A DNA stretch of 56,190 nt, from contig CANBER010000003.1 of assembly GCA_947367795.1 (NCBI GenBank), positions 1 to 56,190 on the forward strand, written 5' to 3'. The notes below the pieces were generated by a model. That model made no database searches. It was not told where the DNA came from and saw nothing but the letters and a program-made list of their open reading frames with translations. Origin of the DNA: an uncultured Candidatus Saccharibacteria bacterium (GTDB lineage Bacteria; Patescibacteriota; Saccharimonadia; Saccharimonadales; Saccharimonadaceae). Positions within the stretch are counted from its first letter, which is position 1; each line of letters starts with the position of its first letter. The position numbers and the translations under genes were made by a program. This document shows positions 1 to 56,190 of the stretch, piece by piece.

Positions 1-81
1 AATTCCACCGCCGACGAAGACCAGTTGTAGTTATTAGAACCGAAAAGCCTCAAAGAGCTAGTGTCCAGAGCAACATGCCCA

Positions 82-1935
82 CTACGGACGAAGGGGTGGA
101 TTTGTGAGACAAAATATGATAGAATACAGAGTATCGGGGCTTGGCGCAGTTGGTAGCGCGCACGCCTGGGGGGCGTGAGGTCGCCAGTTCAAGTCTGGTA
201 GCCCCGACCATAGTTGAAATAAATGTGATTTTAAGGTACTTGACCCCTGTAAAAAGGGCGATTTTTCTGTTATACACCCAGATTCAGCATTTTTAAGAAA
301 TTCTTCTTCGACCTTACGTTTTCCGTTATCTATAACTTCAATCCATTTGTACGGTTTTACCTCTATAATTTTGGCTGTTATAGCCTTGGCAGATTTTTGC
401 GGAACAACGATTAGATCCTCTTTTAATTCGTTAGGATCGTTAATTTGGCGAAGGGTGGCTTTTGGACCGATAGAAAGTAAGATTGCTCTGCGCTCGCCAA
501 TATCTTCCTCTAAATGAAACTTTTCTTTAGGGCTTGTTAATGTATTCAGAGTTTTACCGATAATCTCGTACCATTTACGTTGGCGTTCTTCGTTGTCTTC
601 GGCTGAACGTTTGATATCGTCCATTAGAGACTGAATAATTTTAGATTCTCGTTCAAACTGTTCGTCGTTAATAAGGTTGCGACTACGCATTTTTACTAGT
701 TCGTGAAATTCCTTCTCGCAATCGTCCATGCTGGCACTTTTGATTTTCGCTACGTTATATCTTTCTAATAGTTCCTTATCTCTAACTTCTGCCAATACTT
801 CCATTGCCCATTGGTAGAGTAAAGGGTGAAGTGTATAATGGTCAAGCAATGCGTCAATCTGCCTAAAGGCTTCTTTCTCGCTAATCGTTCCACGCATACA
901 ACATTTGCGGTACGGGCTTTTTCTCGTACATTTATAATACATATGTTCATTATATGTACCGTCAGAGACTAGGCGATCGTGATGTTCGCCAATAATGGAG
1001 CAACCGCAATGGGCACAACTTAGTAGCCCTTTGAGCTCATACCTAGCAGATTTTACAAGTGTAGTCGGTCTTAAATTATGGTCTTCGGCATATTTGCTCC
1101 TTAAGCGTTGAACTCTCCAGTACTCATCTTCGGTAATCATAGGTTGCCATGCCCCTTGGTGAAAGATATTTTTATCTTCAATATCTTTAATCTTTCCCAT
1201 ATAAAATGGGTTTTCCAAAATGCCATATAAGCCAGCTAAAGTTAAGGGCTTACCACCACGCTTCTTGTGCTTTAAGGTTGTAAAGTGGTAATCGTCGTTC
1301 AAAATACTGAGTAAATCTGGCACACTATAATTTCCAGTAAGATATAACTTAAACATCCTTCGTAGAACATAGAAGCGGTCTGGGTCAATCTCAATGATTG
1401 GCTGATTGGTGTCTCTATCTCGCTTATTGAGATAGCCTTGCGGAGCAACATAGGTACAATGACCATGCTTGTTTTTACTTCGTATGCCCCTAGTGACGTT
1501 TTTGCTAAGGTCGATAGAATACTGAGCAGCCATACTTGCCTCGACTCCGAACACAATAGCGTTATCTTCTGGGCGATACACTCGGTCGTTAGTGTGAATT
1601 AGTTTTAACCTGCCTTCAATTAAAAGTTGCTGAATAATGCCGTTTTCTTTAGGGTTGCGAGCAAGGCGGTTTGTCTGCCAACAGATAATGCCATTGGCTT
1701 TGCCTTGTTCAATCATTCGAACCATTTGGTCAAATTTCGGGCGGTTATTACACTTACTGGCAGAGGCTGCTTCTTGGAAAATCTTAACTACTTTGTATTT
1801 ATTTTTCGCCACAATCTGCTTCGCAATATCCAACTGGTCTGGAAGTGAAGCCATTTGGCGATCTTCGCCTTCCGTAGATTTACGAGCGTAGATAATGAAC
1901 TTCAAATCTTTTGGGTTTACGTTTGTGATACTCAT
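82..1935 (-). CDS. Large serine recombinase (integrase) of element A
   Basis: This protein should catalyse site-specific integration and excision. An N-terminal resolvase domain carries YARKST with likely nucleophile Ser20, followed by a recombinase domain and a zinc-ribbon region with CAHCG and later cysteines, then a helical C-terminal part. An SD-like AAGGAGA precedes the ATG at 1935. The frame runs through the attachment core into the tRNA-Pro gene, so its last roughly 40 residues are the tRNA read backwards (from LWSG onward). The two related C-termini elsewhere in the island instead end in a short helical tail. The genuine element-encoded part therefore stops near base 204, and the tail is a by-product of integration. 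Terminator 1981-2032 separates it from the upstream operon. Confidence 0.93.
   Translation of the reverse strand: MSITNVNPKDLKFIIYARKSTEGEDRQMASLPDQLDIAKQIVAKNKYKVVKIFQEAASASKCNNRPKFDQMVRMIEQGKANGIICWQTNRLARNPKENGIIQQLLIEGRLKLIHTNDRVYRPEDNAIVFGVEASMAAQYSIDLSKNVTRGIRSKNKHGHCTYVAPQGYLNKRDRDTNQPIIEIDPDRFYVLRRMFKLYLTGNYSVPDLLSILNDDYHFTTLKHKKRGGKPLTLAGLYGILENPFYMGKIKDIEDKNIFHQGAWQPMITEDEYWRVQRLRSKYAEDHNLRPTTLVKSARYELKGLLSCAHCGCSIIGEHHDRLVSDGTYNEHMYYKCTRKSPYRKCCMRGTISEKEAFRQIDALLDHYTLHPLLYQWAMEVLAEVRDKELLERYNVAKIKSASMDDCEKEFHELVKMRSRNLINDEQFERESKIIQSLMDDIKRSAEDNEERQRKWYEIIGKTLNTLTSPKEKFHLEEDIGERRAILLSIGPKATLRQINDPNELKEDLIVVPQKSAKAITAKIIEVKPYKWIEVIDNGKRKVEEEFLKNAESGCITEKSPFLQGSSTLKSHLFQLWSGLPDLNWRPHAPQACALPTAPSPDTLYSIIFCLTNPPLRP
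135..210 (+). tRNA. tRNA-Pro (GGG), integration target
   Basis: This is a complete 76-base tRNA. Acceptor stem CGGGGCT pairs with AGCCCCG, the discriminator is A and CCA is encoded. The anticodon stem CACGC/GCGTG holds the loop CTGGGGG, giving anticodon GGG. A weak promoter (TGGATT, 17 bases, TAGAAT) lies just upstream. The recombinase gene starts right at the 3' end on the opposite strand, so the tRNA 3' end is the left attachment site of the mobile island. The original terminator seems to have been displaced to 15719-15750. Confidence 0.95.
204..210 (+). other. attL core of the integrated island
   Basis: The last seven bases of tRNA-Pro, CCGACCA, recur at 11437-11443 and, with one change (CCAACCA), at 15696-15702. 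The element sequence to the right of this core (from 211) is homologous to the sequence right of the 11437 copy. The sequences left of the 11437 and 15696 copies are homologous to each other but not to the tRNA. This is the expected pattern for attL, an internal junction and attR. Confidence 0.75.
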
Positions 1936-1980
1936 AATATTTTTGTCTCCTTGACACTAATTATCTTTTATTTTGTTGTA

Positions 1981-2032
1981 AAAAGATAGCCCCTCGTTTT
2001 TGCGAGTTGAATTTATTTGATAGAGGGGCTAT
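1981..2032 (-). terminator. Terminator of the 4994-2067 operon
   Basis: The stem ATAGCCCCTC/GAGGGGCTAT (2023-2032 with 1986-1995 on the minus strand) is followed by CTTTTTAC. A smaller CTCG/CGAG hairpin sits inside the loop. It lies between the replication-like operon and the recombinase, which are both on the minus strand. Confidence 0.75.
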
Positions 2033-2066
2033 GTGCTTACGATTTTATGGCTAATGGCTAAAAGTC

Positions 2067-2435
2067 TTACGTTTTTTGCCGTTTTGCCGATGCACCGTTG
2101 TCGCTCTCTGGTACGGCTCCTAGTTTCTTTAGGATTTCCTCGTAGTATTGCGGTACTTTATCGCCAGGCAAAATATCCATGAAGATCGTGAAGCCGCCTG
2201 CTGGGGGTAAATTTGGATATACCTTATAGCCTACAATACACGCTGGCATATCTGTAGTTGTGTATGGTGGTTGAAAGTTAGGCTGTTCGAGCAATGCTTG
2301 CTCAAGCCTTTTGGCAAAATCATTAAGGTTAAATTCCGTAAACTTGACTGCTCCACCAGTCTCTTTGGAATCTGCTTGAACTAGGAGCGGCAAGTGTGTT
2401 TTTCGGTTTTTCGCCTTACGGCTAATTTTCTTCAT
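2067..2435 (-). CDS. Hypothetical protein, last gene of element A operon
   Basis: This 122-residue soluble protein has a basic start (KKISRKAKNRK) and a basic tail. I do not recognise a family. An AGGGAGA ribosome site lies seven bases before the ATG. It is the last gene of a minus-strand run (4994 to 2067) that ends in a strong terminator, and its neighbours include an SSB-like protein and an ATPase. A role in element replication or maintenance is only inferred from that position. Confidence 0.7.
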   Translation of the reverse strand: MKKISRKAKNRKTHLPLLVQADSKETGGAVKFTEFNLNDFAKRLEQALLEQPNFQPPYTTTDMPACIVGYKVYPNLPPAGGFTIFMDILPGDKVPQYYEEILKKLGAVPESDNGASAKRQKT

Positions 2436-2444
2436 TCTTTCTCC

Positions 2445-2645
2445 CTATTTCTTTTGCATTTTAATAGTAATAGTAATTTTGTTAAAAACTGGTTCTAGTG
2501 TGTATAAATCAGTGTATAACTTACGCTGTTTTGGCATATCGTCCAAGACTTGCTCTACCCACTTAACTAGTTTAGTCGTATCACCGTTGACACTTAGGTC
2601 GAAAACTCTGCCAACAATGCGTTTGTTTTTGTCGTTAATTTTCAT
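2445..2645 (-). CDS. Small hypothetical protein
   Basis: This 66-residue charged protein has no recognisable domain. AAAGGAGA precedes the ATG at good spacing, it lies nine bases before the next gene and 22 bases after the SSB-like gene, so it belongs to the same operon. It has no signal peptide and no membrane segment. Confidence 0.65.
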   Translation of the reverse strand: MKINDKNKRIVGRVFDLSVNGDTTKLVKWVEQVLDDMPKQRKLYTDLYTLEPVFNKITITIKMQKK

Positions 2646-2667
2646 AATTCTCCTTTTACTTTAATAA

Positions 2668-3195
2668 TTAAAATGGAATGCTATCTAGGTCAAAATCGTC
2701 TTCCGGAATATCTTTTGGCACTACGTCGGATTCGGCTCCGTTTGCCTCTAGGTTTAGTTCGTCTAAGAAGTCTGCCGTCATAGCCTTTGCCTCATTGACG
2801 GCTGGTTTCATAACGATTACGGTTTGTAGCGATTGACTCACGCCATTCCCGAATTGTTTATGGTGATACTCGTAGGCTTTAGCTACGATTGATACAACTG
2901 CTCCGTAGTCGAGACCATCCATAGCATCTTGCCCAGCCATATCAACTACTTCTGTATTGTTGGTGAGTTTGAACTTGAAGCGTTTTTGCCCTTCATATTC
3001 GTTGAACTTCGCCACGCCTGGTTCGTCTTTTCCAATCTTGTTTACGCTCACCCACGTTTTGATTTTTTCTTCAACTACTGGATCGTCAACGACCACCAAA
3101 ATAGACTTTCCGAGGTCGTCCTTGTTATCAAGGTTGGCAAATGCCACCTTGAGATTTTTGAGTTTAATGACCTTTGGGTCTTTCTCTTTCTTCAT
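2668..3195 (-). CDS. Putative phage/plasmid-type ssDNA-binding protein
   Basis: This 175-residue protein ends in a strongly acidic tail, EDDFDLDSIPF. It closely resembles the acidic IPF tip by which SSB proteins recruit replication partners. The body is a mixed alpha/beta sequence that I cannot assign to a canonical OB-fold by eye. It sits directly downstream of a P-loop ATPase gene, as phage and plasmid ssDNA-binding proteins often do. AGAGGA precedes the start. The SSB-like role is inferred from the tail and context; other tail-bearing replication accessory proteins are possible. Confidence 0.6.
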   Translation of the reverse strand: MKKEKDPKVIKLKNLKVAFANLDNKDDLGKSILVVVDDPVVEEKIKTWVSVNKIGKDEPGVAKFNEYEGQKRFKFKLTNNTEVVDMAGQDAMDGLDYGAVVSIVAKAYEYHHKQFGNGVSQSLQTVIVMKPAVNEAKAMTADFLDELNLEANGAESDVVPKDIPEDDFDLDSIPF

Positions 3196-3286
3196 TAGTA
3201 TCTGTTCCTCTTTAATTTGCTTTTATGTGAATTGGCTTATATTGTGGTGAGCCTCGAATTTGCGTCATAATTATCCTTACTACTCC

Positions 3287-4822
3287 TTAGTTTGAAGTTT
3301 CCGGCTTAGTTCCAGATTTTATCCATTTAGTATCGGTTAAAGTAATGTATCTCATGCCGTACTTGTAATGTTTGTTATCGACTTTAATGCCAATACTCTC
3401 CAGGGTGGGTTTACAACGCTCTAATTCTTTTCCTAGCGTGGCTGGCGTGCGAGGCCAATTCGGATCGTTCACTAGATAGCAACGGTCTTCAAAATCACTG
3501 GTATATTCGTAGCCTTCATGTACGAGTTTGATTTCATGAAGCTGTGAAGCAGTGCCTTCCCATGTTCCAGTTTGCGAGGTCAATAGCCGACAGGCTTGAG
3601 CAACTAATGAAGATTCGATTGCTAACTCGGTCTGTCTATTGAGAATGAACTCATATGCTTCTACGAACTCTTGTCCAGTATGCCCGTCCATACTCTCGCA
3701 CAGTGCATAAGACAGAACATACCAGTCAGCTAACCTTGGCAATTTCTCAAGTTTTACGGATGGTAAGAGTTTGAGGGCTTTACTCAAAATGTTATATACC
3801 GACCCCAATAAATACGGTTTTAACTTTGCAAACTCGGTGTCTAGCTCAGACTGCGTTTTACGTTTAGTTTCCGAAATACGGCTAATCTTCAATGGGACAG
3901 CCCTATCGGCCAAATCCTCCCTCTGTACCAGCGTCGATGGGATACCAGTAATGATTACTGGACGACAGATTTGGCACACCCAGTCACTGTCATCGCTATA
4001 TAGGATACGCTTATTAAAACTTGCTCCAGTACAAATCCTACACATGTCATCACTTAGGGATGTGGAAATATGGCTTACATTATCCAGCAATAGGACGGCG
4101 TTTTTATTAGCGGTTCGCATGAGTTCTTGGCTATTTTTGATTGCTGGCAAACCACTTTCTAGCGAAGAACATTCTACAAGGTCAACAATACGTCTAGCCG
4201 TAAGTGTTTTTCCCGATCCCATGTCGCCGCTTATACACAAAAGGGGCTTCGGAATGTCTGGAACGTATAGACTACAAATATATGCCATAACTACTAGCCA
4301 CTCTCGGTCATCCTTAAACTCCGACAAAAGCGGTCGTAATGCTTCAAGACTGCAATCTCCATGTCGTTCAGGCAGACATTGCGGTTTTTGATGTTGGTGA
4401 TGTAGAAAAGCGATTGGTACATCTTGAAGCGACCACGTTTCTGATGTGATACTAATAGCATGCGTTCCGTCTCCTACATCATAAACAATCTCTACTGGGT
4501 TGCCTTTTGAGTCGTTAGTACGACACAAACGAGTGTTTAGCTCGTGATATTCGCCACTTGTTTCGGCTTCGTAAACCAGCATGGTGCGGATAATATCGAC
4601 GATTGTATCTAGCCCTTGAAACCTCTTGTATTTCTTAATCAAGAAGTTACGTAGCCAACGCTCAAACTCTTTAGACATTAATTTGATAACCCGACCACCT
4701 TTCTTATCCAGAGCAATATACGGCTCTTGTTGTTGGTCGAAGAAGAGCGTATTTTGTGCTTTGATTTGCTCAACGGCTTCTTCTGCTAAGGTTTTTGGTT
4801 TATTTTCTGGCGGTTCTGCCAT
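3287..4822 (-). CDS. P-loop ATPase, replication/helicase-like protein of element A
   Basis: This 511-residue protein has a Walker A motif GDMGSGKT in its middle and a Walker B-like VLLLDNVS. This layout is familiar from primase/helicase-like ATPases of phages and integrative elements. ATG at 4822 is chosen because AGGAGG lies eight bases upstream; an upstream in-frame extension to 4897 overlaps the preceding gene and lacks an SD. It overlaps the 3' end of the 64-residue gene by 23 bases. I see no primase zinc finger or archaeo-eukaryotic primase motif. A role in element replication is inferred. Confidence 0.72.
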   Translation of the reverse strand: MAEPPENKPKTLAEEAVEQIKAQNTLFFDQQQEPYIALDKKGGRVIKLMSKEFERWLRNFLIKKYKRFQGLDTIVDIIRTMLVYEAETSGEYHELNTRLCRTNDSKGNPVEIVYDVGDGTHAISITSETWSLQDVPIAFLHHQHQKPQCLPERHGDCSLEALRPLLSEFKDDREWLVVMAYICSLYVPDIPKPLLCISGDMGSGKTLTARRIVDLVECSSLESGLPAIKNSQELMRTANKNAVLLLDNVSHISTSLSDDMCRICTGASFNKRILYSDDSDWVCQICRPVIITGIPSTLVQREDLADRAVPLKISRISETKRKTQSELDTEFAKLKPYLLGSVYNILSKALKLLPSVKLEKLPRLADWYVLSYALCESMDGHTGQEFVEAYEFILNRQTELAIESSLVAQACRLLTSQTGTWEGTASQLHEIKLVHEGYEYTSDFEDRCYLVNDPNWPRTPATLGKELERCKPTLESIGIKVDNKHYKYGMRYITLTDTKWIKSGTKPETSN

Positions 4823-4994
4823 TATTTTCCTCCTGAGAAAGGAGTTCTCGTGAGCGTAAAATCTTCGCAGCCGTGAATCTGATAACCGAAGTAGCACAAG
4901 CGTAAAGATCGTCGTCGCTCAGCTCCAGACCGACAGAAGACTTCACTATTTTGCGTAGTCGCTTCAGATTTTTGGCATCAAAAACCTTGTCCAC
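4800..4994 (-). CDS. Small hypothetical protein, first gene of operon
   Basis: This 64-residue helical, basic protein starts with GTG at 4994, preceded by AAAGGAAG. It overlaps the ATPase gene, which suggests translational coupling. No family is recognised; the size and charge would fit a DNA-binding regulator of the operon, but that is a guess. Its leader contains an 8-bp inverted repeat, GTAGATTC/GAATCTAC (5028-5053). Confidence 0.65.
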   Translation of the reverse strand: MDKVFDAKNLKRLRKIVKSSVGLELSDDDLYACATSVIRFTAAKILRSRELLSQEENNGRTARK

Positions 4995-5027
4995 GAGGGC
5001 TTCCTTTCTTTGATTTAAGTTTTGTAT

Positions 5028-5053
5028 TGTAGATTCTTTCGTCCTTGAATCTA
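5028..5053. promoter_or_regulatory. Inverted repeat in the operon leader
   Basis: GTAGATTC and GAATCTAC form a perfect 8-bp inverted repeat separated by ten bases, 34 bases upstream of the GTG at 4994. It could be a leader hairpin or an operator. Confidence 0.5.
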
Positions 5054-5086
5054 CCCCTATTCTAGTGAATCGAGGGCATTAAAAAT

Positions 5087-5120
5087 ATTAAGATAAGGAA
5101 AAATCTAATCTTAATTTTTT
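5087..5120 (-). terminator. Terminator overlapping the 3' end of the 329-residue gene
   Basis: On the minus strand ATTAAGAT (5115-5108) pairs with ATCTTAAT (5094-5087) and is followed by ATTTTTAATG. The hairpin includes the stop codon at 5111. Confidence 0.6.
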
Positions 5121-6100
5121 GACTCTATGGATTCTACATGAAGAGGCTTCTTTTTGCCCTTTTTTGTTGAAACTTGAAACCTTTGCGTTGAGATATCGAA
5201 TGATAAGTGTAGATTGCATTCTTCGGCAAGCCTATGACTATGGAGGGTAATTCGCTCGCTATTTGTACTCTCTATTAACTGTTGATATGCCAGGTCGAAA
5301 CAGTCTTCGTTTAGCTCGTTTTTCAGTTTAAAGCGTTCCTGATTTATATTCGAATAAGCAAGGGCTATGTTTGACCTGTCATTAAGCATCCCTATGATAT
5401 CGTCATTTTCAATGCCGCACTGTATCAAACATCGAGTTAGTAGCGATATAATGTAGCTTGCTTTTACTCGCCATTTTCTCGTATTAGCCATAGGCATATG
5501 CTCGGTGATTTCATCCCAATATCGATCGATAAACCATTCTAGGTCGGCTTTTTCTGCATACCTCCCAATGCGTATAAACATGCATTGCTCGTGGGCATTA
5601 TGAAGCGAGTGCGTCCTGTCAAGAACTTGTGGATCGTTTTTAGGACCAATCTGATTCATATCTTTGTCAAAGAAAATTAACGGCTCACGATAGACGTGAT
5701 ACGTATTGTTGCCAAGTATTATCTTGCTCCACAAATATTCACGCATTTCAGCTGATATCGTATTTGTTTGCCAGCAATATCTCCGAACTTCTTCTGAATA
5801 TGCTACCACACTGCTTTGTGAGCAGTTATTCGCAACAAAAACAGCCCTTGACAAGACTGGGTCTAGGTTGATTCTTATTATTTCAACCATCCGCCTATGC
5901 TCCCATGGAGGAGTATTACTACCCTTTTCTTTGAAAGGCTTACAATATTTATCCACTAGTGGTGATATCTTTTCAATCTCGCCTTTAACTTGTGCTAACT
6001 TTTCGTCATACTTAAGTTTATTATTGCAAAACATGAGATTTTGAATCTGAAAAAACTGCCTCTCGTCAAAAAATAGCAAATCTTGTTCCGATTCCTTCAT
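5111..6100 (-). CDS. Hypothetical protein of element A
   Basis: This 329-residue protein has no domain I can name. It is mostly helical, with no signal peptide or membrane segment. The start at 6100 (MKESEQD) is chosen because a near-consensus promoter, TTGATT, 17 bases, TATAAT (6130-6135 and 6107-6112), lies just six bases upstream; the mRNA is probably leaderless. An in-frame extension to 6211 would run through this promoter. The gene has its own promoter and terminator, so it is a single transcription unit between the replication operon and the nuclease gene. Confidence 0.7.
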   Translation of the reverse strand: MKESEQDLLFFDERQFFQIQNLMFCNNKLKYDEKLAQVKGEIEKISPLVDKYCKPFKEKGSNTPPWEHRRMVEIIRINLDPVLSRAVFVANNCSQSSVVAYSEEVRRYCWQTNTISAEMREYLWSKIILGNNTYHVYREPLIFFDKDMNQIGPKNDPQVLDRTHSLHNAHEQCMFIRIGRYAEKADLEWFIDRYWDEITEHMPMANTRKWRVKASYIISLLTRCLIQCGIENDDIIGMLNDRSNIALAYSNINQERFKLKNELNEDCFDLAYQQLIESTNSERITLHSHRLAEECNLHLSFDISTQRFQVSTKKGKKKPLHVESIESKN

Positions 6101-6106
6101 GTTTAT

Positions 6107-6135
6107 ATTATAATGATTATCCCTATAAAAATCAA
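6107..6135 (-). promoter_or_regulatory. Promoter of the 329-residue gene (leaderless start)
   Basis: On the minus strand there is TTGATT, 17 bases, TATAAT, then six bases to the ATG at 6100. No Shine-Dalgarno sequence can fit. Confidence 0.75.
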
Positions 6136-6222
6136 TACTGACCTCTGTTAGTAATACGTCTTCCCATCTGGAGCAAAATATGATACAATAGTACTGCTTA
6201 AGATTCAACAAAATAATTTGCT

Positions 6223-6345
6223 AACAGCAATCTGTTAGTTTCAAGAGAAAATGCGGCTATGTACGCAAATTTGGCTCTTGAAGCGCAGTTTGTTGGGTCT
6301 TAAGCGACTAAGTACATGGTCGCATTTTTGTTATTAGGGCGACCA
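6223..6345 (+). promoter_or_regulatory. Structured leader with alternative hairpins
   Basis: Several stems are visible in a row: CTAACAG/CTGTTAG (about 6223-6240), a long-range CAAGAG/CTCTTG pair, and TGCG/CGCA inside it. Next GCGAC (6304-6308) can pair with GTCGC (6319-6323), followed by ATTTTTG as in a terminator. The same GGTCGC (6318-6323) can instead pair with GCGACC (6339-6344), just before the ribosome site. The two pairings exclude each other, the arrangement of an attenuator or riboswitch expression platform. Confidence 0.5.
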
Positions 6346-6360
6346 GAAAGGACGAGCAAA

Positions 6361-7257
6361 ATGAGTACTATAAAATTCACCAGCCTACTACACTTATCAA
6401 ACGAAGATATGAGCCAACTTAAGCTCGTCTTCAATAGCAATTGGCAGTATAATGCTGAGGCTTGGATTCCAGAAGTTAGAGCCAAACTCGGCGAAGAATC
6501 CCGATATTTTGATTTGCTCGCAATGTACCGTTTTGGCGAAGTTTCCGTTGTGAAAGAGTCGGTCAAAACGCATAACCCAGACGCACATATTAAACGCTTC
6601 TCAAATGGTGATATTATATTTTGTTTCATCCCGTATTCTTCCGATAAGGACTGGCTACTAGTTAATGCCTATAAGGTGCTAGATAATAGCTCGCAATTAA
6701 TTGTCGTAGACGAGGGGAGCCTCGCCGAATATGCTTCACTATTTGGTCGGCTTGTAGTTCATTACGAAGATAAAGGCAGAAATGTGGTAGTGCGGAGCGA
6801 GGAGATTATTGACACTATCAGCGTAAAAACTATTCTCGAACAACCATATAATGAACTTAGCGAAGATTTTCCAGGCTATGATAACATTGACCTGTCGTGG
6901 AGCGATCTACGCAGAGTGTTAAAACTAAAGAACTGGCAAACTGTACTAGAAAACCAAAAAGGCGTTTACCTTATAACCGACACTCTTACTAATAAACGCT
7001 ACGTTGGCTCAGCTTATGGCAATGATATGTTGCTCGGTCGGTGGCGGAACTATGCCGAGAATGGGCACGGCGGAAATAGGGAGTTGAAAGCCTTAGTTGA
7101 AGAAAAAGGCTTAGATTACGTGAAGGATAACTTCCGCTACTCAATTCTCGACATTTATAAGTCCACGACAGACGACGAAACGATTATTGCAAGGGAGTCT
7201 TGGTGGAAAGAAGTACTACTCACTCGCAACCCAGAGTTTGGGTATAATGCGAACTAA
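6361..7257 (+). CDS. GIY-YIG nuclease family protein
   Basis: This 298-residue protein has a C-terminal GIY-YIG nuclease domain from residue 201: GVYLI, then YVGS, a conserved RW..Y, and later WWKEVLL with a Glu-containing helix. The N-terminal 190 residues have no recognisable domain. Start 6361 is chosen because AAAGGA lies nine bases upstream; an in-frame ATG at 6316 has no SD and lies inside the leader hairpins. Proteins with this domain cut DNA in phage defence, repair or mobile introns; the target here is unknown. It is cargo of element A and its leader looks regulated. Confidence 0.85.
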   Translation: MSTIKFTSLLHLSNEDMSQLKLVFNSNWQYNAEAWIPEVRAKLGEESRYFDLLAMYRFGEVSVVKESVKTHNPDAHIKRFSNGDIIFCFIPYSSDKDWLLVNAYKVLDNSSQLIVVDEGSLAEYASLFGRLVVHYEDKGRNVVVRSEEIIDTISVKTILEQPYNELSEDFPGYDNIDLSWSDLRRVLKLKNWQTVLENQKGVYLITDTLTNKRYVGSAYGNDMLLGRWRNYAENGHGGNRELKALVEEKGLDYVKDNFRYSILDIYKSTTDDETIIARESWWKEVLLTRNPEFGYNAN

Positions 7258-7260
7258 CAT

Positions 7261-7289
7261 TTGCCGAGAGCGTGAAAATATAGGATAAT
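7261..7289 (+). promoter_or_regulatory. Promoter, leaderless type
   Basis: TTGCCG (7261-7266), 17 bases, GATAAT (7284-7289), then seven bases to the ATG at 7297. It overlaps the end of the nuclease gene. Confidence 0.6.
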
Positions 7290-7296
7290 ATAAAGT

Positions 7297-7752
7297 ATGA
7301 GCGAGAAATATATCACAGTCAAAAGGAGGGATGGTATATATTGGTCAAGGTGGCCAGAGGAGCAGATTAACCCAGACGATATTATTTTTCTGATTCGCTC
7401 GATTGACACGACCTACGACCACGCTTCGGAAGATTTAGGGCATTTTTGCCAGATTGCTTATTGCCAAGGAAGCGAGATTGCGTGGGAGAACTTCAACCCT
7501 AAAGCGCCTGAACCGATTGACGAACTATTGGAGCAGGCAGGCGATAAACTAGATTGCATTTATAAAAATGACCATATTCAGTCGTGCTATTTAGGTAAAC
7601 CAAAAGTAGATTTTTGGGTCGATGGTGAAGATTTGATTTATCAAGACAAATATCGCTTTAGGAGACCAGACTCAAATGATTATTGGGGCAATAGCGATTT
7701 CGACGCATTGATTCAAGTGTTAAGCAGTAATAAGGAGTCCATGGAAGCATGA
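7297..7752 (+). CDS. Hypothetical acidic protein
   Basis: This 151-residue acidic, tryptophan-rich protein has no recognised domain. It is probably translated from a leaderless mRNA (promoter 7261-7289). It overlaps the next gene by four bases (ATGA-type overlap at 7749), forming an operon with the 63-residue protein and the HD-domain protein. Confidence 0.65.
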   Translation: MSEKYITVKRRDGIYWSRWPEEQINPDDIIFLIRSIDTTYDHASEDLGHFCQIAYCQGSEIAWENFNPKAPEPIDELLEQAGDKLDCIYKNDHIQSCYLGKPKVDFWVDGEDLIYQDKYRFRRPDSNDYWGNSDFDALIQVLSSNKESMEA

Positions 7753-7940
7753 AGCACAATATGGAAGAAATTAAGAAAATACAGGCTGAGATGGTTACCA
7801 GTTTTCAAGAGAGAGGCTGGAAAGATGCCGCTAGGATTGTAAAAGGTTATACGGATCCAGTAGATATTAATTACGCGTACAAGTGGTACAAGAAAGCAGA
7901 TGACGAAACTACATTCTGGACGGCAATGACCTATGACTAA
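7749..7940 (+). CDS. Small hypothetical protein
   Basis: This 63-residue helical protein contains NYAYKWYKKADDE, a repeat-like helix pair. It is translationally coupled to the preceding gene and lies 12 bases before the HD-domain gene. I do not recognise a family. A second possible start is the methionine at codon 5. Confidence 0.55.
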   Translation: MKHNMEEIKKIQAEMVTSFQERGWKDAARIVKGYTDPVDINYAYKWYKKADDETTFWTAMTYD

Positions 7941-7952
7941 AAAGGAGACTAC

Positions 7953-8414
7953 ATGGCACTATACCAAGAAACACCATATGATTATATAAATACAGCCCTA
8001 GAGCTAGCAGTTAAGGCTCATACTGGGCAAGTTGATAAGGGTAATGGTTTGCCGTATATTCTCCATCCACTTAAGGTTGCAAGCCGAGTCCGCACTCCAG
8101 AGCAGAAAGCCGCAGCGATTTTACATGATACCCTAGAAGATACGAGTTTAACCTTAGACGATCTCCGAGAGGCAGGTATTCCGGAGCGAGTTGTAGAACT
8201 AGTAGAAATCTTGACCGATCCAAAGGAAGGCGATTTTACGGACTACATAAATAAGGTCGCTGAAGATTTTGACGCAGCCGTAGTTAAACATGCCGATCTA
8301 GAAGACAACCTCAGTCCAACACGAGGCAGAGGACTGAACGATAAGATCCGTAGTAAAGTTTATAGTGGTCTGGAGATTTTGGAAAGCAAATACCCAGAAT
8401 TAAAATACACGTAA
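7953..8414 (+). CDS. HD-domain protein, small alarmone hydrolase (MESH1-like)
   Basis: This 153-residue single-domain protein matches the HD hydrolase half of RelA/SpoT: AHTGQ, PYILHPLKVA, AILHDTLEDT and a late VVKHADLEDN. Such stand-alone proteins remove pyrophosphate from ppGpp or related nucleotides in a metal-dependent way. AAAGGAG precedes the ATG. It is the last gene of a three-gene operon ending at terminator 8496-8528. As mobile-element cargo it may adjust host stringent signalling or act on defence nucleotides; both ideas are inference. Confidence 0.8.
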   Translation: MALYQETPYDYINTALELAVKAHTGQVDKGNGLPYILHPLKVASRVRTPEQKAAAILHDTLEDTSLTLDDLREAGIPERVVELVEILTDPKEGDFTDYINKVAEDFDAAVVKHADLEDNLSPTRGRGLNDKIRSKVYSGLEILESKYPELKYT

Positions 8415-8495
8415 GCACAACGAGAAAACGGCAAATCGGCAATTATACGCAAAAGCTGGGTAAATACTTGAGTTTGTGAGTTTCGGACGCAGGAG

Positions 8496-8528
8496 CACGT
8501 TCTAGAAGGCTTAGAGCGTGTATTTTTT
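8496..8528 (+). terminator. Terminator of the 7297-8414 operon
   Basis: CACGTTCTA (8496-8504) pairs with TAGAGCGTG (8512-8520) with one mismatch, followed by TATTTTTTG. Confidence 0.7.
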
Positions 8529-8616
8529 GTTGGGCTTAGTTCCAAGCTAGCCGTTTATAAGAAGAAACCAATAATGGTTGCCCTTACCGTGGATATACAC
8601 TATGCTATATTTAGAT

Positions 8617-8841
8617 ATGATTGTCAATGATAACTGGAAATCAAACTTCTGTAAGTACGAGAAAGTCCGCCGCAGTGGTAGATACAATATGATTATGGAA
8701 GCCGATAAAGCCATTAAGGCCTGTGATATTACCAATCGAGAATACCGAGATATTTTACTGGGATATAGCACCTATAAACGTTATATAGAAGCAGAGTACG
8801 GTACAGTTGATAGTTTTATGCGGAGGTATAAGAAGAAATGA
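8617..8841 (+). CDS. Small phage-like protein, copy 1 (DUF5049-like?)
   Basis: This 74-residue protein has the central motif KVRRSGRYNM followed by a helical region ending in RRYKKK. It is a close paralogue of the protein at 13100-13342. The SG..NM pattern resembles short phage and ICE proteins of the DUF5049 type; that assignment is tentative. Start 8617 is chosen by alignment with copy 2. It overlaps the next gene by four bases (ATGA), and the same gene order recurs in copy 2, so the two products probably work together. Confidence 0.65.
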   Translation: MIVNDNWKSNFCKYEKVRRSGRYNMIMEADKAIKACDITNREYRDILLGYSTYKRYIEAEYGTVDSFMRRYKKK

Positions 8842-9124
8842 AACTTTTAGATTATGAGTGTCAAACTACATTTTGGGAAGATTTTACCGTTACAGAAATG
8901 TTTGGAGAAGAAGCGATTAGAGACACTTACAAGCGAGCAAAAGCCGAGTGGAAAACGATCGTATATACGGAACAGAACTGTCTATGGTACTTAACCATAA
9001 ATGCCACTATTGGTACGAGGAGCACAATGCGAGCCTTAGCCAACTTTATGCTGGACTTTGGGAAGAATGGCATGGGTGGGTGCTTGAGAATTGGGAGGGT
9101 GAAGATTTAAGGGGTATTATTTGA
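8838..9124 (+). pseudogene. Partner of the small phage-like protein, copy 1, frameshifted
   Basis: The first 40 residues (MKLLDYECQTTFWEDF...) match copy 2 at 13330-13629. Compared with copy 2, one base is missing between about 8956 and 8970, after which the homology continues in another frame (GTELSMVLNHK, LWEEWHGWVLENW). Two extra bases occur near 9108. The uninterrupted frame therefore ends at 9110 with an unrelated tail. It overlaps the end of the convergent gene at 9107. Confidence 0.65.
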
Positions 9125-9898
9125 GGGTGACGGATTAGAGATTGAGCCAATAAAATTTGGTTTTTCGTCCAGGAAATTCATGTCATGCCAGAAATTATCT
9201 AGATATTCATGTAGATAGTTGTAATGCCCGACTATTTCTATAAGCACAGTATTTGACAAACTACCATCAGAAAAAGCTGCGTTGCGGATATTTCCCCCAG
9301 AACCATGCGCTTCCTGAGTTCTAAAAGTGCTATCCAACTTTGTTATTACTTCTAGAAACTCCTCTAAAGTTGCCTTTGGGAATTTATCACTGCTTAAGTC
9401 TTCAATATGCTTACGAAAGTATTTCTTTTTACTATCGGAGCCGATAAATTGTTCATAGGATTTGAGACCAAGTTCAATAAGTACGATTACTCCCATAAGT
9501 TTATCCCAAATAGCCCTACAAGTCATTACACAAGCGTTTGCATAAAACTGCAATTTCATCCGTGGATGAAGCATTTCGGGCAAGTTTAAAACATCATACT
9601 CGTCTCCAAGTAATTCATAAATATACGCAGAGAGATTGGCGAAGTTAATCTTTAAATCGAGAAAAATACTAAAAATCCTATAATTGCCCCGACATTTGTC
9701 GTATATATCATTTAGTGGTAAACCATCAAAACTTTCGTACTGATAAATCACTGACGCCATAAGCGGCTGAATCCATACTATAGGATTAAGCTCGTCTAGC
9801 CTGTGGTTGATTTTTGAAAATTCTTCAAGCTGAATGCCCCCACCGCCATTATAGGCATCTTCTATCTCGGGCAGCATATCGGATGCTCGTCTCAACAA
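9107..9898 (-). CDS. Hypothetical protein, possibly HEPN-like
   Basis: This 263-residue all-helical protein has the stretch CRAIWDKLMGVIVLIELGLK. It recalls HEPN-type helical proteins, which often have an R...DK helix, but I cannot confirm a catalytic R-x4-6-H motif. It overlaps the upstream 109-residue gene by seven bases, so the pair is translationally coupled and transcribed from the promoter at 10229-10234. The context in a defence-rich element allows a toxin/antitoxin or defence role, without direct evidence. Confidence 0.6.
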   Translation of the reverse strand: MLRRASDMLPEIEDAYNGGGGIQLEEFSKINHRLDELNPIVWIQPLMASVIYQYESFDGLPLNDIYDKCRGNYRIFSIFLDLKINFANLSAYIYELLGDEYDVLNLPEMLHPRMKLQFYANACVMTCRAIWDKLMGVIVLIELGLKSYEQFIGSDSKKKYFRKHIEDLSSDKFPKATLEEFLEVITKLDSTFRTQEAHGSGGNIRNAAFSDGSLSNTVLIEIVGHYNYLHEYLDNFWHDMNFLDEKPNFIGSISNPSPSNNTP

Positions 9899-10221
9899 AG
9901 CATCGTATTCTTTTTTTCCTCTGATGTCATTATTCTTTGTGCAGTTTTTGAAAAATATTGACTCTTTTTTGGATTGATTGCCGAATCCATTATTTCGTAG
10001 ACAAATGATCCTAACTCCGTATCGAGCCTATCGGCATCTGCCCTACTTTTAATAGGGTACAGAGGCTCTAGTGAGTCAAGCAATCTTAATTGTCTAGCGA
10101 ATTGATCTGAAGGAGAAACTTGCGAATTTGGCGCCACTAAGGATATCGTGTCGCTTGGTGTTATATCGAACGGCTTAGCAATATTCCTAAAACCATCAGA
10201 GCTGGCATTTGCGTTTTTCAT
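9892..10221 (-). CDS. Hypothetical protein, partner of the 263-residue protein
   Basis: This 109-residue protein starts at 10221 (MKNANASSDG). That start is supported by an extended -10 box (TGTTATAAT, box at 10229-10234) seven bases upstream, a leaderless arrangement. The in-frame extension to 10245 would lie upstream of transcription. No domain is recognised. It overlaps the following gene by seven bases. Confidence 0.6.
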   Translation of the reverse strand: MKNANASSDGFRNIAKPFDITPSDTISLVAPNSQVSPSDQFARQLRLLDSLEPLYPIKSRADADRLDTELGSFVYEIMDSAINPKKSQYFSKTAQRIMTSEEKKNTMLC

Positions 10222-10228
10222 TAATTCT

Positions 10229-10234
10229 ATTATA
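10229..10234 (-). promoter_or_regulatory. Extended -10 box, leaderless start
   Basis: On the minus strand TGTTATAAT is followed by seven bases and the ATG at 10221. No good -35 box is seen. Confidence 0.55.
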
Positions 10235-10282
10235 ACATAAATCAATCTAGTCTATGACTTTAGAGAGTAGTTAATTATCTAG

Positions 10283-11338
10283 CTACTTGGCCAGCATCAT
10301 AGCGTCAATGGTGTTTGGGATTTTTTCATAAATCGTCGATGCGATCTGGTTATGAAATCCTTTGGGTTTCTTGATTGAAAAAGAGTCGCAAATATCTAGA
10401 ACCATTTTTGGTAATGACCCGTATACATTACAGTAGATGTTCATACCCCGGCTAAAAACAAAGGACACACAGCTTCTGTAGTATAAGTCCATGATACGCA
10501 CTAATTTTTCTAGCTGCTTAAAAACATTATTGATGTTTGTTGAGCAGAGATTTGTGTAGATACTGTGATTAAACGGTAAGCCCTGTACCTCTTCAACCTC
10601 AGTACTAATCTTCCAACGCTTGTTATTATCCCATTTATCCTTATGGAAATAATACCTCTCGTATTCTTTTATGTCGGCAATATTAGGCATACGCTTGCCA
10701 GTATCATCAAAGTAATTTTGCCTATAAAACTCCTTTGCTAATCTAGCAGCCCTGCCAGAATACGCATCATAATACAATGTAAAATGTTCGTTATCATTGC
10801 CAATAAAAAAGTTCCTATCAATTGAACAATTCTTTAGCTCTATTCGTTTGCCTTTGAATTGTGTATAGCCTCTTCTTATATCGTTCTTATGTATAAAACC
10901 TGTAGAGTATCCAAAAAGTGCAAACTTAGATTTATGGAGCTCATTAAGCTGTCTTAGATTATTTAAGTTAGCCAGTTCGCTTATAAATGTCCCCGCTGAA
11001 TTTGCGTCCTTTTTACAGTAGAATAGTTTCCTTAGTTCTAGCATCATTGAATCTACTAGCATAGAATAAGCGTAATAAAGAGTTTCGAAATTACATGGAT
11101 CGGAATAAGTAAAAGTTGTCTGCCTTGATACTTTACCATTTGAACTAGATACTTCATCAGTTATAATCTTATTAGGCTCATATAAGCATTCTGCTATGCG
11201 CATTATCTCTTCGACTGTTAAAACGTATATAATGCGCCTGGTGCAGTTGCCAAGATCGTTCATTATATTGACTTCATCCTTTTCTTTGCTAAAGTATTTT
11301 TTGTTTAGTTCATTAATTTTATCTTCATCTTTTATCAT
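10283..11338 (-). CDS. Hypothetical protein of element A
   Basis: This 351-residue protein is rich in Tyr, Asn and Lys and looks mostly helical. No domain is recognised. Start 11338 (MIKDEDK) is preferred because TATAAT lies twelve bases before it; seven extra codons are possible from 11359 but would include the promoter. It stands alone near the right end of element A, just before the internal attachment-like site. Its AT-rich composition differs from the chromosomal genes beyond 16 kb. Confidence 0.6.
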   Translation of the reverse strand: MIKDEDKINELNKKYFSKEKDEVNIMNDLGNCTRRIIYVLTVEEIMRIAECLYEPNKIITDEVSSSNGKVSRQTTFTYSDPCNFETLYYAYSMLVDSMMLELRKLFYCKKDANSAGTFISELANLNNLRQLNELHKSKFALFGYSTGFIHKNDIRRGYTQFKGKRIELKNCSIDRNFFIGNDNEHFTLYYDAYSGRAARLAKEFYRQNYFDDTGKRMPNIADIKEYERYYFHKDKWDNNKRWKISTEVEEVQGLPFNHSIYTNLCSTNINNVFKQLEKLVRIMDLYYRSCVSFVFSRGMNIYCNVYGSLPKMVLDICDSFSIKKPKGFHNQIASTIYEKIPNTIDAMMLAK

Positions 11339-11392
11339 ACTATAGATAATATTATACAATGGTTGGCATAATCTGTAGATTCACGTTATAGA

Positions 11393-11695
11393 TCACTTTT
11401 CCTCTAGAAAAGCCGTTAAAGCCGAGTGAACTATGTCCGACCACAGTTTATATAAATGCGATTTTAGTGAATTCGACTCCTGTAAAATGGGCGAATTTTT
11501 TGTTAAAGCCCCAGAGAGGGAGTTCTTGAACAATTCTTGTTCGATTTGTCTTTTGCCATCATCTATAATCTCAATCCATTTGTACGGTTTTACCTCTATT
11601 AGTTTGGTTGTTAAAGCCTTGGTAGATTTTTGTGGAATGACGATTGGGTTTTCTAGTTCGTCAATGTTGACTTGACAGAAAATGTTTTGAACCAA
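11393..11695 (-). pseudogene. Remnant of a second serine recombinase (C-terminus only)
   Basis: The product aligns over its whole length with the C-terminal 100 residues of the recombinase at 82-1935: IVIPQKSTKALTTK, KPYKWIEIIDDGK, SLKSHLYKLWS. Resolvase and zinc-ribbon parts are missing. After LWS it continues as DIVHSALTAFLEEK, which is probably the original recombinase end. The attachment-like core CCGACCA (11437-11443) lies at the LWS codons. It marks the left end of a second, decayed element whose recombinase body has been lost. Confidence 0.8.
11437..11443 (+). other. Internal attachment-site-like core (element A/B junction)
   Basis: CCGACCA is flanked on the left by GTGAACTATGT, similar to the left flank of attR (CCGAACTACGT). 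On the right it is flanked by CAGTTTATATAAATG, similar to the right flank of attL (TAGTTGAAATAAATG). The site therefore combines the right end of one element with the left end of another. Confidence 0.7.
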
Positions 11696-11707
11696 TAGGC
11701 AATCAGA

Positions 11708-12937
11708 TTAGATGGAGTTCCCTTGCCAAATTTGGAAACTATCGCCTTCTACTCGGATTAATTGATTATCATTCAGACAGATAATAGGCTGCGAAATATT
11801 GTAGAACTCATTCGGAGTTTCACGAAGAAATCCGGAAAACTTCTCACGTTTCTCACCACTGCGATTCCAGTGCGGTTTAATTAGAAAGTTTACTAGCCCT
11901 AATCCCGTAAAGTCTTTCATATCATCGACTAATACTAAATCACCACTCATGTATTGCTGGTCCTGAATGTTTTTGCTGCATATTATTGCACCCGCACTTT
12001 CACCAATATAGGGTACGCCTTTTGCTAGAAGATTTCTAATAATCTTACTAAAGTTACAATTCTGAATTTGTTTTAAAAGATAGAAGCTATTACCTCCCTG
12101 CACAAAAACTATATCTTTGTTATTCAGCTCCGTTGCCACCTCTGCCTCAGTTTTTCCAGCGATATCGTAGTCGAAGACTTGCCAACCCCGTTCTTTAAGA
12201 ATTTTTCTTCCGTCATCAATCCACCCCTTTTTGTCGGTCGAATGCAGGTTTCCTGCCGTGGTGATATAGGAGAGTTGAATTTCTGTCGCATTTTTACCTA
12301 GCAGGTTCTCAATATCATCCATAATCAACTTCGCCACACCAGATCCACGAAAGCTAGAAGCTAAATACAAGTTTTGCAAAGCATCATCTTTTAAGATTAC
12401 AGAAAGAAGTTTTGGAAATTCTTTGTATTTTGAAGACGTTCCAAGATTAAAATGACCTTGGCCTTTAATGACGGTGAGCTTTCCTTTTAGATTCTTGACT
12501 AATTTCCGAGGTTCATCCAAAGGTACATATGGGTCGTTATCTGAGTGCAAGAAAATGAAGTCGTCACATTTTTGCTTTACATCGTCGTAGTTCACCTTGA
12601 TGTTGTGCAGGTCTTTTAACTTATCCCAGCCAAGATTAGTATAGAATCCGCTCACGAAAATTGCTTTTCTGATTTTTGCTTCAGCTGGTAGCTTTTGTAA
12701 CAGCATGGGAATAAGAGCCGCTCCAGCAGAGTGTCCAATAATAATCGTATTTTCATCGGGTTCGAAAGGCATATTCTGGATAACAAAGTTGCTCCATACT
12801 TCACCGTTCGGATAGGCTGCGTTAGGTAGAGATGGCGCATAAACCGTAAATTCGTGTTTCTCTAATTGTTGTTTTAACCACGGCAACCAATTGCTTTTAT
12901 TGCTGCCGTCTGTGCCATGCAGTAAAATTGCTTTCAT
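11708..12937 (-). CDS. Fusion of an RBBP9/YdeN-like serine hydrolase and an S51 (dipeptidase E-like) peptidase
   Basis: This 409-residue two-domain protein is unusual. Residues 1 to about 180 form an alpha/beta hydrolase of the RBBP9/YdeN type: start AILLHGTDG, nucleophile elbow GHSAGA, acid region HSDNDPYVP, and histidine in GQGHF. From about residue 190 to the end it matches peptidase family S51: FVQGGNSFYLL and the nucleophile motif GESAGAII. S51 enzymes cleave Asp-containing dipeptides or cyanophycin. Each half is normally a separate protein. It lies in element B; TATAAT occurs about 50 bases upstream of the start. Substrates are unknown. Confidence 0.82.
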   Translation of the reverse strand: MKAILLHGTDGSNKSNWLPWLKQQLEKHEFTVYAPSLPNAAYPNGEVWSNFVIQNMPFEPDENTIIIGHSAGAALIPMLLQKLPAEAKIRKAIFVSGFYTNLGWDKLKDLHNIKVNYDDVKQKCDDFIFLHSDNDPYVPLDEPRKLVKNLKGKLTVIKGQGHFNLGTSSKYKEFPKLLSVILKDDALQNLYLASSFRGSGVAKLIMDDIENLLGKNATEIQLSYITTAGNLHSTDKKGWIDDGRKILKERGWQVFDYDIAGKTEAEVATELNNKDIVFVQGGNSFYLLKQIQNCNFSKIIRNLLAKGVPYIGESAGAIICSKNIQDQQYMSGDLVLVDDMKDFTGLGLVNFLIKPHWNRSGEKREKFSGFLRETPNEFYNISQPIICLNDNQLIRVEGDSFQIWQGNSI

Positions 12938-13099
12938 GTAAAAATCGTAATCCTCGTTAGCTATATACCTTATTATACAACACTTCCTAACAAGGCACTG
13001 AGCTTTAGAATATAGGCTAAGAGTACGTGCAGTCGACTGGTGGAGAAAGTGTTATAGTATATAGACGAGACGTCGAGCAATTGCGAGGTAAGTTTTTAG

Positions 13100-13342
13100 A
13101 TGGCGTTGATAAATAAAGATTGGAAGCCAATTTTTTACAAGTACGAAAAAGTACGGAGAAGTGGTAGATATAACATGATTATGGAAGCCAATAAGGCAAT
13201 TAAGGCAATTAAGGCTTGTGGTATAAGTAGCCGAGAATATAGAGATATTATACTGGGTTACAATACTTACAAACGCTATATTGAGGCAGAGTATGGTACA
13301 GTTGACAACTTTATGAGGAGGTACAGGAAACGAGGCTTTTAG
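13100..13342 (+). CDS. Small phage-like protein, copy 2
   Basis: This 80-residue paralogue of 8617-8841 shares KVRRSGRYNMIMEA and YKRYIEAEYGTVD and has a short duplication (KAIKAIKA). It occupies the equivalent place in element B. AGGT precedes the ATG. Its 3' end overlaps the next open frame, as in copy 1. Confidence 0.65.
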   Translation: MALINKDWKPIFYKYEKVRRSGRYNMIMEANKAIKAIKACGISSREYRDIILGYNTYKRYIEAEYGTVDNFMRRYRKRGF

Positions 13343-13629
13343 ACTACGAGTGTCAGACTACCTTCCAAGAAGATTTTAGTATAGCGGAACTTTTCGGAGA
13401 AGAAGCAATTAAAGACACTTATAGGAGAGCTAGAGCAGAATGGGAGCGTGATCAGGTTTGCGGAACAGAACTGTCTATGGTGCTTAATCATAAATGTTGG
13501 TATTGGTACGGAAGAACTGACTCTAGGTTTAGCGGATTATATACTGAGCTTTGGGAAGAATATCATGATTGGGTGCTAGAGAATTGGAGAGGTGAAGATT
13601 TGGGGTATTATTTGAGAGTTACGGACTAG
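13330..13629 (+). pseudogene. Partner of the small phage-like protein, copy 2, lacking ATG
   Basis: This 99-codon open frame is intact from 13330 to the stop at 13627-13629 and encodes LLDYECQTTFQEDF... to WRGEDLGYYLRVTD. The position of the copy 1 ATG is ACG here, although AGGAGGT is still present at suitable spacing. Either the start was lost by a point change, or ACG, or another codon, is used at low level. The product is acidic with several Trp and Tyr residues and is not recognised. Confidence 0.55.
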
Positions 13630-13678
13630 GTGTAAAATTTTAGACAGCCCAATATAATGAATTATCCTTCATTGGTTA

Positions 13679-15010
13679 CTAGAGTATTACTTCTACATGA
13701 AATTTTTTACCGATCTCAACCACCTTACGAGTATGTTTATTGTAAATAAAATATTTTATCCAGTGGGTTCCATCATATGATTCGGTTTCATGATTTATAA
13801 ATTCGTTCGAGCTAGAACCCTCTATACCATCTCTACCTCTAGCTTTAAATAAGTTACCCCGTCTGCCTTTAGAGCCGACGGCATTAAGTACTTGCCATCT
13901 TATACCGTAATCTGTCTTATTATAATCGGTGGATGCTATAAATTTTAATGGTTTGCCTTTGCCGAGGAACTTATACCATGTTTTCTTCATAGTATATGCT
14001 TTCTTGTCACATTCCGAAATATCTTTCTTTTTGAGAGAACCATCGAGTTCAATGCCTAAATTGCGATTCCTTAGTGCTTCGAGACATTCTGGGTAGTCAG
14101 ATAGGGCATTTGGGAAGTCGCTACTCAGATGAACTCTAATCTTGTTTAGATCAGGTTCATCCTTGCAAATGAGTTCACCCTCAAGAACCGCCAAACACTC
14201 CTGAAATGTAACCCTAATAATATCGCAATCGGTTGGTTTTATCTTTATAGCTAGATTCTCGTTAACCGTAGGCATAGTTATCACAATTTGACCATACGGC
14301 TTACTAAAAATTTTAACTATTTCTTTAACGACCAAAATAAGATCTTCAGCATATGACAATGTCTGTTTATAGGACGAACATACTATAGCCATGATGCATA
14401 TCGAAGGAAACTTATCTGTCAATTCTGCGTAATCACGAATTCTTTTCAGAATTACTATAAGAGCTTGCACGAAGCGTTTCTCCTCTGCATACTCAAGAAA
14501 CCATTCTTTTAACCTCTTAGTGTCACTATCAGCCCAACGGTCTTGACTCCTTCTTGCAACATATCTACAGACACCATCCAATCGCGATAATACTGGTACA
14601 TAGTCGGCATGGAATAAAACTTCAGTTTGCAAATCCCGAGAGTGATACACTCGCTCACAGCTTTCACGCTTTTTGTTATCTACTTTATCAGTATATTCAT
14701 TTACCAATATATTATGTGTGTCAGCCAGTGACTTGGCTGGTCCATTCCACTCCTCTCGCTCTAGCACGATATCTATATCATATTCTCCCCCAATGCCGCT
14801 TTTGCTTTGGTTTGCAGTTAGTGGTTTTACAATTGTACCCATGGCATATGACCCCTGAGTATAGACGTCTAGATCAGCGTAGTTTGACATAAAGATAGCA
14901 ATAGCCTCGCTTAAAGTCTCGTCTATTCTGACGGCTTGGGTTTGCGTTAAGGCTATATTGACCAAAAAATCTTCGAAGAGCGTATCATACCTACGTAAAT
15001 CTTTACACAT
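13679..15010 (-). CDS. CBASS CD-NTase (cyclic oligonucleotide synthase)
   Basis: This 443-residue protein has the nucleotidyltransferase signature QGSYAMGT (Gly53-Ser54), the metal-binding pair in GGEYDID (Asp78 and Asp80) and a third acidic residue Asp136 in HADYVPV. The C-terminal part (LKFIASTDYN, DYGIRWQV, RGNLF, GTHWIKYFIYN, FHVEV) matches the AGS-C sensor domain that accompanies CD-NTases. On phage infection such enzymes make cyclic di- or trinucleotides that switch on an effector. The ATG overlaps the end of the upstream membrane-protein gene by eight bases, so effector and cyclase are coupled. Cap2 and Cap3 accessory genes are absent, so it would be a minimal (type I) system. Confidence 0.85.
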   Translation of the reverse strand: MCKDLRRYDTLFEDFLVNIALTQTQAVRIDETLSEAIAIFMSNYADLDVYTQGSYAMGTIVKPLTANQSKSGIGGEYDIDIVLEREEWNGPAKSLADTHNILVNEYTDKVDNKKRESCERVYHSRDLQTEVLFHADYVPVLSRLDGVCRYVARRSQDRWADSDTKRLKEWFLEYAEEKRFVQALIVILKRIRDYAELTDKFPSICIMAIVCSSYKQTLSYAEDLILVVKEIVKIFSKPYGQIVITMPTVNENLAIKIKPTDCDIIRVTFQECLAVLEGELICKDEPDLNKIRVHLSSDFPNALSDYPECLEALRNRNLGIELDGSLKKKDISECDKKAYTMKKTWYKFLGKGKPLKFIASTDYNKTDYGIRWQVLNAVGSKGRRGNLFKARGRDGIEGSSSNEFINHETESYDGTHWIKYFIYNKHTRKVVEIGKKFHVEVIL

Positions 15011-15533
15011 CGTACTTTGTCACCTCCCAAATCCTGTCATGTGTTGCTATTAAGAATCTCCTGGCTGGACAGAGGAACCGTCTAGAGTCCAAGGAAAATC
15101 GCTTAGATAATCTATTAAGCTTTTTATGATTCAACTTAATATCATCCTCCATATCTGCAGACGGATTACCTTGCTTCTTCCATGCCTTGCTCATAGATGC
15201 ACTCGTAAGATCTTTTACAGATTCCAAGTAAAGCGAATACCTATCTCCGTACCACCTAGATTCCACCCGCAAAAGACACCTGTAGTATTCATTTTCTTCT
15301 TGGACATCATGCACAAGGTTCTTAATTTCAGTATCCTCACCGTCCGCTCGCCTACGAATCCTATAACACAACTCTACTCGTTTTAAGACAGAGGCACTAG
15401 CTCTAGCGACCAGCTCTTTTCGCTCCTTCCTTCTATCGCGATAGCCCACAACAAAGTGATTAATTATGGATGCAATCAACGACGAACCCAATACTAAGGG
15501 CACTACTGTACTCATATCTAAACCGCTTCCCAT
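15003..15533 (-). CDS. Single-span membrane protein, putative CBASS effector
   Basis: This 176-residue protein has one N-terminal transmembrane helix (VVPLVLGSSLIASIINHFVV). A basic juxtamembrane stretch (RDRRKERKELVARAS) and a helical cytoplasmic domain with LLRVESRWYGDRY follow. AAAGGAGG lies five bases before the ATG at 15533. It overlaps the CD-NTase gene by eight bases and is transcribed first. Membrane-spanning effectors that kill the cell on nucleotide binding are common in CBASS; the effector role is inferred from the coupling. I do not recognise a known Cap family. Confidence 0.75.
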   Translation of the reverse strand: MGSGLDMSTVVPLVLGSSLIASIINHFVVGYRDRRKERKELVARASASVLKRVELCYRIRRRADGEDTEIKNLVHDVQEENEYYRCLLRVESRWYGDRYSLYLESVKDLTSASMSKAWKKQGNPSADMEDDIKLNHKKLNRLSKRFSLDSRRFLCPARRFLIATHDRIWEVTKYDV

Positions 15534-15570
15534 CTAGCCTCCTTTATAAGAACAGTTTATCATAGATGGA

Positions 15571-15582
15571 TTGACATGTCAA
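15571..15582. promoter_or_regulatory. 12-bp palindrome upstream of the CBASS-like operon
   Basis: TTGACATGTCAA is a perfect palindrome 38 bases upstream of the effector start and includes a TTGACA -35-like hexamer. A TATGAT/GATAAA region follows. It may be an operator over the promoter. Confidence 0.4.
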
Positions 15583-15654
15583 GAAAGCATGTTCTAATAT
15601 GGTTATGTTTTTAGCATTTGGGACGCTTTCCGTGAGACTTCAGTAACATTTTCA

Positions 15655-15702
15655 CTCTCCCTCTAGAAACTTTGTTATAGCCGACCGAACTACGTCCAAC
15701 CA
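15655..15702 (-). other. Right end of the island: recombinase tail remnant and attR core
   Basis: Read on the minus strand after the core, the codons give DVVRSAITKFLEGE and a stop. They parallel the tail DIVHSALTAFLEEK in the 11393-11695 remnant. The core CCAACCA (15696-15702) differs from the tRNA 3' end by one base. The island therefore ends here, and sequence to the right is host. Confidence 0.7.
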
Positions 15703-15718
15703 ATCAAGGAGACGAACC

Positions 15719-15750
15719 GAAAGAAAAAGGCTCGACTTTTTCTTTTTCAA
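15719..15750 (+). terminator. Displaced tRNA-Pro terminator
   Basis: GAAAGAAAAAG and CTTTTTCTTTTTC flank the loop GCTCGA. If the island were excised, this hairpin would lie about 16 bases after the CCA end of tRNA-Pro, the usual place for its terminator. It could also end minus-strand transcription from 16478. Confidence 0.65.
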
Positions 15751-15784
15751 GATGAAGCTTTATCAGTGACTATGCAAGAAATCG

Positions 15785-16182
15785 TTAGGACTCGAAACGG
15801 TTGCGGATGCTAGTTAGTTTTTCTCCATTGTAGAGCCAAAAATTTCCGCCCTGATAAGCTTCAGACTGGGTGGCGGTACCGAGATTGCGTTTAATTATCG
15901 CTACGGCTTTAGATAGAGTGCATCGTGTACCATCGTCTAAGATAGACGATTCTGATCATCGATCGTATGAGCTTTAATATTAGGATTTTGAATGAAGGTT
16001 AATTCTGAACCAACTGATATGCTCAACATGGCGAAAATCAATCTCGTTGCTTTTGGAGTGTAGGACAGATACTGATTATGCGGGGTGACTGTTTTAGGGG
16101 TAATTGTGACTGAACTTGTAGACAAGTTGCTTTCTCCGTTAGTGTTCGTGTCGGCGATTACAATCTCGGCATCATCTAACAT
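15785..16182 (-). pseudogene. RAMA/DUF4357-like partner of the T5orf172 protein, frameshifted
   Basis: The ATG at 16182 overlaps the stop of the upstream nuclease gene (TAATG), and 81 codons follow, ending in NIKAHTIDDQNRLS and a stop. A neighbouring frame continues without delay with LDDGTRCTLSKAVAIIK, FWLYNGEKLTSIRNRFES and a stop at 15785-15787. Joined by a single shift near 15950, the pieces make a domain (SVGSELTF, then W-YNGEKL-IR) that resembles RAMA or DUF4357 domains of restriction-associated proteins. Sequencing error or real decay cannot be told apart here. Confidence 0.6.
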
Positions 16183-16478
16183 TAGCGCACATCTTGAAAA
16201 ATTCGTAGCGCAGTCTCTGGGGTGACGTTGAAAAATTCGCGCCCTTTGCGAATGCGCATGCTGGGGTTCACAATGTCGATGAGTCTGTGAATTTGACGCT
16301 CAGCTTCATTGTACTTGTCAGTCTTCATGACGGCATAGACCTCAAACGGCAGCGGTACCGCTGTATTATCGAGCTCATTTGAACGAACGTCAACCGGACG
16401 AGAGCTTTTGCCGATCTTTACCCAGTTGTCCCTGAAACTAGGATTAGTAAGAATATATAGCCACTCATTATCGTTCAT
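16182..16478 (-). CDS. T5orf172/MUG113-type GIY-YIG nuclease domain protein
   Basis: This 98-residue protein is a compact T5orf172 domain: WLYILTNPSF, VKIGKS, the SNELDNTAVPLPFEVY segment, an E.QIH helix and RKGREFFNVTPE. These domains occur in phage proteins and in restriction or defence contexts. The start at 16478 (MNDNEW) is preferred over the TTG at 16505; there is no clear SD. The downstream RAMA-like frame is coupled by a TAATG overlap, so the pair may once have formed one functional unit. It lies just right of attR. Confidence 0.8.
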   Translation of the reverse strand: MNDNEWLYILTNPSFRDNWVKIGKSSRPVDVRSNELDNTAVPLPFEVYAVMKTDKYNEAERQIHRLIDIVNPSMRIRKGREFFNVTPETALRIFQDVR

Positions 16479-16622
16479 AATATATCTTATTCGTCGAAAT
16501 GTCAAAAATGATTAGAGGCTCAGTTCCCATGAGCATGCGAGAGTCCTTAGAGGTAGTGGATATAATTGGCAGGAAAAATTTTGAGAAGAACTTCGCTACC
16601 TCGACCAGCACTCTAAACAGGG

Positions 16623-16775
16623 TTAGAATTTGGATTTGATCTTGGCAACTTGTTTTTTGGCGCCTTTCTTGAGTTTGGCGGCCTCTTTTTCGGTCTTACT
16701 GAGACCCTTTTTGAGATTTTTTCCGACCGTTTTGAGGTCTTTTTCGAGCTTCTTTTTGGTGGTATTCAGCGTCAT
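16623..16775 (-). CDS. 50-residue lysine-rich basic protein
   Basis: The frame encodes MTLNTTKKKLEKDLKT and ends KKQVAKIKSKF. About one third of the residues are lysine, with an amphipathic helical pattern and no membrane segment. AGGGA lies ten bases before the ATG. The composition suggests a nucleic-acid-binding or histone-like small protein, but no family is recognised. It stands alone between two unrelated genes. Its coding nature rests on composition, start and spacing only. Confidence 0.55.
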   Translation of the reverse strand: MTLNTTKKKLEKDLKTVGKNLKKGLSKTEKEAAKLKKGAKKQVAKIKSKF

Positions 16776-16942
16776 GCTTAATTCCCTGTTTAGCTTATGC
16801 TTATATTGTATTATAAAATTAAGAGGCCTACCGTAAAAATCTCTGAGTTTGCGAGATCTCTATTGACTTTTTGGCTAATGTGTGATAATATAGTAGTGGA
16901 GGATTGTTTTTGCATGTCTAAAATTAAAAGGAGGTGGAGAAA

Positions 16943-17782
16943 ATGCATACAATCTTTGATCTTTGCAGTACGAAAAGTACCGGCAAGTCTACGATCAGGA
17001 GCAGAAGGAGGGGAAAGAAAATGTTGACTTACTTATTGGCACTGAATGCGCTGACGTTTTGCGTGGCGCGGTATGGTTTCTGGGAGCACCAGGGTAAAGT
17101 CGGGGCCGTACTCGAGGTAATAAAACCGGCAGGCGAGAGCGGGATCATGAATTACTACGTAGCGGGGTGCGTAAACCAGCCGAAAGCGGCGTTTGAGTTT
17201 ATGGTAAATGACCTGGAAGGTGGCGTGACCTACGTGAACTACGTAAATCGGGGATGCGACATGAAAATGATCGCGGAGCAGGTGATCGCCGATGCGCGCG
17301 AACACGGGTATAAAGCGAGAGTGATCGGAATCTCCATTGGAGATTACGTCTCGCGCTGGGCCGAGCACGAGATTGGTGCGGAGACGATCGCGATCAATCC
17401 GGAACCGGATGCAAGCCTATTGCAGCCTTGGGCAAGATATGCTTCGGTGGCCGGAGGCGCGGTTGCTAAGCTTGGTGCAGTGGCTTGTGGCTGGGCGAGT
17501 TTGATACCGTTTTATCCTTCAGTAGGCGGAAAACACTCGCTGTCGTTTATCGCAGATCAGTTTTACGGGATCGGCACAGCAAACGATGCTCCGCACAGCA
17601 CCGAACGAACGCTGGGCGTGATCAATAGCGATGAGGATCAGTTCCTGGACAATGTCGAGATTGAAAGATATTTCGAAGGCGTTCCGGTAGAATACGCTGA
17701 ATCAGATCATGGCAATACAGTGGACAAAGCTCCGGCATATATTGAGGCATGGTCGGCACTGCGTGCTGTGATTGGACTTTAA
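16943..17782 (+). CDS. Alpha/beta-hydrolase-like protein
   Basis: This protein of about 279 residues contains VIGISIGDYVSRWA, where the nucleophile elbow of an alpha/beta hydrolase is expected (GxSxG degenerate to GISIG). Its late ESDHGNTVD could supply a histidine. The overall order (NYYVAGCVNQ, then elbow, INPEPD, then D-H) fits an alpha/beta hydrolase without a clear substrate. Start choice is open: 16943 has AAAGGAGG upstream, and 17021 (MLTYLLALNALTF) has AGAAGGAGGGG. The peptide between the two is low-complexity and basic. Terminator 17789-17815 follows. Confidence 0.6.
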   Translation: MHTIFDLCSTKSTGKSTIRSRRRGKKMLTYLLALNALTFCVARYGFWEHQGKVGAVLEVIKPAGESGIMNYYVAGCVNQPKAAFEFMVNDLEGGVTYVNYVNRGCDMKMIAEQVIADAREHGYKARVIGISIGDYVSRWAEHEIGAETIAINPEPDASLLQPWARYASVAGGAVAKLGAVACGWASLIPFYPSVGGKHSLSFIADQFYGIGTANDAPHSTERTLGVINSDEDQFLDNVEIERYFEGVPVEYAESDHGNTVDKAPAYIEAWSALRAVIGL

Positions 17783-17788
17783 GAAAAC

Positions 17789-17815
17789 GGCTCCGCTACG
17801 GCGGAGCTATTTTTT
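17789..17815 (+). terminator. Terminator of the hydrolase-like gene
   Basis: GGCTCCGC and GCGGAGCT form an 8-bp stem with loop TACG, followed by ATTTTTTG. Confidence 0.85.
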
Positions 17816-17850
17816 GCGCTTTGGAAAATTAAGTAATAGGGAAATAGTGC

Positions 17851-17856
17851 TATAAT
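17851..17856 (+). promoter_or_regulatory. Extended -10 box, leaderless start of NUDIX gene
   Basis: TGCTATAAT is followed by six bases (AGGTGC) and the ATG at 17863. No good -35 box is present, consistent with an extended -10 promoter. Confidence 0.65.
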
Positions 17857-17862
17857 AGGTGC

Positions 17863-18438
17863 ATGCGGAAATATCTACCTCCGACGATGAAGCAAATTCC
17901 GGTCGAAGCTAAATGTAAATTTAGGGGCGAAATTTTTGACGTTTATCAATGGCCGCAAAAGATGTTCGATGGAACGACAAAAACATTTGAGATGTTGAAA
18001 CGGGACGATACGGTGACAACAGTGGCGGTAAAAAATGATAAAGTAGTAATAACTTATCAAACACAGCCTGGTCAGGACTGGTTTTATGATCTCCCGGGGG
18101 GTAGGCACGATAATCCACAGGAAGATGAATTAATGGCGGCGCAGCGCGAGCTGAAAGAAGAGACGGGAATGGTCTTTAAAAATTGGAAACTTGTGGAAGC
18201 TAAACAGCTGTTTTTGAAAATTGACTGGGTCGTGTATACGTTTGTGGCAATGGATTTTGTAGAGGAGGGCGAGCAAGAATTGGATGCTGGAGAAAAGATA
18301 GAGGTATTGGAGCTGACACTGGATGAATTACGCGAATATGCGAAAAAACCAAATGCTAAGCATATTTTGCCAAACTTTTTGAAAAAAGTGAGTTGTTTGG
18401 AAGAACTGCGAGAGTTGCCCGCGCTATACAAATATTAG
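17863..18438 (+). CDS. NUDIX hydrolase
   Basis: This 191-residue protein has a NUDIX box: GGRHDNPQEDELMAAQRELK followed by EETGM, with a slightly longer spacing than the standard form, plus the REL..EE core. NUDIX enzymes hydrolyse nucleoside diphosphates linked to another group; the layout (LPGG at the box start, following WKLV) resembles ADP-sugar pyrophosphatases. The start at 17863 is supported by the leaderless promoter. It is convergent with the ribonuclease Y gene, with only nine bases between the stops. Confidence 0.88.
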   Translation: MRKYLPPTMKQIPVEAKCKFRGEIFDVYQWPQKMFDGTTKTFEMLKRDDTVTTVAVKNDKVVITYQTQPGQDWFYDLPGGRHDNPQEDELMAAQRELKEETGMVFKNWKLVEAKQLFLKIDWVVYTFVAMDFVEEGEQELDAGEKIEVLELTLDELREYAKKPNAKHILPNFLKKVSCLEELRELPALYKY

Positions 18439-18447
18439 TTGGCGGTC

Positions 18448-19965
18448 TTATTTGGCGTATTCGATAGCGCGAGTTTCGCGGATAACATTGACTTTGATAA
18501 CACCCGGATAGGACATAGTGGCTTCGATCTTGTTGGCAATGTCACGGGCCAACTTGAGTGCGGAAAGATCGTCGATCTGTTTGGGCTCGACAATGACGCG
18601 AATTTCGCGCCCAGCAGAAATGGCATAGGCCTTATCGATACCCGGGAAACTGGTGGCAATGTTTTCGAGATCACGCATGCGCTCGGCAAAGTTCTCAGCG
18701 GAAATATTGCGCGCGCCAGGACGGGCAGCACTGAGGGAATCGACGATTTTGACGATGATAGCCTCTGGTGTTGTGGGCTCAATATCGTCGTGATGTGCAG
18801 CCATAGCATGGACCACAGCGTCGGGCATGCCATATTTTTTGGCAAGCTCGGCGCCGATCTCGGCGTGCTTGCCTTCGATTTTGTGAGTGACAGCCTTGCC
18901 AATATCGTGTAGGAGCGTGGCAGTTTTGGCGACGCGTTTATTAGCGCCGATTTCTTCAGCGATCATCCCTGCAATATGTGCCATTTCGACAGAGTGCAGG
19001 AGAACGTTTTGACCGTAACTAGTGCGGAATTTAAGTTCGCCAAGTAGGTGAGTCAGTTCACGCGGGATACCCACAACTCCCACTTCACGGGCAGCATCTT
19101 CACCAGCGCGGACGACTTCTTTTTCGATTTCACGTTCGGCCTTAGCAACTGCATCCTCAATAGAGCTTGGGTTAATACGGCCATCTTTCATCAAACGTTC
19201 GAGGGCATAGCGAGCAACCTGGCGGCGGATAGGATCAAAGCTAGATAGCACTACCATACCAGGAGTATCATCCACCATAATATCTACGCCAGTGGCACGT
19301 TGCAGCGCCTGGATATTACGCCCTTCCTTGCCAATAATGCGACCTTTCATGTCGTCATCTGGAAGCTTCAAGGCGGTAACCGTACGGTCGGCCGTAACTT
19401 CGGAAGACATACGCTCCATGGCTGAGAGGAGAATCGCCTGAGCGGCCTCGTCGACTTCGTGTTTGATCTCTTTTTGCTCTTTAGCAACTAATCCGGCAAG
19501 ATCTTGTTTAATATCGCGCTCGGTCATTTGCATGAGTTTTTCCCGAGCATCAGCCTTAGATAAACCCGCGATTTTTTCGAGTTTTTCTTGCTGCCGATTA
19601 CGAATATCGCGTACCTCATTTTTGAGATCGTCGAGTTCCTTTTCTTGACGAGCGAGGCGTTCAGTTTTTTGCTCGAGCTGATCGAGTTTATTATCTAGGT
19701 TATTCTCACGTTCGGTGAGGCGAGTTTCGGTATTCTTCCACTCGCGACGGCGCTCAGACTCCTCCTGCTGGGCCTTGGCTGCCATATCCGCAGCATCAGT
19801 TTTGGCTTTGAGGACGATGTCAGATGCCTCGTTTTTGGCCCTACGGACAAGATCATCGGCTTTGTTTTTGCCGCCGTTTTCGTTCTTTTTATTGTAAGCA
19901 AAAAGTCCACCCGCACCGGCTATAGCGCCGAGCACGAGAGCAATGATTACTCCTACTACGTTCAT
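18448..19965 (-). CDS. rny: Ribonuclease Y
   Basis: This 505-residue membrane-anchored endoribonuclease starts mRNA decay. It has an N-terminal transmembrane helix (VVGVIIALVLGAIAGAGGLFA), a long coiled coil to about residue 200, a KH domain with GRIIGKEGRNIQ, and an HD domain with LLHDIGKA. Length and order match the family (about 520). AAAGGTG precedes the ATG. An extended -10 box (TGCTATAAT) lies about 90 bases upstream, giving a leader of about 85 bases. Confidence 0.97.
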   Translation of the reverse strand: MNVVGVIIALVLGAIAGAGGLFAYNKKNENGGKNKADDLVRRAKNEASDIVLKAKTDAADMAAKAQQEESERRREWKNTETRLTERENNLDNKLDQLEQKTERLARQEKELDDLKNEVRDIRNRQQEKLEKIAGLSKADAREKLMQMTERDIKQDLAGLVAKEQKEIKHEVDEAAQAILLSAMERMSSEVTADRTVTALKLPDDDMKGRIIGKEGRNIQALQRATGVDIMVDDTPGMVVLSSFDPIRRQVARYALERLMKDGRINPSSIEDAVAKAEREIEKEVVRAGEDAAREVGVVGIPRELTHLLGELKFRTSYGQNVLLHSVEMAHIAGMIAEEIGANKRVAKTATLLHDIGKAVTHKIEGKHAEIGAELAKKYGMPDAVVHAMAAHHDDIEPTTPEAIIVKIVDSLSAARPGARNISAENFAERMRDLENIATSFPGIDKAYAISAGREIRVIVEPKQIDDLSALKLARDIANKIEATMSYPGVIKVNVIRETRAIEYAK

Positions 19966-20085
19966 TACGCACCTTTCTAATTGTAACTATTGTGTCGACA
20001 TTTTCCGTATGCCGACGGGTCAACAAATATATATAAATTAATAATTTTCCATGTTAATTATAGCATAGTTTGGATGACTTGGAAA

Positions 20086-20421
20086 TTATTTTTTCGGCGC
20101 GGAGATATTGGCAGGGCGACCATAATCTGGGATGATGATTCGATGCTTTACGCCATGATGGTCGTACAAGGGGATTTGAAGCTGATCGGCAAGCGTATTA
20201 ACTATAGCAGCGCCAATACGTAAACCTGTAAATGAGCCTGGGCCGCTGAAAAACGTAATTTCGGTAATATCCTGCCAATCAGCATGGTTTTCTTGGAGTT
20301 TGTCACGAATAAAGCTAAAGATCTTTTCGGCTAGGTCCTTTTGACCGTGACGCATATACTCGTGGTCGTTAATACGCAAAACACAGGTATCAGTAGAGGT
20401 ATCGAGATATATTTTAAGCAT
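20086..20421 (-). CDS. tsaB: TsaB-like tRNA threonylcarbamoyladenosine protein, short form
   Basis: The protein keeps the N-terminal ASKHA half of TsaB: YLDTST at the start and the hallmark FFSGPGSFTGLRIGAA. TsaB scaffolds TsaD and TsaE for t6A modification of ANN-decoding tRNAs. At 111 residues it is about half the usual length (around 220) and lacks the second half. The gene overlaps tsaE by eight bases, which supports the assignment. Confidence 0.88.
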   Translation of the reverse strand: MLKIYLDTSTDTCVLRINDHEYMRHGQKDLAEKIFSFIRDKLQENHADWQDITEITFFSGPGSFTGLRIGAAIVNTLADQLQIPLYDHHGVKHRIIIPDYGRPANISAPKK

Positions 20422-20836
20422 GCTGGTCTCCTTGAGCTAGCGCGACGGTGCGAGTATCGTTATCATTAAGCGTAAAAATGATACGTAAATGGTCGGGGGG
20501 CAAAAGATCCGCAACGCTAGACCCCCATTCAATGACCGTGATAACTTGCGAGTCAGACAGATCTTCGGCTAGCTCGGATGATATAAGGCCAGGATCATCC
20601 AAGCGGTAGAAGTCATAATGGCTTAATTCCCCATTGGGATACTGGTAGCGTTTGTTAATAGTGAAACTCGGGCTAGTGATAGGCTCTTTGATACCTAATC
20701 CGAGCGCAAGCCCCCGAGTAAAGGTAGTCTTGCCTGTGCCCACATCACCTACTAGCTCAATGAGAGCAGGTGTGCGGAGGTCCCGAGCAAGGGATTGGCC
20801 AAAATTTAGCATTTCTAATTCTGAAGAAATGATCAT
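20414..20836 (-). CDS. tsaE: TsaE, t6A biosynthesis ATPase
   Basis: This 140-residue P-loop protein carries Walker A GDVGTGKTTFTRGL and the family motifs TSPSFTI and HYDFYRLDD, then IEWG. It drives the ATP-dependent cycle of the TsaBDE complex that makes t6A37 in tRNA. Its length is normal. An extended -10 box (20843-20848) lies six bases before the ATG, so the mRNA is probably leaderless. It forms an operon with the downstream tsaB. Confidence 0.95.
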   Translation of the reverse strand: MIISSELEMLNFGQSLARDLRTPALIELVGDVGTGKTTFTRGLALGLGIKEPITSPSFTINKRYQYPNGELSHYDFYRLDDPGLISSELAEDLSDSQVITVIEWGSSVADLLPPDHLRIIFTLNDNDTRTVALAQGDQHA

Positions 20837-20842
20837 GCTACA

Positions 20843-20848
20843 ATTATA
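20843..20848 (-). promoter_or_regulatory. Extended -10 box, leaderless start of tsaE
   Basis: On the minus strand TGCTATAAT is followed by TGTAGC and the ATG at 20836. Confidence 0.65.
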
Positions 20849-20879
20849 GCATATTTTGGATTAAAAGTCGATGTAATGT

Positions 20880-22409
20880 TTAGCCGTCCGGCTCGAGCTC
20901 CACCTGACGAGAGGGAACTTTTGTGCACTTGACTTTGAGATGGCCTAAGATGAGAAATACAAGGGTCGGCAAATAGATCAAGAAGATCATGGGACTACCT
21001 GAAGGTAGCTCGACAATGAACATCTTCCAGGTGCTGAGAAAGTTGACAAACCAAATATGAAAGTCGAGGAGATAAGTCGCGATCTGAGCAAAGAAACCAG
21101 CGACTATAGGAAGGGAGCTGGAAGCTCCGGTCAAGAATACTAACAACATCGCGTAGGGCAAAGTAGGAAGAATCACTAAATTACCAATAAATGCCAAAAA
21201 AGAAAAAGTACCAAAATTATAAACCAGGATCGGAGTGCAAATAATGCTCGTAGCAAAACTAGTGAGCAACATACCAGCAAGCCAAGGAGGCTTCTTACCG
21301 CCGTAAAGCAGTCGACGTAACAGTGGATCAACCAGCAGGAGCGCAAAGAAAGAGGCGAAAGAGAGTTGCCATCCGAGATTAAGGAAGTTAACCGGGGCAA
21401 CTAAAAGCGTGAGGGCCGCGACGAGACTGAGGAGACGCATAGGAGTAAACTTACGGCCGACATATCCCACACCAAGAGATAACGTAGTAACTAACGCGGC
21501 ACGAGTCATAGACGGTGTAAATCCGACAATCATGACGAAGCCGGCGACCATGAGGAACGCAGAGAGAATGCCGGCGCAGCGAGAAATCTTACCAAATAGT
21601 TTCCGAGCGGTGCCGGTGAGAATACCAAGATGTGCACCGGAAGCAACTACGACATGTGTCATACCGACAGCGCGCAAAGCGTCGGAAAAAGCTTCTGAAA
21701 GTCCGGATTTCTGTCCCATGAGATAACCCAGACCCAAATCAGCTGCTGGACTGGAGATAAAGCGGTGGACAAGTGCGGCAAACCAGTGCTTGAGGCGTGC
21801 AAAAATGTCGCCATTTTCCGAGCGTTCAATAGCTTGCAGAGTCGGACGGTACATCGAGGCAGAGAAGATACCGAAACCAGCTCCAATTTGACCAACCAGC
21901 GTAATAGTATCTGAACGTTCAAGGCTAGCCTTAGGAGTAGGCATAGTAACATAAATGGTGCCAGAAACTGAGGTAAATAACGAGTTTTCCACAGGGTTTT
22001 CCACAAGTTCGTCGCGAGGAAGATAGATGTATAAATTATTTATACGAAGTTTAGTTTGACCCGCATTAGCCTCGGGATCATCACTAATATTCCCTCGCAG
22101 AATGACAGTAGAACCAGAAAGCGCGGATAACTGCTGCTGACCCATCAGCTCGGGTGTGACACGAAAATTACCAATCAGAAGTCCGGCAAGAAAAGCAAGG
22201 AGCAGATTTAGTATCGTGGAATAATGAAGCGCAAATAAGAACAAGGTGGCTGCAACAATAAGCCAAAGCCAATGATAAGCCCATTGTAGCTTAAAGGTTA
22301 AGCTAAAAATAATACCGCTGATAATTCCCCAGATTAAAGCGTAAAAACACCAAGAGTGGTGCAGAGTTTGCCGCAGGATGCTGAATAAGGATGGGGTTGA
22401 AAATCGCAT
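20880..22409 (-). CDS. comEC: ComEC/Rec2-family DNA uptake channel
   Basis: This 509-residue polytopic membrane protein has an N-terminal pair of helices, an OB-like region with ILRGNISDDPEAN, and the competence domain (about residues 240-480) with HVVVASGAHLGILTG and FTPSMTRAALVT. ComEC moves single-stranded DNA across the membrane. There is no C-terminal beta-lactamase-like domain, unlike the long form in Bacillus. Start 22409 is favoured because TTGCCG, 18 bases, TATACT ends six bases upstream. A tandem TTTTCCACA pair (21985-22005) lies in frame and encodes VENPVENS. Confidence 0.9.
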   Translation of the reverse strand: MRFSTPSLFSILRQTLHHSWCFYALIWGIISGIIFSLTFKLQWAYHWLWLIVAATLFLFALHYSTILNLLLAFLAGLLIGNFRVTPELMGQQQLSALSGSTVILRGNISDDPEANAGQTKLRINNLYIYLPRDELVENPVENSLFTSVSGTIYVTMPTPKASLERSDTITLVGQIGAGFGIFSASMYRPTLQAIERSENGDIFARLKHWFAALVHRFISSPAADLGLGYLMGQKSGLSEAFSDALRAVGMTHVVVASGAHLGILTGTARKLFGKISRCAGILSAFLMVAGFVMIVGFTPSMTRAALVTTLSLGVGYVGRKFTPMRLLSLVAALTLLVAPVNFLNLGWQLSFASFFALLLVDPLLRRLLYGGKKPPWLAGMLLTSFATSIICTPILVYNFGTFSFLAFIGNLVILPTLPYAMLLVFLTGASSSLPIVAGFFAQIATYLLDFHIWFVNFLSTWKMFIVELPSGSPMIFLIYLPTLVFLILGHLKVKCTKVPSRQVELEPDG

Positions 22410-22503
22410 GTCGGGAGTATAACAAAATTGAGACAAAACCGGCAAGCATAAGCATGTATTAGAGCAAAAAGATTAAATTCGTGGGTGAAGTGGGCGATTT
22501 TTG

Positions 22504-25500
22504 TCAAGCACTAGCGTGATATTTGTGATCGTACTTATGCTTGACACGTGTTTTAGCAGCAAGACGACTCTTGCGGTAAGTTGCGAGTCCAGCATAAGCG
22601 CCGGCCATCATACTCATTAGGAGGTTTGGGGTCACAGCCGGATCAAGTGGTGCCGAAGTAACAGAATTAGAAGATAAAGACATCACTTCGGAAGAAGAGA
22701 GAGCTGTCGTGCCAGGTTGACTTGCAGGAGCAGTTGGCGCAGAAGATAAAAAGCTACTAGACAGCGCATTCGAGAGAGGGGCGGATGGTTCCAGAGCTAA
22801 GAGGGCGAGATTCAGATCAAAAACTAGGTCGTCGATAGTAGATTGGGTGGCTTTGGGATTTCTGAGCAGGGATTTGGCGCGTTCAAGCCCACTCAGGACC
22901 TTAGCATAACTATCTGTAGTATAATCATCCGGGGTGAGCGTAGAAATATCTGCTACCACCTCCCGCAGGTCAGACCAGTTGAGAGCAATTGGAGGTGCGA
23001 CTGAAGAAGCAGGAGGATTGAGCGATGCGCTAGGGGAGGAAGCTTGGCTGGGAGCAGAAGCCTGGGGCTGAAGGGTAGGAGTGGGAACTATAGCTGACCC
23101 TTTGAGGCCTGTAGTCGTATGATTAATCTCATCCATGATATGAAGAATATCGCTCAAGACGAGATTGGGCTTAACAAGTAGAGCATTAGCCTTAGCGATA
23201 GCGACTTGAAGTTCACCGAATTGCTCGGCGGATTCAGGATTATAATCCTGAACAGCTAGATCACGCACGGCGTCGAGCATAGAACGTAGGTTATTTTTGG
23301 CTTCTTCTAGTGCGGCGATTTCTGGGTAATTGGATTTTTTGACGAGGTTGTGGTAGACCATTTTGACATTATCAAAAGTCGAATGTAGTAGCTCGAGACT
23401 GAGATTGGGACGATCAAGCAGGAGGTTACCGGCATGAGTGGCAGCATTGGCCAAGATCGCGTAGCTACTTGCAGTATATTCGTCGGGGTCTAGCGCGCTA
23501 ATAGCATTGAGGAGGTGGCGTAGAGATTGTTCGGCGGTTTTAAACTCTTGATTATCGTAGCGCACCAACTGGCTGATGCGTTGATCTTCAGTGGATGCAG
23601 GAAGGATAGGCTCGGAAAGGAGCGTGGTCGCCAGTAATTCCATGGCGCCATCGATAAATGGGCCAGACTCGCGCTCAGGATCTGGAAGGAGCGCCTCATC
23701 AGAAGTTTCTGCAAGCTGTAGCATTTGGACAACTGCCAGACTGCTAGCTAGGGTGAGAGTATCAGGATCGACAGGCTCGGCATTTTCATCGAGACTGGAG
23801 CTGTAATTTGAGAGTGTGTCTGAGCTAAGCTCGGAAGCATAGTCAACAAGTTCCGTGGTATCAGGAGCAGGTTCAAGGGCAGATTCGGCAACAGGCGGAA
23901 TCGCTGACGGAGTAGACGAGGTGGGCGCAACAAGTGGAGGAGGTGGAGGTGGTGGAGCTGCCGCATCAACCGCGGCCGAGATCGACGAAGTGAGTAGCTG
24001 ATCAACGGTTTCTTCCATGTCGGTCTCACGCGATTCGAGAAGATCAATATTAATTTCAATATCAAGTAGGGCTGAATAGAGTGACTCGAGGGTGGGATTC
24101 TCCGTATCAAGGAGAGCAGAAGCGGTTTTTTGGACAGTAACTACCTCACCGTAGCTATAGTCTGAGTAGTCATGCGGATCAATAGCCTCAACGGAAGCCA
24201 CCGCACTAGCCAGCTCGGTGCGCAGCTCGTCGCCAAGGAGGCGAATATTTTCGACGGCGCGTTCGAGAGACTGAGAGACCGAGGTTAACTTGTCAAGATC
24301 ATTGGAGCTACGGAGGGCCTTTTTGGCAATGGTTTTGGCACGTTTGGCATTAATAATAAGCTTAGTGAGACGAGGTTGCCAATCGCCTAATTCCCCACTG
24401 ACATATTTTCCAGTAATATAATATTCGGACTTTTCGAGCAAGATACCGAGATCAATGCGAGCATTAGCTACTAGAGTAGCTTCGTCGATGACGATTTCCT
24501 GCTCGGTATCATCAATAACATTGTAGACGCCGTGCTCGCGACGTTTTTCGAGATGGCGACTGGACGCCAGATACGCGGTAACATCGGCATTGTAGAGACC
24601 ACCGAGGACCTTAGTATTGGCTGATTCAGCAGAACGAGGTGCGACACCATAGAAAACGCCGAGACGCCCCATAAAGTTCCCTGCTTCCAAAGTAAGACTT
24701 TGATGATCTGGAGTGGAGCGAGGATGATGTTCGGCCACAACATAGCTTTGAATGCTGGTATAATCACCCCCGCTGACAGTGATTTCGGTAGTCAGTCCGG
24801 GAAGCGGAGACTCGATCTGGAAGACGGCTCCAGTTTGGATTTGATCAGTCCATGAGGCGGGATCGGTCATTACACCAGTGGTAATAATTTGAGTATTGTC
24901 AAGCCGGATGAGCCCAGATTTCACACTGAGGCCGACGGCACCAGTGATTTTCGCCGCGCCAATACGCCAAAGACCAAAACCAGCAGCATATAATGCGACA
25001 CCCTCATTTTCGTCGACGGTAATATTGGCAGTGTCGGCAATTTTGATAACAGGAGAATTTTCTCCAGAACCGATAATATGACTATTAATACAAATACCAT
25101 CGCGCGCGATAATAGTACCACGAAAGTCAATGGTCACACCGTAGGCGGCGTTGAAATTGGGCGTAATAAAGATGCCATAAAAGTGGGGCGCATAGAGGCG
25201 TACATCGCGATCGACGGTGAGCGTGGCATAGTTGGAATTATCAGCGGTGGTAGCGCCATGTATACGAATGGCTGCAGCACCAGCGCCGTAGGCGACAATT
25301 CCCCCTTGGCCAGTAAGCGCAAGGTGGCCATATTTGAGGTCAATAACGCGGATTTCCGGCTGGACAGAGGTAATTTTAAAACCGCCCAGATCGAGTGTGA
25401 GGTCACGATTGACTGCGAGACTGGTGACAGTGACGACGTCATTTTGGAGGAGAATGTGGGAGATTTCGGGATTCCTTAGAGCTGCGAGCAGTTCCTCCTC

Positions 25501-25623
25501 CGTGGAGACAGGATGAGCAGCAGAAATAGCCTCTTCGGGAGAGTCCGGAAAGAGGGCGTCGGCTAGAGGTAATCCCAGAGCAAACATAAGCGCTAAGATA
25601 TCCAGAAGGGGTTTTTCTTGCAT
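22504..25623 (-). CDS. Large surface protein with beta-helix head and FIVAR-like repeats
   Basis: This 1039-residue exported protein has a hydrophobic N-terminus. A beta-helix-like region to about residue 340 (ILLQNDVVTVTSLAVNRDLT, LDLGGF, repeated I-x-hydrophobic turns) is followed by four helical FIVAR-like modules with the pattern DYT..SY....A..LL..PN. Proline-rich linkers (PPPPPPP) separate them, and a C-terminal hydrophobic segment (LLMSMMAGAYAGLATY) precedes a basic tail. The head is paralogous to the protein at 25860-27278. Such proteins probably mediate attachment to the host cell. GAGAGGA precedes the start, and an extended -10 box lies about 40 bases upstream. Confidence 0.82.
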   Translation of the reverse strand: MQEKPLLDILALMFALGLPLADALFPDSPEEAISAAHPVSTEEELLAALRNPEISHILLQNDVVTVTSLAVNRDLTLDLGGFKITSVQPEIRVIDLKYGHLALTGQGGIVAYGAGAAAIRIHGATTADNSNYATLTVDRDVRLYAPHFYGIFITPNFNAAYGVTIDFRGTIIARDGICINSHIIGSGENSPVIKIADTANITVDENEGVALYAAGFGLWRIGAAKITGAVGLSVKSGLIRLDNTQIITTGVMTDPASWTDQIQTGAVFQIESPLPGLTTEITVSGGDYTSIQSYVVAEHHPRSTPDHQSLTLEAGNFMGRLGVFYGVAPRSAESANTKVLGGLYNADVTAYLASSRHLEKRREHGVYNVIDDTEQEIVIDEATLVANARIDLGILLEKSEYYITGKYVSGELGDWQPRLTKLIINAKRAKTIAKKALRSSNDLDKLTSVSQSLERAVENIRLLGDELRTELASAVASVEAIDPHDYSDYSYGEVVTVQKTASALLDTENPTLESLYSALLDIEINIDLLESRETDMEETVDQLLTSSISAAVDAAAPPPPPPPLVAPTSSTPSAIPPVAESALEPAPDTTELVDYASELSSDTLSNYSSSLDENAEPVDPDTLTLASSLAVVQMLQLAETSDEALLPDPERESGPFIDGAMELLATTLLSEPILPASTEDQRISQLVRYDNQEFKTAEQSLRHLLNAISALDPDEYTASSYAILANAATHAGNLLLDRPNLSLELLHSTFDNVKMVYHNLVKKSNYPEIAALEEAKNNLRSMLDAVRDLAVQDYNPESAEQFGELQVAIAKANALLVKPNLVLSDILHIMDEINHTTTGLKGSAIVPTPTLQPQASAPSQASSPSASLNPPASSVAPPIALNWSDLREVVADISTLTPDDYTTDSYAKVLSGLERAKSLLRNPKATQSTIDDLVFDLNLALLALEPSAPLSNALSSSFLSSAPTAPASQPGTTALSSSEVMSLSSNSVTSAPLDPAVTPNLLMSMMAGAYAGLATYRKSRLAAKTRVKHKYDHKYHASA

Positions 25624-25818
25624 AAATATCCTCTCGGTGATAGCTCAACTAGTTATCTTCTTTATTATAGCAAATTTTACTATAAAATGCAACTCAAAAG
25701 GCAGGCCTCTAGGAGGCATTACAATCATTGTAGCACAGCTTAAGCGTTTTGTCAATAGTTTTGTGGGACAGGGTGCCGAAGAAGGGTTATAGTGGGCGAA
25801 TTCTTGAGGTCTCACGCA

Positions 25819-25844
25819 AAAAGCCTCCAGCGATGGAGGCTTTT
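25819..25844. terminator. Terminator after the 472-residue surface protein
   Basis: AAAAGCCTCCA and TGGAGGCTTTT form a perfect stem with loop GCGA, followed on the minus strand by TTTTTGCG. Confidence 0.85.
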
Positions 25845-25859
25845 AGGGCAAGAGGATGA

Positions 25860-27278
25860 TTAGTCTTGCTTTGAGGTTTTGCGGTGGGCATTGCGATAGA
25901 TGACAACGCCAGTAGCGATAGTGGTCAAAGTGGTAGCGATGGCTGCCATCACGGAAGCAGTCGCGCGGGCATCACCCTTGGCACCACTAACAACACCGGA
26001 GTTTGGAATGGTGGCACCGTTTTCGTCAGTCGCGGCATCGGAGTCACCCTTGCCGTCACCAGAAGGGTCCACTGGAGTGGGAGTGGTGGTTTTAGCAGAG
26101 ACTACCCAAGAACCGTCGGGCTGCTGGACATATTGCTGATCACCAGTGAGATATGGCTTGACGCTTTCAACTTCAGAGAAAGTAGAGCGGGCGCCAGCAG
26201 CAGTGTCAACTACAATAATATTGTGGTCAATGTTGCCAGCGAAGACAGGTTTACCGGTGGCGGCAGCAGTCATAGTGACGTTGTTGAGACCGATATGTTT
26301 GAGTTGGGTATCAGTGCCATATTCGGAGATGACAGAGTTAGCGGCACTGCTATAACTACCGCCGTTGACATTGATGCGAAGCTCATCAGCGTAGGCGCCG
26401 TTTTGGTCGATCTGGATGGCAGCACCGTTAGCTAGCATACCGTTGCCGGTGGAAGTAATCTCTCGGGCTGGGCCGAGGGCTTTGACGGTAGCACCGTCGA
26501 GGTTGATGATGCCAGCTTTGACGCCGATACCGGTGCCGCCGGTAAGCTCGCCCTTGATATTCCAGACACCGTAGCCTGCACCATAAACGGCAATACCGTC
26601 AGTAATATTGGCATTGATTTGAGTGCTGGCTGCAATGTCAATAGTGGGAACGTTGCCGGTACTGTCTTGGATGTTGCCATTAATGTAAGCACCGTTGTAG
26701 GCGTCGATATCCCCAGCGATGTTGACCTTGACACCGTAAGCGTGTGAGGTGCCAGCGGCGTCTTTGGTGGGACCAACAATGAGGCCGTAGGCGTCGTCGT
26801 CGTTGGTCTTTTCGGCTTTCAAAGTAATGCCGTCTTCGACAGTCACGGTGGTGGTGCCAGCAGCGGTTGCGGAATCAGCTGAGCCGTAGACACCTATACC
26901 AATACCGCCAACACCAGTGGCTTCGATGATGCCGCCCGTGCCTGCAACACTATTGCCAAAATTGACGATTGAGCCGCTGCGGACGTTGAAGACGCGAGTG
27001 GGCGCGGTGATATTGTGGCCAGCTAGATCGATATCGATGCTGCGAGTGATCTCGGTAGTGGCTGGCAAAGTGATGTCGGCTGTGAGAAAGATCGCGGTGA
27101 TGTCAGTGTTAGCCAAAGCAGCGGTGAATCCGGCTGCATCGGCAACTTTAGCGGTGGTAGCCGCGTCTTGATCAACCGTAATAGCGTAAGCTGATCCCGT
27201 ATAAATGCCAACGATCGGAGCTACAGCGCCAAGCGTAAGTGCTAAGGCCGAAGCCGCCAAAATTGGACTTTTCTTCAT
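25860..27278 (-). CDS. Beta-helix surface protein with C-terminal sorting-like signal
   Basis: This 472-residue protein has a clear signal peptide (MKKSPILAASALALTLGAV ending AYA). Its right-handed beta-helix-like body is rich in Gly, Thr and Asn. The C-terminus has IPNSG, a hydrophobic helix (ASVMAAIATTLTTIATGVVI) and a basic tail, the layout of a sortase sorting signal with a non-standard motif. The body parallels the first 340 residues of the 1039-residue protein (for instance VYGAGYGVWNIKG versus LYAAGFGLWRIGA). GGAGGGA precedes the ATG, and TGTATAAT lies upstream. Role in surface attachment is inferred. Confidence 0.82.
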   Translation of the reverse strand: MKKSPILAASALALTLGAVAPIVGIYTGSAYAITVDQDAATTAKVADAAGFTAALANTDITAIFLTADITLPATTEITRSIDIDLAGHNITAPTRVFNVRSGSIVNFGNSVAGTGGIIEATGVGGIGIGVYGSADSATAAGTTTVTVEDGITLKAEKTNDDDAYGLIVGPTKDAAGTSHAYGVKVNIAGDIDAYNGAYINGNIQDSTGNVPTIDIAASTQINANITDGIAVYGAGYGVWNIKGELTGGTGIGVKAGIINLDGATVKALGPAREITSTGNGMLANGAAIQIDQNGAYADELRINVNGGSYSSAANSVISEYGTDTQLKHIGLNNVTMTAAATGKPVFAGNIDHNIIVVDTAAGARSTFSEVESVKPYLTGDQQYVQQPDGSWVVSAKTTTPTPVDPSGDGKGDSDAATDENGATIPNSGVVSGAKGDARATASVMAAIATTLTTIATGVVIYRNAHRKTSKQD

Positions 27279-27369
27279 TGAATGGTCCCTCCATTACTCT
27301 TATGTATATTTTTATTATACACGAATTTGAGAAATTTTGGGAAAAACTGCATCAAATCGTGACGACAGA

Positions 27370-28278
27370 CTAAGCGCCGACGCGATCTTTGGAGTTCTTG
27401 CGGGTAGCATTGTGCTCGACGTAGTCAATGATTTTAGCGGCGACGTTGCGACCAGTGACTTTTTCGATGCCAAAACCAGGAGAGGCGTTGACTTCGAGGA
27501 CCATGGGGCCCTGGTTGGAACGCATGAGGTCGACTCCAGCGATGTGGAGACCCATAGCTTTGGCGGCGCGGACGGCGATGCGTTTTTCTTCAGGGGTGAG
27601 TTTGATGCTAGTGCCTTCACCGCCCTTGTGAAGGTTGCTACGAAAATCATCGTCGAGAGACTGACGTTTCATGCTGGCGACAACGCGCGAGCCGACGACG
27701 AGGGCGCGGATGTCAGTACCGGCGGATTCCTTGACATATTCTTGAAGAAGGATGTTGGTGCCGTCTTCGTTGTAGAGGTAGAAGGCCTGGAGGGCGGATT
27801 TGGCGGCTTTTTTGGTCTCGGCTAAGACGACGCCGTTGCCATGAGTGCCAGAGGCGAGTTTGATGATGACGGGGAGGCCAATTTGCTCAAGCAGATCGTC
27901 GATATCGGCGGTATTGCGGCTAACTAGAGTCTTGGGAGTGTCGACGCCGGCTTTGGCAAGAATCTGCTGAGAACGCAATTTATCGCGAGCGCGGGTGATA
28001 GCAATTGAGCTAGATGCCATCCAAATACCCTGCATCTCGAGCTGACGCACCACCGCGCAACCATAACGCGTCATACTATTGGAAATACGCGGAATAACAG
28101 CGTCGAAGCCGGAAAGCTTTTTGCCTTTATAGTAAACGTTGGAATGCTTTTCTTCGAGGGAGAGGTAGCAGTTTTTATATTTAATCACGCGAACATCATG
28201 TCCGCGCTGTTCGGCTTCGGCGACCAGACGACGGGTGGAATAATTAGCATTGCCATTGGATAAAATCGCGATTTTCAT
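27370..28278 (-). CDS. rimK: RimK-family ATP-grasp ligase
   Basis: This 302-residue ATP-grasp enzyme has the RimK layout: N-terminal domain with PRISNSMTRYG, then ARDKLRSQQILAKAGVDTP, the ATP-binding LPVIIKLASGTHGNGV, and metal-binding VLEVNASPGFGIEKVTG. RimK ligases add glutamate or other amino acids to a protein or small-molecule carboxylate. It lies 27 bases after the QueC-like gene. It also has its own promoter (TTGACT, 17 bases, TATAAT) ending seven bases before the ATG. The substrate may be a peptide handled by the two upstream genes. Confidence 0.93.
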   Translation of the reverse strand: MKIAILSNGNANYSTRRLVAEAEQRGHDVRVIKYKNCYLSLEEKHSNVYYKGKKLSGFDAVIPRISNSMTRYGCAVVRQLEMQGIWMASSSIAITRARDKLRSQQILAKAGVDTPKTLVSRNTADIDDLLEQIGLPVIIKLASGTHGNGVVLAETKKAAKSALQAFYLYNEDGTNILLQEYVKESAGTDIRALVVGSRVVASMKRQSLDDDFRSNLHKGGEGTSIKLTPEEKRIAVRAAKAMGLHIAGVDLMRSNQGPMVLEVNASPGFGIEKVTGRNVAAKIIDYVEHNATRKNSKDRVGA

Positions 28279-28285
28279 AATATTG

Positions 28286-28314
28286 ATTATACCATCCAGT
28301 CTTGCTTAAGTCAA
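28286..28314 (-). promoter_or_regulatory. Promoter of rimK, leaderless
   Basis: AGTCAA at 28309-28314 and ATTATA at 28286-28291 read on the minus strand as TTGACT, 17 bases, TATAAT. Seven bases follow before the ATG at 28278. The -35 box lies within three bases of the QueC-like stop codon. Confidence 0.8.
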
Positions 28315-29112
28315 TATCCAATGTCCGCGAAAACGGTAAAAGAGACCGAGGAGTTTTTTGGCGATTTTACCGTGACGTTGCTCGAAATGTTGAATTTTAT
28401 GATAGCGAGAGAGGGCGGATGGAGGCAAAAGAAAATCCATCTGACCGATAATCTTGCTGGAGCAAGGGTTGCAAAAGCCACACTGCACTCCCTTAATTGG
28501 TTTATGGCAAAACCAAATATGTTGCATAATGTCTTCGTAGCCCCAAGATTTGATATTTTTGGCCATCTCAACCTCGGTGGTGTCAATAACGGGAAAATCA
28601 AATCTACCCAACAAAGTGATCAAATCGGGTGAGCTAGACTCAGCAATGCGATGATCCGGAGTCAACTGGCCAAATTGACGAATAATAGCCGAGCAGGCGC
28701 ACTGATCGGGGCTTAAGGCACGCTCTAGACCGATACCAATGACGGGGAACTCGGGGTGTTGCTTGGCGAAATTAGCAAGATAGCAATATTGGTAGCCAAG
28801 CGGACGCTGGCCCTCGGGGAGTTGATCCATGATATTAGTAAAGGCCTGAGTAATCGCGGGATCGGTTTTGACGGTGCGAAGGTCGAAAGTTTGGTAGGGC
28901 AGGAGTTCGCCAGTCTTAATCCGCTGCGAAATAAGCCTAGAAAGAGATTGTAAGGCTAAAAGTTCATGATGTCGGCTCTTGCGCTTAGGGTTAATGATAT
29001 AAATCGGCTGCACGGTATAACCGTCACGGAGTAACTTGATCACCATGTAGGTAGAATCCCAGCCACTGGTCCAAAAAACGTAACGCGGTTGTTTAATTTT
29101 CTGACGGCTCAT
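28306..29112 (-). CDS. QueC-like PP-loop ATPase
   Basis: This 268-residue protein has the PP-loop SGWDSTYM near the N-terminus and a C-terminal zinc site of the form C-x8-C-x2-C-x2-C (FCHKPIKGVQCGFCNPC), which is the QueC pattern. QueC proteins adenylate a carboxylate and turn it into a nitrile via an amide. Relatives in defence and peptide systems join other groups. The middle (GIGLERALSPDQCACSA) is unlike housekeeping QueC, and no queuosine genes are adjacent. It lies between a RimB-like and a RimK gene, three bases after the first, so it probably works on the same substrate. Confidence 0.8.
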   Translation of the reverse strand: MSRQKIKQPRYVFWTSGWDSTYMVIKLLRDGYTVQPIYIINPKRKSRHHELLALQSLSRLISQRIKTGELLPYQTFDLRTVKTDPAITQAFTNIMDQLPEGQRPLGYQYCYLANFAKQHPEFPVIGIGLERALSPDQCACSAIIRQFGQLTPDHRIAESSSPDLITLLGRFDFPVIDTTEVEMAKNIKSWGYEDIMQHIWFCHKPIKGVQCGFCNPCSSKIIGQMDFLLPPSALSRYHKIQHFEQRHGKIAKKLLGLFYRFRGHWILT

Positions 29113-29115
29113 AGT

Positions 29116-29613
29116 TTATGGCTCCATATATTTAGCGTGAAACGCCTGGGGGTTGGACTTTAGTTCGGATTTGATGTCGAAATTGTCCATTTTGGGCGGA
29201 CGCTGAACTTCTGTGAGCGAGACATCCACTAGGAAACGGTTTTTGAGAGTCTTGCGACCGATAAGGACGGGGAAATTATTGCTGCTACGATCGTAGAGGG
29301 TGAAATTGGCTCGGATGCGCTTGCCCGCAATGACAGTAGGAAGACTAACTCGATAACGTACTGTGACTTCACCGGTGGAGCTACGCACGCGTTGGACTTT
29401 AAACTCATCGGTGGTGATGGTTTCGCCAGTATAAAGCGGGCTTTTTGGGCCAAAAAGGCAAAATTCTAGCTGATGATCGGGAGTGATGTGAATATTGCTG
29501 GCCCAAATAGACGAAGAGTCTGCGCCAGTATCGACTTTGGCGGGGATTTTGGCGACGCCAGCAACAGTGATATAGGTAGTACTACCGATAATAGCGAGGT
29601 CTTTACTGCTCAT
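29116..29613 (-). CDS. RimB/PF05618-like retropepsin-fold protease
   Basis: This 165-residue protein has the aspartic-protease-like motif VDTGADSSSIWA, then RVRSSTG, and FPVLIGRKTLKNRFLVDVS. It is typical of the family annotated as ATP-dependent zinc protease or RimB. In pseudomonads RimB removes glutamates added by RimK. Start 29613 is chosen because TTGACT, 17 bases, TATAAT ends six bases upstream; the in-frame extension to 29640 would cover the -10 box. It is the first gene of an operon with the QueC-like gene and rimK. Confidence 0.85.
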   Translation of the reverse strand: MSSKDLAIIGSTTYITVAGVAKIPAKVDTGADSSSIWASNIHITPDHQLEFCLFGPKSPLYTGETITTDEFKVQRVRSSTGEVTVRYRVSLPTVIAGKRIRANFTLYDRSSNNFPVLIGRKTLKNRFLVDVSLTEVQRPPKMDNFDIKSELKSNPQAFHAKYMEP

Positions 29614-29619
29614 ACTTTC

Positions 29620-29648
29620 ATTATAGCACAGGTGACGCAAAAAGTCAA
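29620..29648 (-). promoter_or_regulatory. Promoter of the rimB-like operon, leaderless
   Basis: TTGACT, 17 bases, TGC-extended TATAAT on the minus strand, then GAAAGT and the ATG at 29613. Confidence 0.8.
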
Positions 29649-29673
29649 TGGTTTTCGGGGATTTTGGGGAAAA

Positions 29674-30579
29674 TTAGTTCCAAAAACCACGTTTTTTGTT
29701 CTTGGGGTCGCGGAATTCTTCGAGGAGTTCTTTTTGACGCTTGCTCAAGTTGTGCGGGGTCTCAACAATGACGGTCACAATATGCGGGCCGCGGTCGCCG
29801 TCGCTGCGCATCAGGGGGACGCCGTGGCCGGAAAGTTTAAACGGAGTACCGGACTGGGTGCCAGCGGGGATCTTCATGCGAACATTGCCATCAACGGTTT
29901 CGACGTCAATCGTGGTCCCAAGGGCGGCGTCAGCCATGGAAATGACTTTTTCAGAAAGGATGATGCTGCCTTCGCGAGTGAGATGTTTGTGAGGCTTAAC
30001 CCGGACAAACACATAGAGATCGCCACGAGTGCCGCCCTTAGGAGCAGGGCCGCCTTTGCCGCTGAGACGAATCGACATGCCATCATCGATGCCAGCGGGG
30101 ATTTTGACCTTGAGATCTTTGCCGTCGGCGCTGATGACTTTAGTAGTGCCGAAGACGGCTTCTTCAAAATTGAGTGTGACGGTAGTGCGATAATCGGAAC
30201 CGCGAGTGGGGCGGCGCTGGCCTCCCCCGAAGCCAAAAATCGAGCCCAAAATGTCGTCGAGGCCTCCGCCTCCTCCGAAGTCGAAATTGAAATTCTGGCC
30301 GTTAAAGTTGAAACTGCCGTTTTGGAAGGGGTTGCTACCGGCGGAGCTAGCGCCGCCCACACCCGCATGGCCAAATTGGTCGTAGCGGGCACGTTTCTGC
30401 TTGTCAGACAACACTTCATGAGCCTCGGAAACCTCTTTGAATTTCTCTTCGGCTGCTTTGTCTCCCGGGTTTTTGTCGGGATGATATTTGACCGCTAATT
30501 TGCGGTAGGCTTTTTTGATCTCGTCGTCGGAGGCATTCTTGGAAACGCCTAATATTTCATAATAATCTCTTTTTGCCAT
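29674..30579 (-). CDS. DnaJ-family chaperone without zinc finger
   Basis: This 301-residue co-chaperone has a J domain with HPD (YHPDKNPGD), a Gly/Phe-rich linker ([10 protein letters not shown]), and two C-terminal substrate-binding domains with the GDLYVFVRV motif. The cysteine-rich zinc domain of canonical DnaJ is missing, so it is of the CbpA/DnaJB type. It should stimulate the DnaK encoded at 40365-42260. AGAGGA precedes the ATG. No CIRCE element is seen upstream; a hairpin (TTACCGC/GCGGTAA, about 30653-30680) lies about 75 bases before the start. Confidence 0.93.
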
Positions 30580-30652
30580 AGTTTTCCTCTAGCGGGTAGT
30601 GACCCTTGACGTGGCTGATAGTTTTTGATAGAATAGAATTGTAAAGTTTTTG

Positions 30653-30680
30653 TTACCGCTTCTTGTTAGAGGCGGTAATT
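30653..30680. promoter_or_regulatory. Inverted repeat upstream of dnaJ
   Basis: TTACCGC and GCGGTAA are separated by 13 bases and followed on the plus strand by TTTCTATTTC. It could be a weak terminator or an operator; no gene reads into it from the left. The remaining 213-base gap holds nothing else that I recognise. Confidence 0.4.
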
Positions 30681-30792
30681 TCTATTTCTAGAAAAGGCTT
30701 GCTTAATAAACGCAGTCTCAAAACCATAGTCTACCCCCCTTCCCCAAATCCTTAAAAGTGCTTGTCGTGCGACTACTGCCCTGTTTGATATT

Positions 30793-31506
30793 TTAGCACT
30801 TCTTGGTCAAGATTGCTAGAGTATAATGAACTTTAAGAGTAAAATCTGGGTGGGTTTTGAGGAATGAGTCGACTGCGCGGGCAGATCCGGGAAGTTCGGG
30901 ATTATTGTAATCATGAACTACGATAATTCCCTGCGGCGAAAGCCGGGGCAGCACCAACTGAAGGCTGGTAGTGATGGAGCTGTAGAGGTCGCCGTCACAG
31001 AAAGCAAAAGCGATGCGATCAGGAAGATCAGCGGCTTGGAGCTGATCAAACCAAGCTTTTTTGACAATTATGCTTGAGGTATCAGTAAGCGGATGACTGG
31101 AAATTTTTAAGCCATGCCGACGGAGTTTGTCGGTGACTTCGCGTTTGGTGACAAAGAGCTCGCCGGATTGGAAATTAGTACCTGCGCCTGATGCGTCTTC
31201 CCTGGTCTTTTCAGGTAGCCCGGCGAAAGAATCGTAAATCCAGAGAGTTTTACACAAGTTTCCCACAGGAGCTGGGAGATTTTTGCACGAGTTTTCCACA
31301 GGATGTACGGAAGTTTTACCTGAGTTTTCCACAGCTTTTCCACAGGGATAGAGCGGGCGGGCAGCTTTTTGAAGGAGTTGGCCAAGCAGAATTGAGGTGT
31401 CTCCGCGGTAGCAACCTAGCTCGACAAAGTCTCCTGGCACTGACAAGGCCTGATTCGCCAGGTCAAGAAGTGCGGCGGTTTCTTGAGGTGTAACTTGATC
31501 GTTCAT
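30793..31506 (-). CDS. TylF/MycF-like O-methyltransferase with repeat insertion
   Basis: The protein has the TylF-type class I methyltransferase elements: GDFVELGCYRGDTS, WIYDSFAGLP, FAFCDGDLYSS and VHDYNNPELPG. Members methylate sugars or small molecules. Between the first helix and WIYDSF an insertion of about 35 residues (PLYPCGKAVENSGKT and on) is encoded by a DNA block with three TTTTCCACA units and two variants. The family has no such insertion. The ATG overlaps the stop of the upstream small protein (ATGA), so it is the last gene of a three-gene operon. Confidence 0.82.
   Translation of the reverse strand: MNDQVTPQETAALLDLANQALSVPGDFVELGCYRGDTSILLGQLLQKAARPLYPCGKAVENSGKTSVHPVENSCKNLPAPVGNLCKTLWIYDSFAGLPEKTREDASGAGTNFQSGELFVTKREVTDKLRRHGLKISSHPLTDTSSIIVKKAWFDQLQAADLPDRIAFAFCDGDLYSSITTSLQLVLPRLSPQGIIVVHDYNNPELPGSARAVDSFLKTHPDFTLKVHYTLAILTKKC
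31248..31344. repeat. Cluster of TTTTCCACA (DnaA-box-like) repeats inside a gene
   Basis: Exact TTTTCCACA occurs at 31292-31300, 31325-31333 and 31336-31344, with variants TTTTACACA at 31248 and TTTCCCACA at 31259. Similar units occur at 21985-22005, 44846-44854, 48211-48315, 50386-50394 and 50471-50479. Confidence 0.7.
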
Positions 31507-31784
31507 AAATTGTGAGCTCCATGAAAGTTGCGAGGTAATGGGTAGATGGTGGTCAAAGTGTGACCACTAAACCAGTAAATAAAACCGTGGTAGATGCGCG
31601 CGACGGAGTTATGGCTTTTTTCCTTGGCCTCAATATAATATCGCAACTGTTTGTCGGAAATATCCTCAAGGGTGTCACCATAGAAATAGGCACGATTTGC
31701 AAAAAGTTCAAAGCGTTTTGATTTTCGAGTAACGCGTTGGCTGAAGCGTTGTTTACTATGTTCGGAGCAAATTACTTTAGACAT
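31503..31784 (-). CDS. Small basic protein, possible toxin partner
   Basis: This 93-residue protein (start MSKVICSEHSKQRFSQRV) is basic at the N-terminus and has a conserved-looking IYHGFIYWFSGHTLTTIYPLP near the end. The start at 31784 overlaps the stop of the RHH protein (ATGTCTAA), and its own stop overlaps the methyltransferase start. Size, charge and the upstream RHH-like gene fit a toxin/antitoxin pair, but I do not recognise a toxin family. Confidence 0.6.
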   Translation of the reverse strand: MSKVICSEHSKQRFSQRVTRKSKRFELFANRAYFYGDTLEDISDKQLRYYIEAKEKSHNSVARIYHGFIYWFSGHTLTTIYPLPRNFHGAHNL

Positions 31785-32616
31785 AGACTTGTTCCATGTA
31801 GTTAGTAAGGAACTCGGCAAGTTTGAAAGCCAACCCTGACTGAGAGCAGTGCTCTGGAGTAGACTGAGAAGGGCGGGGATCGAGATCAGTGTCGTTAATT
31901 AGCTCAACTAGCTTTTGGAGGGCATCGGCAGTAAGACCAGCTCGTTCGTCCGACATGAGACTTTTGACTTTGCGGACATAGGCATCGACCATTGACACAA
32001 CCATAAGCCATTTACGAATTGAGACATAAGCAATCTGGCAATGATAGTTGTCATCAATTTCGGAGTAATATTCTGCGTCATGATCGCTTGGAGCAACACA
32101 ATGAATTTCTGTACCAATATCGTCGTGCAGCTCATAGTAAATCTGCGAATGAAGATAGCCGTCTTCCCACTCTCCTTGCCGTTGACGATTGTAACGATTA
32201 CAGAGTTGGGTAATATTATCGTAATCTTCGAGACAGAACTGATAATCGGGATTGCTTTTGCCGTCTTTGAAGCCGGGCCTATAGATGCGGTAGAGCAGCT
32301 GGTCATCAGAGCTGCGCATGCTCAGGCGCGCTTGGTGACGCAAGTAGGTACGCATTTCGTTAACTAGATTCTGAAAATTGGCGTGCTGCGTAGCATACCC
32401 CTCGACATAGCTATCAAGCAAAGTCGTCATAAGCGAATTGGCACTAACCTTGTTCGGGCTGCCAGAATCGCTCTCGGATGATCCGGAGTAGGTTTTGGCT
32501 TGTTGTTCGAAAAATTCCTTAGTGGAATCCTTGACACGAAGGCAGACCTGAGTGGTGGAAGCCTTCGTCTTGTTCGCTAGCTCAGCGATGGTGGGGAGAA
32601 CTTGATTATTGTTCAT
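31777..32616 (-). CDS. Protein with N-terminal ribbon-helix-helix-like domain
   Basis: This 279-residue protein begins with a segment (TTQVCLRVKDSTKEFFEQQA, then SANSLMTTLLDSYVEGY) that looks like a ribbon-helix-helix DNA-binding domain with an inserted Ser/Gly loop. The rest is acidic and helical with no known domain. AAAGGAAAA precedes the ATG, and a near-perfect promoter lies upstream. It is the first of three overlapping genes, so it may regulate its own operon. Confidence 0.6.
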   Translation of the reverse strand: MNNNQVLPTIAELANKTKASTTQVCLRVKDSTKEFFEQQAKTYSGSSESDSGSPNKVSANSLMTTLLDSYVEGYATQHANFQNLVNEMRTYLRHQARLSMRSSDDQLLYRIYRPGFKDGKSNPDYQFCLEDYDNITQLCNRYNRQRQGEWEDGYLHSQIYYELHDDIGTEIHCVAPSDHDAEYYSEIDDNYHCQIAYVSIRKWLMVVSMVDAYVRKVKSLMSDERAGLTADALQKLVELINDTDLDPRPSQSTPEHCSQSGLAFKLAEFLTNYMEQVYV

Positions 32617-32648
32617 AGATTTTCCTTTGTAATTATGTAATTTTCTCT

Positions 32649-32677
32649 ATTGTAATGCACGCATGGATATTTGTCAA
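32649..32677 (-). promoter_or_regulatory. Promoter of the RHH-protein operon
   Basis: On the minus strand TTGACA (32677-32672), 17 bases, TACAAT (32654-32649), followed by a 32-base leader with an SD. Confidence 0.8.
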
Positions 32678-32750
32678 CAGTTTTTCATGTATATTGTCAT
32701 TGAAATTGCATTATATGTGCATGGAAGCGGAAAAACAACAGCAGCCCTGG

Positions 32751-32777
32751 AAAATCCACCTTGTAAGGGTGGATTTT
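32751..32777. terminator. Terminator after ackA
   Basis: AAAATCCACC pairs with GGTGGATTTT around the loop TTGTAAG. T-runs follow the stem on both strands. Confidence 0.75.
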
Positions 32778-32797
32778 TGCTGTAAATTATCAGTTCA

Positions 32798-33988
32798 CTA
32801 AGCGGCTTGGCCGAGAAGAAGTTTGGCACGCTGGATCATGGCGTCGGTTTCGTTGGTTTGGATGACGTAGATCGGCAGCGAGCCGTCGGCCGCGACATTG
32901 GCATGCTGATGCTCGCTGAGGCCATCGTCGTTTTTACTGTCGTCCATCTGGAGGCCGAGGTAGGCGAGACCGGCGACAATATCACGGCGGATTTCAGCAT
33001 TACGTTCGCCAATGGTGGCGGTGAAGACTAGGGCGTCAATACCATGCATGGAAGCTGTCATCTCACCGATGGCGCGCTGGACACGGTAAATATACATGTT
33101 ATAAGCGAGTTTGGCGCGCGGAATGCCGTCGGCACGAAGGTCGAGAATTTCGCGCATATCGCCGGTTTCGCCGCTGACACCGAGAAGGCCACATTGGCGG
33201 TTGAGGTACTCCTCGACAGCTTCTTCGTTGAAGCCCATTTCACGTTGAATGGCAATCATCGCGGCAGGATCTAAATCACCACAACGAGTGGCCATCATAA
33301 GGCCTTCGAGCGGGGTGTAGCCCATGGTGGTGTCATAGGAATAACCGTCCTTGATCGCGGTGACAGATGCGCCCGATCCAAGATGACAGGCGACGACACG
33401 AGGCGCGAGGATGTCATGGTCGCGCATATAGTTACGGACAGCGCCCATAGAGAGGCCATGGTAACCATAGCGTTTGATCTCAGCACGGTCAGCAAGTTCG
33501 GTATCGATAGCATAGTATTTATGAACGTCGTCACGGGTGTGATGAAAATGCGAATCAGAGATCGTAATCACGGGAGTGCCAGGAAAAGCTTTGACGCATT
33601 CTTCAATTTCAGCGGCGATTACTGGAACATGAAGCGGAGCGCGGCGTTTCTCGTCGTCTAGGCGGCGCAAGCATTCGTCATCAATAATATGATCTTCGGC
33701 AAAAAATTCGCCCGTAGCAACGATGCGGGCGAGAATAGCCGCGAGTTTGACGCTGGCGCCGAGATAACCTTCCTTGTCAAGGATATCCCGAGTGTAGCGG
33801 ATGGTGTCACCGATGCGTTTGAAACCTTCGGTGAATTTCTTGCGCGTGCCGTCAGCACGGCGAAAAGTGCAAATCAGTGCCTTATCCTCGGTCTCGAAAT
33901 GTAGCGAGCAGAGGAGCTCGTCATCACGGTAGAGAGCGTACTTGCGAGAAGATGAGCCAGGGTTAGTAACTAGAAATAATTTATCCAT
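32798..33988 (-). CDS. ackA: Acetate kinase
   Basis: This 396-residue enzyme makes ATP from acetyl phosphate, or the reverse, the main substrate-level energy step in many fermenters. Visible motifs are the N-terminal phosphate-binding TNPGSSSRKYALY, SDSHFHHTRD, KRYGYHGLSM, ACHLGSGASVTAI with GYTPLEGLMMATRCGDLDP, and FTATIGERN. Length matches the family (about 400). AAGGGAG precedes the ATG, and TATACT lies in a promoter upstream. It stands alone; no phosphotransacetylase gene is visible here. Confidence 0.96.
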   Translation of the reverse strand: MDKLFLVTNPGSSSRKYALYRDDELLCSLHFETEDKALICTFRRADGTRKKFTEGFKRIGDTIRYTRDILDKEGYLGASVKLAAILARIVATGEFFAEDHIIDDECLRRLDDEKRRAPLHVPVIAAEIEECVKAFPGTPVITISDSHFHHTRDDVHKYYAIDTELADRAEIKRYGYHGLSMGAVRNYMRDHDILAPRVVACHLGSGASVTAIKDGYSYDTTMGYTPLEGLMMATRCGDLDPAAMIAIQREMGFNEEAVEEYLNRQCGLLGVSGETGDMREILDLRADGIPRAKLAYNMYIYRVQRAIGEMTASMHGIDALVFTATIGERNAEIRRDIVAGLAYLGLQMDDSKNDDGLSEHQHANVAADGSLPIYVIQTNETDAMIQRAKLLLGQAA

Positions 33989-34058
33989 AATGGGACTCCC
34001 TTTCTTTTAGTATAACATGAAACGAGATATGACAAGAAAATAGACCAAAATGAGAAAA

Positions 34059-34081
34059 GTCCCCAACTGATGTCGGGGACT
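34059..34081 (-). terminator. Terminator of the KH-domain gene
   Basis: On the minus strand AGTCCCC and GGGGACT form the stem, followed by TTTCTCATTTT. The sequence resembles the terminator at 38871-38891. Confidence 0.8.
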
Positions 34082-34093
34082 TAAAAGATAAAC

Positions 34094-35893
34094 CTAGAAA
34101 TCATTAGACTCATGAACATGAGCCCGAATGGTGCGGACCGGGCACTCCAGATCGCGCAGACGCTGAGCGGCAGCGTTCAGATGCTTGCCCTTGGTGCCGA
34201 TAACGTATCCGACGTCATCCTTATGAACATCGAGGTGGAGTACGCCGTTTTTCAGGCGTTTGACACGCTCAACGTTTATCAGATAGTCAGACGTACGACC
34301 TTCGATCACCAGAACACGACCGTCGCTTGTACGTAAGGTGCCGATCTCCTCGCCGGTGATAGTGCGAGCTTTGTACTCGCCATCACAAGGCGAAGATCCA
34401 CGACCAACGCGTACGGACAGCTTGCCGCTCTGCTGGACGAACTGGACAACCTGCTCACTGCTCTCGGTTTGCTGTCTCTCAGCCTGAGCTTTGAGAGTGG
34501 CGATACGCTCGTCCTCCGCCTGAATCCAAGCTAAGCCTGGGGCGAAGTTCAGCTCCTGGTACACGTGGCGCATGTGGTGATTAACACGCTCGCCCCTGAA
34601 AGAGAAGGCGGTCTTTTCACACAGCATTTCCGCCAGCTTTGTGTCTGGGATGCCAGACGATATTCCGACCTTCAGGGCAAACGCCGTCATGATACTGCGC
34701 TCACCGGAGGACTGACATTCAGCCCGACGAGAGATTGCCAGACACATGTCGTAATCCCCCTGCTCCAGTCCGGAATACTTGACGTCAAAGAGTTGGCTAA
34801 AGTAACCGACCCTAACGTGCCCGGGCTGACTACTCAGAACGCGCAACGCCGAACGCAACACATCTTCCGGAGTACAGGTGTGCAGTTGCCCTATAATCTG
34901 CTGCAGGTCGCAATAACCCAGCAGATAGGCATTATCTACCACCTTCCGTTCCAGGTCGGGTTGCGCCATGCAACGCCCGATGAACTGCCACTGTTCGCGA
35001 GTGTAGGCATGCTCTCCGCACTGAATCATGAGATCCAGGTCAGAGTCCTGCATCGCTTCAAGCGGCACTGAGCGCCAATTGATCCCCTGCGGGTAGTGAG
35101 CCCGAAAGAAATCAAGGTTATCAGGCGTTGCTCTGCAGTGGCGAAGCACCTGCCCAATCAGATCGCTGGGAAGATCGGTGATTAGATCTGCGACCTCCTC
35201 GAGACCAATCGGGTAGTAGCTGGACTTTTCCCGGCCAACATACTCGATCAGGGCCTGTTGCGCCCCTGGCGCTGTCACCTCGCCGGCAGCAATCATAGCT
35301 CGAAGGCTGACTGCCGGAAGTACGACGCGCTGCTCGAGCTGGAACAGCTCATCCGAGATCGAGCTCAAGTCTACCTTGAGCGTTTCCCCGTACGGCGTCA
35401 GATCACCGAAAGCCCGCGCCAGACGAAGCTGCTGACAGTCCGTGCCGCGCTCGTTGAAATGGTCGAGCGCCTGTTCCGCAGTGATGACTGCATCCTCCTC
35501 TGTGGCCAGATAGATGTGGCCGCCCAGAGTGAAACTGACAGTATCACCATCGCCGGTTCTATTCGCATGAGGATAAACCAGCGAATACACCGCAGGCTGC
35601 AACAGAGTCGCGCCCTTCAGCTTGAGACCTCCGACGATCTCGCCAAGGTGCTTCACGAGCTGATCCGCATCAGCCCACTCCACCGGAGATCTCCAGTCCG
35701 TCTGATAGCGGACTATGAGGTCGTAGGAATATCCTACTTCCTCCTGCCGCTGGCCGGTCAGGATGAACTCAGTGGTGGTCTCGACGTGGTAAGCGCTGCC
35801 GCGACGCATGCCGTCGTTGGATTCACTCTCTATCTCGGTGTACCCACCGCGCAGAGTGAAGTTGTCGAGTTCCTTACTAATGATAATTCTCAT
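34094..35893 (-). CDS. Large protein with C-terminal KH-like domain
   Basis: This 599-residue protein is not recognised as a whole. The last 60 residues (HLDVHKDDVGYVIGTKGKHLNAAAQRL...) contain the GxxG loop VIGTKGK of a KH RNA-binding domain. It is preceded by a beta-rich segment (EYKARTITGEEIGTLRTSDG). The N-terminal 170 residues are beta-rich, and the middle is helical and repeat-like (LPSDLIGQVLRHCRATPDNL, then similar helices). TAGGAGGGA precedes the ATG. It is a single-gene unit with its own terminator and a hairpin leader (35935-35962). RNA binding is likely; the rest is unknown. Confidence 0.75.
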   Translation of the reverse strand: MRIIISKELDNFTLRGGYTEIESESNDGMRRGSAYHVETTTEFILTGQRQEEVGYSYDLIVRYQTDWRSPVEWADADQLVKHLGEIVGGLKLKGATLLQPAVYSLVYPHANRTGDGDTVSFTLGGHIYLATEEDAVITAEQALDHFNERGTDCQQLRLARAFGDLTPYGETLKVDLSSISDELFQLEQRVVLPAVSLRAMIAAGEVTAPGAQQALIEYVGREKSSYYPIGLEEVADLITDLPSDLIGQVLRHCRATPDNLDFFRAHYPQGINWRSVPLEAMQDSDLDLMIQCGEHAYTREQWQFIGRCMAQPDLERKVVDNAYLLGYCDLQQIIGQLHTCTPEDVLRSALRVLSSQPGHVRVGYFSQLFDVKYSGLEQGDYDMCLAISRRAECQSSGERSIMTAFALKVGISSGIPDTKLAEMLCEKTAFSFRGERVNHHMRHVYQELNFAPGLAWIQAEDERIATLKAQAERQQTESSEQVVQFVQQSGKLSVRVGRGSSPCDGEYKARTITGEEIGTLRTSDGRVLVIEGRTSDYLINVERVKRLKNGVLHLDVHKDDVGYVIGTKGKHLNAAAQRLRDLECPVRTIRAHVHESNDF

Positions 35894-35934
35894 ATTTCCC
35901 TCCTATAATATGAGCTAGATTTTTTAAGTTACGA

Positions 35935-35962
35935 TGCCCGATGCCTGGATGACGATCGGGCA
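35935..35962. promoter_or_regulatory. Hairpin in the leader of the KH-domain gene
   Basis: TGCCCGAT and ATCGGGCA form a perfect 8-bp stem with a 12-base loop, 42 bases upstream of the ATG at 35893. Confidence 0.6.
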
Positions 35963-36033
35963 CTTATTGTCTTTTGGTGGAGCTTACTAGATTTCCCTGG
36001 CTCGCTCCATAATGTCATGTTAACTTGAGAGAA

Positions 36034-36055
36034 CTGGGGCCGTGGCTGGCCCCAG
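36034..36055 (-). terminator. Terminator of the MYG1-family gene
   Basis: CTGGGGCC and GGCCCCAG form a perfect stem, followed on the minus strand by TTCTCTCAAGTT. It lies nine bases after the stop codon. Confidence 0.7.
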
Positions 36056-36063
36056 TCGATCCT

Positions 36064-37029
36064 CTACGAAGCCGCTTTTACAGCGGCAGCTGCCAGGCGC
36101 AGTGCACCCTCACGGCTCTTCGCTCCGCAGATAAATCTGCCGGCGTGACAGAAGACTGCGTCTTCAACGCCAGTGACCTCTGCGAGGGCTGCGCCGTTCA
36201 GACCGCGCCACGCCTCGGGGAGAGGCTTGCGCTGGGCCTGAGGTGCGCCGACAGGCGGGATGGCCTGGACGTTCCACTGCCCCTGAAGGTTCCGGAATAC
36301 TCCATAGAGGAGCTCCTCGCCCTTCGGGTTGGTGGTCGCCAGGACAGTCTGGACCCAACCCCCGATGAACTGGGGGAGGACCATGATGCCGTCTTCAGCA
36401 GCCTGAATAGCCGCCTCCACCGTGTCACGGCCCTTGACCTCGGCGACACAAGACTTGATCGTCCTGGTCAGTACGAGGTGTGCCAGCTGGCAGGCTTCCA
36501 CGAATGACTCGTCCGCCGCTTCGTCCCAGTTGGGATTCAGCAGGGAGATCGCCGTCGAGACTGACATCTGGTCCCGGGTGCGGATGCCATAGTCGGCAGA
36601 GTCAATGCCCTTAATAAGCATGTCGTCCACCTTGGCTGCGGCCTCCTGCGCCTGCTCTCTGGTACAGTCGGTGAGTGCGAGGCAAGCCTCGACTCCGTAC
36701 TTATTCCAGATTAATCCCGCCGAGGAATACTGCGTGCCGTCCGGCCGCATCTCAGAGTATTCTCTCTGATGATGGTCGAAACGGCCCGCCTCCGGGTCAA
36801 AGACGCCCCCGACATCTACGATGTAGGCGTCATTAGAAGTCGCCTCCTCAATATCCTTCAGATTCCGTGTGCGATAAACGCTCACGCGATCCTCCAGCAC
36901 GCCGAGGATGGCGACCGCTGTGGTTTCGTCTCCGTGGTGCGGAGCGGGGTGGGTGACGACGTTAGCCTGTGCCACCGTGTTAACGATAACGAGTTCCGTA
37001 TTGCTAGTGTTGCTAGTGTACCGTCCCAT
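36064..37029 (-). CDS. MYG1/UPF0160-family metal-dependent hydrolase
   Basis: This 321-residue protein has the MYG1 signature: THPAPHHGDETTAVAIL, VYRTRN, AYIVDVGGVFDPEAGRFDHHQ and SSAGLIWNKYG, then a later metal-type motif around GIDSADYG. MYG1 relatives are DHH-like 3'-5' RNA exonucleases. The C-terminal WVQTVLATTNPKGEELLYGVF also fits. AAGGAGG precedes the ATG. Transcription should start near 37354 from the promoter at 37361-37389, giving a leader of about 325 bases with several hairpins. It is a single-gene cassette. Confidence 0.9.
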   Translation of the reverse strand: MGRYTSNTSNTELVIVNTVAQANVVTHPAPHHGDETTAVAILGVLEDRVSVYRTRNLKDIEEATSNDAYIVDVGGVFDPEAGRFDHHQREYSEMRPDGTQYSSAGLIWNKYGVEACLALTDCTREQAQEAAAKVDDMLIKGIDSADYGIRTRDQMSVSTAISLLNPNWDEAADESFVEACQLAHLVLTRTIKSCVAEVKGRDTVEAAIQAAEDGIMVLPQFIGGWVQTVLATTNPKGEELLYGVFRNLQGQWNVQAIPPVGAPQAQRKPLPEAWRGLNGAALAEVTGVEDAVFCHAGRFICGAKSREGALRLAAAAVKAAS

Positions 37030-37101
37030 AGATCCTCCTTCGCGCCCTGTCTGCCGGACGCTGGCATCAAATGATAAAGTTAGGTGCCGCAGAATCGCCC
37101 A

Positions 37102-37131
37102 AACTCCTGCCTAGCGTAACTAGGGATGAGT
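37102..37131 (-). promoter_or_regulatory. Conserved leader hairpin, MYG1 copy
   Basis: On the minus strand the order is AACTC, CCTAG, loop TTACG, CTAGG, GAGTT: two nested stems. The same element with one change in the internal loop lies at 39293-39324 upstream of the 90-residue gene. Confidence 0.65.
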
Positions 37132-37182
37132 TGTCTCGCGTCTGCGCGCTATGAAATTCGGCCCACACTTACTGCGTTTACG

Positions 37183-37240
37183 CTCGAAGTGGGGATAGAC
37201 ACAGACAGACTGTAGATGTCTACATGTATCCCACTTCGAG
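37183..37240. promoter_or_regulatory. Long hairpin in the MYG1 leader
   Basis: CTCGAAGTGGGGATA and TATCCCACTTCGAG pair with one bulge, and TGTAGATGTCTACA lies in the loop as a further palindrome. Confidence 0.6.
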
Positions 37241-37296
37241 TTTGGCGTGCAACTTCGTATGAGGATTTAACGTACTTAAGCTTCTAAGGTAGTTGC

Positions 37297-37334
37297 GGTT
37301 CGATTTGATCGAACCGGGTTATATGAATATAACC
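37297..37334. promoter_or_regulatory. Two adjacent palindromes in the MYG1 leader
   Basis: GGTTCGAT-TTG-ATCGAACC (37297-37315) is followed after one base by GGTTATAT-GA-ATATAACC (37317-37334). Both stems are perfect. Confidence 0.6.
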
Positions 37335-37338
37335 GTAA

Positions 37339-37500
37339 GCCTTATCAAGCTTATGACTACATTGTAGCATACATTGCTGGAAATGTCAATAGGTTTTTGA
37401 TATTTTGGGAGAAGGTGCAAGAATATGTTGAAAATAACAGGGGTGAATGAGTGAATTGTAATTATGATTATTTTGTCAAAATCATATTGACAAAAGCGCG
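37339..37500. repeat. Duplicated regulatory region R1
   Basis: About 155 bases (from TCAAGCTTAT to TTGACAAAAGCG) are almost identical to 39372-39525. The two copies carry the minus-strand promoter and the TTTTGTCAA/TTGACAAAA palindrome (37471-37495). A second matching block lies at 37099-37160 versus 39291-39352. Confidence 0.85.
37361..37389 (-). promoter_or_regulatory. Promoter of the MYG1-family gene
   Basis: TTGACA, 17 bases ending TGC, TACAAT on the minus strand. It is nearly identical to the promoter at 39389-39417. Confidence 0.8.
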
Positions 37501-37506
37501 AATGTA

Positions 37507-38805
37507 TCAAGCTTTTGATTTTGCAGCGAGGAGCTCGTCGACTTTAGCCTCGCATAAAGGCTCTACTTCATCAATAAAATGTCTGATACGATTTTGGTTG
37601 AGGCCAGAAACAATACAAGTGATGTTCTCTCCTTCAGAATAATCATAAGTTTCACCCATATCATGATGGCTATAAATCCAGTCCATTCTGAGGTCAGCAA
37701 TGAAGAGATCATCGTAGTGCTTCAGGGTTTGATTGATAACATCACGGATAGGTTCTGGAACACCATCCTTTCCAGTAAGTCCAAGGTCGCTTGCGAAAAT
37801 ACCGAAAGATTCGCTATAAATCTTCTCGGCGTTTTCTGAGTCAAAACTAAGGGCGGCGACCATTTTTGAATAGTCTTCCATGGCGTCTTGGTGGAGATGG
37901 GGATAAATCTGGTGCATTTCGTGCATAATCCGATTAACTCCATTATAGATGTCATAGGTATTGGCAGCCCACACATCGGTGTCCTTGTCGGGGAGATGAT
38001 CGACAATGTCATAATTGACTGAGACGTAATCATCTTCCACATCAGAATAATCCAGATCTAGGTCAACGGTTTCGTACTGAGCACCAAATCCAAGTTTTTG
38101 ATTGATCTCCCGTTTATCAAACTCTCGAGGCGCAGTATACAGGGCCAGGGTGGCATAGGAACTGCGCAGCGCGTCATAAGATTCATTAGCTTCTAGAAGA
38201 GACTCTCGACAATCTTGCACTACGTCCAGCAATTCAAGAGGCACAACATTAAGTAGCTCGGTAGATGTTTGATCGATTTTGGCGACACGATTTTCTTCGA
38301 CATCAATGCCACAAATCACACGTTCTTCTGGAGAAAGTGTAGCAATAAGAGCACGCAAAGGAATCTTGAAAGAAGTATCATTCCGGTCGCTGTCATAGAG
38401 AGCGTCATATTTATGAGTCAACGCTGTTGTTAGCATTGGGTCGCAATTGCGACGATTTCTGGCGGCAGTCTCAAGTTGATGTAAACCCTTTTCATGGCCA
38501 TAAGCGATTTTTTCCGTACGTTCGATATAGCGTTCTGTAAGCTCCGCCTGGAATGCAAGGCGCTGCTCAGGGGTCTTAAGGGACCTGAGAACTTGGTGTG
38601 ACTGACGTTTTAGGTCACTGTAGATTTCACTCGCTGCTTTTGCTTCAGGGGAGTGCCAGTTGCTATCGATGGAGGAATGGATGACTTGATAGTCTGCATA
38701 GGTGTCTTGGTATTCTTGCCAGAGCTTACGAGTCTCGACACTATAACCGAGTTCAGGTGCTGGTTTGATTTCTGATGAGTCATAGTTCAATAGTCGTTCG
38801 CTCAT
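37507..38805 (-). CDS. Hypothetical helical protein
   Basis: This 432-residue acidic, helical protein has no recognised domain. It has long stretches of E/D/K-rich helix and repeated Tyr-Asp segments (VDLDLDYSDVEDDYVSVNYD). There is no signal peptide or membrane helix. AAGGAAAAA precedes the ATG, and TATAAT lies 27 bases upstream. Its stop codon is seven bases from copy R1 of a duplicated regulatory region, so the gene lies exactly between the two copies. Confidence 0.72.
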   Translation of the reverse strand: MSERLLNYDSSEIKPAPELGYSVETRKLWQEYQDTYADYQVIHSSIDSNWHSPEAKAASEIYSDLKRQSHQVLRSLKTPEQRLAFQAELTERYIERTEKIAYGHEKGLHQLETAARNRRNCDPMLTTALTHKYDALYDSDRNDTSFKIPLRALIATLSPEERVICGIDVEENRVAKIDQTSTELLNVVPLELLDVVQDCRESLLEANESYDALRSSYATLALYTAPREFDKREINQKLGFGAQYETVDLDLDYSDVEDDYVSVNYDIVDHLPDKDTDVWAANTYDIYNGVNRIMHEMHQIYPHLHQDAMEDYSKMVAALSFDSENAEKIYSESFGIFASDLGLTGKDGVPEPIRDVINQTLKHYDDLFIADLRMDWIYSHHDMGETYDYSEGENITCIVSGLNQNRIRHFIDEVEPLCEAKVDELLAAKSKA

Positions 38806-38870
38806 GTATTTTTCCTTACGTTTATTTTATTATACAATGCATGTTTATCAAAACAAGTATTATGAAAAAT

Positions 38871-38891
38871 CCCCGACATATTGCGTCGGGG
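38871..38891 (-). terminator. Terminator of the 90-residue gene
   Basis: CCCCGAC and GTCGGGG form the stem; on the minus strand ATTTTTC follows. Confidence 0.85.
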
Positions 38892-38931
38892 ACGACAGTT
38901 ACTTTGCGCTGAAGTCTGCCACTCCAGATAA

Positions 38932-39204
38932 TTACCAGAAACTGGATACCATGATGCGGTTGCACCCGCTTTCCGTTGTCATGGACCGGAGATCGTCGGC
39001 AGCGTCGCTAGCTGCCTGCTCTGAGAAACAGACTCTATTGGGCGTGTAATCCGCGTAGACACAAGGATCGTCCAGCTCAACGGTACCTACCACGTAAACC
39101 TTGCTCCTCACCCCATTAATGATGTCATCCAGAGCCTCAGCTCTTTCGTTTTCGTCCATCATATTCAGAGCCTTTACGATCTTCTCGACATCAAGCTTTC
39201 TCAT
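38932..39204 (-). CDS. 90-residue hypothetical protein
   Basis: The start at 39204 (MRKLDVEKIVKALNMM) is set by GGTGAGGAA directly upstream. The N-terminal third is helical and acidic (DENERAEALDDIINGV), and the rest is beta-rich. No family is recognised. It has its own terminator (38871-38891), and a leader of about 178 bases with the same hairpin as the MYG1 leader. The promoter at 39389-39417 drives it, so it is probably co-regulated with MYG1. Confidence 0.68.
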   Translation of the reverse strand: MRKLDVEKIVKALNMMDENERAEALDDIINGVRSKVYVVGTVELDDPCVYADYTPNRVCFSEQAASDAADDLRSMTTESGCNRIMVSSFW

Positions 39205-39292
39205 TTCCTCACCTTCCCCGCTCAAGCTGAATGGGGGTCCTTTCATTTTAAAGATTAGGCTTTAGGCCCCGCGGCCGGCCACAGGATCACTC

Positions 39293-39324
39293 AAACTCCT
39301 GCCTAGCGTAACTAGGGCTGAGTT
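39293..39324 (-). promoter_or_regulatory. Conserved leader hairpin, copy upstream of the 90-residue gene
   Basis: AACTC, CCTAG, loop TTACG, CTAGG, GAGTT on the minus strand. Same nested stems as at 37102-37131. Confidence 0.65.
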
Positions 39325-39371
39325 ATATTGTGCCTGTGCGCTATGAAGTTTCTATGCTAATGTTCGGCTTT

Positions 39372-39525
39372 CTCAAGCTTATAGCTACATTGTAGCACGC
39401 ATTGCTGAAAATGTCAATAGGTCTTTGATATTTTGGGAGAAGGTTCAAAAATATGTTGAAAATAACAGGGGTGAATGAGTGAATTGTAATTATGATTATT
39501 TTGTCAAAATCATATTGACAAAAGC
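39372..39525. repeat. Duplicated regulatory region R2
   Basis: This copy is the divergent intergenic region between the TrmB-like gene and the 90-residue gene. It is nearly identical to 37339-37500. It contains a minus-strand promoter (TTGACA, 17 bases, TACAAT, 39417-39389) and the palindrome at 39499-39523. Confidence 0.85.
39499..39523. promoter_or_regulatory. Operator-like palindrome over the TrmB-like gene promoter
   Basis: TTTTGTCAA, seven bases, TTGACAAAA is a perfect 9-bp inverted repeat whose right arm contains the -35 hexamer of the promoter below. Binding here would block that promoter. Confidence 0.7.
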
Positions 39526-39543
39526 GGAATAGTTTGATATAAT
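39515..39543 (+). promoter_or_regulatory. Consensus promoter of the TrmB-like gene
   Basis: TTGACA (39515-39520), 17 bases, TATAAT (39538-39543), then nine bases to the ATG at 39553. Transcription should start two or three bases before the ATG. Confidence 0.88.
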
Positions 39544-39552
39544 GAGATCATT

Positions 39553-40308
39553 ATGGATATTGAATTAGTGCAAAAAGCTGGTCTGACGAAGCCTCAAGCG
39601 ACGGTTTATGTGACGCTAGTGCAGAGTGGACCATTGACGCCGGCGGAGATAGCGGAGCGGACGGGAGAGACGAGAACGAACACTTATGCTTTGCTCAATA
39701 AGTTGGAGCAGCTGCACCTAGTACGGAATATCGGGCAAAAGACTGCTCGATACCAGGCGGAGAACCCGGCGAATCTAGAGGTTCTGGCAGAGAAGCGCCG
39801 AAAAATTATCAGCAAGAATGAGCAGGAGCTGAAAGGTGGAATGTCGGCACTGCTTGATCTGTTTTATGCGCACAACGAGGCACCGGGGAGTCGTACGTTG
39901 ACGGGGCGAGATGGAATTAAGGAAATTCACCACGATGTAATCAATACGGGTGAAACGGTGTATTTGATCCGGACGCCGTTTGATTCGAAGTACGATGATT
40001 TGATTAAAGTTTTTCGTGAGAGACGGGCAGCGAAAGGAATCAAAACTATTGCGCTGACTCCGGCGACACCACATGCTAAACAGTATATGACGGACGGGAC
40101 GGACGAAAAATACCGGTTTGAACGGACAATGATGCCGGAAGATGCGTATCAGAGTCCGGTAGAGATTATGATTTATGGCAAAAAGGTGGCACTGGTATCT
40201 TATGGTGAGGCGGAAATTGCCACGGTGATTACTTCCCCGCTAATTGCGGCAGCGTTTCGGGAGATTTTCTTGATGCTGCAAGATTATTGGAAGAGGGTTG
40301 AAGTTTAA
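39553..40308 (+). CDS. TrmB-family transcriptional regulator
   Basis: This 251-residue protein starts with a winged helix-turn-helix: GLTKPQATVYVTLVQSGPLT, AEIAERTGETRTNTYALLNK. It continues with a coiled linker and a C-terminal sensor-like domain (TGRDGIKEIHHDVINTGETV). TrmB proteins respond to sugars or metabolites. The gene is leaderless from a consensus promoter whose -35 box lies in a perfect palindrome, so autorepression is likely. The same palindrome occurs in R1, which suggests a small regulon with the MYG1-family gene and the 90-residue gene. Confidence 0.85.
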   Translation: MDIELVQKAGLTKPQATVYVTLVQSGPLTPAEIAERTGETRTNTYALLNKLEQLHLVRNIGQKTARYQAENPANLEVLAEKRRKIISKNEQELKGGMSALLDLFYAHNEAPGSRTLTGRDGIKEIHHDVINTGETVYLIRTPFDSKYDDLIKVFRERRAAKGIKTIALTPATPHAKQYMTDGTDEKYRFERTMMPEDAYQSPVEIMIYGKKVALVSYGEAEIATVITSPLIAAAFREIFLMLQDYWKRVEV

Positions 40309-40311
40309 AAT

Positions 40312-40341
40312 GCAAAAATACTCCCGCGGGAGTATTTTTGC
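40312..40341. terminator. Bidirectional terminator between trmB-like gene and dnaK
   Basis: A perfect 30-bp palindrome with centre CCCGCGGG and A-runs and T-runs at the ends serves both convergent genes. Confidence 0.92.
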
Positions 40342-40364
40342 TAGATATGTTGGCGGACGAAGCA

Positions 40365-42260
40365 TTATTCCTTGTCGACGACTTCGCCTTCGACGGCGTC
40401 GCCATCCTCATCGGACGAGGCGGCACTTGCGTCGTCGGCGGGCTTGCCAGCATCAGTGGTCTGATAGAGCTTGGCGCCGATCGGCATAAGGACACTGCTT
40501 AAGGTCTTTTGGGCGGCCTCGAGCTGATCTTTGTCGGCACTGGTGTCATTCAAGACCTTCTTGGCTTCTTCGACAGCGTCTTTGATAGCCTTGACATCGT
40601 CTTCGGAGATCTTGTCCTTGTACTCATCCGGCATTTTTTCGGCTTGGTAGATAGCGTTTTCGAGCTGATTCTTAGCGTCGATGGCTTCACGCTTTTTCTT
40701 ATCTTCGTCGGCGTGAGCTTCGGCTTCACGCTGAGCTTTTTCGATATCTTCCTTGCTCATGTTGCCAGAGTTCTGGATGGTAATAGATTGCTCTTTGCCA
40801 GTTCCCTTGTCCTTGGCGGTGACGTTCAGGATACCGTTAGCGTCGATATTGAAGGTAACTTCAATCTGAGGGACGCCGCGGGGAGCAGGTGCGATACCAT
40901 CGAGGATGAAACGGCCGAGGGATTTGTTGTCGGCAGCCATCTCGCGCTCGCCTTGAAGGACGTGGATCTCGACCTGCGGCTGATTATCAGCGGCGGTGGA
41001 GAAAACTTCAGACTTCGAGGTCGGGATAGTAGTGTTGCGCTCGATCAGCTTGGTGCTGACGCCGCCCATGGTCTCGATACCGAGAGAAAGCGGTGTAACG
41101 TCAAGCAGCAGAACATCTTTCACATCGCCCTGCAAGACTCCACCTTGAATGGCGGCACCGACAGCAACGACTTCGTCGGGATTGACGCCCTGCATGGGGT
41201 CTTTACCGAAGATCTTTTTGACCTCTTCGACGACGGCGGGCATGCGGGTCATACCACCGACCATGACGACTTCGTCGATATCTTTGGCGCTGAGCTTAGC
41301 ATCCTTCAAGGCCTTCTCGACTGGACCAGCGAGGCGCTCAAGAAGCGGCTTGACCAGCTCTTCGAGTTTGGCGCGAGTCAAAGTGTACTCGAAGTGCTTG
41401 GGGCCATCCGCATCGGCGGTAAGGAATGGGAGATTGATCTCGACTTCTTTGGCGCTACTGAGCTCTTTCTTAGCTTTCTCAGCTTCGTCTTTGACGCGTT
41501 GCATAGCGGCGGCGTCGTCTTTGATATCGATGCCGGATTCTTTCTTGAATTCATCGAGCAAGAAATTGACGATAATATTGTCGAAATCTTCACCACCAAG
41601 GTGAGTATCACCGTTGGTAGATTTGACTTCGAAGACACCGTCACCGAGTTCAAGGATGGAAACATCGAAAGTACCGCCACCAAGGTCGAAGACGGCAATC
41701 TGTTGGTCCTTTTTGTTCTCAAGACCATAAGCTAGGGCAGCTGCAGTCGGCTCATTGATAATGCGTTTAACTTCGAGCCCAGCGATTTTGCCGGCGTCTT
41801 TGGTGGCTTGGCGCTGAGAGTCGTCGAAGTAAGCTGGAACAGTAATAATAGCTTCAGTGACAGGTTCGCCAAGGAAAGCTTCGGCGTCAGCTTTGATTTT
41901 GCTGAGAACCATAGCGGAAATTTCCTCTGGAGTGTATTCCTTGCCGTCCATCTCGACAGCGACGCCGTTGCCTTTTTTGACGATTTTATAAGGCATAATG
42001 TCAAGGTCGCGTTGGACTTCTTTGTCGTCGAATTTGCGGCCGATCAGACGCTTGATGCCGTAGATAGTGTTCTTAGGATTAGTGACACGCTGACGCTGAG
42101 CGACTTTACCGACAAGACGGTCGCCTTTCTTCGTGACGGCGACAACGCTAGGGGTTGTGCGGTCACCTTCGCTGTTGGTGATGACCTCGGGCTTGCCGGC
42201 CACCATGTAAGCGAAGGCGCTGTTGGTGGTGCCGAGATCGATACCGATGATTTTTGACAT
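40365..42260 (-). CDS. dnaK: Chaperone DnaK (Hsp70)
   Basis: This 631-residue protein has all Hsp70 signatures: [48 protein letters not shown]. The substrate-binding domain has [18 protein letters not shown] and the tail is acidic. It works with DnaJ (29674-30579). AAAGGA precedes the ATG. Its upstream region holds a CIRCE operator and a large hairpin. grpE and dnaJ are not adjacent, unlike in many bacteria. Confidence 0.98.
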
Positions 42261-42280
42261 AATATTTTCCTTTCTTTAAT

Positions 42281-42427
42281 ATGCGAACAAAGACGTCTGG
42301 GCTATCATTCTTTTCGAGAGACGCCGCCCTCGCGCCCGTCGTTACGGGGCTCGGTTGCTCAGCTCGCTCCCCGTTGGTCGCGAATGCTCTCGAGAAAGAA
42401 CAATAGCCTAGACGCCGATGATCGCAT
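42281..42427 (-). promoter_or_regulatory. Large hairpin in the dnaK leader
   Basis: The two 41-base arms (42281-42320 and 42387-42427) pair with few mismatches, and a second stem ACGGGG/CCCCGT lies inside the loop. The structure lies between the CIRCE operator and the ribosome site of dnaK, so it would be transcribed in the mRNA leader. Confidence 0.7.
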
Positions 42428-42462
42428 TTTAAATAAACAATTCTTATTTCTATGATATATCA

Positions 42463-42489
42463 TTAGCAGTCTGTTGTCAAGAGTGCTAA
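42463..42489. promoter_or_regulatory. CIRCE operator (HrcA site)
   Basis: TTAGCAGTC, nine bases, GAGTGCTAA differs in one position from the consensus TTAGCACTC-N9-GAGTGCTAA. It lies upstream of dnaK. A degenerate second copy is at 42509-42535 (TTGGCAGAC, nine bases, GAGTGCCAG), and a half-site GAGTGCTAA is at 42613-42621. Confidence 0.88.
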
Positions 42490-42623
42490 TTAAGTTAATT
42501 GTAGCAAATTGGCAGACGAATGTCAAGAGTGCCAGAATGTCACCCTTGCTGCTTGCGTCGCTCAAGAGAAGAAGATCCTTTTCTTCCCTGTTCGCTATCC
42601 TCTGCAGTTCAAGAGTGCTAAAA

Positions 42624-43115
42624 TACCGCGCCAAAGTTCAGGACGAGGAGATTGCCAAGCTACACGACGAGCTAAAACAAGCCCAAAGCGCAACATGCGA
42701 AGCACGTGAGGTGCTGTTTGAGGAGGTGGTTTATTTGCAGAATTTACTCAAAACAGTGACGGATATCCGAAAAGTGCCAGAGCGCTGTGGATTAACATCG
42801 TTGATGCAGAGGGGTAACTTACAGCTAAGACGAAAATCAACGGTCGTGCGGGGTCTGGAATATAGTTTGCCGAATGCCAGGACCAGAGTGATGGAGTTTG
42901 ATATGATCTATCCTTTACGGAAGATGAGCTTTTGCGGATACCAGATGTCAGCAGCCCATCGGCCAGAGGCGTTTTTGCGCTTAGCTTATGGTGAATACGG
43001 TGATTTTCCGAGGGATATTTATCCAAAACACGATGACATAAATGCGCGCATCAACGAGGATACTATTAAAACGGTAGAAAGAATCGTGGAGGGCACAGAG
43101 AGAATTGTGATTTAA
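42624..43115 (+). pseudogene. LicD-like C-terminal remnant
   Basis: The C-terminal 70 residues (FDMIYPLRKMSFCGYQMS, EAFLRLAYGEYGDFPRDIYP) resemble the end of LicD-family nucleotidyl/phosphocholine transferases. The catalytic DDD-containing N-terminal region is missing, and no good ATG or SD is present; the frame is simply open upstream into the dnaK control region. An extended -10-like TGCTAAAAT (42617-42625) overlaps the half CIRCE site. It could be a truncated gene or a divergent small protein. Confidence 0.4.
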
Positions 43116-43182
43116 AAGTATATCGTTTGTATATGACTTGTATATGAAAATGATATACAAGGGATTATAATGAGGAAATTGC

Positions 43183-43211
43183 TTGACACAGAGAAAATGG
43201 TGCGCTAGAAT
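43183..43211 (+). promoter_or_regulatory. Promoter of nusA
   Basis: TTGACA (43183-43188), 17 bases, TAGAAT (43206-43211). The expected start is near 43218, giving a 63-base leader. Confidence 0.85.
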
Positions 43212-43229
43212 AGGGGTATACAGAGATTG

Positions 43230-43254
43230 ACCGACCCGGAGAGGGGCGGTTTTT
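43230..43254 (+). terminator. Attenuator-like hairpin in the nusA leader
   Basis: ACCGACCC and GGGGCGGT form a stem with one A-G mismatch, directly followed by TTTTTAG. It lies between the promoter and the ribosome site of nusA. Confidence 0.6.
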
Positions 43255-43280
43255 AGTTTACTAACCGAGAAAGGAGAAAA

Positions 43281-44504
43281 ATGGAAGGTTTGGATCTCAA
43301 ACAGATGAGCGCGATGGTTTCGGTAATAGCCGAAGAAAAGGGGCTGCCAGAAGATACGGTACTCGATGTGGTACAGATGGCGATTGCGGCGGCTTGGCGC
43401 AAAGATAATGGCGATAAGGACATGAACGTGCGTGCTTTGCTGGATACGAAGACGGGCAAGGCGACCGTATATATTAGTCGTGAGGTGATTGAAGACGATG
43501 TGGCTTATAATCCCGCGACCGAGATTCCATTGAAAGAGGCGCGGGAGCTGAAGACCGATGCTGAGATTGGTGATACAGTGGAAGAATCAGAGGAGGTAAA
43601 GGATTTTGGTCGCGTAGCTGCTATGACAGCAAAACAAGTGGTGATTTCTAGACTGCGTGAGGCAGAGCGGGATGCGGTTTTGACGGCGTTTGAGGATAAG
43701 ATTGGCACTGTGATGACAGGGATGGTTTCAAGGGTGGAGCCGAGAGTGGTCAGGATTGATCTAGGCAAGGCTACAGGAATTATGCCGCGTAGTGAGCAGA
43801 TTGACGGTGAGTATTATACCGTGGGTGAGCGGATCAAGGTCTATATCAAGGGAGTCGAGCACGATGACGCACGGGCGCAGTTGATTTTGTCGCGGGGGAA
43901 TGCGGAGTTTATTGAATATCTCTTCCGACAAGAAGTGCCGGAGCTGGAAAATGGCTCGGTGGAGATCCGAGGGATTGCGCGCGAAGCCGGACGACGCACG
44001 AAGATCGCTGTAATGTCAACCGTGCCTGGGGTGGACCCGGTAGGAACTTTCGTGGGTGGACGTGGTATGCGGGTGCAGGCCATCATGAACGAAATTGGCG
44101 ATCGGGAAAAAATCGATATTATCAACTGGAGCGACAATCCATCAGAATATATCCGCGAAGCCTTGAGTCCGGCCGAAGTGGTCAAGGTGGAGCTGGACGG
44201 CAAGAAGGCCAAAGTTTATGTTACTGAAGATCAGCAGTCAATCGCAATTGGGCGACAAGGTCAAAATGTGCGCTTGGCATCAAAATTGACAGGATATGAC
44301 ATTGATATTGAGCTGGCCAAGGCTCCTGAAAAAAAGAAACGCAAGAATGCGGAAGATTCCCTACTGAATGCCCTGAGCGAAGCCGACGAAGTACCGGAAG
44401 CAGTAGAAAAGACAGATGAGAACGCCGAGGAGCAACCAGCGGAAGGGCTTGATAAAGTAGTGCCAGTGGACGATAAAGAAGATATGAGCGGGGCGGAAGA
44501 GTAG
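43281..44504 (+). CDS. nusA: Transcription factor NusA
   Basis: This 407-residue protein contains the N-terminal RNA-polymerase-binding domain, an S1 domain (IGTVMTGMVSRVEPRVVRIDL), and two KH domains with VGTFVGGRGMRVQAIMNE and AIGRQGQNVRLASKLTG. The tail is acidic and has no AR repeats. NusA controls pausing, termination and antitermination. AAAGGAG precedes the ATG. It stands alone here, without rimP or infB. A terminator-like hairpin in its own leader suggests autoregulation. Confidence 0.96.
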   Translation: MEGLDLKQMSAMVSVIAEEKGLPEDTVLDVVQMAIAAAWRKDNGDKDMNVRALLDTKTGKATVYISREVIEDDVAYNPATEIPLKEARELKTDAEIGDTVEESEEVKDFGRVAAMTAKQVVISRLREAERDAVLTAFEDKIGTVMTGMVSRVEPRVVRIDLGKATGIMPRSEQIDGEYYTVGERIKVYIKGVEHDDARAQLILSRGNAEFIEYLFRQEVPELENGSVEIRGIAREAGRRTKIAVMSTVPGVDPVGTFVGGRGMRVQAIMNEIGDREKIDIINWSDNPSEYIREALSPAEVVKVELDGKKAKVYVTEDQQSIAIGRQGQNVRLASKLTGYDIDIELAKAPEKKKRKNAEDSLLNALSEADEVPEAVEKTDENAEEQPAEGLDKVVPVDDKEDMSGAEE

Positions 44505-44527
44505 CCGATACAAAAAGATGCCGCCTC

Positions 44528-44555
44528 GTGACGGGGGTGGCATTTTGAGTTTAGG
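44528..44555 (+). terminator. Terminator of nusA
   Basis: ATGCCGCC and GGTGGCAT form the stem, followed by TTTTGAG. Confidence 0.75.
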
Positions 44556-44565
44556 CAAAGGAAAT

Positions 44566-44586
44566 CCCCAGTGCGGTGCACTGGGG
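44566..44586 (-). terminator. Terminator of the truncated cassette ORF
   Basis: CCCCAGTGC and GCACTGGGG form a perfect 9-bp stem with a 3-base loop; on the minus strand ATTTCCTTT follows. Confidence 0.8.
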
Positions 44587-44597
44587 GTGGTTGACGG

Positions 44598-44825
44598 TTA
44601 CTTGATGACGTCGGCGAGAATAAACTTGCCAACTTCGCACGGGCCAACGCTCACAGCCAGCGTCTCGCCATAAAGGCAGTAGGCGCGGTATTCTGCAAGT
44701 TTGGAAGCGCCGAGTGTCCATTCCTCGCGGCAGAACACGGGAGCTCCTACTGCGGCCAGTACTGCGTCGAGGCTCGGAAATGTGTGGCAATTTTTGAGAA
44801 AAGAGTGAATAATATGCAAGATCAA
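44598..44825 (-). CDS. Cassette ORF without normal start, possibly 5'-truncated
   Basis: This frame of about 75 codons looks coding in its last 58 (LDAVLAAVGAPVFCREEW, then YRAYCLYGETLAVSVGPCEV). It begins only with TTG codons and no SD. It ends at a strong terminator like the other minus-strand cassettes. An inverted repeat (44805-44841) covers its start region. It may be the 3' end of a larger lost gene or use a TTG start. No family is recognised. Confidence 0.45.
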   Translation of the reverse strand: MILHIIHSFLKNCHTFPSLDAVLAAVGAPVFCREEWTLGASKLAEYRAYCLYGETLAVSVGPCEVGKFILADVIK

Positions 44826-44841
44826 ATGCAGAATTATTCAC
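44805..44841. promoter_or_regulatory. Inverted repeat at the start of the truncated cassette ORF
   Basis: GTGAATAAT and ATTATTCAC form a perfect 9-bp stem with a 19-base loop. Confidence 0.5.
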
Positions 44842-44955
44842 ATGGTGTGGAAAAGTGGAAGCAATACTGTTCGGGTTTTGTGGAGATATTATGGAAGATT
44901 TAGGAGAAATGGGCAAGACATACTTGCTGTGAGCATAGTGGAGAGGAATAAAGAT

Positions 44956-44983
44956 AGCCCCGTAAATCTTAGTTCACGGGGCT
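44956..44983 (-). terminator. Terminator of the NUDIX cassette gene
   Basis: AGCCCCGT and ACGGGGCT form a perfect stem; on the minus strand ATCTTTATT follows. Confidence 0.8.
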
Positions 44984-45021
44984 GACAGTACCATACTCTT
45001 ACGGATGATTTCAGGGACTGG

Positions 45022-45615
45022 TCATACAGCACGATGGTCCAGGATCCGCAGGGCTTTGAAAAGTGCGATAAATGTATTGGCATCTTTGAAGTAGTTGTGC
45101 GAGATCATCTGATCAACGATATCCAGCGGTACCTCAATATACTTGACGTATTCACCTCTATCGAGCTTCTGCGACTGGGTTTTCTGACAGTCAATTGCAA
45201 CGTAAGTATCGACGGTCTGCCGAATACTACCTGGATCCTGATAATGGAATCCGGTATGGATCAGAGTTTTGGAGGTCGTGTAGCCAGTTTCTTCTGCCAG
45301 CTCACGTTTCCCTGCCTCAACGCCGTCTTCCTGAATTTCCCAATAACCGGCCGGAAACTCAATCAGTGATCCTTCCCTTGACAGGCTGACAGGCTGAATA
45401 ACGAACACAAAATTCCCTTCACTGGTAACGGGTGCTACGACACTGGCATGTTTTTTGTCGATGTACTCGCGAGGTTGGATGATCCCGTCGGGGAAGCGAA
45501 ATTGCTGACGTTTGACCTCGTAGAATCCTTCTCCGGCGGTCGGTTTGCTGGTCGCTACTGCACGGCATCCTTCCAACAGGTCATCGATTTCAGATAAAGC
45601 AGAAATTAACATCAT
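45022..45615 (-). CDS. NUDIX hydrolase, ADP-ribose pyrophosphatase-like
   Basis: This 197-residue protein has a perfect NUDIX box G-x5-E-x7-REL-x2-EE-x-G: GYWEIQEDGVEAGKRELAEE, then TGY. FVFVIQPVSLSREGSLIEFPAG is typical of ADP-ribose or ADP-sugar pyrophosphatases. GGAGGA precedes the ATG. The promoter is at 45732-45760, and a strong hairpin (45637-45688) lies in the leader. It is a single-gene cassette with its own terminator. Confidence 0.93.
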   Translation of the reverse strand: MMLISALSEIDDLLEGCRAVATSKPTAGEGFYEVKRQQFRFPDGIIQPREYIDKKHASVVAPVTSEGNFVFVIQPVSLSREGSLIEFPAGYWEIQEDGVEAGKRELAEETGYTTSKTLIHTGFHYQDPGSIRQTVDTYVAIDCQKTQSQKLDRGEYVKYIEVPLDIVDQMISHNYFKDANTFIALFKALRILDHRAV

Positions 45616-45636
45616 TTTTCCTCCTTCTACTCACCT

Positions 45637-45688
45637 TCTAGGTGGTAAGAAAGCCATTGTCTAAACAATACCCTTTTTACCACCTAGA
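45637..45688 (-). promoter_or_regulatory. Hairpin in the leader of the NUDIX cassette
   Basis: TCTAGGTGGTAA and TTACCACCTAGA form a perfect 12-bp stem with a 28-base loop, 12 bases upstream of the ribosome site. Confidence 0.7.
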
Positions 45689-45731
45689 GAGCAATCTAAA
45701 AAGATACTAAGATACACTACCTTATGTTTGC

Positions 45732-45760
45732 ATTTTATCATAGACTTTTATTTTTGTCAA
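45732..45760 (-). promoter_or_regulatory. Promoter of the NUDIX cassette
   Basis: TTGACA, 17 bases, TAAAAT on the minus strand. Confidence 0.8.
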
Positions 45761-45841
45761 GCGATATCCTCTTGTCGTATAGATAACAGTGGGGGAATCA
45801 AAATGGAACCGCAATCGGGGGGGCGATATACGGTTCCATTT

Positions 45842-45918
45842 TGGTTGCGGGAGTTGGATTTGAACCAACGACCTTTTGGTTATGAGCCAAACGAGCTACC
45901 AGGCTGCTCTATCCCGCG
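45842..45918 (-). tRNA. Initiator tRNA-fMet (CAT)
   Basis: This 77-base tRNA starts CGCGGG and ends CCCGCAACCA, so position 1 is C and position 72 is A, the initiator mismatch. The anticodon loop is CTCATAA with anticodon CAT, and CCA is encoded. The anticodon stem is TTTGG/CCAAA, with only two of the usual three G-C pairs. Confidence 0.95.
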
Positions 45919-45972
45919 ATGTGTGTCTATTGTAGCACGGAATTTCGACAAAAACAAGACTTTTGGGGGATT

Positions 45973-47631
45973 TTAGCGAGTTTTTGGGGTTTTATGCTTA
46001 GCTGATGCTATATGATCGGAGAAAATAAGGTAAAGAAGCGGGGGGAGGAGATAGATGTGGAGAGCGTTGGGGAGGCCGGAAAAAAAGTTAAGAGTAATGA
46101 GATAGGCGCAGATAACGCACACTAGAAGAGAAAGGGCGGGGTGGAACCAGAAGGAGCGAGAGCGGTCCTCACGAGAACCGATCAGCCAACGAGGCAAAAA
46201 TGGGGCAAAAAAGGCTATAATGAGACCAAAGAGAGCTAGGAAGATACCAATCAGGCCAAGCTCGACTAGGAGGCTAAAAGCTTGGTTTTGGACAATTTCT
46301 TTGGGAGAGGTGACACGGTCGGGGTAGAGCGCGTGCATGACAGTGCCGGCACCTCCGAGGCCGACACCAATAGCAATATTGCGCGGGGAGGAGAGCCAGG
46401 TATCGATGGCAGTGGCGTTGAGGTCGAGGCGGATATTGGTAGACTCTGCGACGTAGCCGTCGAAGGTGGATGCGGGTGGGGTTGCCTGGGCTTGGGAATC
46501 TGGAGGCGTGACGGCACTGCTGGCCGATGTGGGGGCGGATGATGTCTCTGGGGGCAGTGGGGTGCTATCGTTGGGGGTAGAAGTAGCAGGGCGGAGATCG
46601 ACGAGTCCGAGACTGAGCTGGTGGAGAGATTTAGTAATGCCAGAAATAAAAGTGTCGGGCGTGGGACTGAGGGCGGCGAAGGTTCCCTGTGCAACAAGAG
46701 TAGAGAGAAAAGTGATCAGCGGTATGAGGATGAGACTCAGACTGCGGTGAGGAGAAGAGCGGAAAAGAGCAAAGCTCAATATAATGATGAGGGCAATGAT
46801 ATAGGCATAAATGGCTCCGCGAGAAAAAGTAAGGAATAGAGTAGCGGAAAAGAAACAGGCGAGACTGAGAAGGGCGAAACGAGTGCGGCGGGACTTGGGG
46901 CGGCGGAAGACTAAAAGATAGAGGGCTGTAAGGGTGGGCGCTAGAAGGAGATTCCCCATAAACTGCGGTTCGATCGCAAGGCCGGAGGGATGAGGAAAAC
47001 CAAAAGAACGATATGTACAGCCCAAACACAGCAAAGTAGCATCACGCGACAGTCCACAGAGGTCAAGAAAACATTGAATCCAACAAAAGAGACAAACTAA
47101 GGCCGTACTAAGCAAAAGAGAAATCAATATATTGCGACGGAAGTCCTGAGGTGGAGAAAAGAGAGGTATGAGATAAATAAGCGCAAATACAGCAAAGAAA
47201 ATTAACCAGATAATGCCGGCTGTGAGAATACCACGGATGGGGTTGGGTGACCAAAAAATTGAGATAGTAGCAAAGAGCGGGAAAAGAGCGAAGAGGAAGA
47301 ACTTGCGGTCGCTAATACCAGGAAATTGTTTAGTCTGAAGACGGTTCTGGTCGGAGCTCGTGCTGAGCCGCAGGGGGTTTGGGGGTTGTGCTGCACGTGT
47401 GTTTGATCTGCGATAGGGGTTTTTGCTGCCGAGATAAAACAGTCCTGTGGCGGCAGCGAGATCGAATATTATCAGCCAAATGAGGGGGAGGGAGAGCTCG
47501 AAGTTCATGGAAGCGTTGCTGCCGAGACGGATCACGGGATGATAGGAACAGAAGAGTACGGCAGGGAGAAGATAGAGCAGAATGAAGATACAACGCCGGA
47601 GGAGGCGGGGGAGCGGGGAGGTGGGCTTCAT
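45973..47631 (-). CDS. O-antigen-ligase/polymerase-like membrane protein
   Basis: This polytopic protein of about 552 residues has around ten membrane helices and a large loop rich in Ser, Pro and Thr. The TFSRGAIYAYIIAL motif and the late GVGLGGAGTVMHALYP fit the Wzy_C/O-antigen ligase superfamily. These proteins join or polymerise lipid-linked glycans on the outer face of the membrane. The start at 47631 overlaps the stop of the glycosyltransferase by four bases (ATGA). An initiator tRNA lies downstream, so the glycan operon ends here. Confidence 0.8.
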   Translation of the reverse strand: MKPTSPLPRLLRRCIFILLYLLPAVLFCSYHPVIRLGSNASMNFELSLPLIWLIIFDLAAATGLFYLGSKNPYRRSNTRAAQPPNPLRLSTSSDQNRLQTKQFPGISDRKFFLFALFPLFATISIFWSPNPIRGILTAGIIWLIFFAVFALIYLIPLFSPPQDFRRNILISLLLSTALVCLFCWIQCFLDLCGLSRDATLLCLGCTYRSFGFPHPSGLAIEPQFMGNLLLAPTLTALYLLVFRRPKSRRTRFALLSLACFFSATLFLTFSRGAIYAYIIALIIILSFALFRSSPHRSLSLILIPLITFLSTLVAQGTFAALSPTPDTFISGITKSLHQLSLGLVDLRPATSTPNDSTPLPPETSSAPTSASSAVTPPDSQAQATPPASTFDGYVAESTNIRLDLNATAIDTWLSSPRNIAIGVGLGGAGTVMHALYPDRVTSPKEIVQNQAFSLLVELGLIGIFLALFGLIIAFFAPFLPRWLIGSREDRSRSFWFHPALSLLVCVICAYLITLNFFSGLPNALHIYLLPPLLYLIFSDHIASAKHKTPKTR

Positions 47632-48920
47632 GATGATTCCCTGGTATGGGGTGAAGTTTGGCGAGAAGAAGGCGAATTGGCGGAAGAGGTCAGGCAATGA
47701 TCGACGAGATGAGAGACCTTGGAACGGAAAGCTTCGAGGCTGAAGGCTTGAGCGGAAGCACGGACGGCGGCACGATCAAAAGTGTGATGGGAGAACTTAC
47801 GGATAGCACGGACGAGAGAGTCGGTAGTCTGCTCAGAGAAAAGGAGGCCATTCTCACCAGGACGAATAAAATCGCGGCTACCACCGTCGGCGTAAGCAAT
47901 CACTGGGCAGCCGGCGGCAAGGGCTTCAACAGCAGCAATACCGAAAGGTTCGAGGCTGGGAAAGAGGTAGGCTTTGGCGGCCTGAAGGTAGCGGGCGAGC
48001 TCGTCGCTGCTGAGCCAAGGTAAAAAATGGATCAGGGGTGAACCGGCAGCAAGAGCGACTAGTCGGTCATGTTCGGGACCATCCCCAATGACAAGGAGGG
48101 ATTGATGGGTGGCGAGGCAGGCCGTAATGGCGAGATCGATGCGCTTCCAAGTGGCTTGGCGGCAAGAGATAACAAAGGATTGAGAGATTTCATCACGAGA
48201 AAGCGTTGATTGTGGAAAAGTTGTGGAAAAGTCGCGTGTTTTGGTGGATAAACTGTGGGGTTGAGTGGAAAGCTCGGTGGAAAACTCCTGTGATGTGGTG
48301 GAAAAGTCGGTGGAAAACTTTTGGAGATCGACGGGCGGATGGATGATTTTGGCTTCACGGTGATAGTACTGCTTGATCTGGGCAGCAGCATATCGAGAAA
48401 TGGTGACGAATTGATCTGGGCGCTCGGCGGCGCGGAAATCGGCGCGTCGTAGAGGGCGAACGAAAAGTTTGAGGAAAAAGCGAACGATGGGATTCAGAAG
48501 GCCGAAACCAGGATTTTCCAGATATTGATCGTACAAGTGCCAGTAATACTGAGTTGGGACGTGACAATAACAGAGGTGATAGGCTTTTGAACTTGTACAC
48601 TCTGTACAAGTTCGAGTACGGTGGGTCTTGACGGATTTGGCCTCGGCGCCAGTTACGGAGATGACAAGGTCGTAACTAGAGAGGTCGAGGTGGGAAAAGT
48701 AGATTTGTCGCAAGGGTCCGAGAATTTTGCGTAAGCCAGCCGGGAAAAAATTGAGCCAACCGGTGTGGATCGTGGCATCCTTGAACCAATCAATTCCCTG
48801 CTCACGGTATTGAGAAGTGTAAATTGGGGCGTCGGGATACATGCGGTGGAGCTCAAGGAGGACTTTTTCGGCTCCGCCCGGTGTGGTTAGCCAGTCGCAG
48901 ACTAGAGCAATGCGAGACAC
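47628..48920 (-). CDS. GT4-family glycosyltransferase with repeat-encoded insert
   Basis: This 430-residue protein of the GT-B type starts ALVCDWLTTPGGAEKVLLEL. It has VISCRQATWKRIDLAITA and the donor-binding PSLEPFGIAAVEALAAGCPV with E-x7-E. It transfers a sugar to the growing glycan. Between about residues 203 and 240 is a Ser/Thr/Phe-rich insert (FSTDFSTTSQEFSTELST) encoded by repeats of GTGGAAAA, located just before the C-terminal domain. The end is a hydrophilic tail. Gene order places it between the sugar transferase and the ligase. Confidence 0.9.
   Translation of the reverse strand: MSRIALVCDWLTTPGGAEKVLLELHRMYPDAPIYTSQYREQGIDWFKDATIHTGWLNFFPAGLRKILGPLRQIYFSHLDLSSYDLVISVTGAEAKSVKTHRTRTCTECTSSKAYHLCYCHVPTQYYWHLYDQYLENPGFGLLNPIVRFFLKLFVRPLRRADFRAAERPDQFVTISRYAAAQIKQYYHREAKIIHPPVDLQKFSTDFSTTSQEFSTELSTQPHSLSTKTRDFSTTFPQSTLSRDEISQSFVISCRQATWKRIDLAITACLATHQSLLVIGDGPEHDRLVALAAGSPLIHFLPWLSSDELARYLQAAKAYLFPSLEPFGIAAVEALAAGCPVIAYADGGSRDFIRPGENGLLFSEQTTDSLVRAIRKFSHHTFDRAAVRASAQAFSLEAFRSKVSHLVDHCLTSSANSPSSRQTSPHTRESS
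48211..48319. repeat. GTGGAAAA repeat block inside the GT4 gene
   Basis: TGTGGAAAA occurs at 48211-48219 and 48222-48230, and GTGGATAAA, GTGGAAAG, GTGGAAAAC, GTGGAAAAG and GTGGAAAAC follow up to 48319. This is the complement of TTTTCCACA. Confidence 0.7.
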
Positions 48921-50344
48921 TATTTGGCTCCTTTACGAAAAAGCACGGCTCCGAGAGTACGGAACATGATACGAAAATCGAGTCCGAGCGACCAATTCTG
49001 GATGTAATAGAGGTCAAGGGCGCGACGTTCTTCGAAAGAAATGTCGCGGCGGCCAGAAACTTGAGCGAGTCCGGTGAGACCGGATTTGACAGAAAGCAGC
49101 AGCGAACGGTCGCCATAGTGGCGGAGTTCGCCGGGGACGAGAGCACGGGGGCCGACAAGAGAAATGTCGCCCTTGATTACGTTAAAGAGCTGCGGAAGTT
49201 CGTCGAGTGAGGTGGCGCGGAGAAAGTGACCGAGTTTAGTAATACGGGGATCGTTAGGGATCATGTCGCCGCCTTCACGGTATTTTTTGATGAGCTGAGG
49301 CTTGCCCATCTTAGTGAAAGCCTCTTCGGGAGTAATGCCAGAATATTCGGGCTTCATGGAACGGAATTTGTAAATTTTGACGCGACGATTGTAACGCGAA
49401 AGGCGAGTATCCACATAGATCGCTGGTGCACTGGGGTCGGAGAGCTTCTGTAGACACCAAATAATAAGCATAGGAATAGCGGTAAGGAGGAGGGCGAGAG
49501 AGCCGATAACAATATCGCAGAGGCGTTTGGCAATTTTGGCGCTGCCGGCGAGAGGAGTGACGTTGACAAGGATGGCGGGAGTGTCACCGACAAGCTCGAG
49601 CTCGCCCATTTGGGAGGTCAGCATGGCAGAAGATGGGACAAAATAGTAGAGGAGATGACGATTGATAGCTTGCCGATAGACGTAGTCAGTATGACGATCA
49701 TCGGTCTGAAAAATTACGTCAGGATAGGAACGTTTCAAGGCATCTTTGAGGGAGGAATATTGTTTGCGGCGGAGGTCTTTGGGAATATATTTGGAACTGG
49801 CAACCACCCCGGCGAGCGAGAAGCCGGATTCGGGAAAGGCGGAAATATAATCGGCGAGAAATTCGGTGTTTTTGCTATTGCCAATAATGACAGCGCGGAG
49901 AGTGGCACGGCGGGTTTTGAGAATGTAGCTACGCATGCTACGGACGATTCCGCGAAAGAGGCAAAGGAAGAGAAAACAAGAGAGGACGGCATAAAAGGCC
50001 ATAACGCGTACTGGGAAAAGATCAGTATCGAAGAAAAAGTCGTAGCTAATAATAGCCATCATGCCGACGATAGAAGCTAAAAAGAGGCGACCGATCTCGG
50101 GAAGGCGCTTGTTATAAAAGAAAATGGACTTTTTGTATAGACCAAAGGCCGCTAAGACGATGAGAAAGATTGGAATGAGAAAAAGGGTGGAAGCAACAAA
50201 CTCGAGAGGAGCAGATTCGAAATAAAAGGGACGTTGATCGAGATGGGTACGGACGAGATAAGCCACCAAAAAGGAGAGCAAGATGGCACAAGCATCGCTA
50301 AAAATCAGAAAAAAGTGGAAAATTAGCCCAAAATCTCTCTTCAT
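48920..50344 (-). CDS. Polyprenyl-phosphate sugar-1-phosphate transferase (initiating enzyme)
   Basis: This 474-residue protein has four to five N-terminal membrane helices, a nucleotide-binding-like middle (TLRAVIIGNSKNTEFLADYI), and the C-terminal bacterial sugar transferase domain with KIYKFRSMKPE, DEPQ-type DELPQLFNVIKGDISLVGPR and LTGLAQVSGR. It attaches the first sugar phosphate to undecaprenyl phosphate, starting glycan assembly. An extended -10 box (TGCTATAAT, box 50352-50357) lies seven bases before the ATG, so the mRNA is likely leaderless and this gene heads the operon down to 45973. Confidence 0.93.
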   Translation of the reverse strand: MKRDFGLIFHFFLIFSDACAILLSFLVAYLVRTHLDQRPFYFESAPLEFVASTLFLIPIFLIVLAAFGLYKKSIFFYNKRLPEIGRLFLASIVGMMAIISYDFFFDTDLFPVRVMAFYAVLSCFLFLCLFRGIVRSMRSYILKTRRATLRAVIIGNSKNTEFLADYISAFPESGFSLAGVVASSKYIPKDLRRKQYSSLKDALKRSYPDVIFQTDDRHTDYVYRQAINRHLLYYFVPSSAMLTSQMGELELVGDTPAILVNVTPLAGSAKIAKRLCDIVIGSLALLLTAIPMLIIWCLQKLSDPSAPAIYVDTRLSRYNRRVKIYKFRSMKPEYSGITPEEAFTKMGKPQLIKKYREGGDMIPNDPRITKLGHFLRATSLDELPQLFNVIKGDISLVGPRALVPGELRHYGDRSLLLSVKSGLTGLAQVSGRRDISFEERRALDLYYIQNWSLGLDFRIMFRTLGAVLFRKGAK

Positions 50345-50351
50345 GTAAGAT

Positions 50352-50357
50352 ATTATA
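50352..50357 (-). promoter_or_regulatory. Extended -10 box, leaderless start of the glycan operon
   Basis: On the minus strand TGCTATAAT, then ATCTTAC and the ATG at 50344. Confidence 0.65.
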
Positions 50358-50518
50358 GCACATAAGTTTAGAATACGGCGTGGCCTGTGGAAAAGTCGAG
50401 GAATGGGCGGGGCTTTGTATATCTATTGTATATCATAATAATATGATTTTGATATGTGAAGAGTAGTGCTTGTGGAAAAGTCGGAGTGTGGTAAAATGGA
50501 GAGAAGAACGGAGGACAG

Positions 50519-51538
50519 ATGAAAGAGAAGATTTTGATTACGGGTGGAACGGGGTATATTGGTTCACATACGGCCGTGGAGCTGATTGATGCGGGCTATG
50601 AAGTGGAAATTTTGGATAATCTGTATAATAGTAAGGCAGGGGTGCTGGAACGAATTGAGGAGATTACAGGAGTAAAACCAAATTTTCATGAGGTGGACCT
50701 GAGAGACGCGGAGGCACTTGCAAAAGTGATGGCTGAGGGGGGATTTGGGACAGTGATGCATTTTGCTGGGCTGAAGGCTGTGGGGGAGTCGGTAGAGGAG
50801 CCACTGCGGTATTATGAAAATAATGTGGGCGGGACGATCAATCTACTGGAGTGTATGCAAGAATATGGGGTGCATAAGATGGTGTTTTCCTCGTCGGCGA
50901 CCGTGTACGGGGATCCGGGAGAGGTGCGCTATACTGAAGAGATGCCGGCGGGGCGGGAGCTGTCCAGCCCATATGGCAGGACGAAATATTTTATTGAAGA
51001 GATGCTGAAGGATGCGGCAAGGAGTGATGCGGATTTTCGGGTGACGATTTTGAGGTATTTTAATCCGATTGGAGCGCATAAATCTGGGTTGCTGGGAGAG
51101 GATCCGAACGGGCGGCCGAATAATTTGATGCCAATTATAATGAAGGTGGTGGCAGGAGAGATTCCGGAGCTGTCGATCTACGGGAATGACTATGAGACTA
51201 ACGATGGGACGGCGGTGCGAGATTATATTCACGTGGTAGATTTGGCTAGAGGGCACGTGGCAGCGATGCAGAAATTGGATGGCGGAGAGCGTGTACAAAT
51301 TTATAATTTGGGGTCGGGAAAAGGAACTTCGGTCCTAGAGATGGTGAAGGCGTTTTCGGAGGCGGCGGGAGTTGCACTGCCACATAAAGTGGTTGCGAGA
51401 AGACCGGGGGATTTGGCGGAGTTTTATGCAGATCCGAGCAAAGCGAATGCGGAGCTGGGCTGGCATACAGAACACACAATTGAGGAAATGATGCAAGATA
51501 CGATTAATTACTTACGCAAAAGTGGGGTGGAAGTATAG
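50519..51538 (+). CDS. galE: UDP-glucose 4-epimerase
   Basis: This 339-residue SDR enzyme interconverts UDP-glucose and UDP-galactose. It has the NAD-binding GGTGYIGSH, VMHFAGLKAVGESVE, SSSATVYG, the catalytic YGRTK pair, and the family RYFNPIGAHKSGLLGEDP and GTAVRDYIHVVDLARGH. GGAGGA precedes the ATG. It is the only plus-strand gene in the glycan region and supplies UDP-galactose for the mutase at 52595-53770. Confidence 0.97.
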   Translation: MKEKILITGGTGYIGSHTAVELIDAGYEVEILDNLYNSKAGVLERIEEITGVKPNFHEVDLRDAEALAKVMAEGGFGTVMHFAGLKAVGESVEEPLRYYENNVGGTINLLECMQEYGVHKMVFSSSATVYGDPGEVRYTEEMPAGRELSSPYGRTKYFIEEMLKDAARSDADFRVTILRYFNPIGAHKSGLLGEDPNGRPNNLMPIIMKVVAGEIPELSIYGNDYETNDGTAVRDYIHVVDLARGHVAAMQKLDGGERVQIYNLGSGKGTSVLEMVKAFSEAAGVALPHKVVARRPGDLAEFYADPSKANAELGWHTEHTIEEMMQDTINYLRKSGVEV

Positions 51539-51554
51539 TGCGGTATTTCCCTGC

Positions 51555-52598
51555 CTACCGAAGATGACCGTAAAGCTGCCAAGCCAGGCGAAAGGCCGGT
51601 AAGCCGAGACGGAGACTGTAGATCGCGAGACGATCACGGGGAGTGCTGAGGGGGTTCTCTAAGACGTCGTCAGCGTGAGTGCGAATATAGGTTACGAGCT
51701 CGCGAGTATGGGGGTTTTTGCAATAGTGCGGGGTAAGAACGATCTGGCGTAATATACTGAGGCGGGCGTGGACGCGGCGCTTACGAATAGCGTCGGAGAG
51801 AGCGAGGATCTCGGCGTCACTAGAAAGAGAGGATGATCCGGACTGGACGAGCTGGGCAGTAAGGTCATCGCACATTTGATCGGTGAGCGCAATTAGACTA
51901 AGCTTGTCTTTGCAAAAAGCTTGATGAATGATGGAGGTGGAATTTTGATAGTAATTGTAAAGGGCGAGCGGGAGAAAACTGATGCGGTCGCATTGTAAAA
52001 TCAAGCGATAAGTCGTACCAACGTCTTCGTAGAGCTGGTGGGGAGGAAACTCGACATGGTCAAAGAGGTCACGGGAATAGAGTTTGCCCCAGGCGGACAT
52101 AGTGAAGCCGTCTTCACACAGCATACGTGTGAGACAGTTCTCGCGGCTGAGGACGGAGGGATCAGAGGGGGGGCAAAAATCTTGGCGGTGGCCGTCGGGA
52201 AAGATCCGAGCGAAGCTGGCGATGGCGATTTTGGTACGATCGGTGATAGCTTGATGGACCAGGGCGTCGATCAGGCCTGGTTCGATCGTATCATCAGAAT
52301 CTACGAAAGTAACAAAATCGCCAGCAGCATGAGTGAGGCCGATGTTGCGAGCGACGGAAAGACCTTGGTTGGCTTGATGAATAACCTGGAAGCGCCGGTC
52401 GGAACGGGATAATTTGTCAACGAGTGCGGAGCTGCCGTCAGTAGAACCGTCATCGATCAAGATGATTTCAAGGTGGGCATAAGTTTGGGAGAGGATGCTC
52501 GCAACACATTGCTCTAGAGTGGCAGAAGTATTATAAACCGGCACAATCACAGAGACGAGCGGGCCAGAATCGCGAGAAGCGGAGCGGCATGAGGTCAT
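51555..52598 (-). CDS. GT2-family glycosyltransferase
   Basis: This 347-residue protein of the GT-A type has VSVIVPVYNTSATLEQCV, ILIDDGSTDGSS, NQGLSVARNIGLTHAAGDF and the metal-binding VDSDDT. The C-terminal 150 residues form a helical extension without a clear membrane helix. Its ATG overlaps the stop of glf by four bases (52595-52598), so it belongs to the ABC exporter/glf operon. The gene is convergent with galE, with 16 bases between stops. Confidence 0.9.
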   Translation of the reverse strand: MTSCRSASRDSGPLVSVIVPVYNTSATLEQCVASILSQTYAHLEIILIDDGSTDGSSALVDKLSRSDRRFQVIHQANQGLSVARNIGLTHAAGDFVTFVDSDDTIEPGLIDALVHQAITDRTKIAIASFARIFPDGHRQDFCPPSDPSVLSRENCLTRMLCEDGFTMSAWGKLYSRDLFDHVEFPPHQLYEDVGTTYRLILQCDRISFLPLALYNYYQNSTSIIHQAFCKDKLSLIALTDQMCDDLTAQLVQSGSSSLSSDAEILALSDAIRKRRVHARLSILRQIVLTPHYCKNPHTRELVTYIRTHADDVLENPLSTPRDRLAIYSLRLGLPAFRLAWQLYGHLR

Positions 52599-53770
52599 GA
52601 CTCGATAAGTTGGCTCAGTTTGGGTTGCAAATCAGCAAAGGCGCTCAGAGCAGAGGCAATAGTCTTGTCCATATCAAAATACGCATATTCACCAAGGCGA
52701 CCACCGAAAATAATATTGCCATCGCGTGCAACGAGCTCTTGATATTTGGCAAGTTTCGTACGATCTTCAGTGGTATTAACTGGATAATACGGCTCATCGC
52801 CGCGGTGCCAGGTTTTGCTGTATTCACGTACGATCACGGTCTTCCCGGATCCTGGGGCATAGGCATCATTAGTGCGTTCGGGATGGAAATGTTTAAACTC
52901 GTGGATGCGAGTATATTTAGGCTCAAGATCAGCATAATTCATGACGGGACAGCCCTGAAAATCATCAACGTCCAGGACTTCTTTGACGAGGTCTAAACTA
53001 CGCCAGCTAAGCTCGCCAAACTGATAATCGTAGAATTGGTCAATCGGACCAGTATAGACCGTGAGAATGCCAGTCTCGCGGAGAGTTTGGATTTCTGGAT
53101 CGGTAAAGTAGTCAGTGGAGAGCCGGACAGTAACTTTATCGCCACAACTATCAAGCATGTTTTGGAACCAGGCTTCATAACCTTCGAGCGGTAAACCTTC
53201 GTGAGTATTATTGAAATAACGATTGTCGTAATTATAGCGGACAGGGAGGCGCTTGATGATGTCGGGGGAAAGCTCTTCGGCGGGAGTTTGCCACTGTTTG
53301 GCGGTATAGTTTTTGATGAAAGCGTCGAAAAGTGGGCGCCCAATTAGCGAAATGCCTTGCTCGACGAGGTTTGTCGGTTGCGTAGGGGCGCTGGCGGATT
53401 GCTCGGCGATCAACTGCCTGGCAGCGTCGGGAGTATAGGCGGCGTGGAAGAATTGGTTGATGGTGCCAAGGTTAATAGGAAGAGGATAAACTTCACCGTC
53501 ATGCGTGGTGTAAACCTTATGGATGTAGGGGGTAAACTTCGTAAAGCGATTAACATATTGCCAGACTTCTTCGTCGGAAGTATGGAAGAGGTGGGCACCG
53601 TATTTATGACATTCGATACCGGTGGCGGAATCAAATTCAGAATAGCAGTTACCGCCGATGTGATCGCGCTTATCAATAATTAGCACACGTTTACCGCAAA
53701 CATTGGCAAGACGCTCAGCCATGGTGAGCCCAAAGAGACCAGCACCAACAATTAAAATGTCTGGATCCAT
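52595..53770 (-). CDS. glf: UDP-galactopyranose mutase
   Basis: This flavoenzyme of about 391 residues converts UDP-galactopyranose to UDP-galactofuranose. It has the FAD-binding ILIVGAGLFGLTMAERLA, DKRDHIGGNCYSE, the HKYGAHLFHTSDEEVW substrate region and NYADLEPKYTRIHEFKHFHP. Start 53770 is chosen because AAAGGAGG precedes it and it overlaps the ABC ATPase stop (TAATG); six more codons upstream are possible. It implies galactofuranose in the glycan. Confidence 0.96.
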   Translation of the reverse strand: MDPDILIVGAGLFGLTMAERLANVCGKRVLIIDKRDHIGGNCYSEFDSATGIECHKYGAHLFHTSDEEVWQYVNRFTKFTPYIHKVYTTHDGEVYPLPINLGTINQFFHAAYTPDAARQLIAEQSASAPTQPTNLVEQGISLIGRPLFDAFIKNYTAKQWQTPAEELSPDIIKRLPVRYNYDNRYFNNTHEGLPLEGYEAWFQNMLDSCGDKVTVRLSTDYFTDPEIQTLRETGILTVYTGPIDQFYDYQFGELSWRSLDLVKEVLDVDDFQGCPVMNYADLEPKYTRIHEFKHFHPERTNDAYAPGSGKTVIVREYSKTWHRGDEPYYPVNTTEDRTKLAKYQELVARDGNIIFGGRLGEYAYFDMDKTIASALSAFADLQPKLSQLIES

Positions 53771-54567
53771 TAATCCTCCTTTTTCCATAAGTTATTATAA
53801 GCCGTAGCAACAACATCGGGTTTACCTTCGACAGCAACTTTACCGTTTTCGATTAAGATGGCGCGGTCACAGAAACGACGGACGTTTTCCATGGAATGTG
53901 TCACCAGAATGACCGTTTGTTCGCCGTGCAGACTAGCAAAATAATCGTTGCATTTCTCCTGGAAGGCAGCGTCACCAACCGCGAGTACTTCGTCGAGAAT
54001 TAAAATGTCACCGCGAGCACGAATAGCAATCGAAAAAGCTAGGCGCACTTGCATGCCCGAAGAATAGTTTTTGAGTTTAGCGTCCATAAACGGCTCAAGC
54101 TCGGCAAAATGGACAATTTCATCATACATGGCGTCCATTTCCTTATGAGAAAATCCTAGGAGTGCGCCATTTAAATAAACGTTTTCGCGACCAGTGAGCT
54201 CGGGATTGAATCCCACACCCAGCTCGATGAACGGAACCAAGGTACCGTTGACCGTAATACTTCCCTGCTCTGGATAATAGATCTGGGCGAGGCATTTGAG
54301 GAGGGTAGATTTACCAGAGCCATTGCGACCAACAATACCGACAAACTCCCCCGGTCGAATATCAAAACTAACACCACGCAAAACTTGCTGTTCAGTATAG
54401 CCCTTGACCCCTTTGAGCCAGTTGAAGATCGCCTGTTTGAGACCGGCGGCGCGCTCAGTTGGTAAACGGAAGCTCTTATGTAAGTCATGTACGCGAATAG
54501 CATATGCCTGATCGGAAGAAGGCGTAGATTTGTGAGATTTGTGGATGCAGCGTGGTAATTTGGACAT
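53770..54567 (-). CDS. ABC transporter ATPase for polysaccharide export (Wzt-like)
   Basis: This 265-residue ATPase has Walker A GRNGSGKSTLLK, signature YSSGMQVRLAFS, Walker B ILILDEVLAVGD and an H-loop VTHSM. The spacing and KFFELGVGFNPELTGRENVY-like segment (IELGVGFNPELTGRENVYLN) are typical of Wzt/TagH exporters. It has no C-terminal glycan-binding domain. It works with the permease encoded just upstream, which ends at 54567. Confidence 0.94.
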   Translation of the reverse strand: MSKLPRCIHKSHKSTPSSDQAYAIRVHDLHKSFRLPTERAAGLKQAIFNWLKGVKGYTEQQVLRGVSFDIRPGEFVGIVGRNGSGKSTLLKCLAQIYYPEQGSITVNGTLVPFIELGVGFNPELTGRENVYLNGALLGFSHKEMDAMYDEIVHFAELEPFMDAKLKNYSSGMQVRLAFSIAIRARGDILILDEVLAVGDAAFQEKCNDYFASLHGEQTVILVTHSMENVRRFCDRAILIENGKVAVEGKPDVVATAYNNLWKKED

Positions 54568-55385
54568 TAGACCTCCTCAGCAAAGCGTTTAGAGCGTTTA
54601 CGGAAAAAGAGAGTGGCGAGAACGAGAACTAGGATGACTAGGAGGATAGGAATAAGTCCATACCAGCCCGGTACTACTTCCCAAGTCGTAACGGCCTGAG
54701 AAGTAATAAGATTATGGCGGACGTCTTGGATAACTTGAGCGATGGGATTCAACATAATAACTTGAGCAGCGAGCATGCCATAGCTACCAGACTCAATAAC
54801 CATGCTTAGTGGATAAATGATCGGGATAGCATAGAAGAGGGCTTGAATTAAGACATCCCAGATTGAAGTGATGTCGCGATATTTGACATTGATTGCACCC
54901 AGGAGGAAGGATATCCCTAGCGAAAAGGCGTAGAGCTCAACGACAGAAAAAGGCACAAGCAGCCAAGACCAGCTAGGACTGACGCCATTAATCAGCGCAA
55001 AGATAAGGATCACACAGAGATTAATGGCGAGATTAATTAAGGCGGTAGCAGTAGCGGCAAGAACAACGATGTATTTGGGAAAGCTGATTTTGCGTAAGAG
55101 TTCGCCGCGCATCACTATAGACTGAATGCCTTGACCGGTGCACTCGGTAAAGAAGTTCCAAAGGACAGTACCAGTAAGCAAATACACAGGATAGTGCGGA
55201 ATCCCGTCGCCAAAACGCAGGATTTTAGCAAAAACAATATACAAAATGGCGAACATAAGGAGTGGACGTAGGATTGCCCAAAGGTAACCCAAAACGGAGC
55301 CTTGGTAGCGCAGTTTAAAGTCTGTCTTGATGAGCTCGCCCAACAAAATACGGTTTTTGTGGCAGAAAATATGCGGAATTCCCAT
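54567..55385 (-). CDS. ABC transporter permease for polysaccharide export (Wzm-like)
   Basis: This 272-residue protein has six membrane helices and the ABC-2 family features, including KTDFKLRYQGSVLGYLWAIL at the N-terminus and PLLMFAILYIVF. It forms the channel that exports lipid-linked glycan together with the ATPase. Its stop shares one base with the ATPase start. TATAAT lies eleven bases before the ATG, so its mRNA is nearly leaderless and it heads the operon to 51555. Confidence 0.93.
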   Translation of the reverse strand: MGIPHIFCHKNRILLGELIKTDFKLRYQGSVLGYLWAILRPLLMFAILYIVFAKILRFGDGIPHYPVYLLTGTVLWNFFTECTGQGIQSIVMRGELLRKISFPKYIVVLAATATALINLAINLCVILIFALINGVSPSWSWLLVPFSVVELYAFSLGISFLLGAINVKYRDITSIWDVLIQALFYAIPIIYPLSMVIESGSYGMLAAQVIMLNPIAQVIQDVRHNLITSQAVTTWEVVPGWYGLIPILLVILVLVLATLFFRKRSKRFAEEV

Positions 55386-55407
55386 AACTATGTATTATTA
55401 TAACACA

Positions 55408-56190
55408 CTAAAGGCAGGATTGATGATGAATACGGCTCCGCGCCCGAAGGATACAGTATGCAAGTTGAGGATGTTGCAAAATTAAGCGTAAGGCTAGCCA
55501 ATGATTGGTACTAAAGTCCGTGGGAAGTAACAACCCCGCTTGATGAGCTGCTGTGAGCTCAGAACACATGGTTTGATAGAAGTTGCGCGCTAAGGGAGCT
55601 GCGAGACGTTGCAAATTCCAATGATAGTTGCGAAACTTGGCGGCCGCCATAATATGGCCAAATTGGTCTAGTAGTTGATGATCTTGAAGATATTTAGTGA
55701 TTTCAGCATATTCTTCAACGACACAATTGACTTTGCCCGGGTTATTAACAGAAGAGTTGGGATTGTCTAGGCGGTAGTGTAAGTAAGCTTCGGTGGTTAG
55801 TACAGCACGTTCAGCTGTAGCCCAAACTTTGAAGTTAAAACTTAGGTCCTGATAAGAGGCGCCAGGAGTAGGCAGGAAGTCAATGGAATTCTTAGTAAGA
55901 AAATCGCGGCGGTAGATCATAGACCAAATGGCTGGAGCATACCGAAAGACTTCGTAATAGTTGCTAGGGCTTGAAGAAGTAATTTCTTGGGTAAGGTGCG
56001 ATTTGCCGTGTTGTTCCGTGTAGTGATTGGCTTTGACGATATCTGCGCGGTGTTGTTCGGCGAGGTGGAGGAGGCGTTGAAACGCCTCCTGATCCACCCA
56101 GTCGTCAGATTCAACGATGCCGATGTATTTGCCACGGGCGGTTTTGAGGCCTTGGTTCATACTGTCACCGTAGCCGGAGTTGGGTTTGTC
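55408..56190 (-). CDS. GT2-family glycosyltransferase, 5' end outside the window
   Basis: The frame is open to the window end (DKPNSGYGDSMNQGLKTARG), so the N-terminus is missing. KPNSGYGDSMNQGLKTARGK and YIGIVESDDWVDQEAF match the nucleotide-binding and metal-binding regions of GT2 enzymes. The rest is a C-terminal extension with SYQDLSFNFKVWATAERAV. It is 22 bases upstream of the permease gene. Confidence 0.88.
   Translation of the reverse strand, partial: DKPNSGYGDSMNQGLKTARGKYIGIVESDDWVDQEAFQRLLHLAEQHRADIVKANHYTEQHGKSHLTQEITSSSPSNYYEVFRYAPAIWSMIYRRDFLTKNSIDFLPTPGASYQDLSFNFKVWATAERAVLTTEAYLHYRLDNPNSSVNNPGKVNCVVEEYAEITKYLQDHQLLDQFGHIMAAAKFRNYHWNLQRLAAPLARNFYQTMCSELTAAHQAGLLLPTDFSTNHWLALRLILQHPQLAYCILRARSRIHHQSCL

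Follow-up and report, generated by a model that had tools for sequence, protein, structure and literature searches.

Two putatively mobile DNA elements arranged head to tail behind a proline tRNA gene in a Saccharibacteria genome

Overview of the tandem elements

Two DNA elements, A (204-11443) and B (11437-15702), lie head to tail behind the tRNA-Pro(GGG) gene in the tiny genome of an uncultured Candidatus Saccharibacteria bacterium (GCA_947367795.1, contig CANBER010000003.1), and both are inferred to be mobile. The stretch analysed, hereafter the window, comprises 56,190 nucleotides (positions 1-56,190 of the contig, forward strand). Element A contains an intact large serine recombinase gene, whereas only the last ~75 codons of a recombinase gene are left in B (Table 1). 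It is very probable that A and B were inserted successively at the 3' end of tRNA-Pro(GGG) by one family of large serine recombinases. This reading rests on the observed anatomy of the element ends, the tandem junction, a relative containing a solo B, relatives in which the site is unoccupied, in-frame read-through of the recombinase gene into the tRNA, and conserved tails at the right ends.

Table 1. Features of elements A and B and of their target gene (positions in the window)
Feature	Position	Strand	Evidence or similarity
Large serine recombinase of A	82..1935	-	Resolvase, Recombinase and Zn-ribbon Pfam matches; PHROG integrase
tRNA-Pro(GGG), target gene, intact after integration	135..210	+	ARAGORN
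attL core CCGACCA, last 7 nt of tRNA-Pro(GGG)	204..210	+	
Left end of A, antisense code for recombinase C-terminus	211..432	.	78% DNA identity to left end of B
A core genes: ORFs of unknown function and a 536 aa protein with GDMGSGKT P-loop (by eye)	2067..6211	-	
A cargo: GIY-YIG protein, ORFs of unknown function, HD_4 protein	6316..8414	+	
Small gene pair, copy 1, with a frameshift in its second gene compared with copy 2	8578..9138	+	
A cargo: three ORFs of unknown function	9107..11359	-	
Right end of A, antisense tail SDIVHSALTAFLEEK and stop, in recombinase frame	11393..11443	-	
Tandem junction core CCGACCA, exact copy of tRNA-Pro(GGG) end	11437..11443	+	
Left end of B, including ~75 codons of a recombinase C-terminus (remnant)	11444..11671	-	
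B cargo: fusion of a serine hydrolase with peptidase S51	11708..12937	-	Counterpart in the solo B of G350 with 87% aa identity
Small gene pair, copy 2	13100..13629	+	
B cargo: CD-NTase (SMODS + AGS_C), CBASS-type cyclase	13679..15010	-	
B cargo: 1TM protein resembling a CBASS effector, its gene overlapping that of the cyclase	15003..15533	-	PADLOC effector E 9.5e-10
Right end of B, antisense tail LDVVRSAITKFLEGE and stop	15652..15702	-	
attR core CCAACCA, one mismatch to tRNA-Pro(GGG) end	15696..15702	+	

Flanks of the cores and the tandem junction

The 7-mer CCGACCA occurs 8 times in the window against 5.2 expected; this count is near chance and alone not significant, and bare core matches were therefore rejected as evidence. 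The signal is carried by the flanks. To the left of the middle and right cores, 51 nt including the core can be aligned (local score 47); without the core the score is 38, the largest value among 500 shuffles being 29, and the match is unique within the window (40/57, against no more than 31/57 at any other position). To the right of the left and middle cores, the flanks are 78% identical over 218 nt (score 198). The cross comparisons (left of attL against the other left flanks, and right of attR against the other right flanks) gave scores of 15-22, which is the level of shuffled sequences. Similarity thus ends at the core in both directions, and the junction is the right-end/left-end hybrid that is expected of tandem elements. 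A preliminary description of this DNA had assigned an attR-type left flank and an attL-type right flank to the core at 11437-11443, and would have been refuted by similarity running on through the core; the flank alignments agree with the assignment. Its supporting observations were also reproduced, namely a recombinase C-terminal remnant (in ORF 11393-11695, with 63-73% amino acid identity to two recombinases) and a second copy of a small gene pair (8626-9138 versus 13112-13629, 78-89% identical in blocks). Its proposal of two related tandem elements is supported, the junction having the architecture predicted for A followed by B, with the refinement that B is a recombinase-less unit and not a full element.

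Immediately outside attR, a hairpin followed by a T run was found (15718..15750, + strand). It is not stronger than those in shuffled sequences and is possibly the displaced original terminator of tRNA-Pro(GGG). The left end of A was also considered as a source of a tRNA terminator, but the fold z values (0.6 for A, 0.0 for B) do not support this for either element. Hairpins in the left ends of several relatives' autonomous elements had z values below -1.5 in 9/20.

Gene content of the two elements

The part of the recombinase gene that belongs to A itself (208-1935) comprises 576 codons, and the sequence downstream of W576 consists of antisense tRNA and chromosome. Matches to PF00239, PF07508 and PF13408 above the cut-offs satisfy the domain criterion for a large serine recombinase, and the protein also matches a PHROG integrase (E 8.5e-61). 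No Pfam match to a relaxase or to conjugation genes was obtained among the ten A proteins scanned, several of which had no match at all, so that a divergent one is not excluded; on this evidence A does not satisfy the criterion for an ICE or IME. Genes resembling the core genes of A (by eye) adjoin a closely related recombinase gene in another Saccharibacteria contig (L032).

Element B retains both att ends and no integration genes, and it thereby meets the structural criterion for a CIME (accreted cis-mobilisable element), a class whose members in addition move upon excision or transfer of an adjacent element. A structure model of its recombinase remnant reached a pLDDT of only 42, too low to support a fold search. 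In the cargo of B, a CD-NTase gene adjoins a gene for a putative membrane effector, an arrangement that meets the criterion for a type I CBASS-like pair; its function is inferred from sequence alone. The small gene pair, whose function is unknown, is present in A, in B, and in the solo B of G350, and its second gene, besides being frameshifted in A, apparently lacks an ATG start in B.

Solo elements and unoccupied sites in related genomes

The relatives' genomes were one per species and thus did not include close-strain comparisons. Solo insertions of A or B in relatives had been proposed as a check, and this was fulfilled for B and only in part for A. In a genome of the same genus (G350, contig C14), positions 4699-6843 match 11437-13628 of the window with 79% DNA identity over ~2.2 kb; the match starts at the core, at the 3' end of another proline tRNA gene, tRNA-Pro(TGG), and other cargo then follows. 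No recombinase of A's family was found in this genome at E 1e-30 (85% complete). The L032 contig, which is short, carries at tRNA-Pro(TGG) a recombinase that is 90% identical in amino acid sequence to that of A in the best segment, but the right end of its element lies off the contig.

tRNA-Pro(GGG) and the same NUDIX gene lie 772 nt apart in G353 and ~0.9 kb apart in G349, compared with 17.65 kb in the window, indicating that the site is unoccupied in these two relatives. The stretch from attR to the NUDIX gene in the window is, however, 1.3 kb longer than in the unoccupied relatives, which counts against the explanation favoured here.

A further right end was identified in the window's own genome, 2.2 kb behind tRNA-Pro(TGG) (G000:C6:2011-4308, L161), and probably represents another small recombinase-less unit. 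Two other loci, L037 (G134:C5) and L131 (G260:C9), each have a partial second recombinase gene, limited to residues ~8-285, next to another recombinase gene; it is possible that the partial gene is a truncated partner or a pseudogene.

Stacks of short units behind tRNA genes

The recombinase family is associated with longer stacks of units, some of them one gene long, behind many tRNA genes. In related genera, stacks of 0.44-1.7 kb units, mostly with a single gene, are located behind tRNA-Arg, tRNA-Gly and tRNA-Trp (L047, L045, L043 and L199/L200). The right-end motif is repeated three times behind tRNA-Trp (L043), four or five times behind tRNA-Gly (L045), and six times behind tRNA-Arg(TCT) (L047). 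Units between the repeats (496-1692 bp) mostly contain one gene, e.g. for HIT, nucleoside deoxyribosyltransferase, TauE or SDR proteins, or an ABC pair, and the same arrays also hold longer multi-gene units of up to 5.5 kb. A NUDIX unit is found at tRNA-Met (L127). In G079, five units of 442-1531 bp lie behind tRNA-Arg(TCT) and encode a cupin, a NUDIX protein, a beta-lactamase-fold protein, one unknown protein and, in the tRNA-proximal unit (667 bp), a P-loop protein; no recombinase match was found at this locus. One left-arm sequence is present in 8 copies among 199 genomes, all of which are in the arrays of G100 and G079. Single cassettes were sought in congeners, and no full-length match was found in 28 genomes of one genus, the other genus being represented by only four genomes.

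These arrays raise the possibility that B is not a decayed element and is instead a cassette, i.e. a recombinase-less unit of a serine-recombinase cassette system. This possibility, which refines successive insertion without excluding it, deserves to be retained although we do not favour it. The arrays behind tRNA-Arg, tRNA-Gly and tRNA-Trp, whose short units mostly hold one gene and share the right-end motif, are consistent with it, as are the G079 array without a recombinase match at its locus and the B-like unit of G350, a genome in which no recombinase of this family was found, but the ~75 recombinase codons kept in B look like decay, and the small cassettes come from other genera of the family and have left ends unlike a recombinase C-terminus.

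Recombinase frame at the junctions and position of attP

The recombinase ORF of A has no stop before attL and enters the antisense strand of the tRNA, and the codon for W576 is the complement of CCA. This frame and this W recur at ~40 loci (some counted twice) in full-length group-1 relatives abutting a tRNA gene, and these loci involve eleven or so tRNA types (Pro, Arg, Gly, Trp, Leu, Ser, Asn, Gln, Val, Ala, and Tyr). In a more distant recombinase group (L021, L022, L023, L025, L027, and L031), antisense-tRNA read-through occurs in a different frame.

At the right ends, an open tail continues the recombinase frame, SDIVHSALTAFLEEK in A and LDVVRSAITKFLEGE in B, and the corresponding motif in relatives is W-x-[TGS]-hh-x-E-V-x-T-hh. 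A tail scan with a score of at least 23 yielded 22 matches on the recombinase strand, none on the opposite strand, and none in reversed sequence; in most additional elements a single tail match was obtained, in the expected orientation and with a core compatible with the element's own tRNA. In 19/19 of the relatives' autonomous elements, at least 6 nt (TGGNNN) are common to the tRNA and the right-end core (shared core, 6-10 nt), and the matching cores in these elements exceed 5000 permutations. When attP was reconstructed in silico for 20 elements, the strongest dyad was centred at TGGNN|N (mean 9.3 of 22, compared with 4-7 for dyads centred elsewhere). As the right end of each element carries a conserved in-frame tail, attP is placed inside the recombinase gene. 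At L127:18927, a recombinase C-terminus is in frame with a tail from the NUDIX unit, which lies between the recombinase gene and tRNA-Met.

The sequence comparisons do not decide whether selection acts on the tail as protein. Its pN/pS is not reduced relative to column permutations (96/400 and 101/1000), and the frame-0 amino acid similarity of the tails, although far above permutations, is partly circular because the sequences were picked by amino acid score. The tail may alternatively function in DNA only, as a binding arm for the recombinase, its open frame being incidental. We regard this as the less likely reading, even though the codon tests do not separate the tail from chance and a DNA motif, GAAGTTnnAAC, is conserved: no stop precedes the junction in the full-length group-1 relatives abutting a tRNA, and codon 5 of the tail keeps a hydrophobic pattern despite variable first and third positions. 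In ORF 11393-11695, moreover, the recombinase remnant of B is fused in frame across the core to the tail encoded by the right end of A, and a low-confidence model of this fusion (pLDDT ~50) predicts one helix, H75-98, across the junction.

Proposed order of insertion and mechanism

Chromosomal DNA past the right cores differs at every occupied site, so that the tRNA half is probably the recognised part, and attB would be read mainly from this half (acceptor 3' end plus CCA). Such recognition would leave attL usable for a newcomer and would explain why A lies beside the tRNA and B behind it; insertion would rebuild the tRNA 3' end, rendering the site reusable and placing the next unit between the tRNA and the earlier unit. 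B, lacking a recombinase, would have been inserted first or moved in trans, and A, with its intact recombinase, later. The preliminary description had likewise called B the older element to the right of A; the position is observed, and the age is inferred from the distance to the tRNA and from the decayed right core. Crossover is presumed to occur near the dinucleotide at tRNA positions 71/72. The mismatch in the right core of B falls at this very dinucleotide, and the central dinucleotide of A (CG) is palindromic, leaving orientation control unexplained; both points count against the proposed mechanism.

In the circular form, the recombinase of A would end ...LKSHLFQLW-SDIVHSALTAFLEEK, the tail being supplied by the right end of the element, and the predicted circle junction is ...CAACTA TGGTCGG ACATAGTT.... 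Integration would then exchange the circle-coded tail for antisense-tRNA residues. Circles, catalysis, arrival order, and a regulatory effect of the tail swap are all inferred, and no circle or excision product was seen. As a broader and tentative hypothesis, which at present falls somewhat short of being the probable one, the family may constitute an integron-like system based on a serine recombinase, in which serial, mostly one-gene units use the tRNA 3' end as a fixed entry point and, because attP lies within the recombinase gene, the recombinase tail is switched at each insertion; mobility is again inferred. Within this hypothesis, A and B would be a small instance of such a system.

Successive insertion also has to be weighed against a single composite element (204-15702) containing an internal copy of its own end, in which case a separate B never existed. 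The presence of only one intact recombinase and the small gene pair common to A and B would fit a composite, but it is very improbable in view of the hybrid nature of the middle core, the solo B of G350 with its own attL at another tRNA-Pro, and further tandem junctions with different partners in the same genus (G349, G351, and G353; the situation in G354 is more complex). Still less credible is a segmental duplication of the left end of A that later diverged, which the 78% DNA identity of the left ends would allow: the remnant of B is closer to the L032 recombinase than to that of A (73 and 63% amino acid identity, respectively) and so is not a copy of A, these identities suggest that the C-termini of B and the G350 type group apart from A, and in G350 this end is likewise accompanied by the adjoining B genes.

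Significance and comparison with known systems

Saccharibacteria are tiny, host-dependent bacteria, and their gene gain is poorly understood. A serine-recombinase family associated with many tRNA genes would be a concrete route, by which defence genes (CBASS in B) and, in relatives, short one-gene stacks would be carried. The family would also offer a large set of recombinases whose predicted attP sites correspond to tRNA ends, as well as a testable model in which insertion edits the C-terminus of the recombinase itself.

Tandem accretion and an attP inside a serine integrase gene are both known from other systems. The literature searched for serine recombinases together with tRNA targets and either Saccharibacteria or arrays of cassettes yielded no clade of serine recombinases that targets tRNA genes and is associated with cassette-like arrays; the search did not extend to most subscription papers or preprints and is therefore weak evidence of novelty. 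In a mycobacterial survey, tRNA-gene sites belong to tyrosine integrases.

Streptococcal ICEs that target rumA with a single serine integrase have direct repeats that lie, at opposite ends, in the target gene and in the integrase gene, and their integration alters the integrase C-terminus (PMC4701971). They are thus similar to the present elements in having attP within the serine integrase gene and a C-terminus that is changed on integration. Their target, however, is a protein gene that undergoes reciprocal 3' exchange with a frame change, whereas in the present case the targets are many tRNA genes, the tRNA is rebuilt, and A has no recognised conjugation gene. In pleolipovirus proviruses, attP lies inside a CDS whose frame is completed only in the circle (PMC7911831), but this CDS is separate from the integrase gene and beside it, and these are archaeal viruses. 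Accretion of CIMEs and IMEs places a recombinase-less element with att ends beside an integrase-bearing one at the same site (PMC5704250); the known tandems are conjugative or mobilisable, in contrast to a serine recombinase at a tRNA gene with no conjugation genes recognised.

Staphylococcal and enterococcal cassette chromosomes (SCC/ECC), which are moved by the ccr large serine recombinases, share related recombinase domains, variable cargo, and insertion at the 3' end of a gene, but they differ in their site (rlmH rather than tRNA-Pro) and in their ccrA/ccrB pairs. The recombinase of A matches the CcrB model with E 3e-21 and a score of 75.6, far below the cut-off of 900, and the criterion for SCC/ECC is not met; an attP inside the recombinase gene is not described in the portions of the SCC/ECC source that were available. 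Integrons are defined by an IntI-type tyrosine recombinase, a criterion not met by the serine family described here, whose site is the 3' end of a tRNA, and no attC sites were shown in the relatives' arrays. Without this defining enzyme, the arrays are nevertheless integron-like in layout, consisting of serial, short, mostly one-gene units at one anchored site, either beside the recombinase or away from it.

Follow-up and report, generated by a model that had tools for sequence, protein, structure and literature searches.

Organization of the locus

The window, i.e., the whole 56,190-nucleotide stretch analyzed here (contig CANBER010000003.1 of an uncultured Candidatus Saccharibacteria bacterium), contains two copies of a regulatory region, denoted R1 and R2, which precede a MYG1-family gene and a small orphan gene, respectively, with another orphan in between and a TrmB-like regulator divergent from R2. 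The genes, promoters and upstream repeat blocks are as follows:

36064-37029, minus strand: MYG1-family gene (PF03690, Pfam E 4.4e-66), 321 aa, the gene behind R1
37339-37503, strand not assigned: upstream repeat block, R1 copy, with a 9+7+9 palindrome at 37471-37495 and a trmB-type -35 without a -10
37361-37389, minus strand: R1 promoter TTGACA-17-TACAAT (-35 at 37389-37384, -10 at 37366-37361)
37507-38805, minus strand: orphan gene, 432 aa, between R1 and R2
38932-39204, minus strand: orphan gene, 90 aa (104 aa with an upstream ATG at 39246), the gene behind R2
39367-39530, strand not assigned: upstream repeat block, R2 copy, with the identical palindrome at 39499-39523
39389-39417, minus strand: R2 promoter TTGACA-17-TACAAT (-35 at 39417-39412, -10 at 39394-39389)
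39515-39543, plus strand: promoter of the trmB-like gene, TTGACA-17-TATAAT, conserved in the related genome G024, with the palindrome spanning its -35
39553-40308, plus strand: TrmB-like regulator (PF01978, E 1.3e-12), 251 aa, divergent from R2

Neither of the genes flanked by R1 and R2 was found in the relatives searched: the 90-aa protein is confined to its own genome among 119 relatives (1/119) and has no family match in Pfam, PHROGs, NCBIfam or PADLOC, and the 432-aa protein is likewise confined among 147 genus genomes (1/147), with no match in Pfam, PHROGs or NCBIfam and a single weak match in PADLOC (PbeC, E 0.0013). Between ackA and the MYG1 gene, the window also encodes a 599-aa protein (34094-35893) with only a weak, below-cutoff match to a KH domain.

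R1 and R2 share two blocks in the same order. In a blastn comparison, the upstream block (37339-37503 vs 39367-39530) extends over 165 nt at 93.3% identity and the hairpin block (37086-37158 vs 39278-39350) over 73 nt at 83.6%; a repeat search of the window returned the same pairs (37339-37498 and 39367-39526, 94%; 37086-37158 and 39278-39350, 84%). Because identity extends over such lengths, the likeness is not due to chance, and the duplication is real. The earlier description of the two copies as nearly identical suits the upstream block but overstates the similarity of the hairpin block. The spacing between the blocks is about 180 nt in R1 and about 16-20 nt in R2, since the central part of a larger leader is missing from R2.

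The minus-strand promoter and the nested hairpin AACTC..CCTAG-TTACG-CTAGG..GAGTT reported in the earlier note are present in both copies (the hairpin at 37102-37132 and 39294-39324), and R2 indeed doubles as the promoter region of the trmB-like gene (plus-strand TTGACA at 39515, a 17-nt spacer, TATAAT at 39538); R1 keeps the trmB-type -35 but no -10. The further notion of two cassettes under one promoter and one leader hairpin stands as far as a duplicated regulatory region before two units is concerned. It holds only in part for a single leader, given that the shared hairpin is the 3' third of a leader of about 275 nt that is complete only in R1.

Nor is the promoter private to this pair: the same genome contains seven additional matches to the promoter or the sequence around it, and the promoter class alone is common. 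It resembles housekeeping extended -10 promoters (TTGACA-17 with TGN before TAYAAT), from which the R1/R2 unit differs in that it travels with a specific RNA and is repeated as a unit. Since the two promoters are equivalent in sequence, similar basal transcription of the MYG1-family and 90-aa genes is likely, and their co-regulation, which the earlier note proposed, is possible through the promoter.

The leader RNA and its structure

The complete leader consists, from 5' to 3', of a terminal stem (P1), an optional multi-hairpin extension, the motif AAGNACRTTAA, domain 2, domain 3, a G+C hairpin and the ribosome-binding site. Its parts in the two copies, all on the minus strand, are:

37267-37357: R1 leader domain 1, P1 (TAAGCTT 37353-37347 / AAGCTTA 37283-37277) enclosing an inner stem with two hairpins, followed by AAGNACRTTAA
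37183-37240: R1 leader domain 2, a two-part stem CTCGAAGTGGG...CCCCACTTCGAG forming two stacked stems
37086-37155: R1 leader domain 3, an outer stem with the nested hairpin 37102-37132
37034-37061: R1 Shine-Dalgarno GGAGG with the G+C hairpin just upstream (37042-37061), from sequence
39348-39385: 5' part of the R2 leader, a short 5' stem, lacking the P1 3' arm and domain 2
39278-39347: R2 leader domain 3 with the nested hairpin 39294-39324, from alignment and fold
39208-39236: R2 Shine-Dalgarno with the G+C hairpin just upstream (39216-39236), from the fold

P1 starts about 4-5 nt past the transcript start in complete copies, with the start (in R1) deduced from the -10. The P1 helix shows a paired change in G219:C9 (UAAACUU/AAGUUUA in place of UAAGCUU/AAGCUUA), and the insert between its arms can be as small as a short loop or comprise several hairpins. 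In domain 2, both-sided changes occur in 8 of the 17 pairs over seven sequences; 94% of the alignment cells are paired, compared to 36-46% in slid registers, and none of 500 shuffles matches the covariation score. In domain 3, 4 of 18 pairs show both-sided changes over four sequences and 98% of the cells are paired, with the covariation score equalled by 12 of 500 shuffles. These figures come from structures drawn by hand on alignments of seven (domain 2) and four (domain 3) sequences, some of them close kin (G044, G045, G134), and the shuffles ignore kinship; in the domain 3 count, the misaligned row G013:C5 was replaced by G219:C9, which is left out of the domain 2 count. As the compensatory changes exceed those in the slid and shuffled controls, the leader is a conserved structured RNA, and selection acts on its fold, at any rate where the copy is complete.

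Folding of the R1 leader gives a z-score of -5.6 against shuffled sequences. For the R2 leader, the gain over shuffles is modest (z -2.0), and there is none for its first 85 nt (z 0.12); both values count against the cis-acting reading preferred below. Across the family, the first 85 nt have a median z of -3.3 (n=19) vs -1.4 (n=48) for other transcripts of the promoter class (p 0.002), a comparison that lends support although it is biased by the partly structure-based choice of the 19 sequences, and in which the z-scores come from a small custom script. Directly 5' of the Shine-Dalgarno sequence, the G+C hairpin is found in all 10 leaders folded; in the majority of these folds, the Shine-Dalgarno itself is mostly unpaired, and no terminator was noticed ahead of most downstream genes.

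The leader of G024 also matches the middle part of R1, with paired changes, so that R1 represents the full form and R2 one with an internal deletion. Since R2 has lost all of domain 2 as well as one arm (3') of the 5'-terminal stem, it need not share leader-level control with R1. Specific common control of the MYG1 and 90-aa genes by the leader RNA is thus not supported, because the promoter class serves many genes and most of the leader is missing from R2.

Extent of the leader family

A covariance model built from four leaders (R1, G024, G013:C5 and G043:C13), with the promoter left out, detected 13 places in 8 of 174 genus genomes (gut Saccharibacteria) at E<=0.001, a count that leaves out weak places in G061 and G159; in a smaller set of 118 genus genomes, 9 had a total of 12 sense places at E<=0.1. 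The complete form is therefore dispensable, being absent from 166 of the 174 genomes. When the search was extended to 294 genomes from 143 genera of the order, the three genomes that matched all belonged to the organism's own genus, and none of the other genera sampled yielded a model match.

A strong promoter of the form TTGAC[AT]-16/17-TAYAAT precedes all 13 of the places found at E<=0.001. At the E<=0.1 level it was seen for 11 of the 12 places, 31-32 nt 5' of the match, and not at G159; the three places in G219 also have it, in two cases farther upstream owing to extra helices.

Pattern searches are less specific. A census across the genus gave 32 matches in 23 of 174 genomes vs six for the reversed control, several of them one-mismatch matches without the rest of the leader. 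A scan of GTDB returned 63 stretches, 13 titled Saccharibacteria and 50 from other bacteria or archaea; a -35 at the right place was seen in none of the six inspected among the 50, and the remaining 44, searched with the model only, gave one match at E 7.1e-5 and another at E 0.43. The former is a contig titled Mogibacterium, from sheep jejunum, that starts with a G044-type leader (L144:1-80); this contig is probably mis-joined or mis-binned and was set aside. Of four pattern hits on viral sequence (IMG/VR), not one had a correctly placed -35 or matched the model. Two shorter markers were discarded: the hairpin alone (CCTAGNNANNCTAGG, one mismatch) gave 13 rows in a genome search against 10+7 for the reversed control and so does not define the family by itself, and the motif GCTTAAGNACRTTAA (two mismatches) gave 13 rows against 12, with only two exact ones in known leaders.

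No Rfam 15 family matched window positions 36900-39700 at E<=5, and ten other loci gave only tRNAs or below-cutoff matches, none on the leaders. The leader resembles the riboswitches and ribosomal-protein leaders of Rfam 15 in being a structured cis leader with compensatory changes, but it matches none of these families and has no fixed target pathway. A relationship to rRNA leaders or boxA was rejected, the leader being unlike the upstream region of the organism's 16S gene as read by eye. No report of the element was found in the literature searched; the main text of PMC8040213 mentions neither Saccharibacteria nor TM7. The leader with its promoter is, then, a real, uncatalogued, clade-restricted unit of a known kind, the structured 5' leader, and it is duplicated in the window.

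Other strong promoters of the genus (L033, L044, L047, L057, L058, L109 and others) head different long leaders that have motifs of their own in common, e.g., TAGTCTGAGTTTT and TTAACAATTAGCTAGGAAT; there may be several leader families in the genus.

Genes downstream of the leader

Rather than a two-gene regulon, the comparison with relatives reveals a general module, with the leader preceding at least eight different kinds of gene. MYG1 directly follows it in the window (R1), G013:C5 and G219:C9. Two pairs of downstream proteins are alike by eye, one of 161 and 166 aa (G024 and G219:C11) and the other of 218 and 245 aa (contig C21 of the genome studied here, behind a divergent leader, and G043:C13); other single genes encode proteins of 192 aa (G043:C1), 124 aa (G013:C9), 284 aa (G013:C18) and 180 aa (G219:C12). 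In G045 and G044, the leader heads an operon for a 111-aa protein, a Csx3-AAA-like protein, an HD hydrolase and MYG1, and G134 lacks the HD gene. The leaders of G024 and G013, with unrelated downstream genes, are 94% identical over 70 nt.

The operon (L101:2125-5826 in G045:C2, also in G044:C20, with parts in G134:C19) includes a small protein that matches PADLOC Unk_01 ("sometimes fused to CARF") and an HD hydrolase that is SpoT-like. This gene content suggests a set linked to cyclic nucleotides or to defence.

MYG1 and the leader co-occur above expectation (both in four genomes, MYG1 only in three, leader only in two, neither in 63; p 0.0005), with the caveat that the total of 72 same-genus genomes is an approximate count and that kinship is ignored. 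Autoregulation of MYG1 as a general role was rejected, given that G024 and G043 have the leader without MYG1.

Possible function of the leader

On balance, we consider it probable that R1 and R2 are copies of a modular unit, a promoter with a structured 5' leader, that acts in cis and within which recombination exchanges the downstream genes. In this unit, a strong extended -10 promoter is followed, at a fixed distance, by the leader RNA. The RNA would act on whichever gene lies downstream and confer strong expression, most likely because it shields the mRNA's 5' terminus and leaves the ribosome-binding site accessible. The position of P1 and the hairpin next to the Shine-Dalgarno fit a leader that works like the 5'-terminal stem-loop stabilizers of E. 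coli ompA and B. subtilis aprE, which likewise combine a structured leader starting near the transcript end with a strong Shine-Dalgarno (PMC7509114). Compared to these stabilizers, the leader in the window is far larger, has multiple domains and is conserved among unrelated genes and among species of a single clade. The same review reports that a stem-loop too close to the Shine-Dalgarno reduced the stability of ermC mRNA, which speaks against the portion of this reading that concerns the Shine-Dalgarno-proximal hairpin.

The main rival to a stabilizing or translational role is that the leader senses one signal, as a riboswitch-like or protein-bound RNA, and sets the expression of all downstream genes. 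The conservation of the unpaired AAGNACRTTAA and of an asymmetric GGGAUAC/GGAYACC loop amid changing helices points in this direction, and one RNA ahead of several genes resembles a regulon. However, there is no Rfam match, the downstream genes do not share a pathway, neither a terminator nor an alternative fold was seen that would make a clear switch, and the P1 arms enclose an extension of widely differing length. We regard sensing as unlikely, if worth keeping in mind.

Less probable still is a stand-alone small RNA, with downstream genes relying on read-through or promoters of their own. Such an arrangement is suggested by a copy elsewhere in the same genome (G000:C21:14370, around 14286-14391, L110), in which a terminator-like hairpin stands between polA and the promoter with the start of the leader, no obvious ORF lies ahead of polA, and polA has a promoter-like site of its own (hairpin and site by eye). 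Most copies, however, lead into a gene with a good Shine-Dalgarno, mostly 160-360 nt on, and the recurrence of the G+C hairpin in front of it in every leader folded also argues against an independent RNA.

The perfect palindrome TTTTGTCAA-7-TTGACAAAA, found at 37471-37495 and 39499-39523, in R2 over the -35 of trmB, is a possible operator for the TrmB-like protein, which might control both minus-strand units and itself by binding these 25 nt. In G024, where a single homologous region precedes the 161-aa gene and diverges from a TrmB-like gene 87% identical to that of the window, the palindrome is mostly retained. Nevertheless, some 80 bp separate it, on the upstream side, from the minus-strand -35, no trmB was seen beside the G013, G043 and G219 leaders in the stretches read, and its perfection in R1 is uninformative at 93% overall identity, which makes control of both units by TrmB improbable.

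We attach a similarly low probability to plain segmental duplication by recombination, under which the promoter alone would matter and the leader structure would have no regulatory role. Genome-unique genes flanked by direct repeats and the commonness of the promoter class agree with it, but the compensatory changes imply selection on the fold, at least in complete copies. Finally, an assembly artefact at the repeats, which the 38-contig draft state of the genome could invite, is very unlikely: over 5% of positions are not the same in R1 and R2, one domain is missing from R2, and independent assemblies repeat the adjacency of R1 and MYG1 (G013, G219) and the divergence of R2 from trmB (G024), a support that concerns these junctions and not those of the 432-aa gene with R1 or of R2 with the 90-aa gene.

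Possible recombination at the leader and chromosomal context

The interval between dnaK and ackA holds the leader in G013, G024, G043 and the window, and the gene that follows it varies (MYG1 in G013, those for the 161-aa and 192-aa proteins in G024 and G043). In G219, dnaK, a leader and the 166-aa gene lie near one contig end, and another contig opens with a leader, MYG1 and ackA; these contigs are unjoined, and two leaders in one dnaK-ackA interval, as in the window, would fit.

Under the preferred reading of a cis-acting modular unit, its repetition and independence of the downstream gene would allow homologous recombination to exchange or insert genes. A single crossover within the unit produces direct repeats around unique genes, the pattern seen here, as if the genes flanked by R1 and R2 had been brought in by recombination at the leader. 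Such an event would have put the 432-aa and 90-aa genes between the two copies, with R2 as the copy that lost the central domains. None of the genomes searched had an empty site, in which trmB, a leader and MYG1 would adjoin in the absence of the 432-aa and 90-aa genes. The repeat search of the window gave no terminal inverted repeats with target duplication around R1 or R2, the marks of an insertion element or MITE.

We further suggest, as a speculation that we ourselves consider doubtful, that the promoter-RNA unit is a mobile expression head, providing both a common expression signal and the homology for capture or swap of accessory genes. It would act at fixed chromosomal sites, notably dnaK-ackA, as a cassette system without a dedicated recombinase in bacteria with reduced genomes, an equally tentative proposal.

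To our knowledge, regulatory RNA is poorly characterized in Patescibacteria. Genomes of this genus are about 1 Mb or less, and the maintenance of a complex leader across unrelated genes in such small genomes points to a common layer of post-transcriptional control or a high-expression signal. The leader marks accessory genes worth study. Riboswitches have been put forward as promising candidates for expression tools (PMC11665869), and the leader could likewise be used as a component of such tools.
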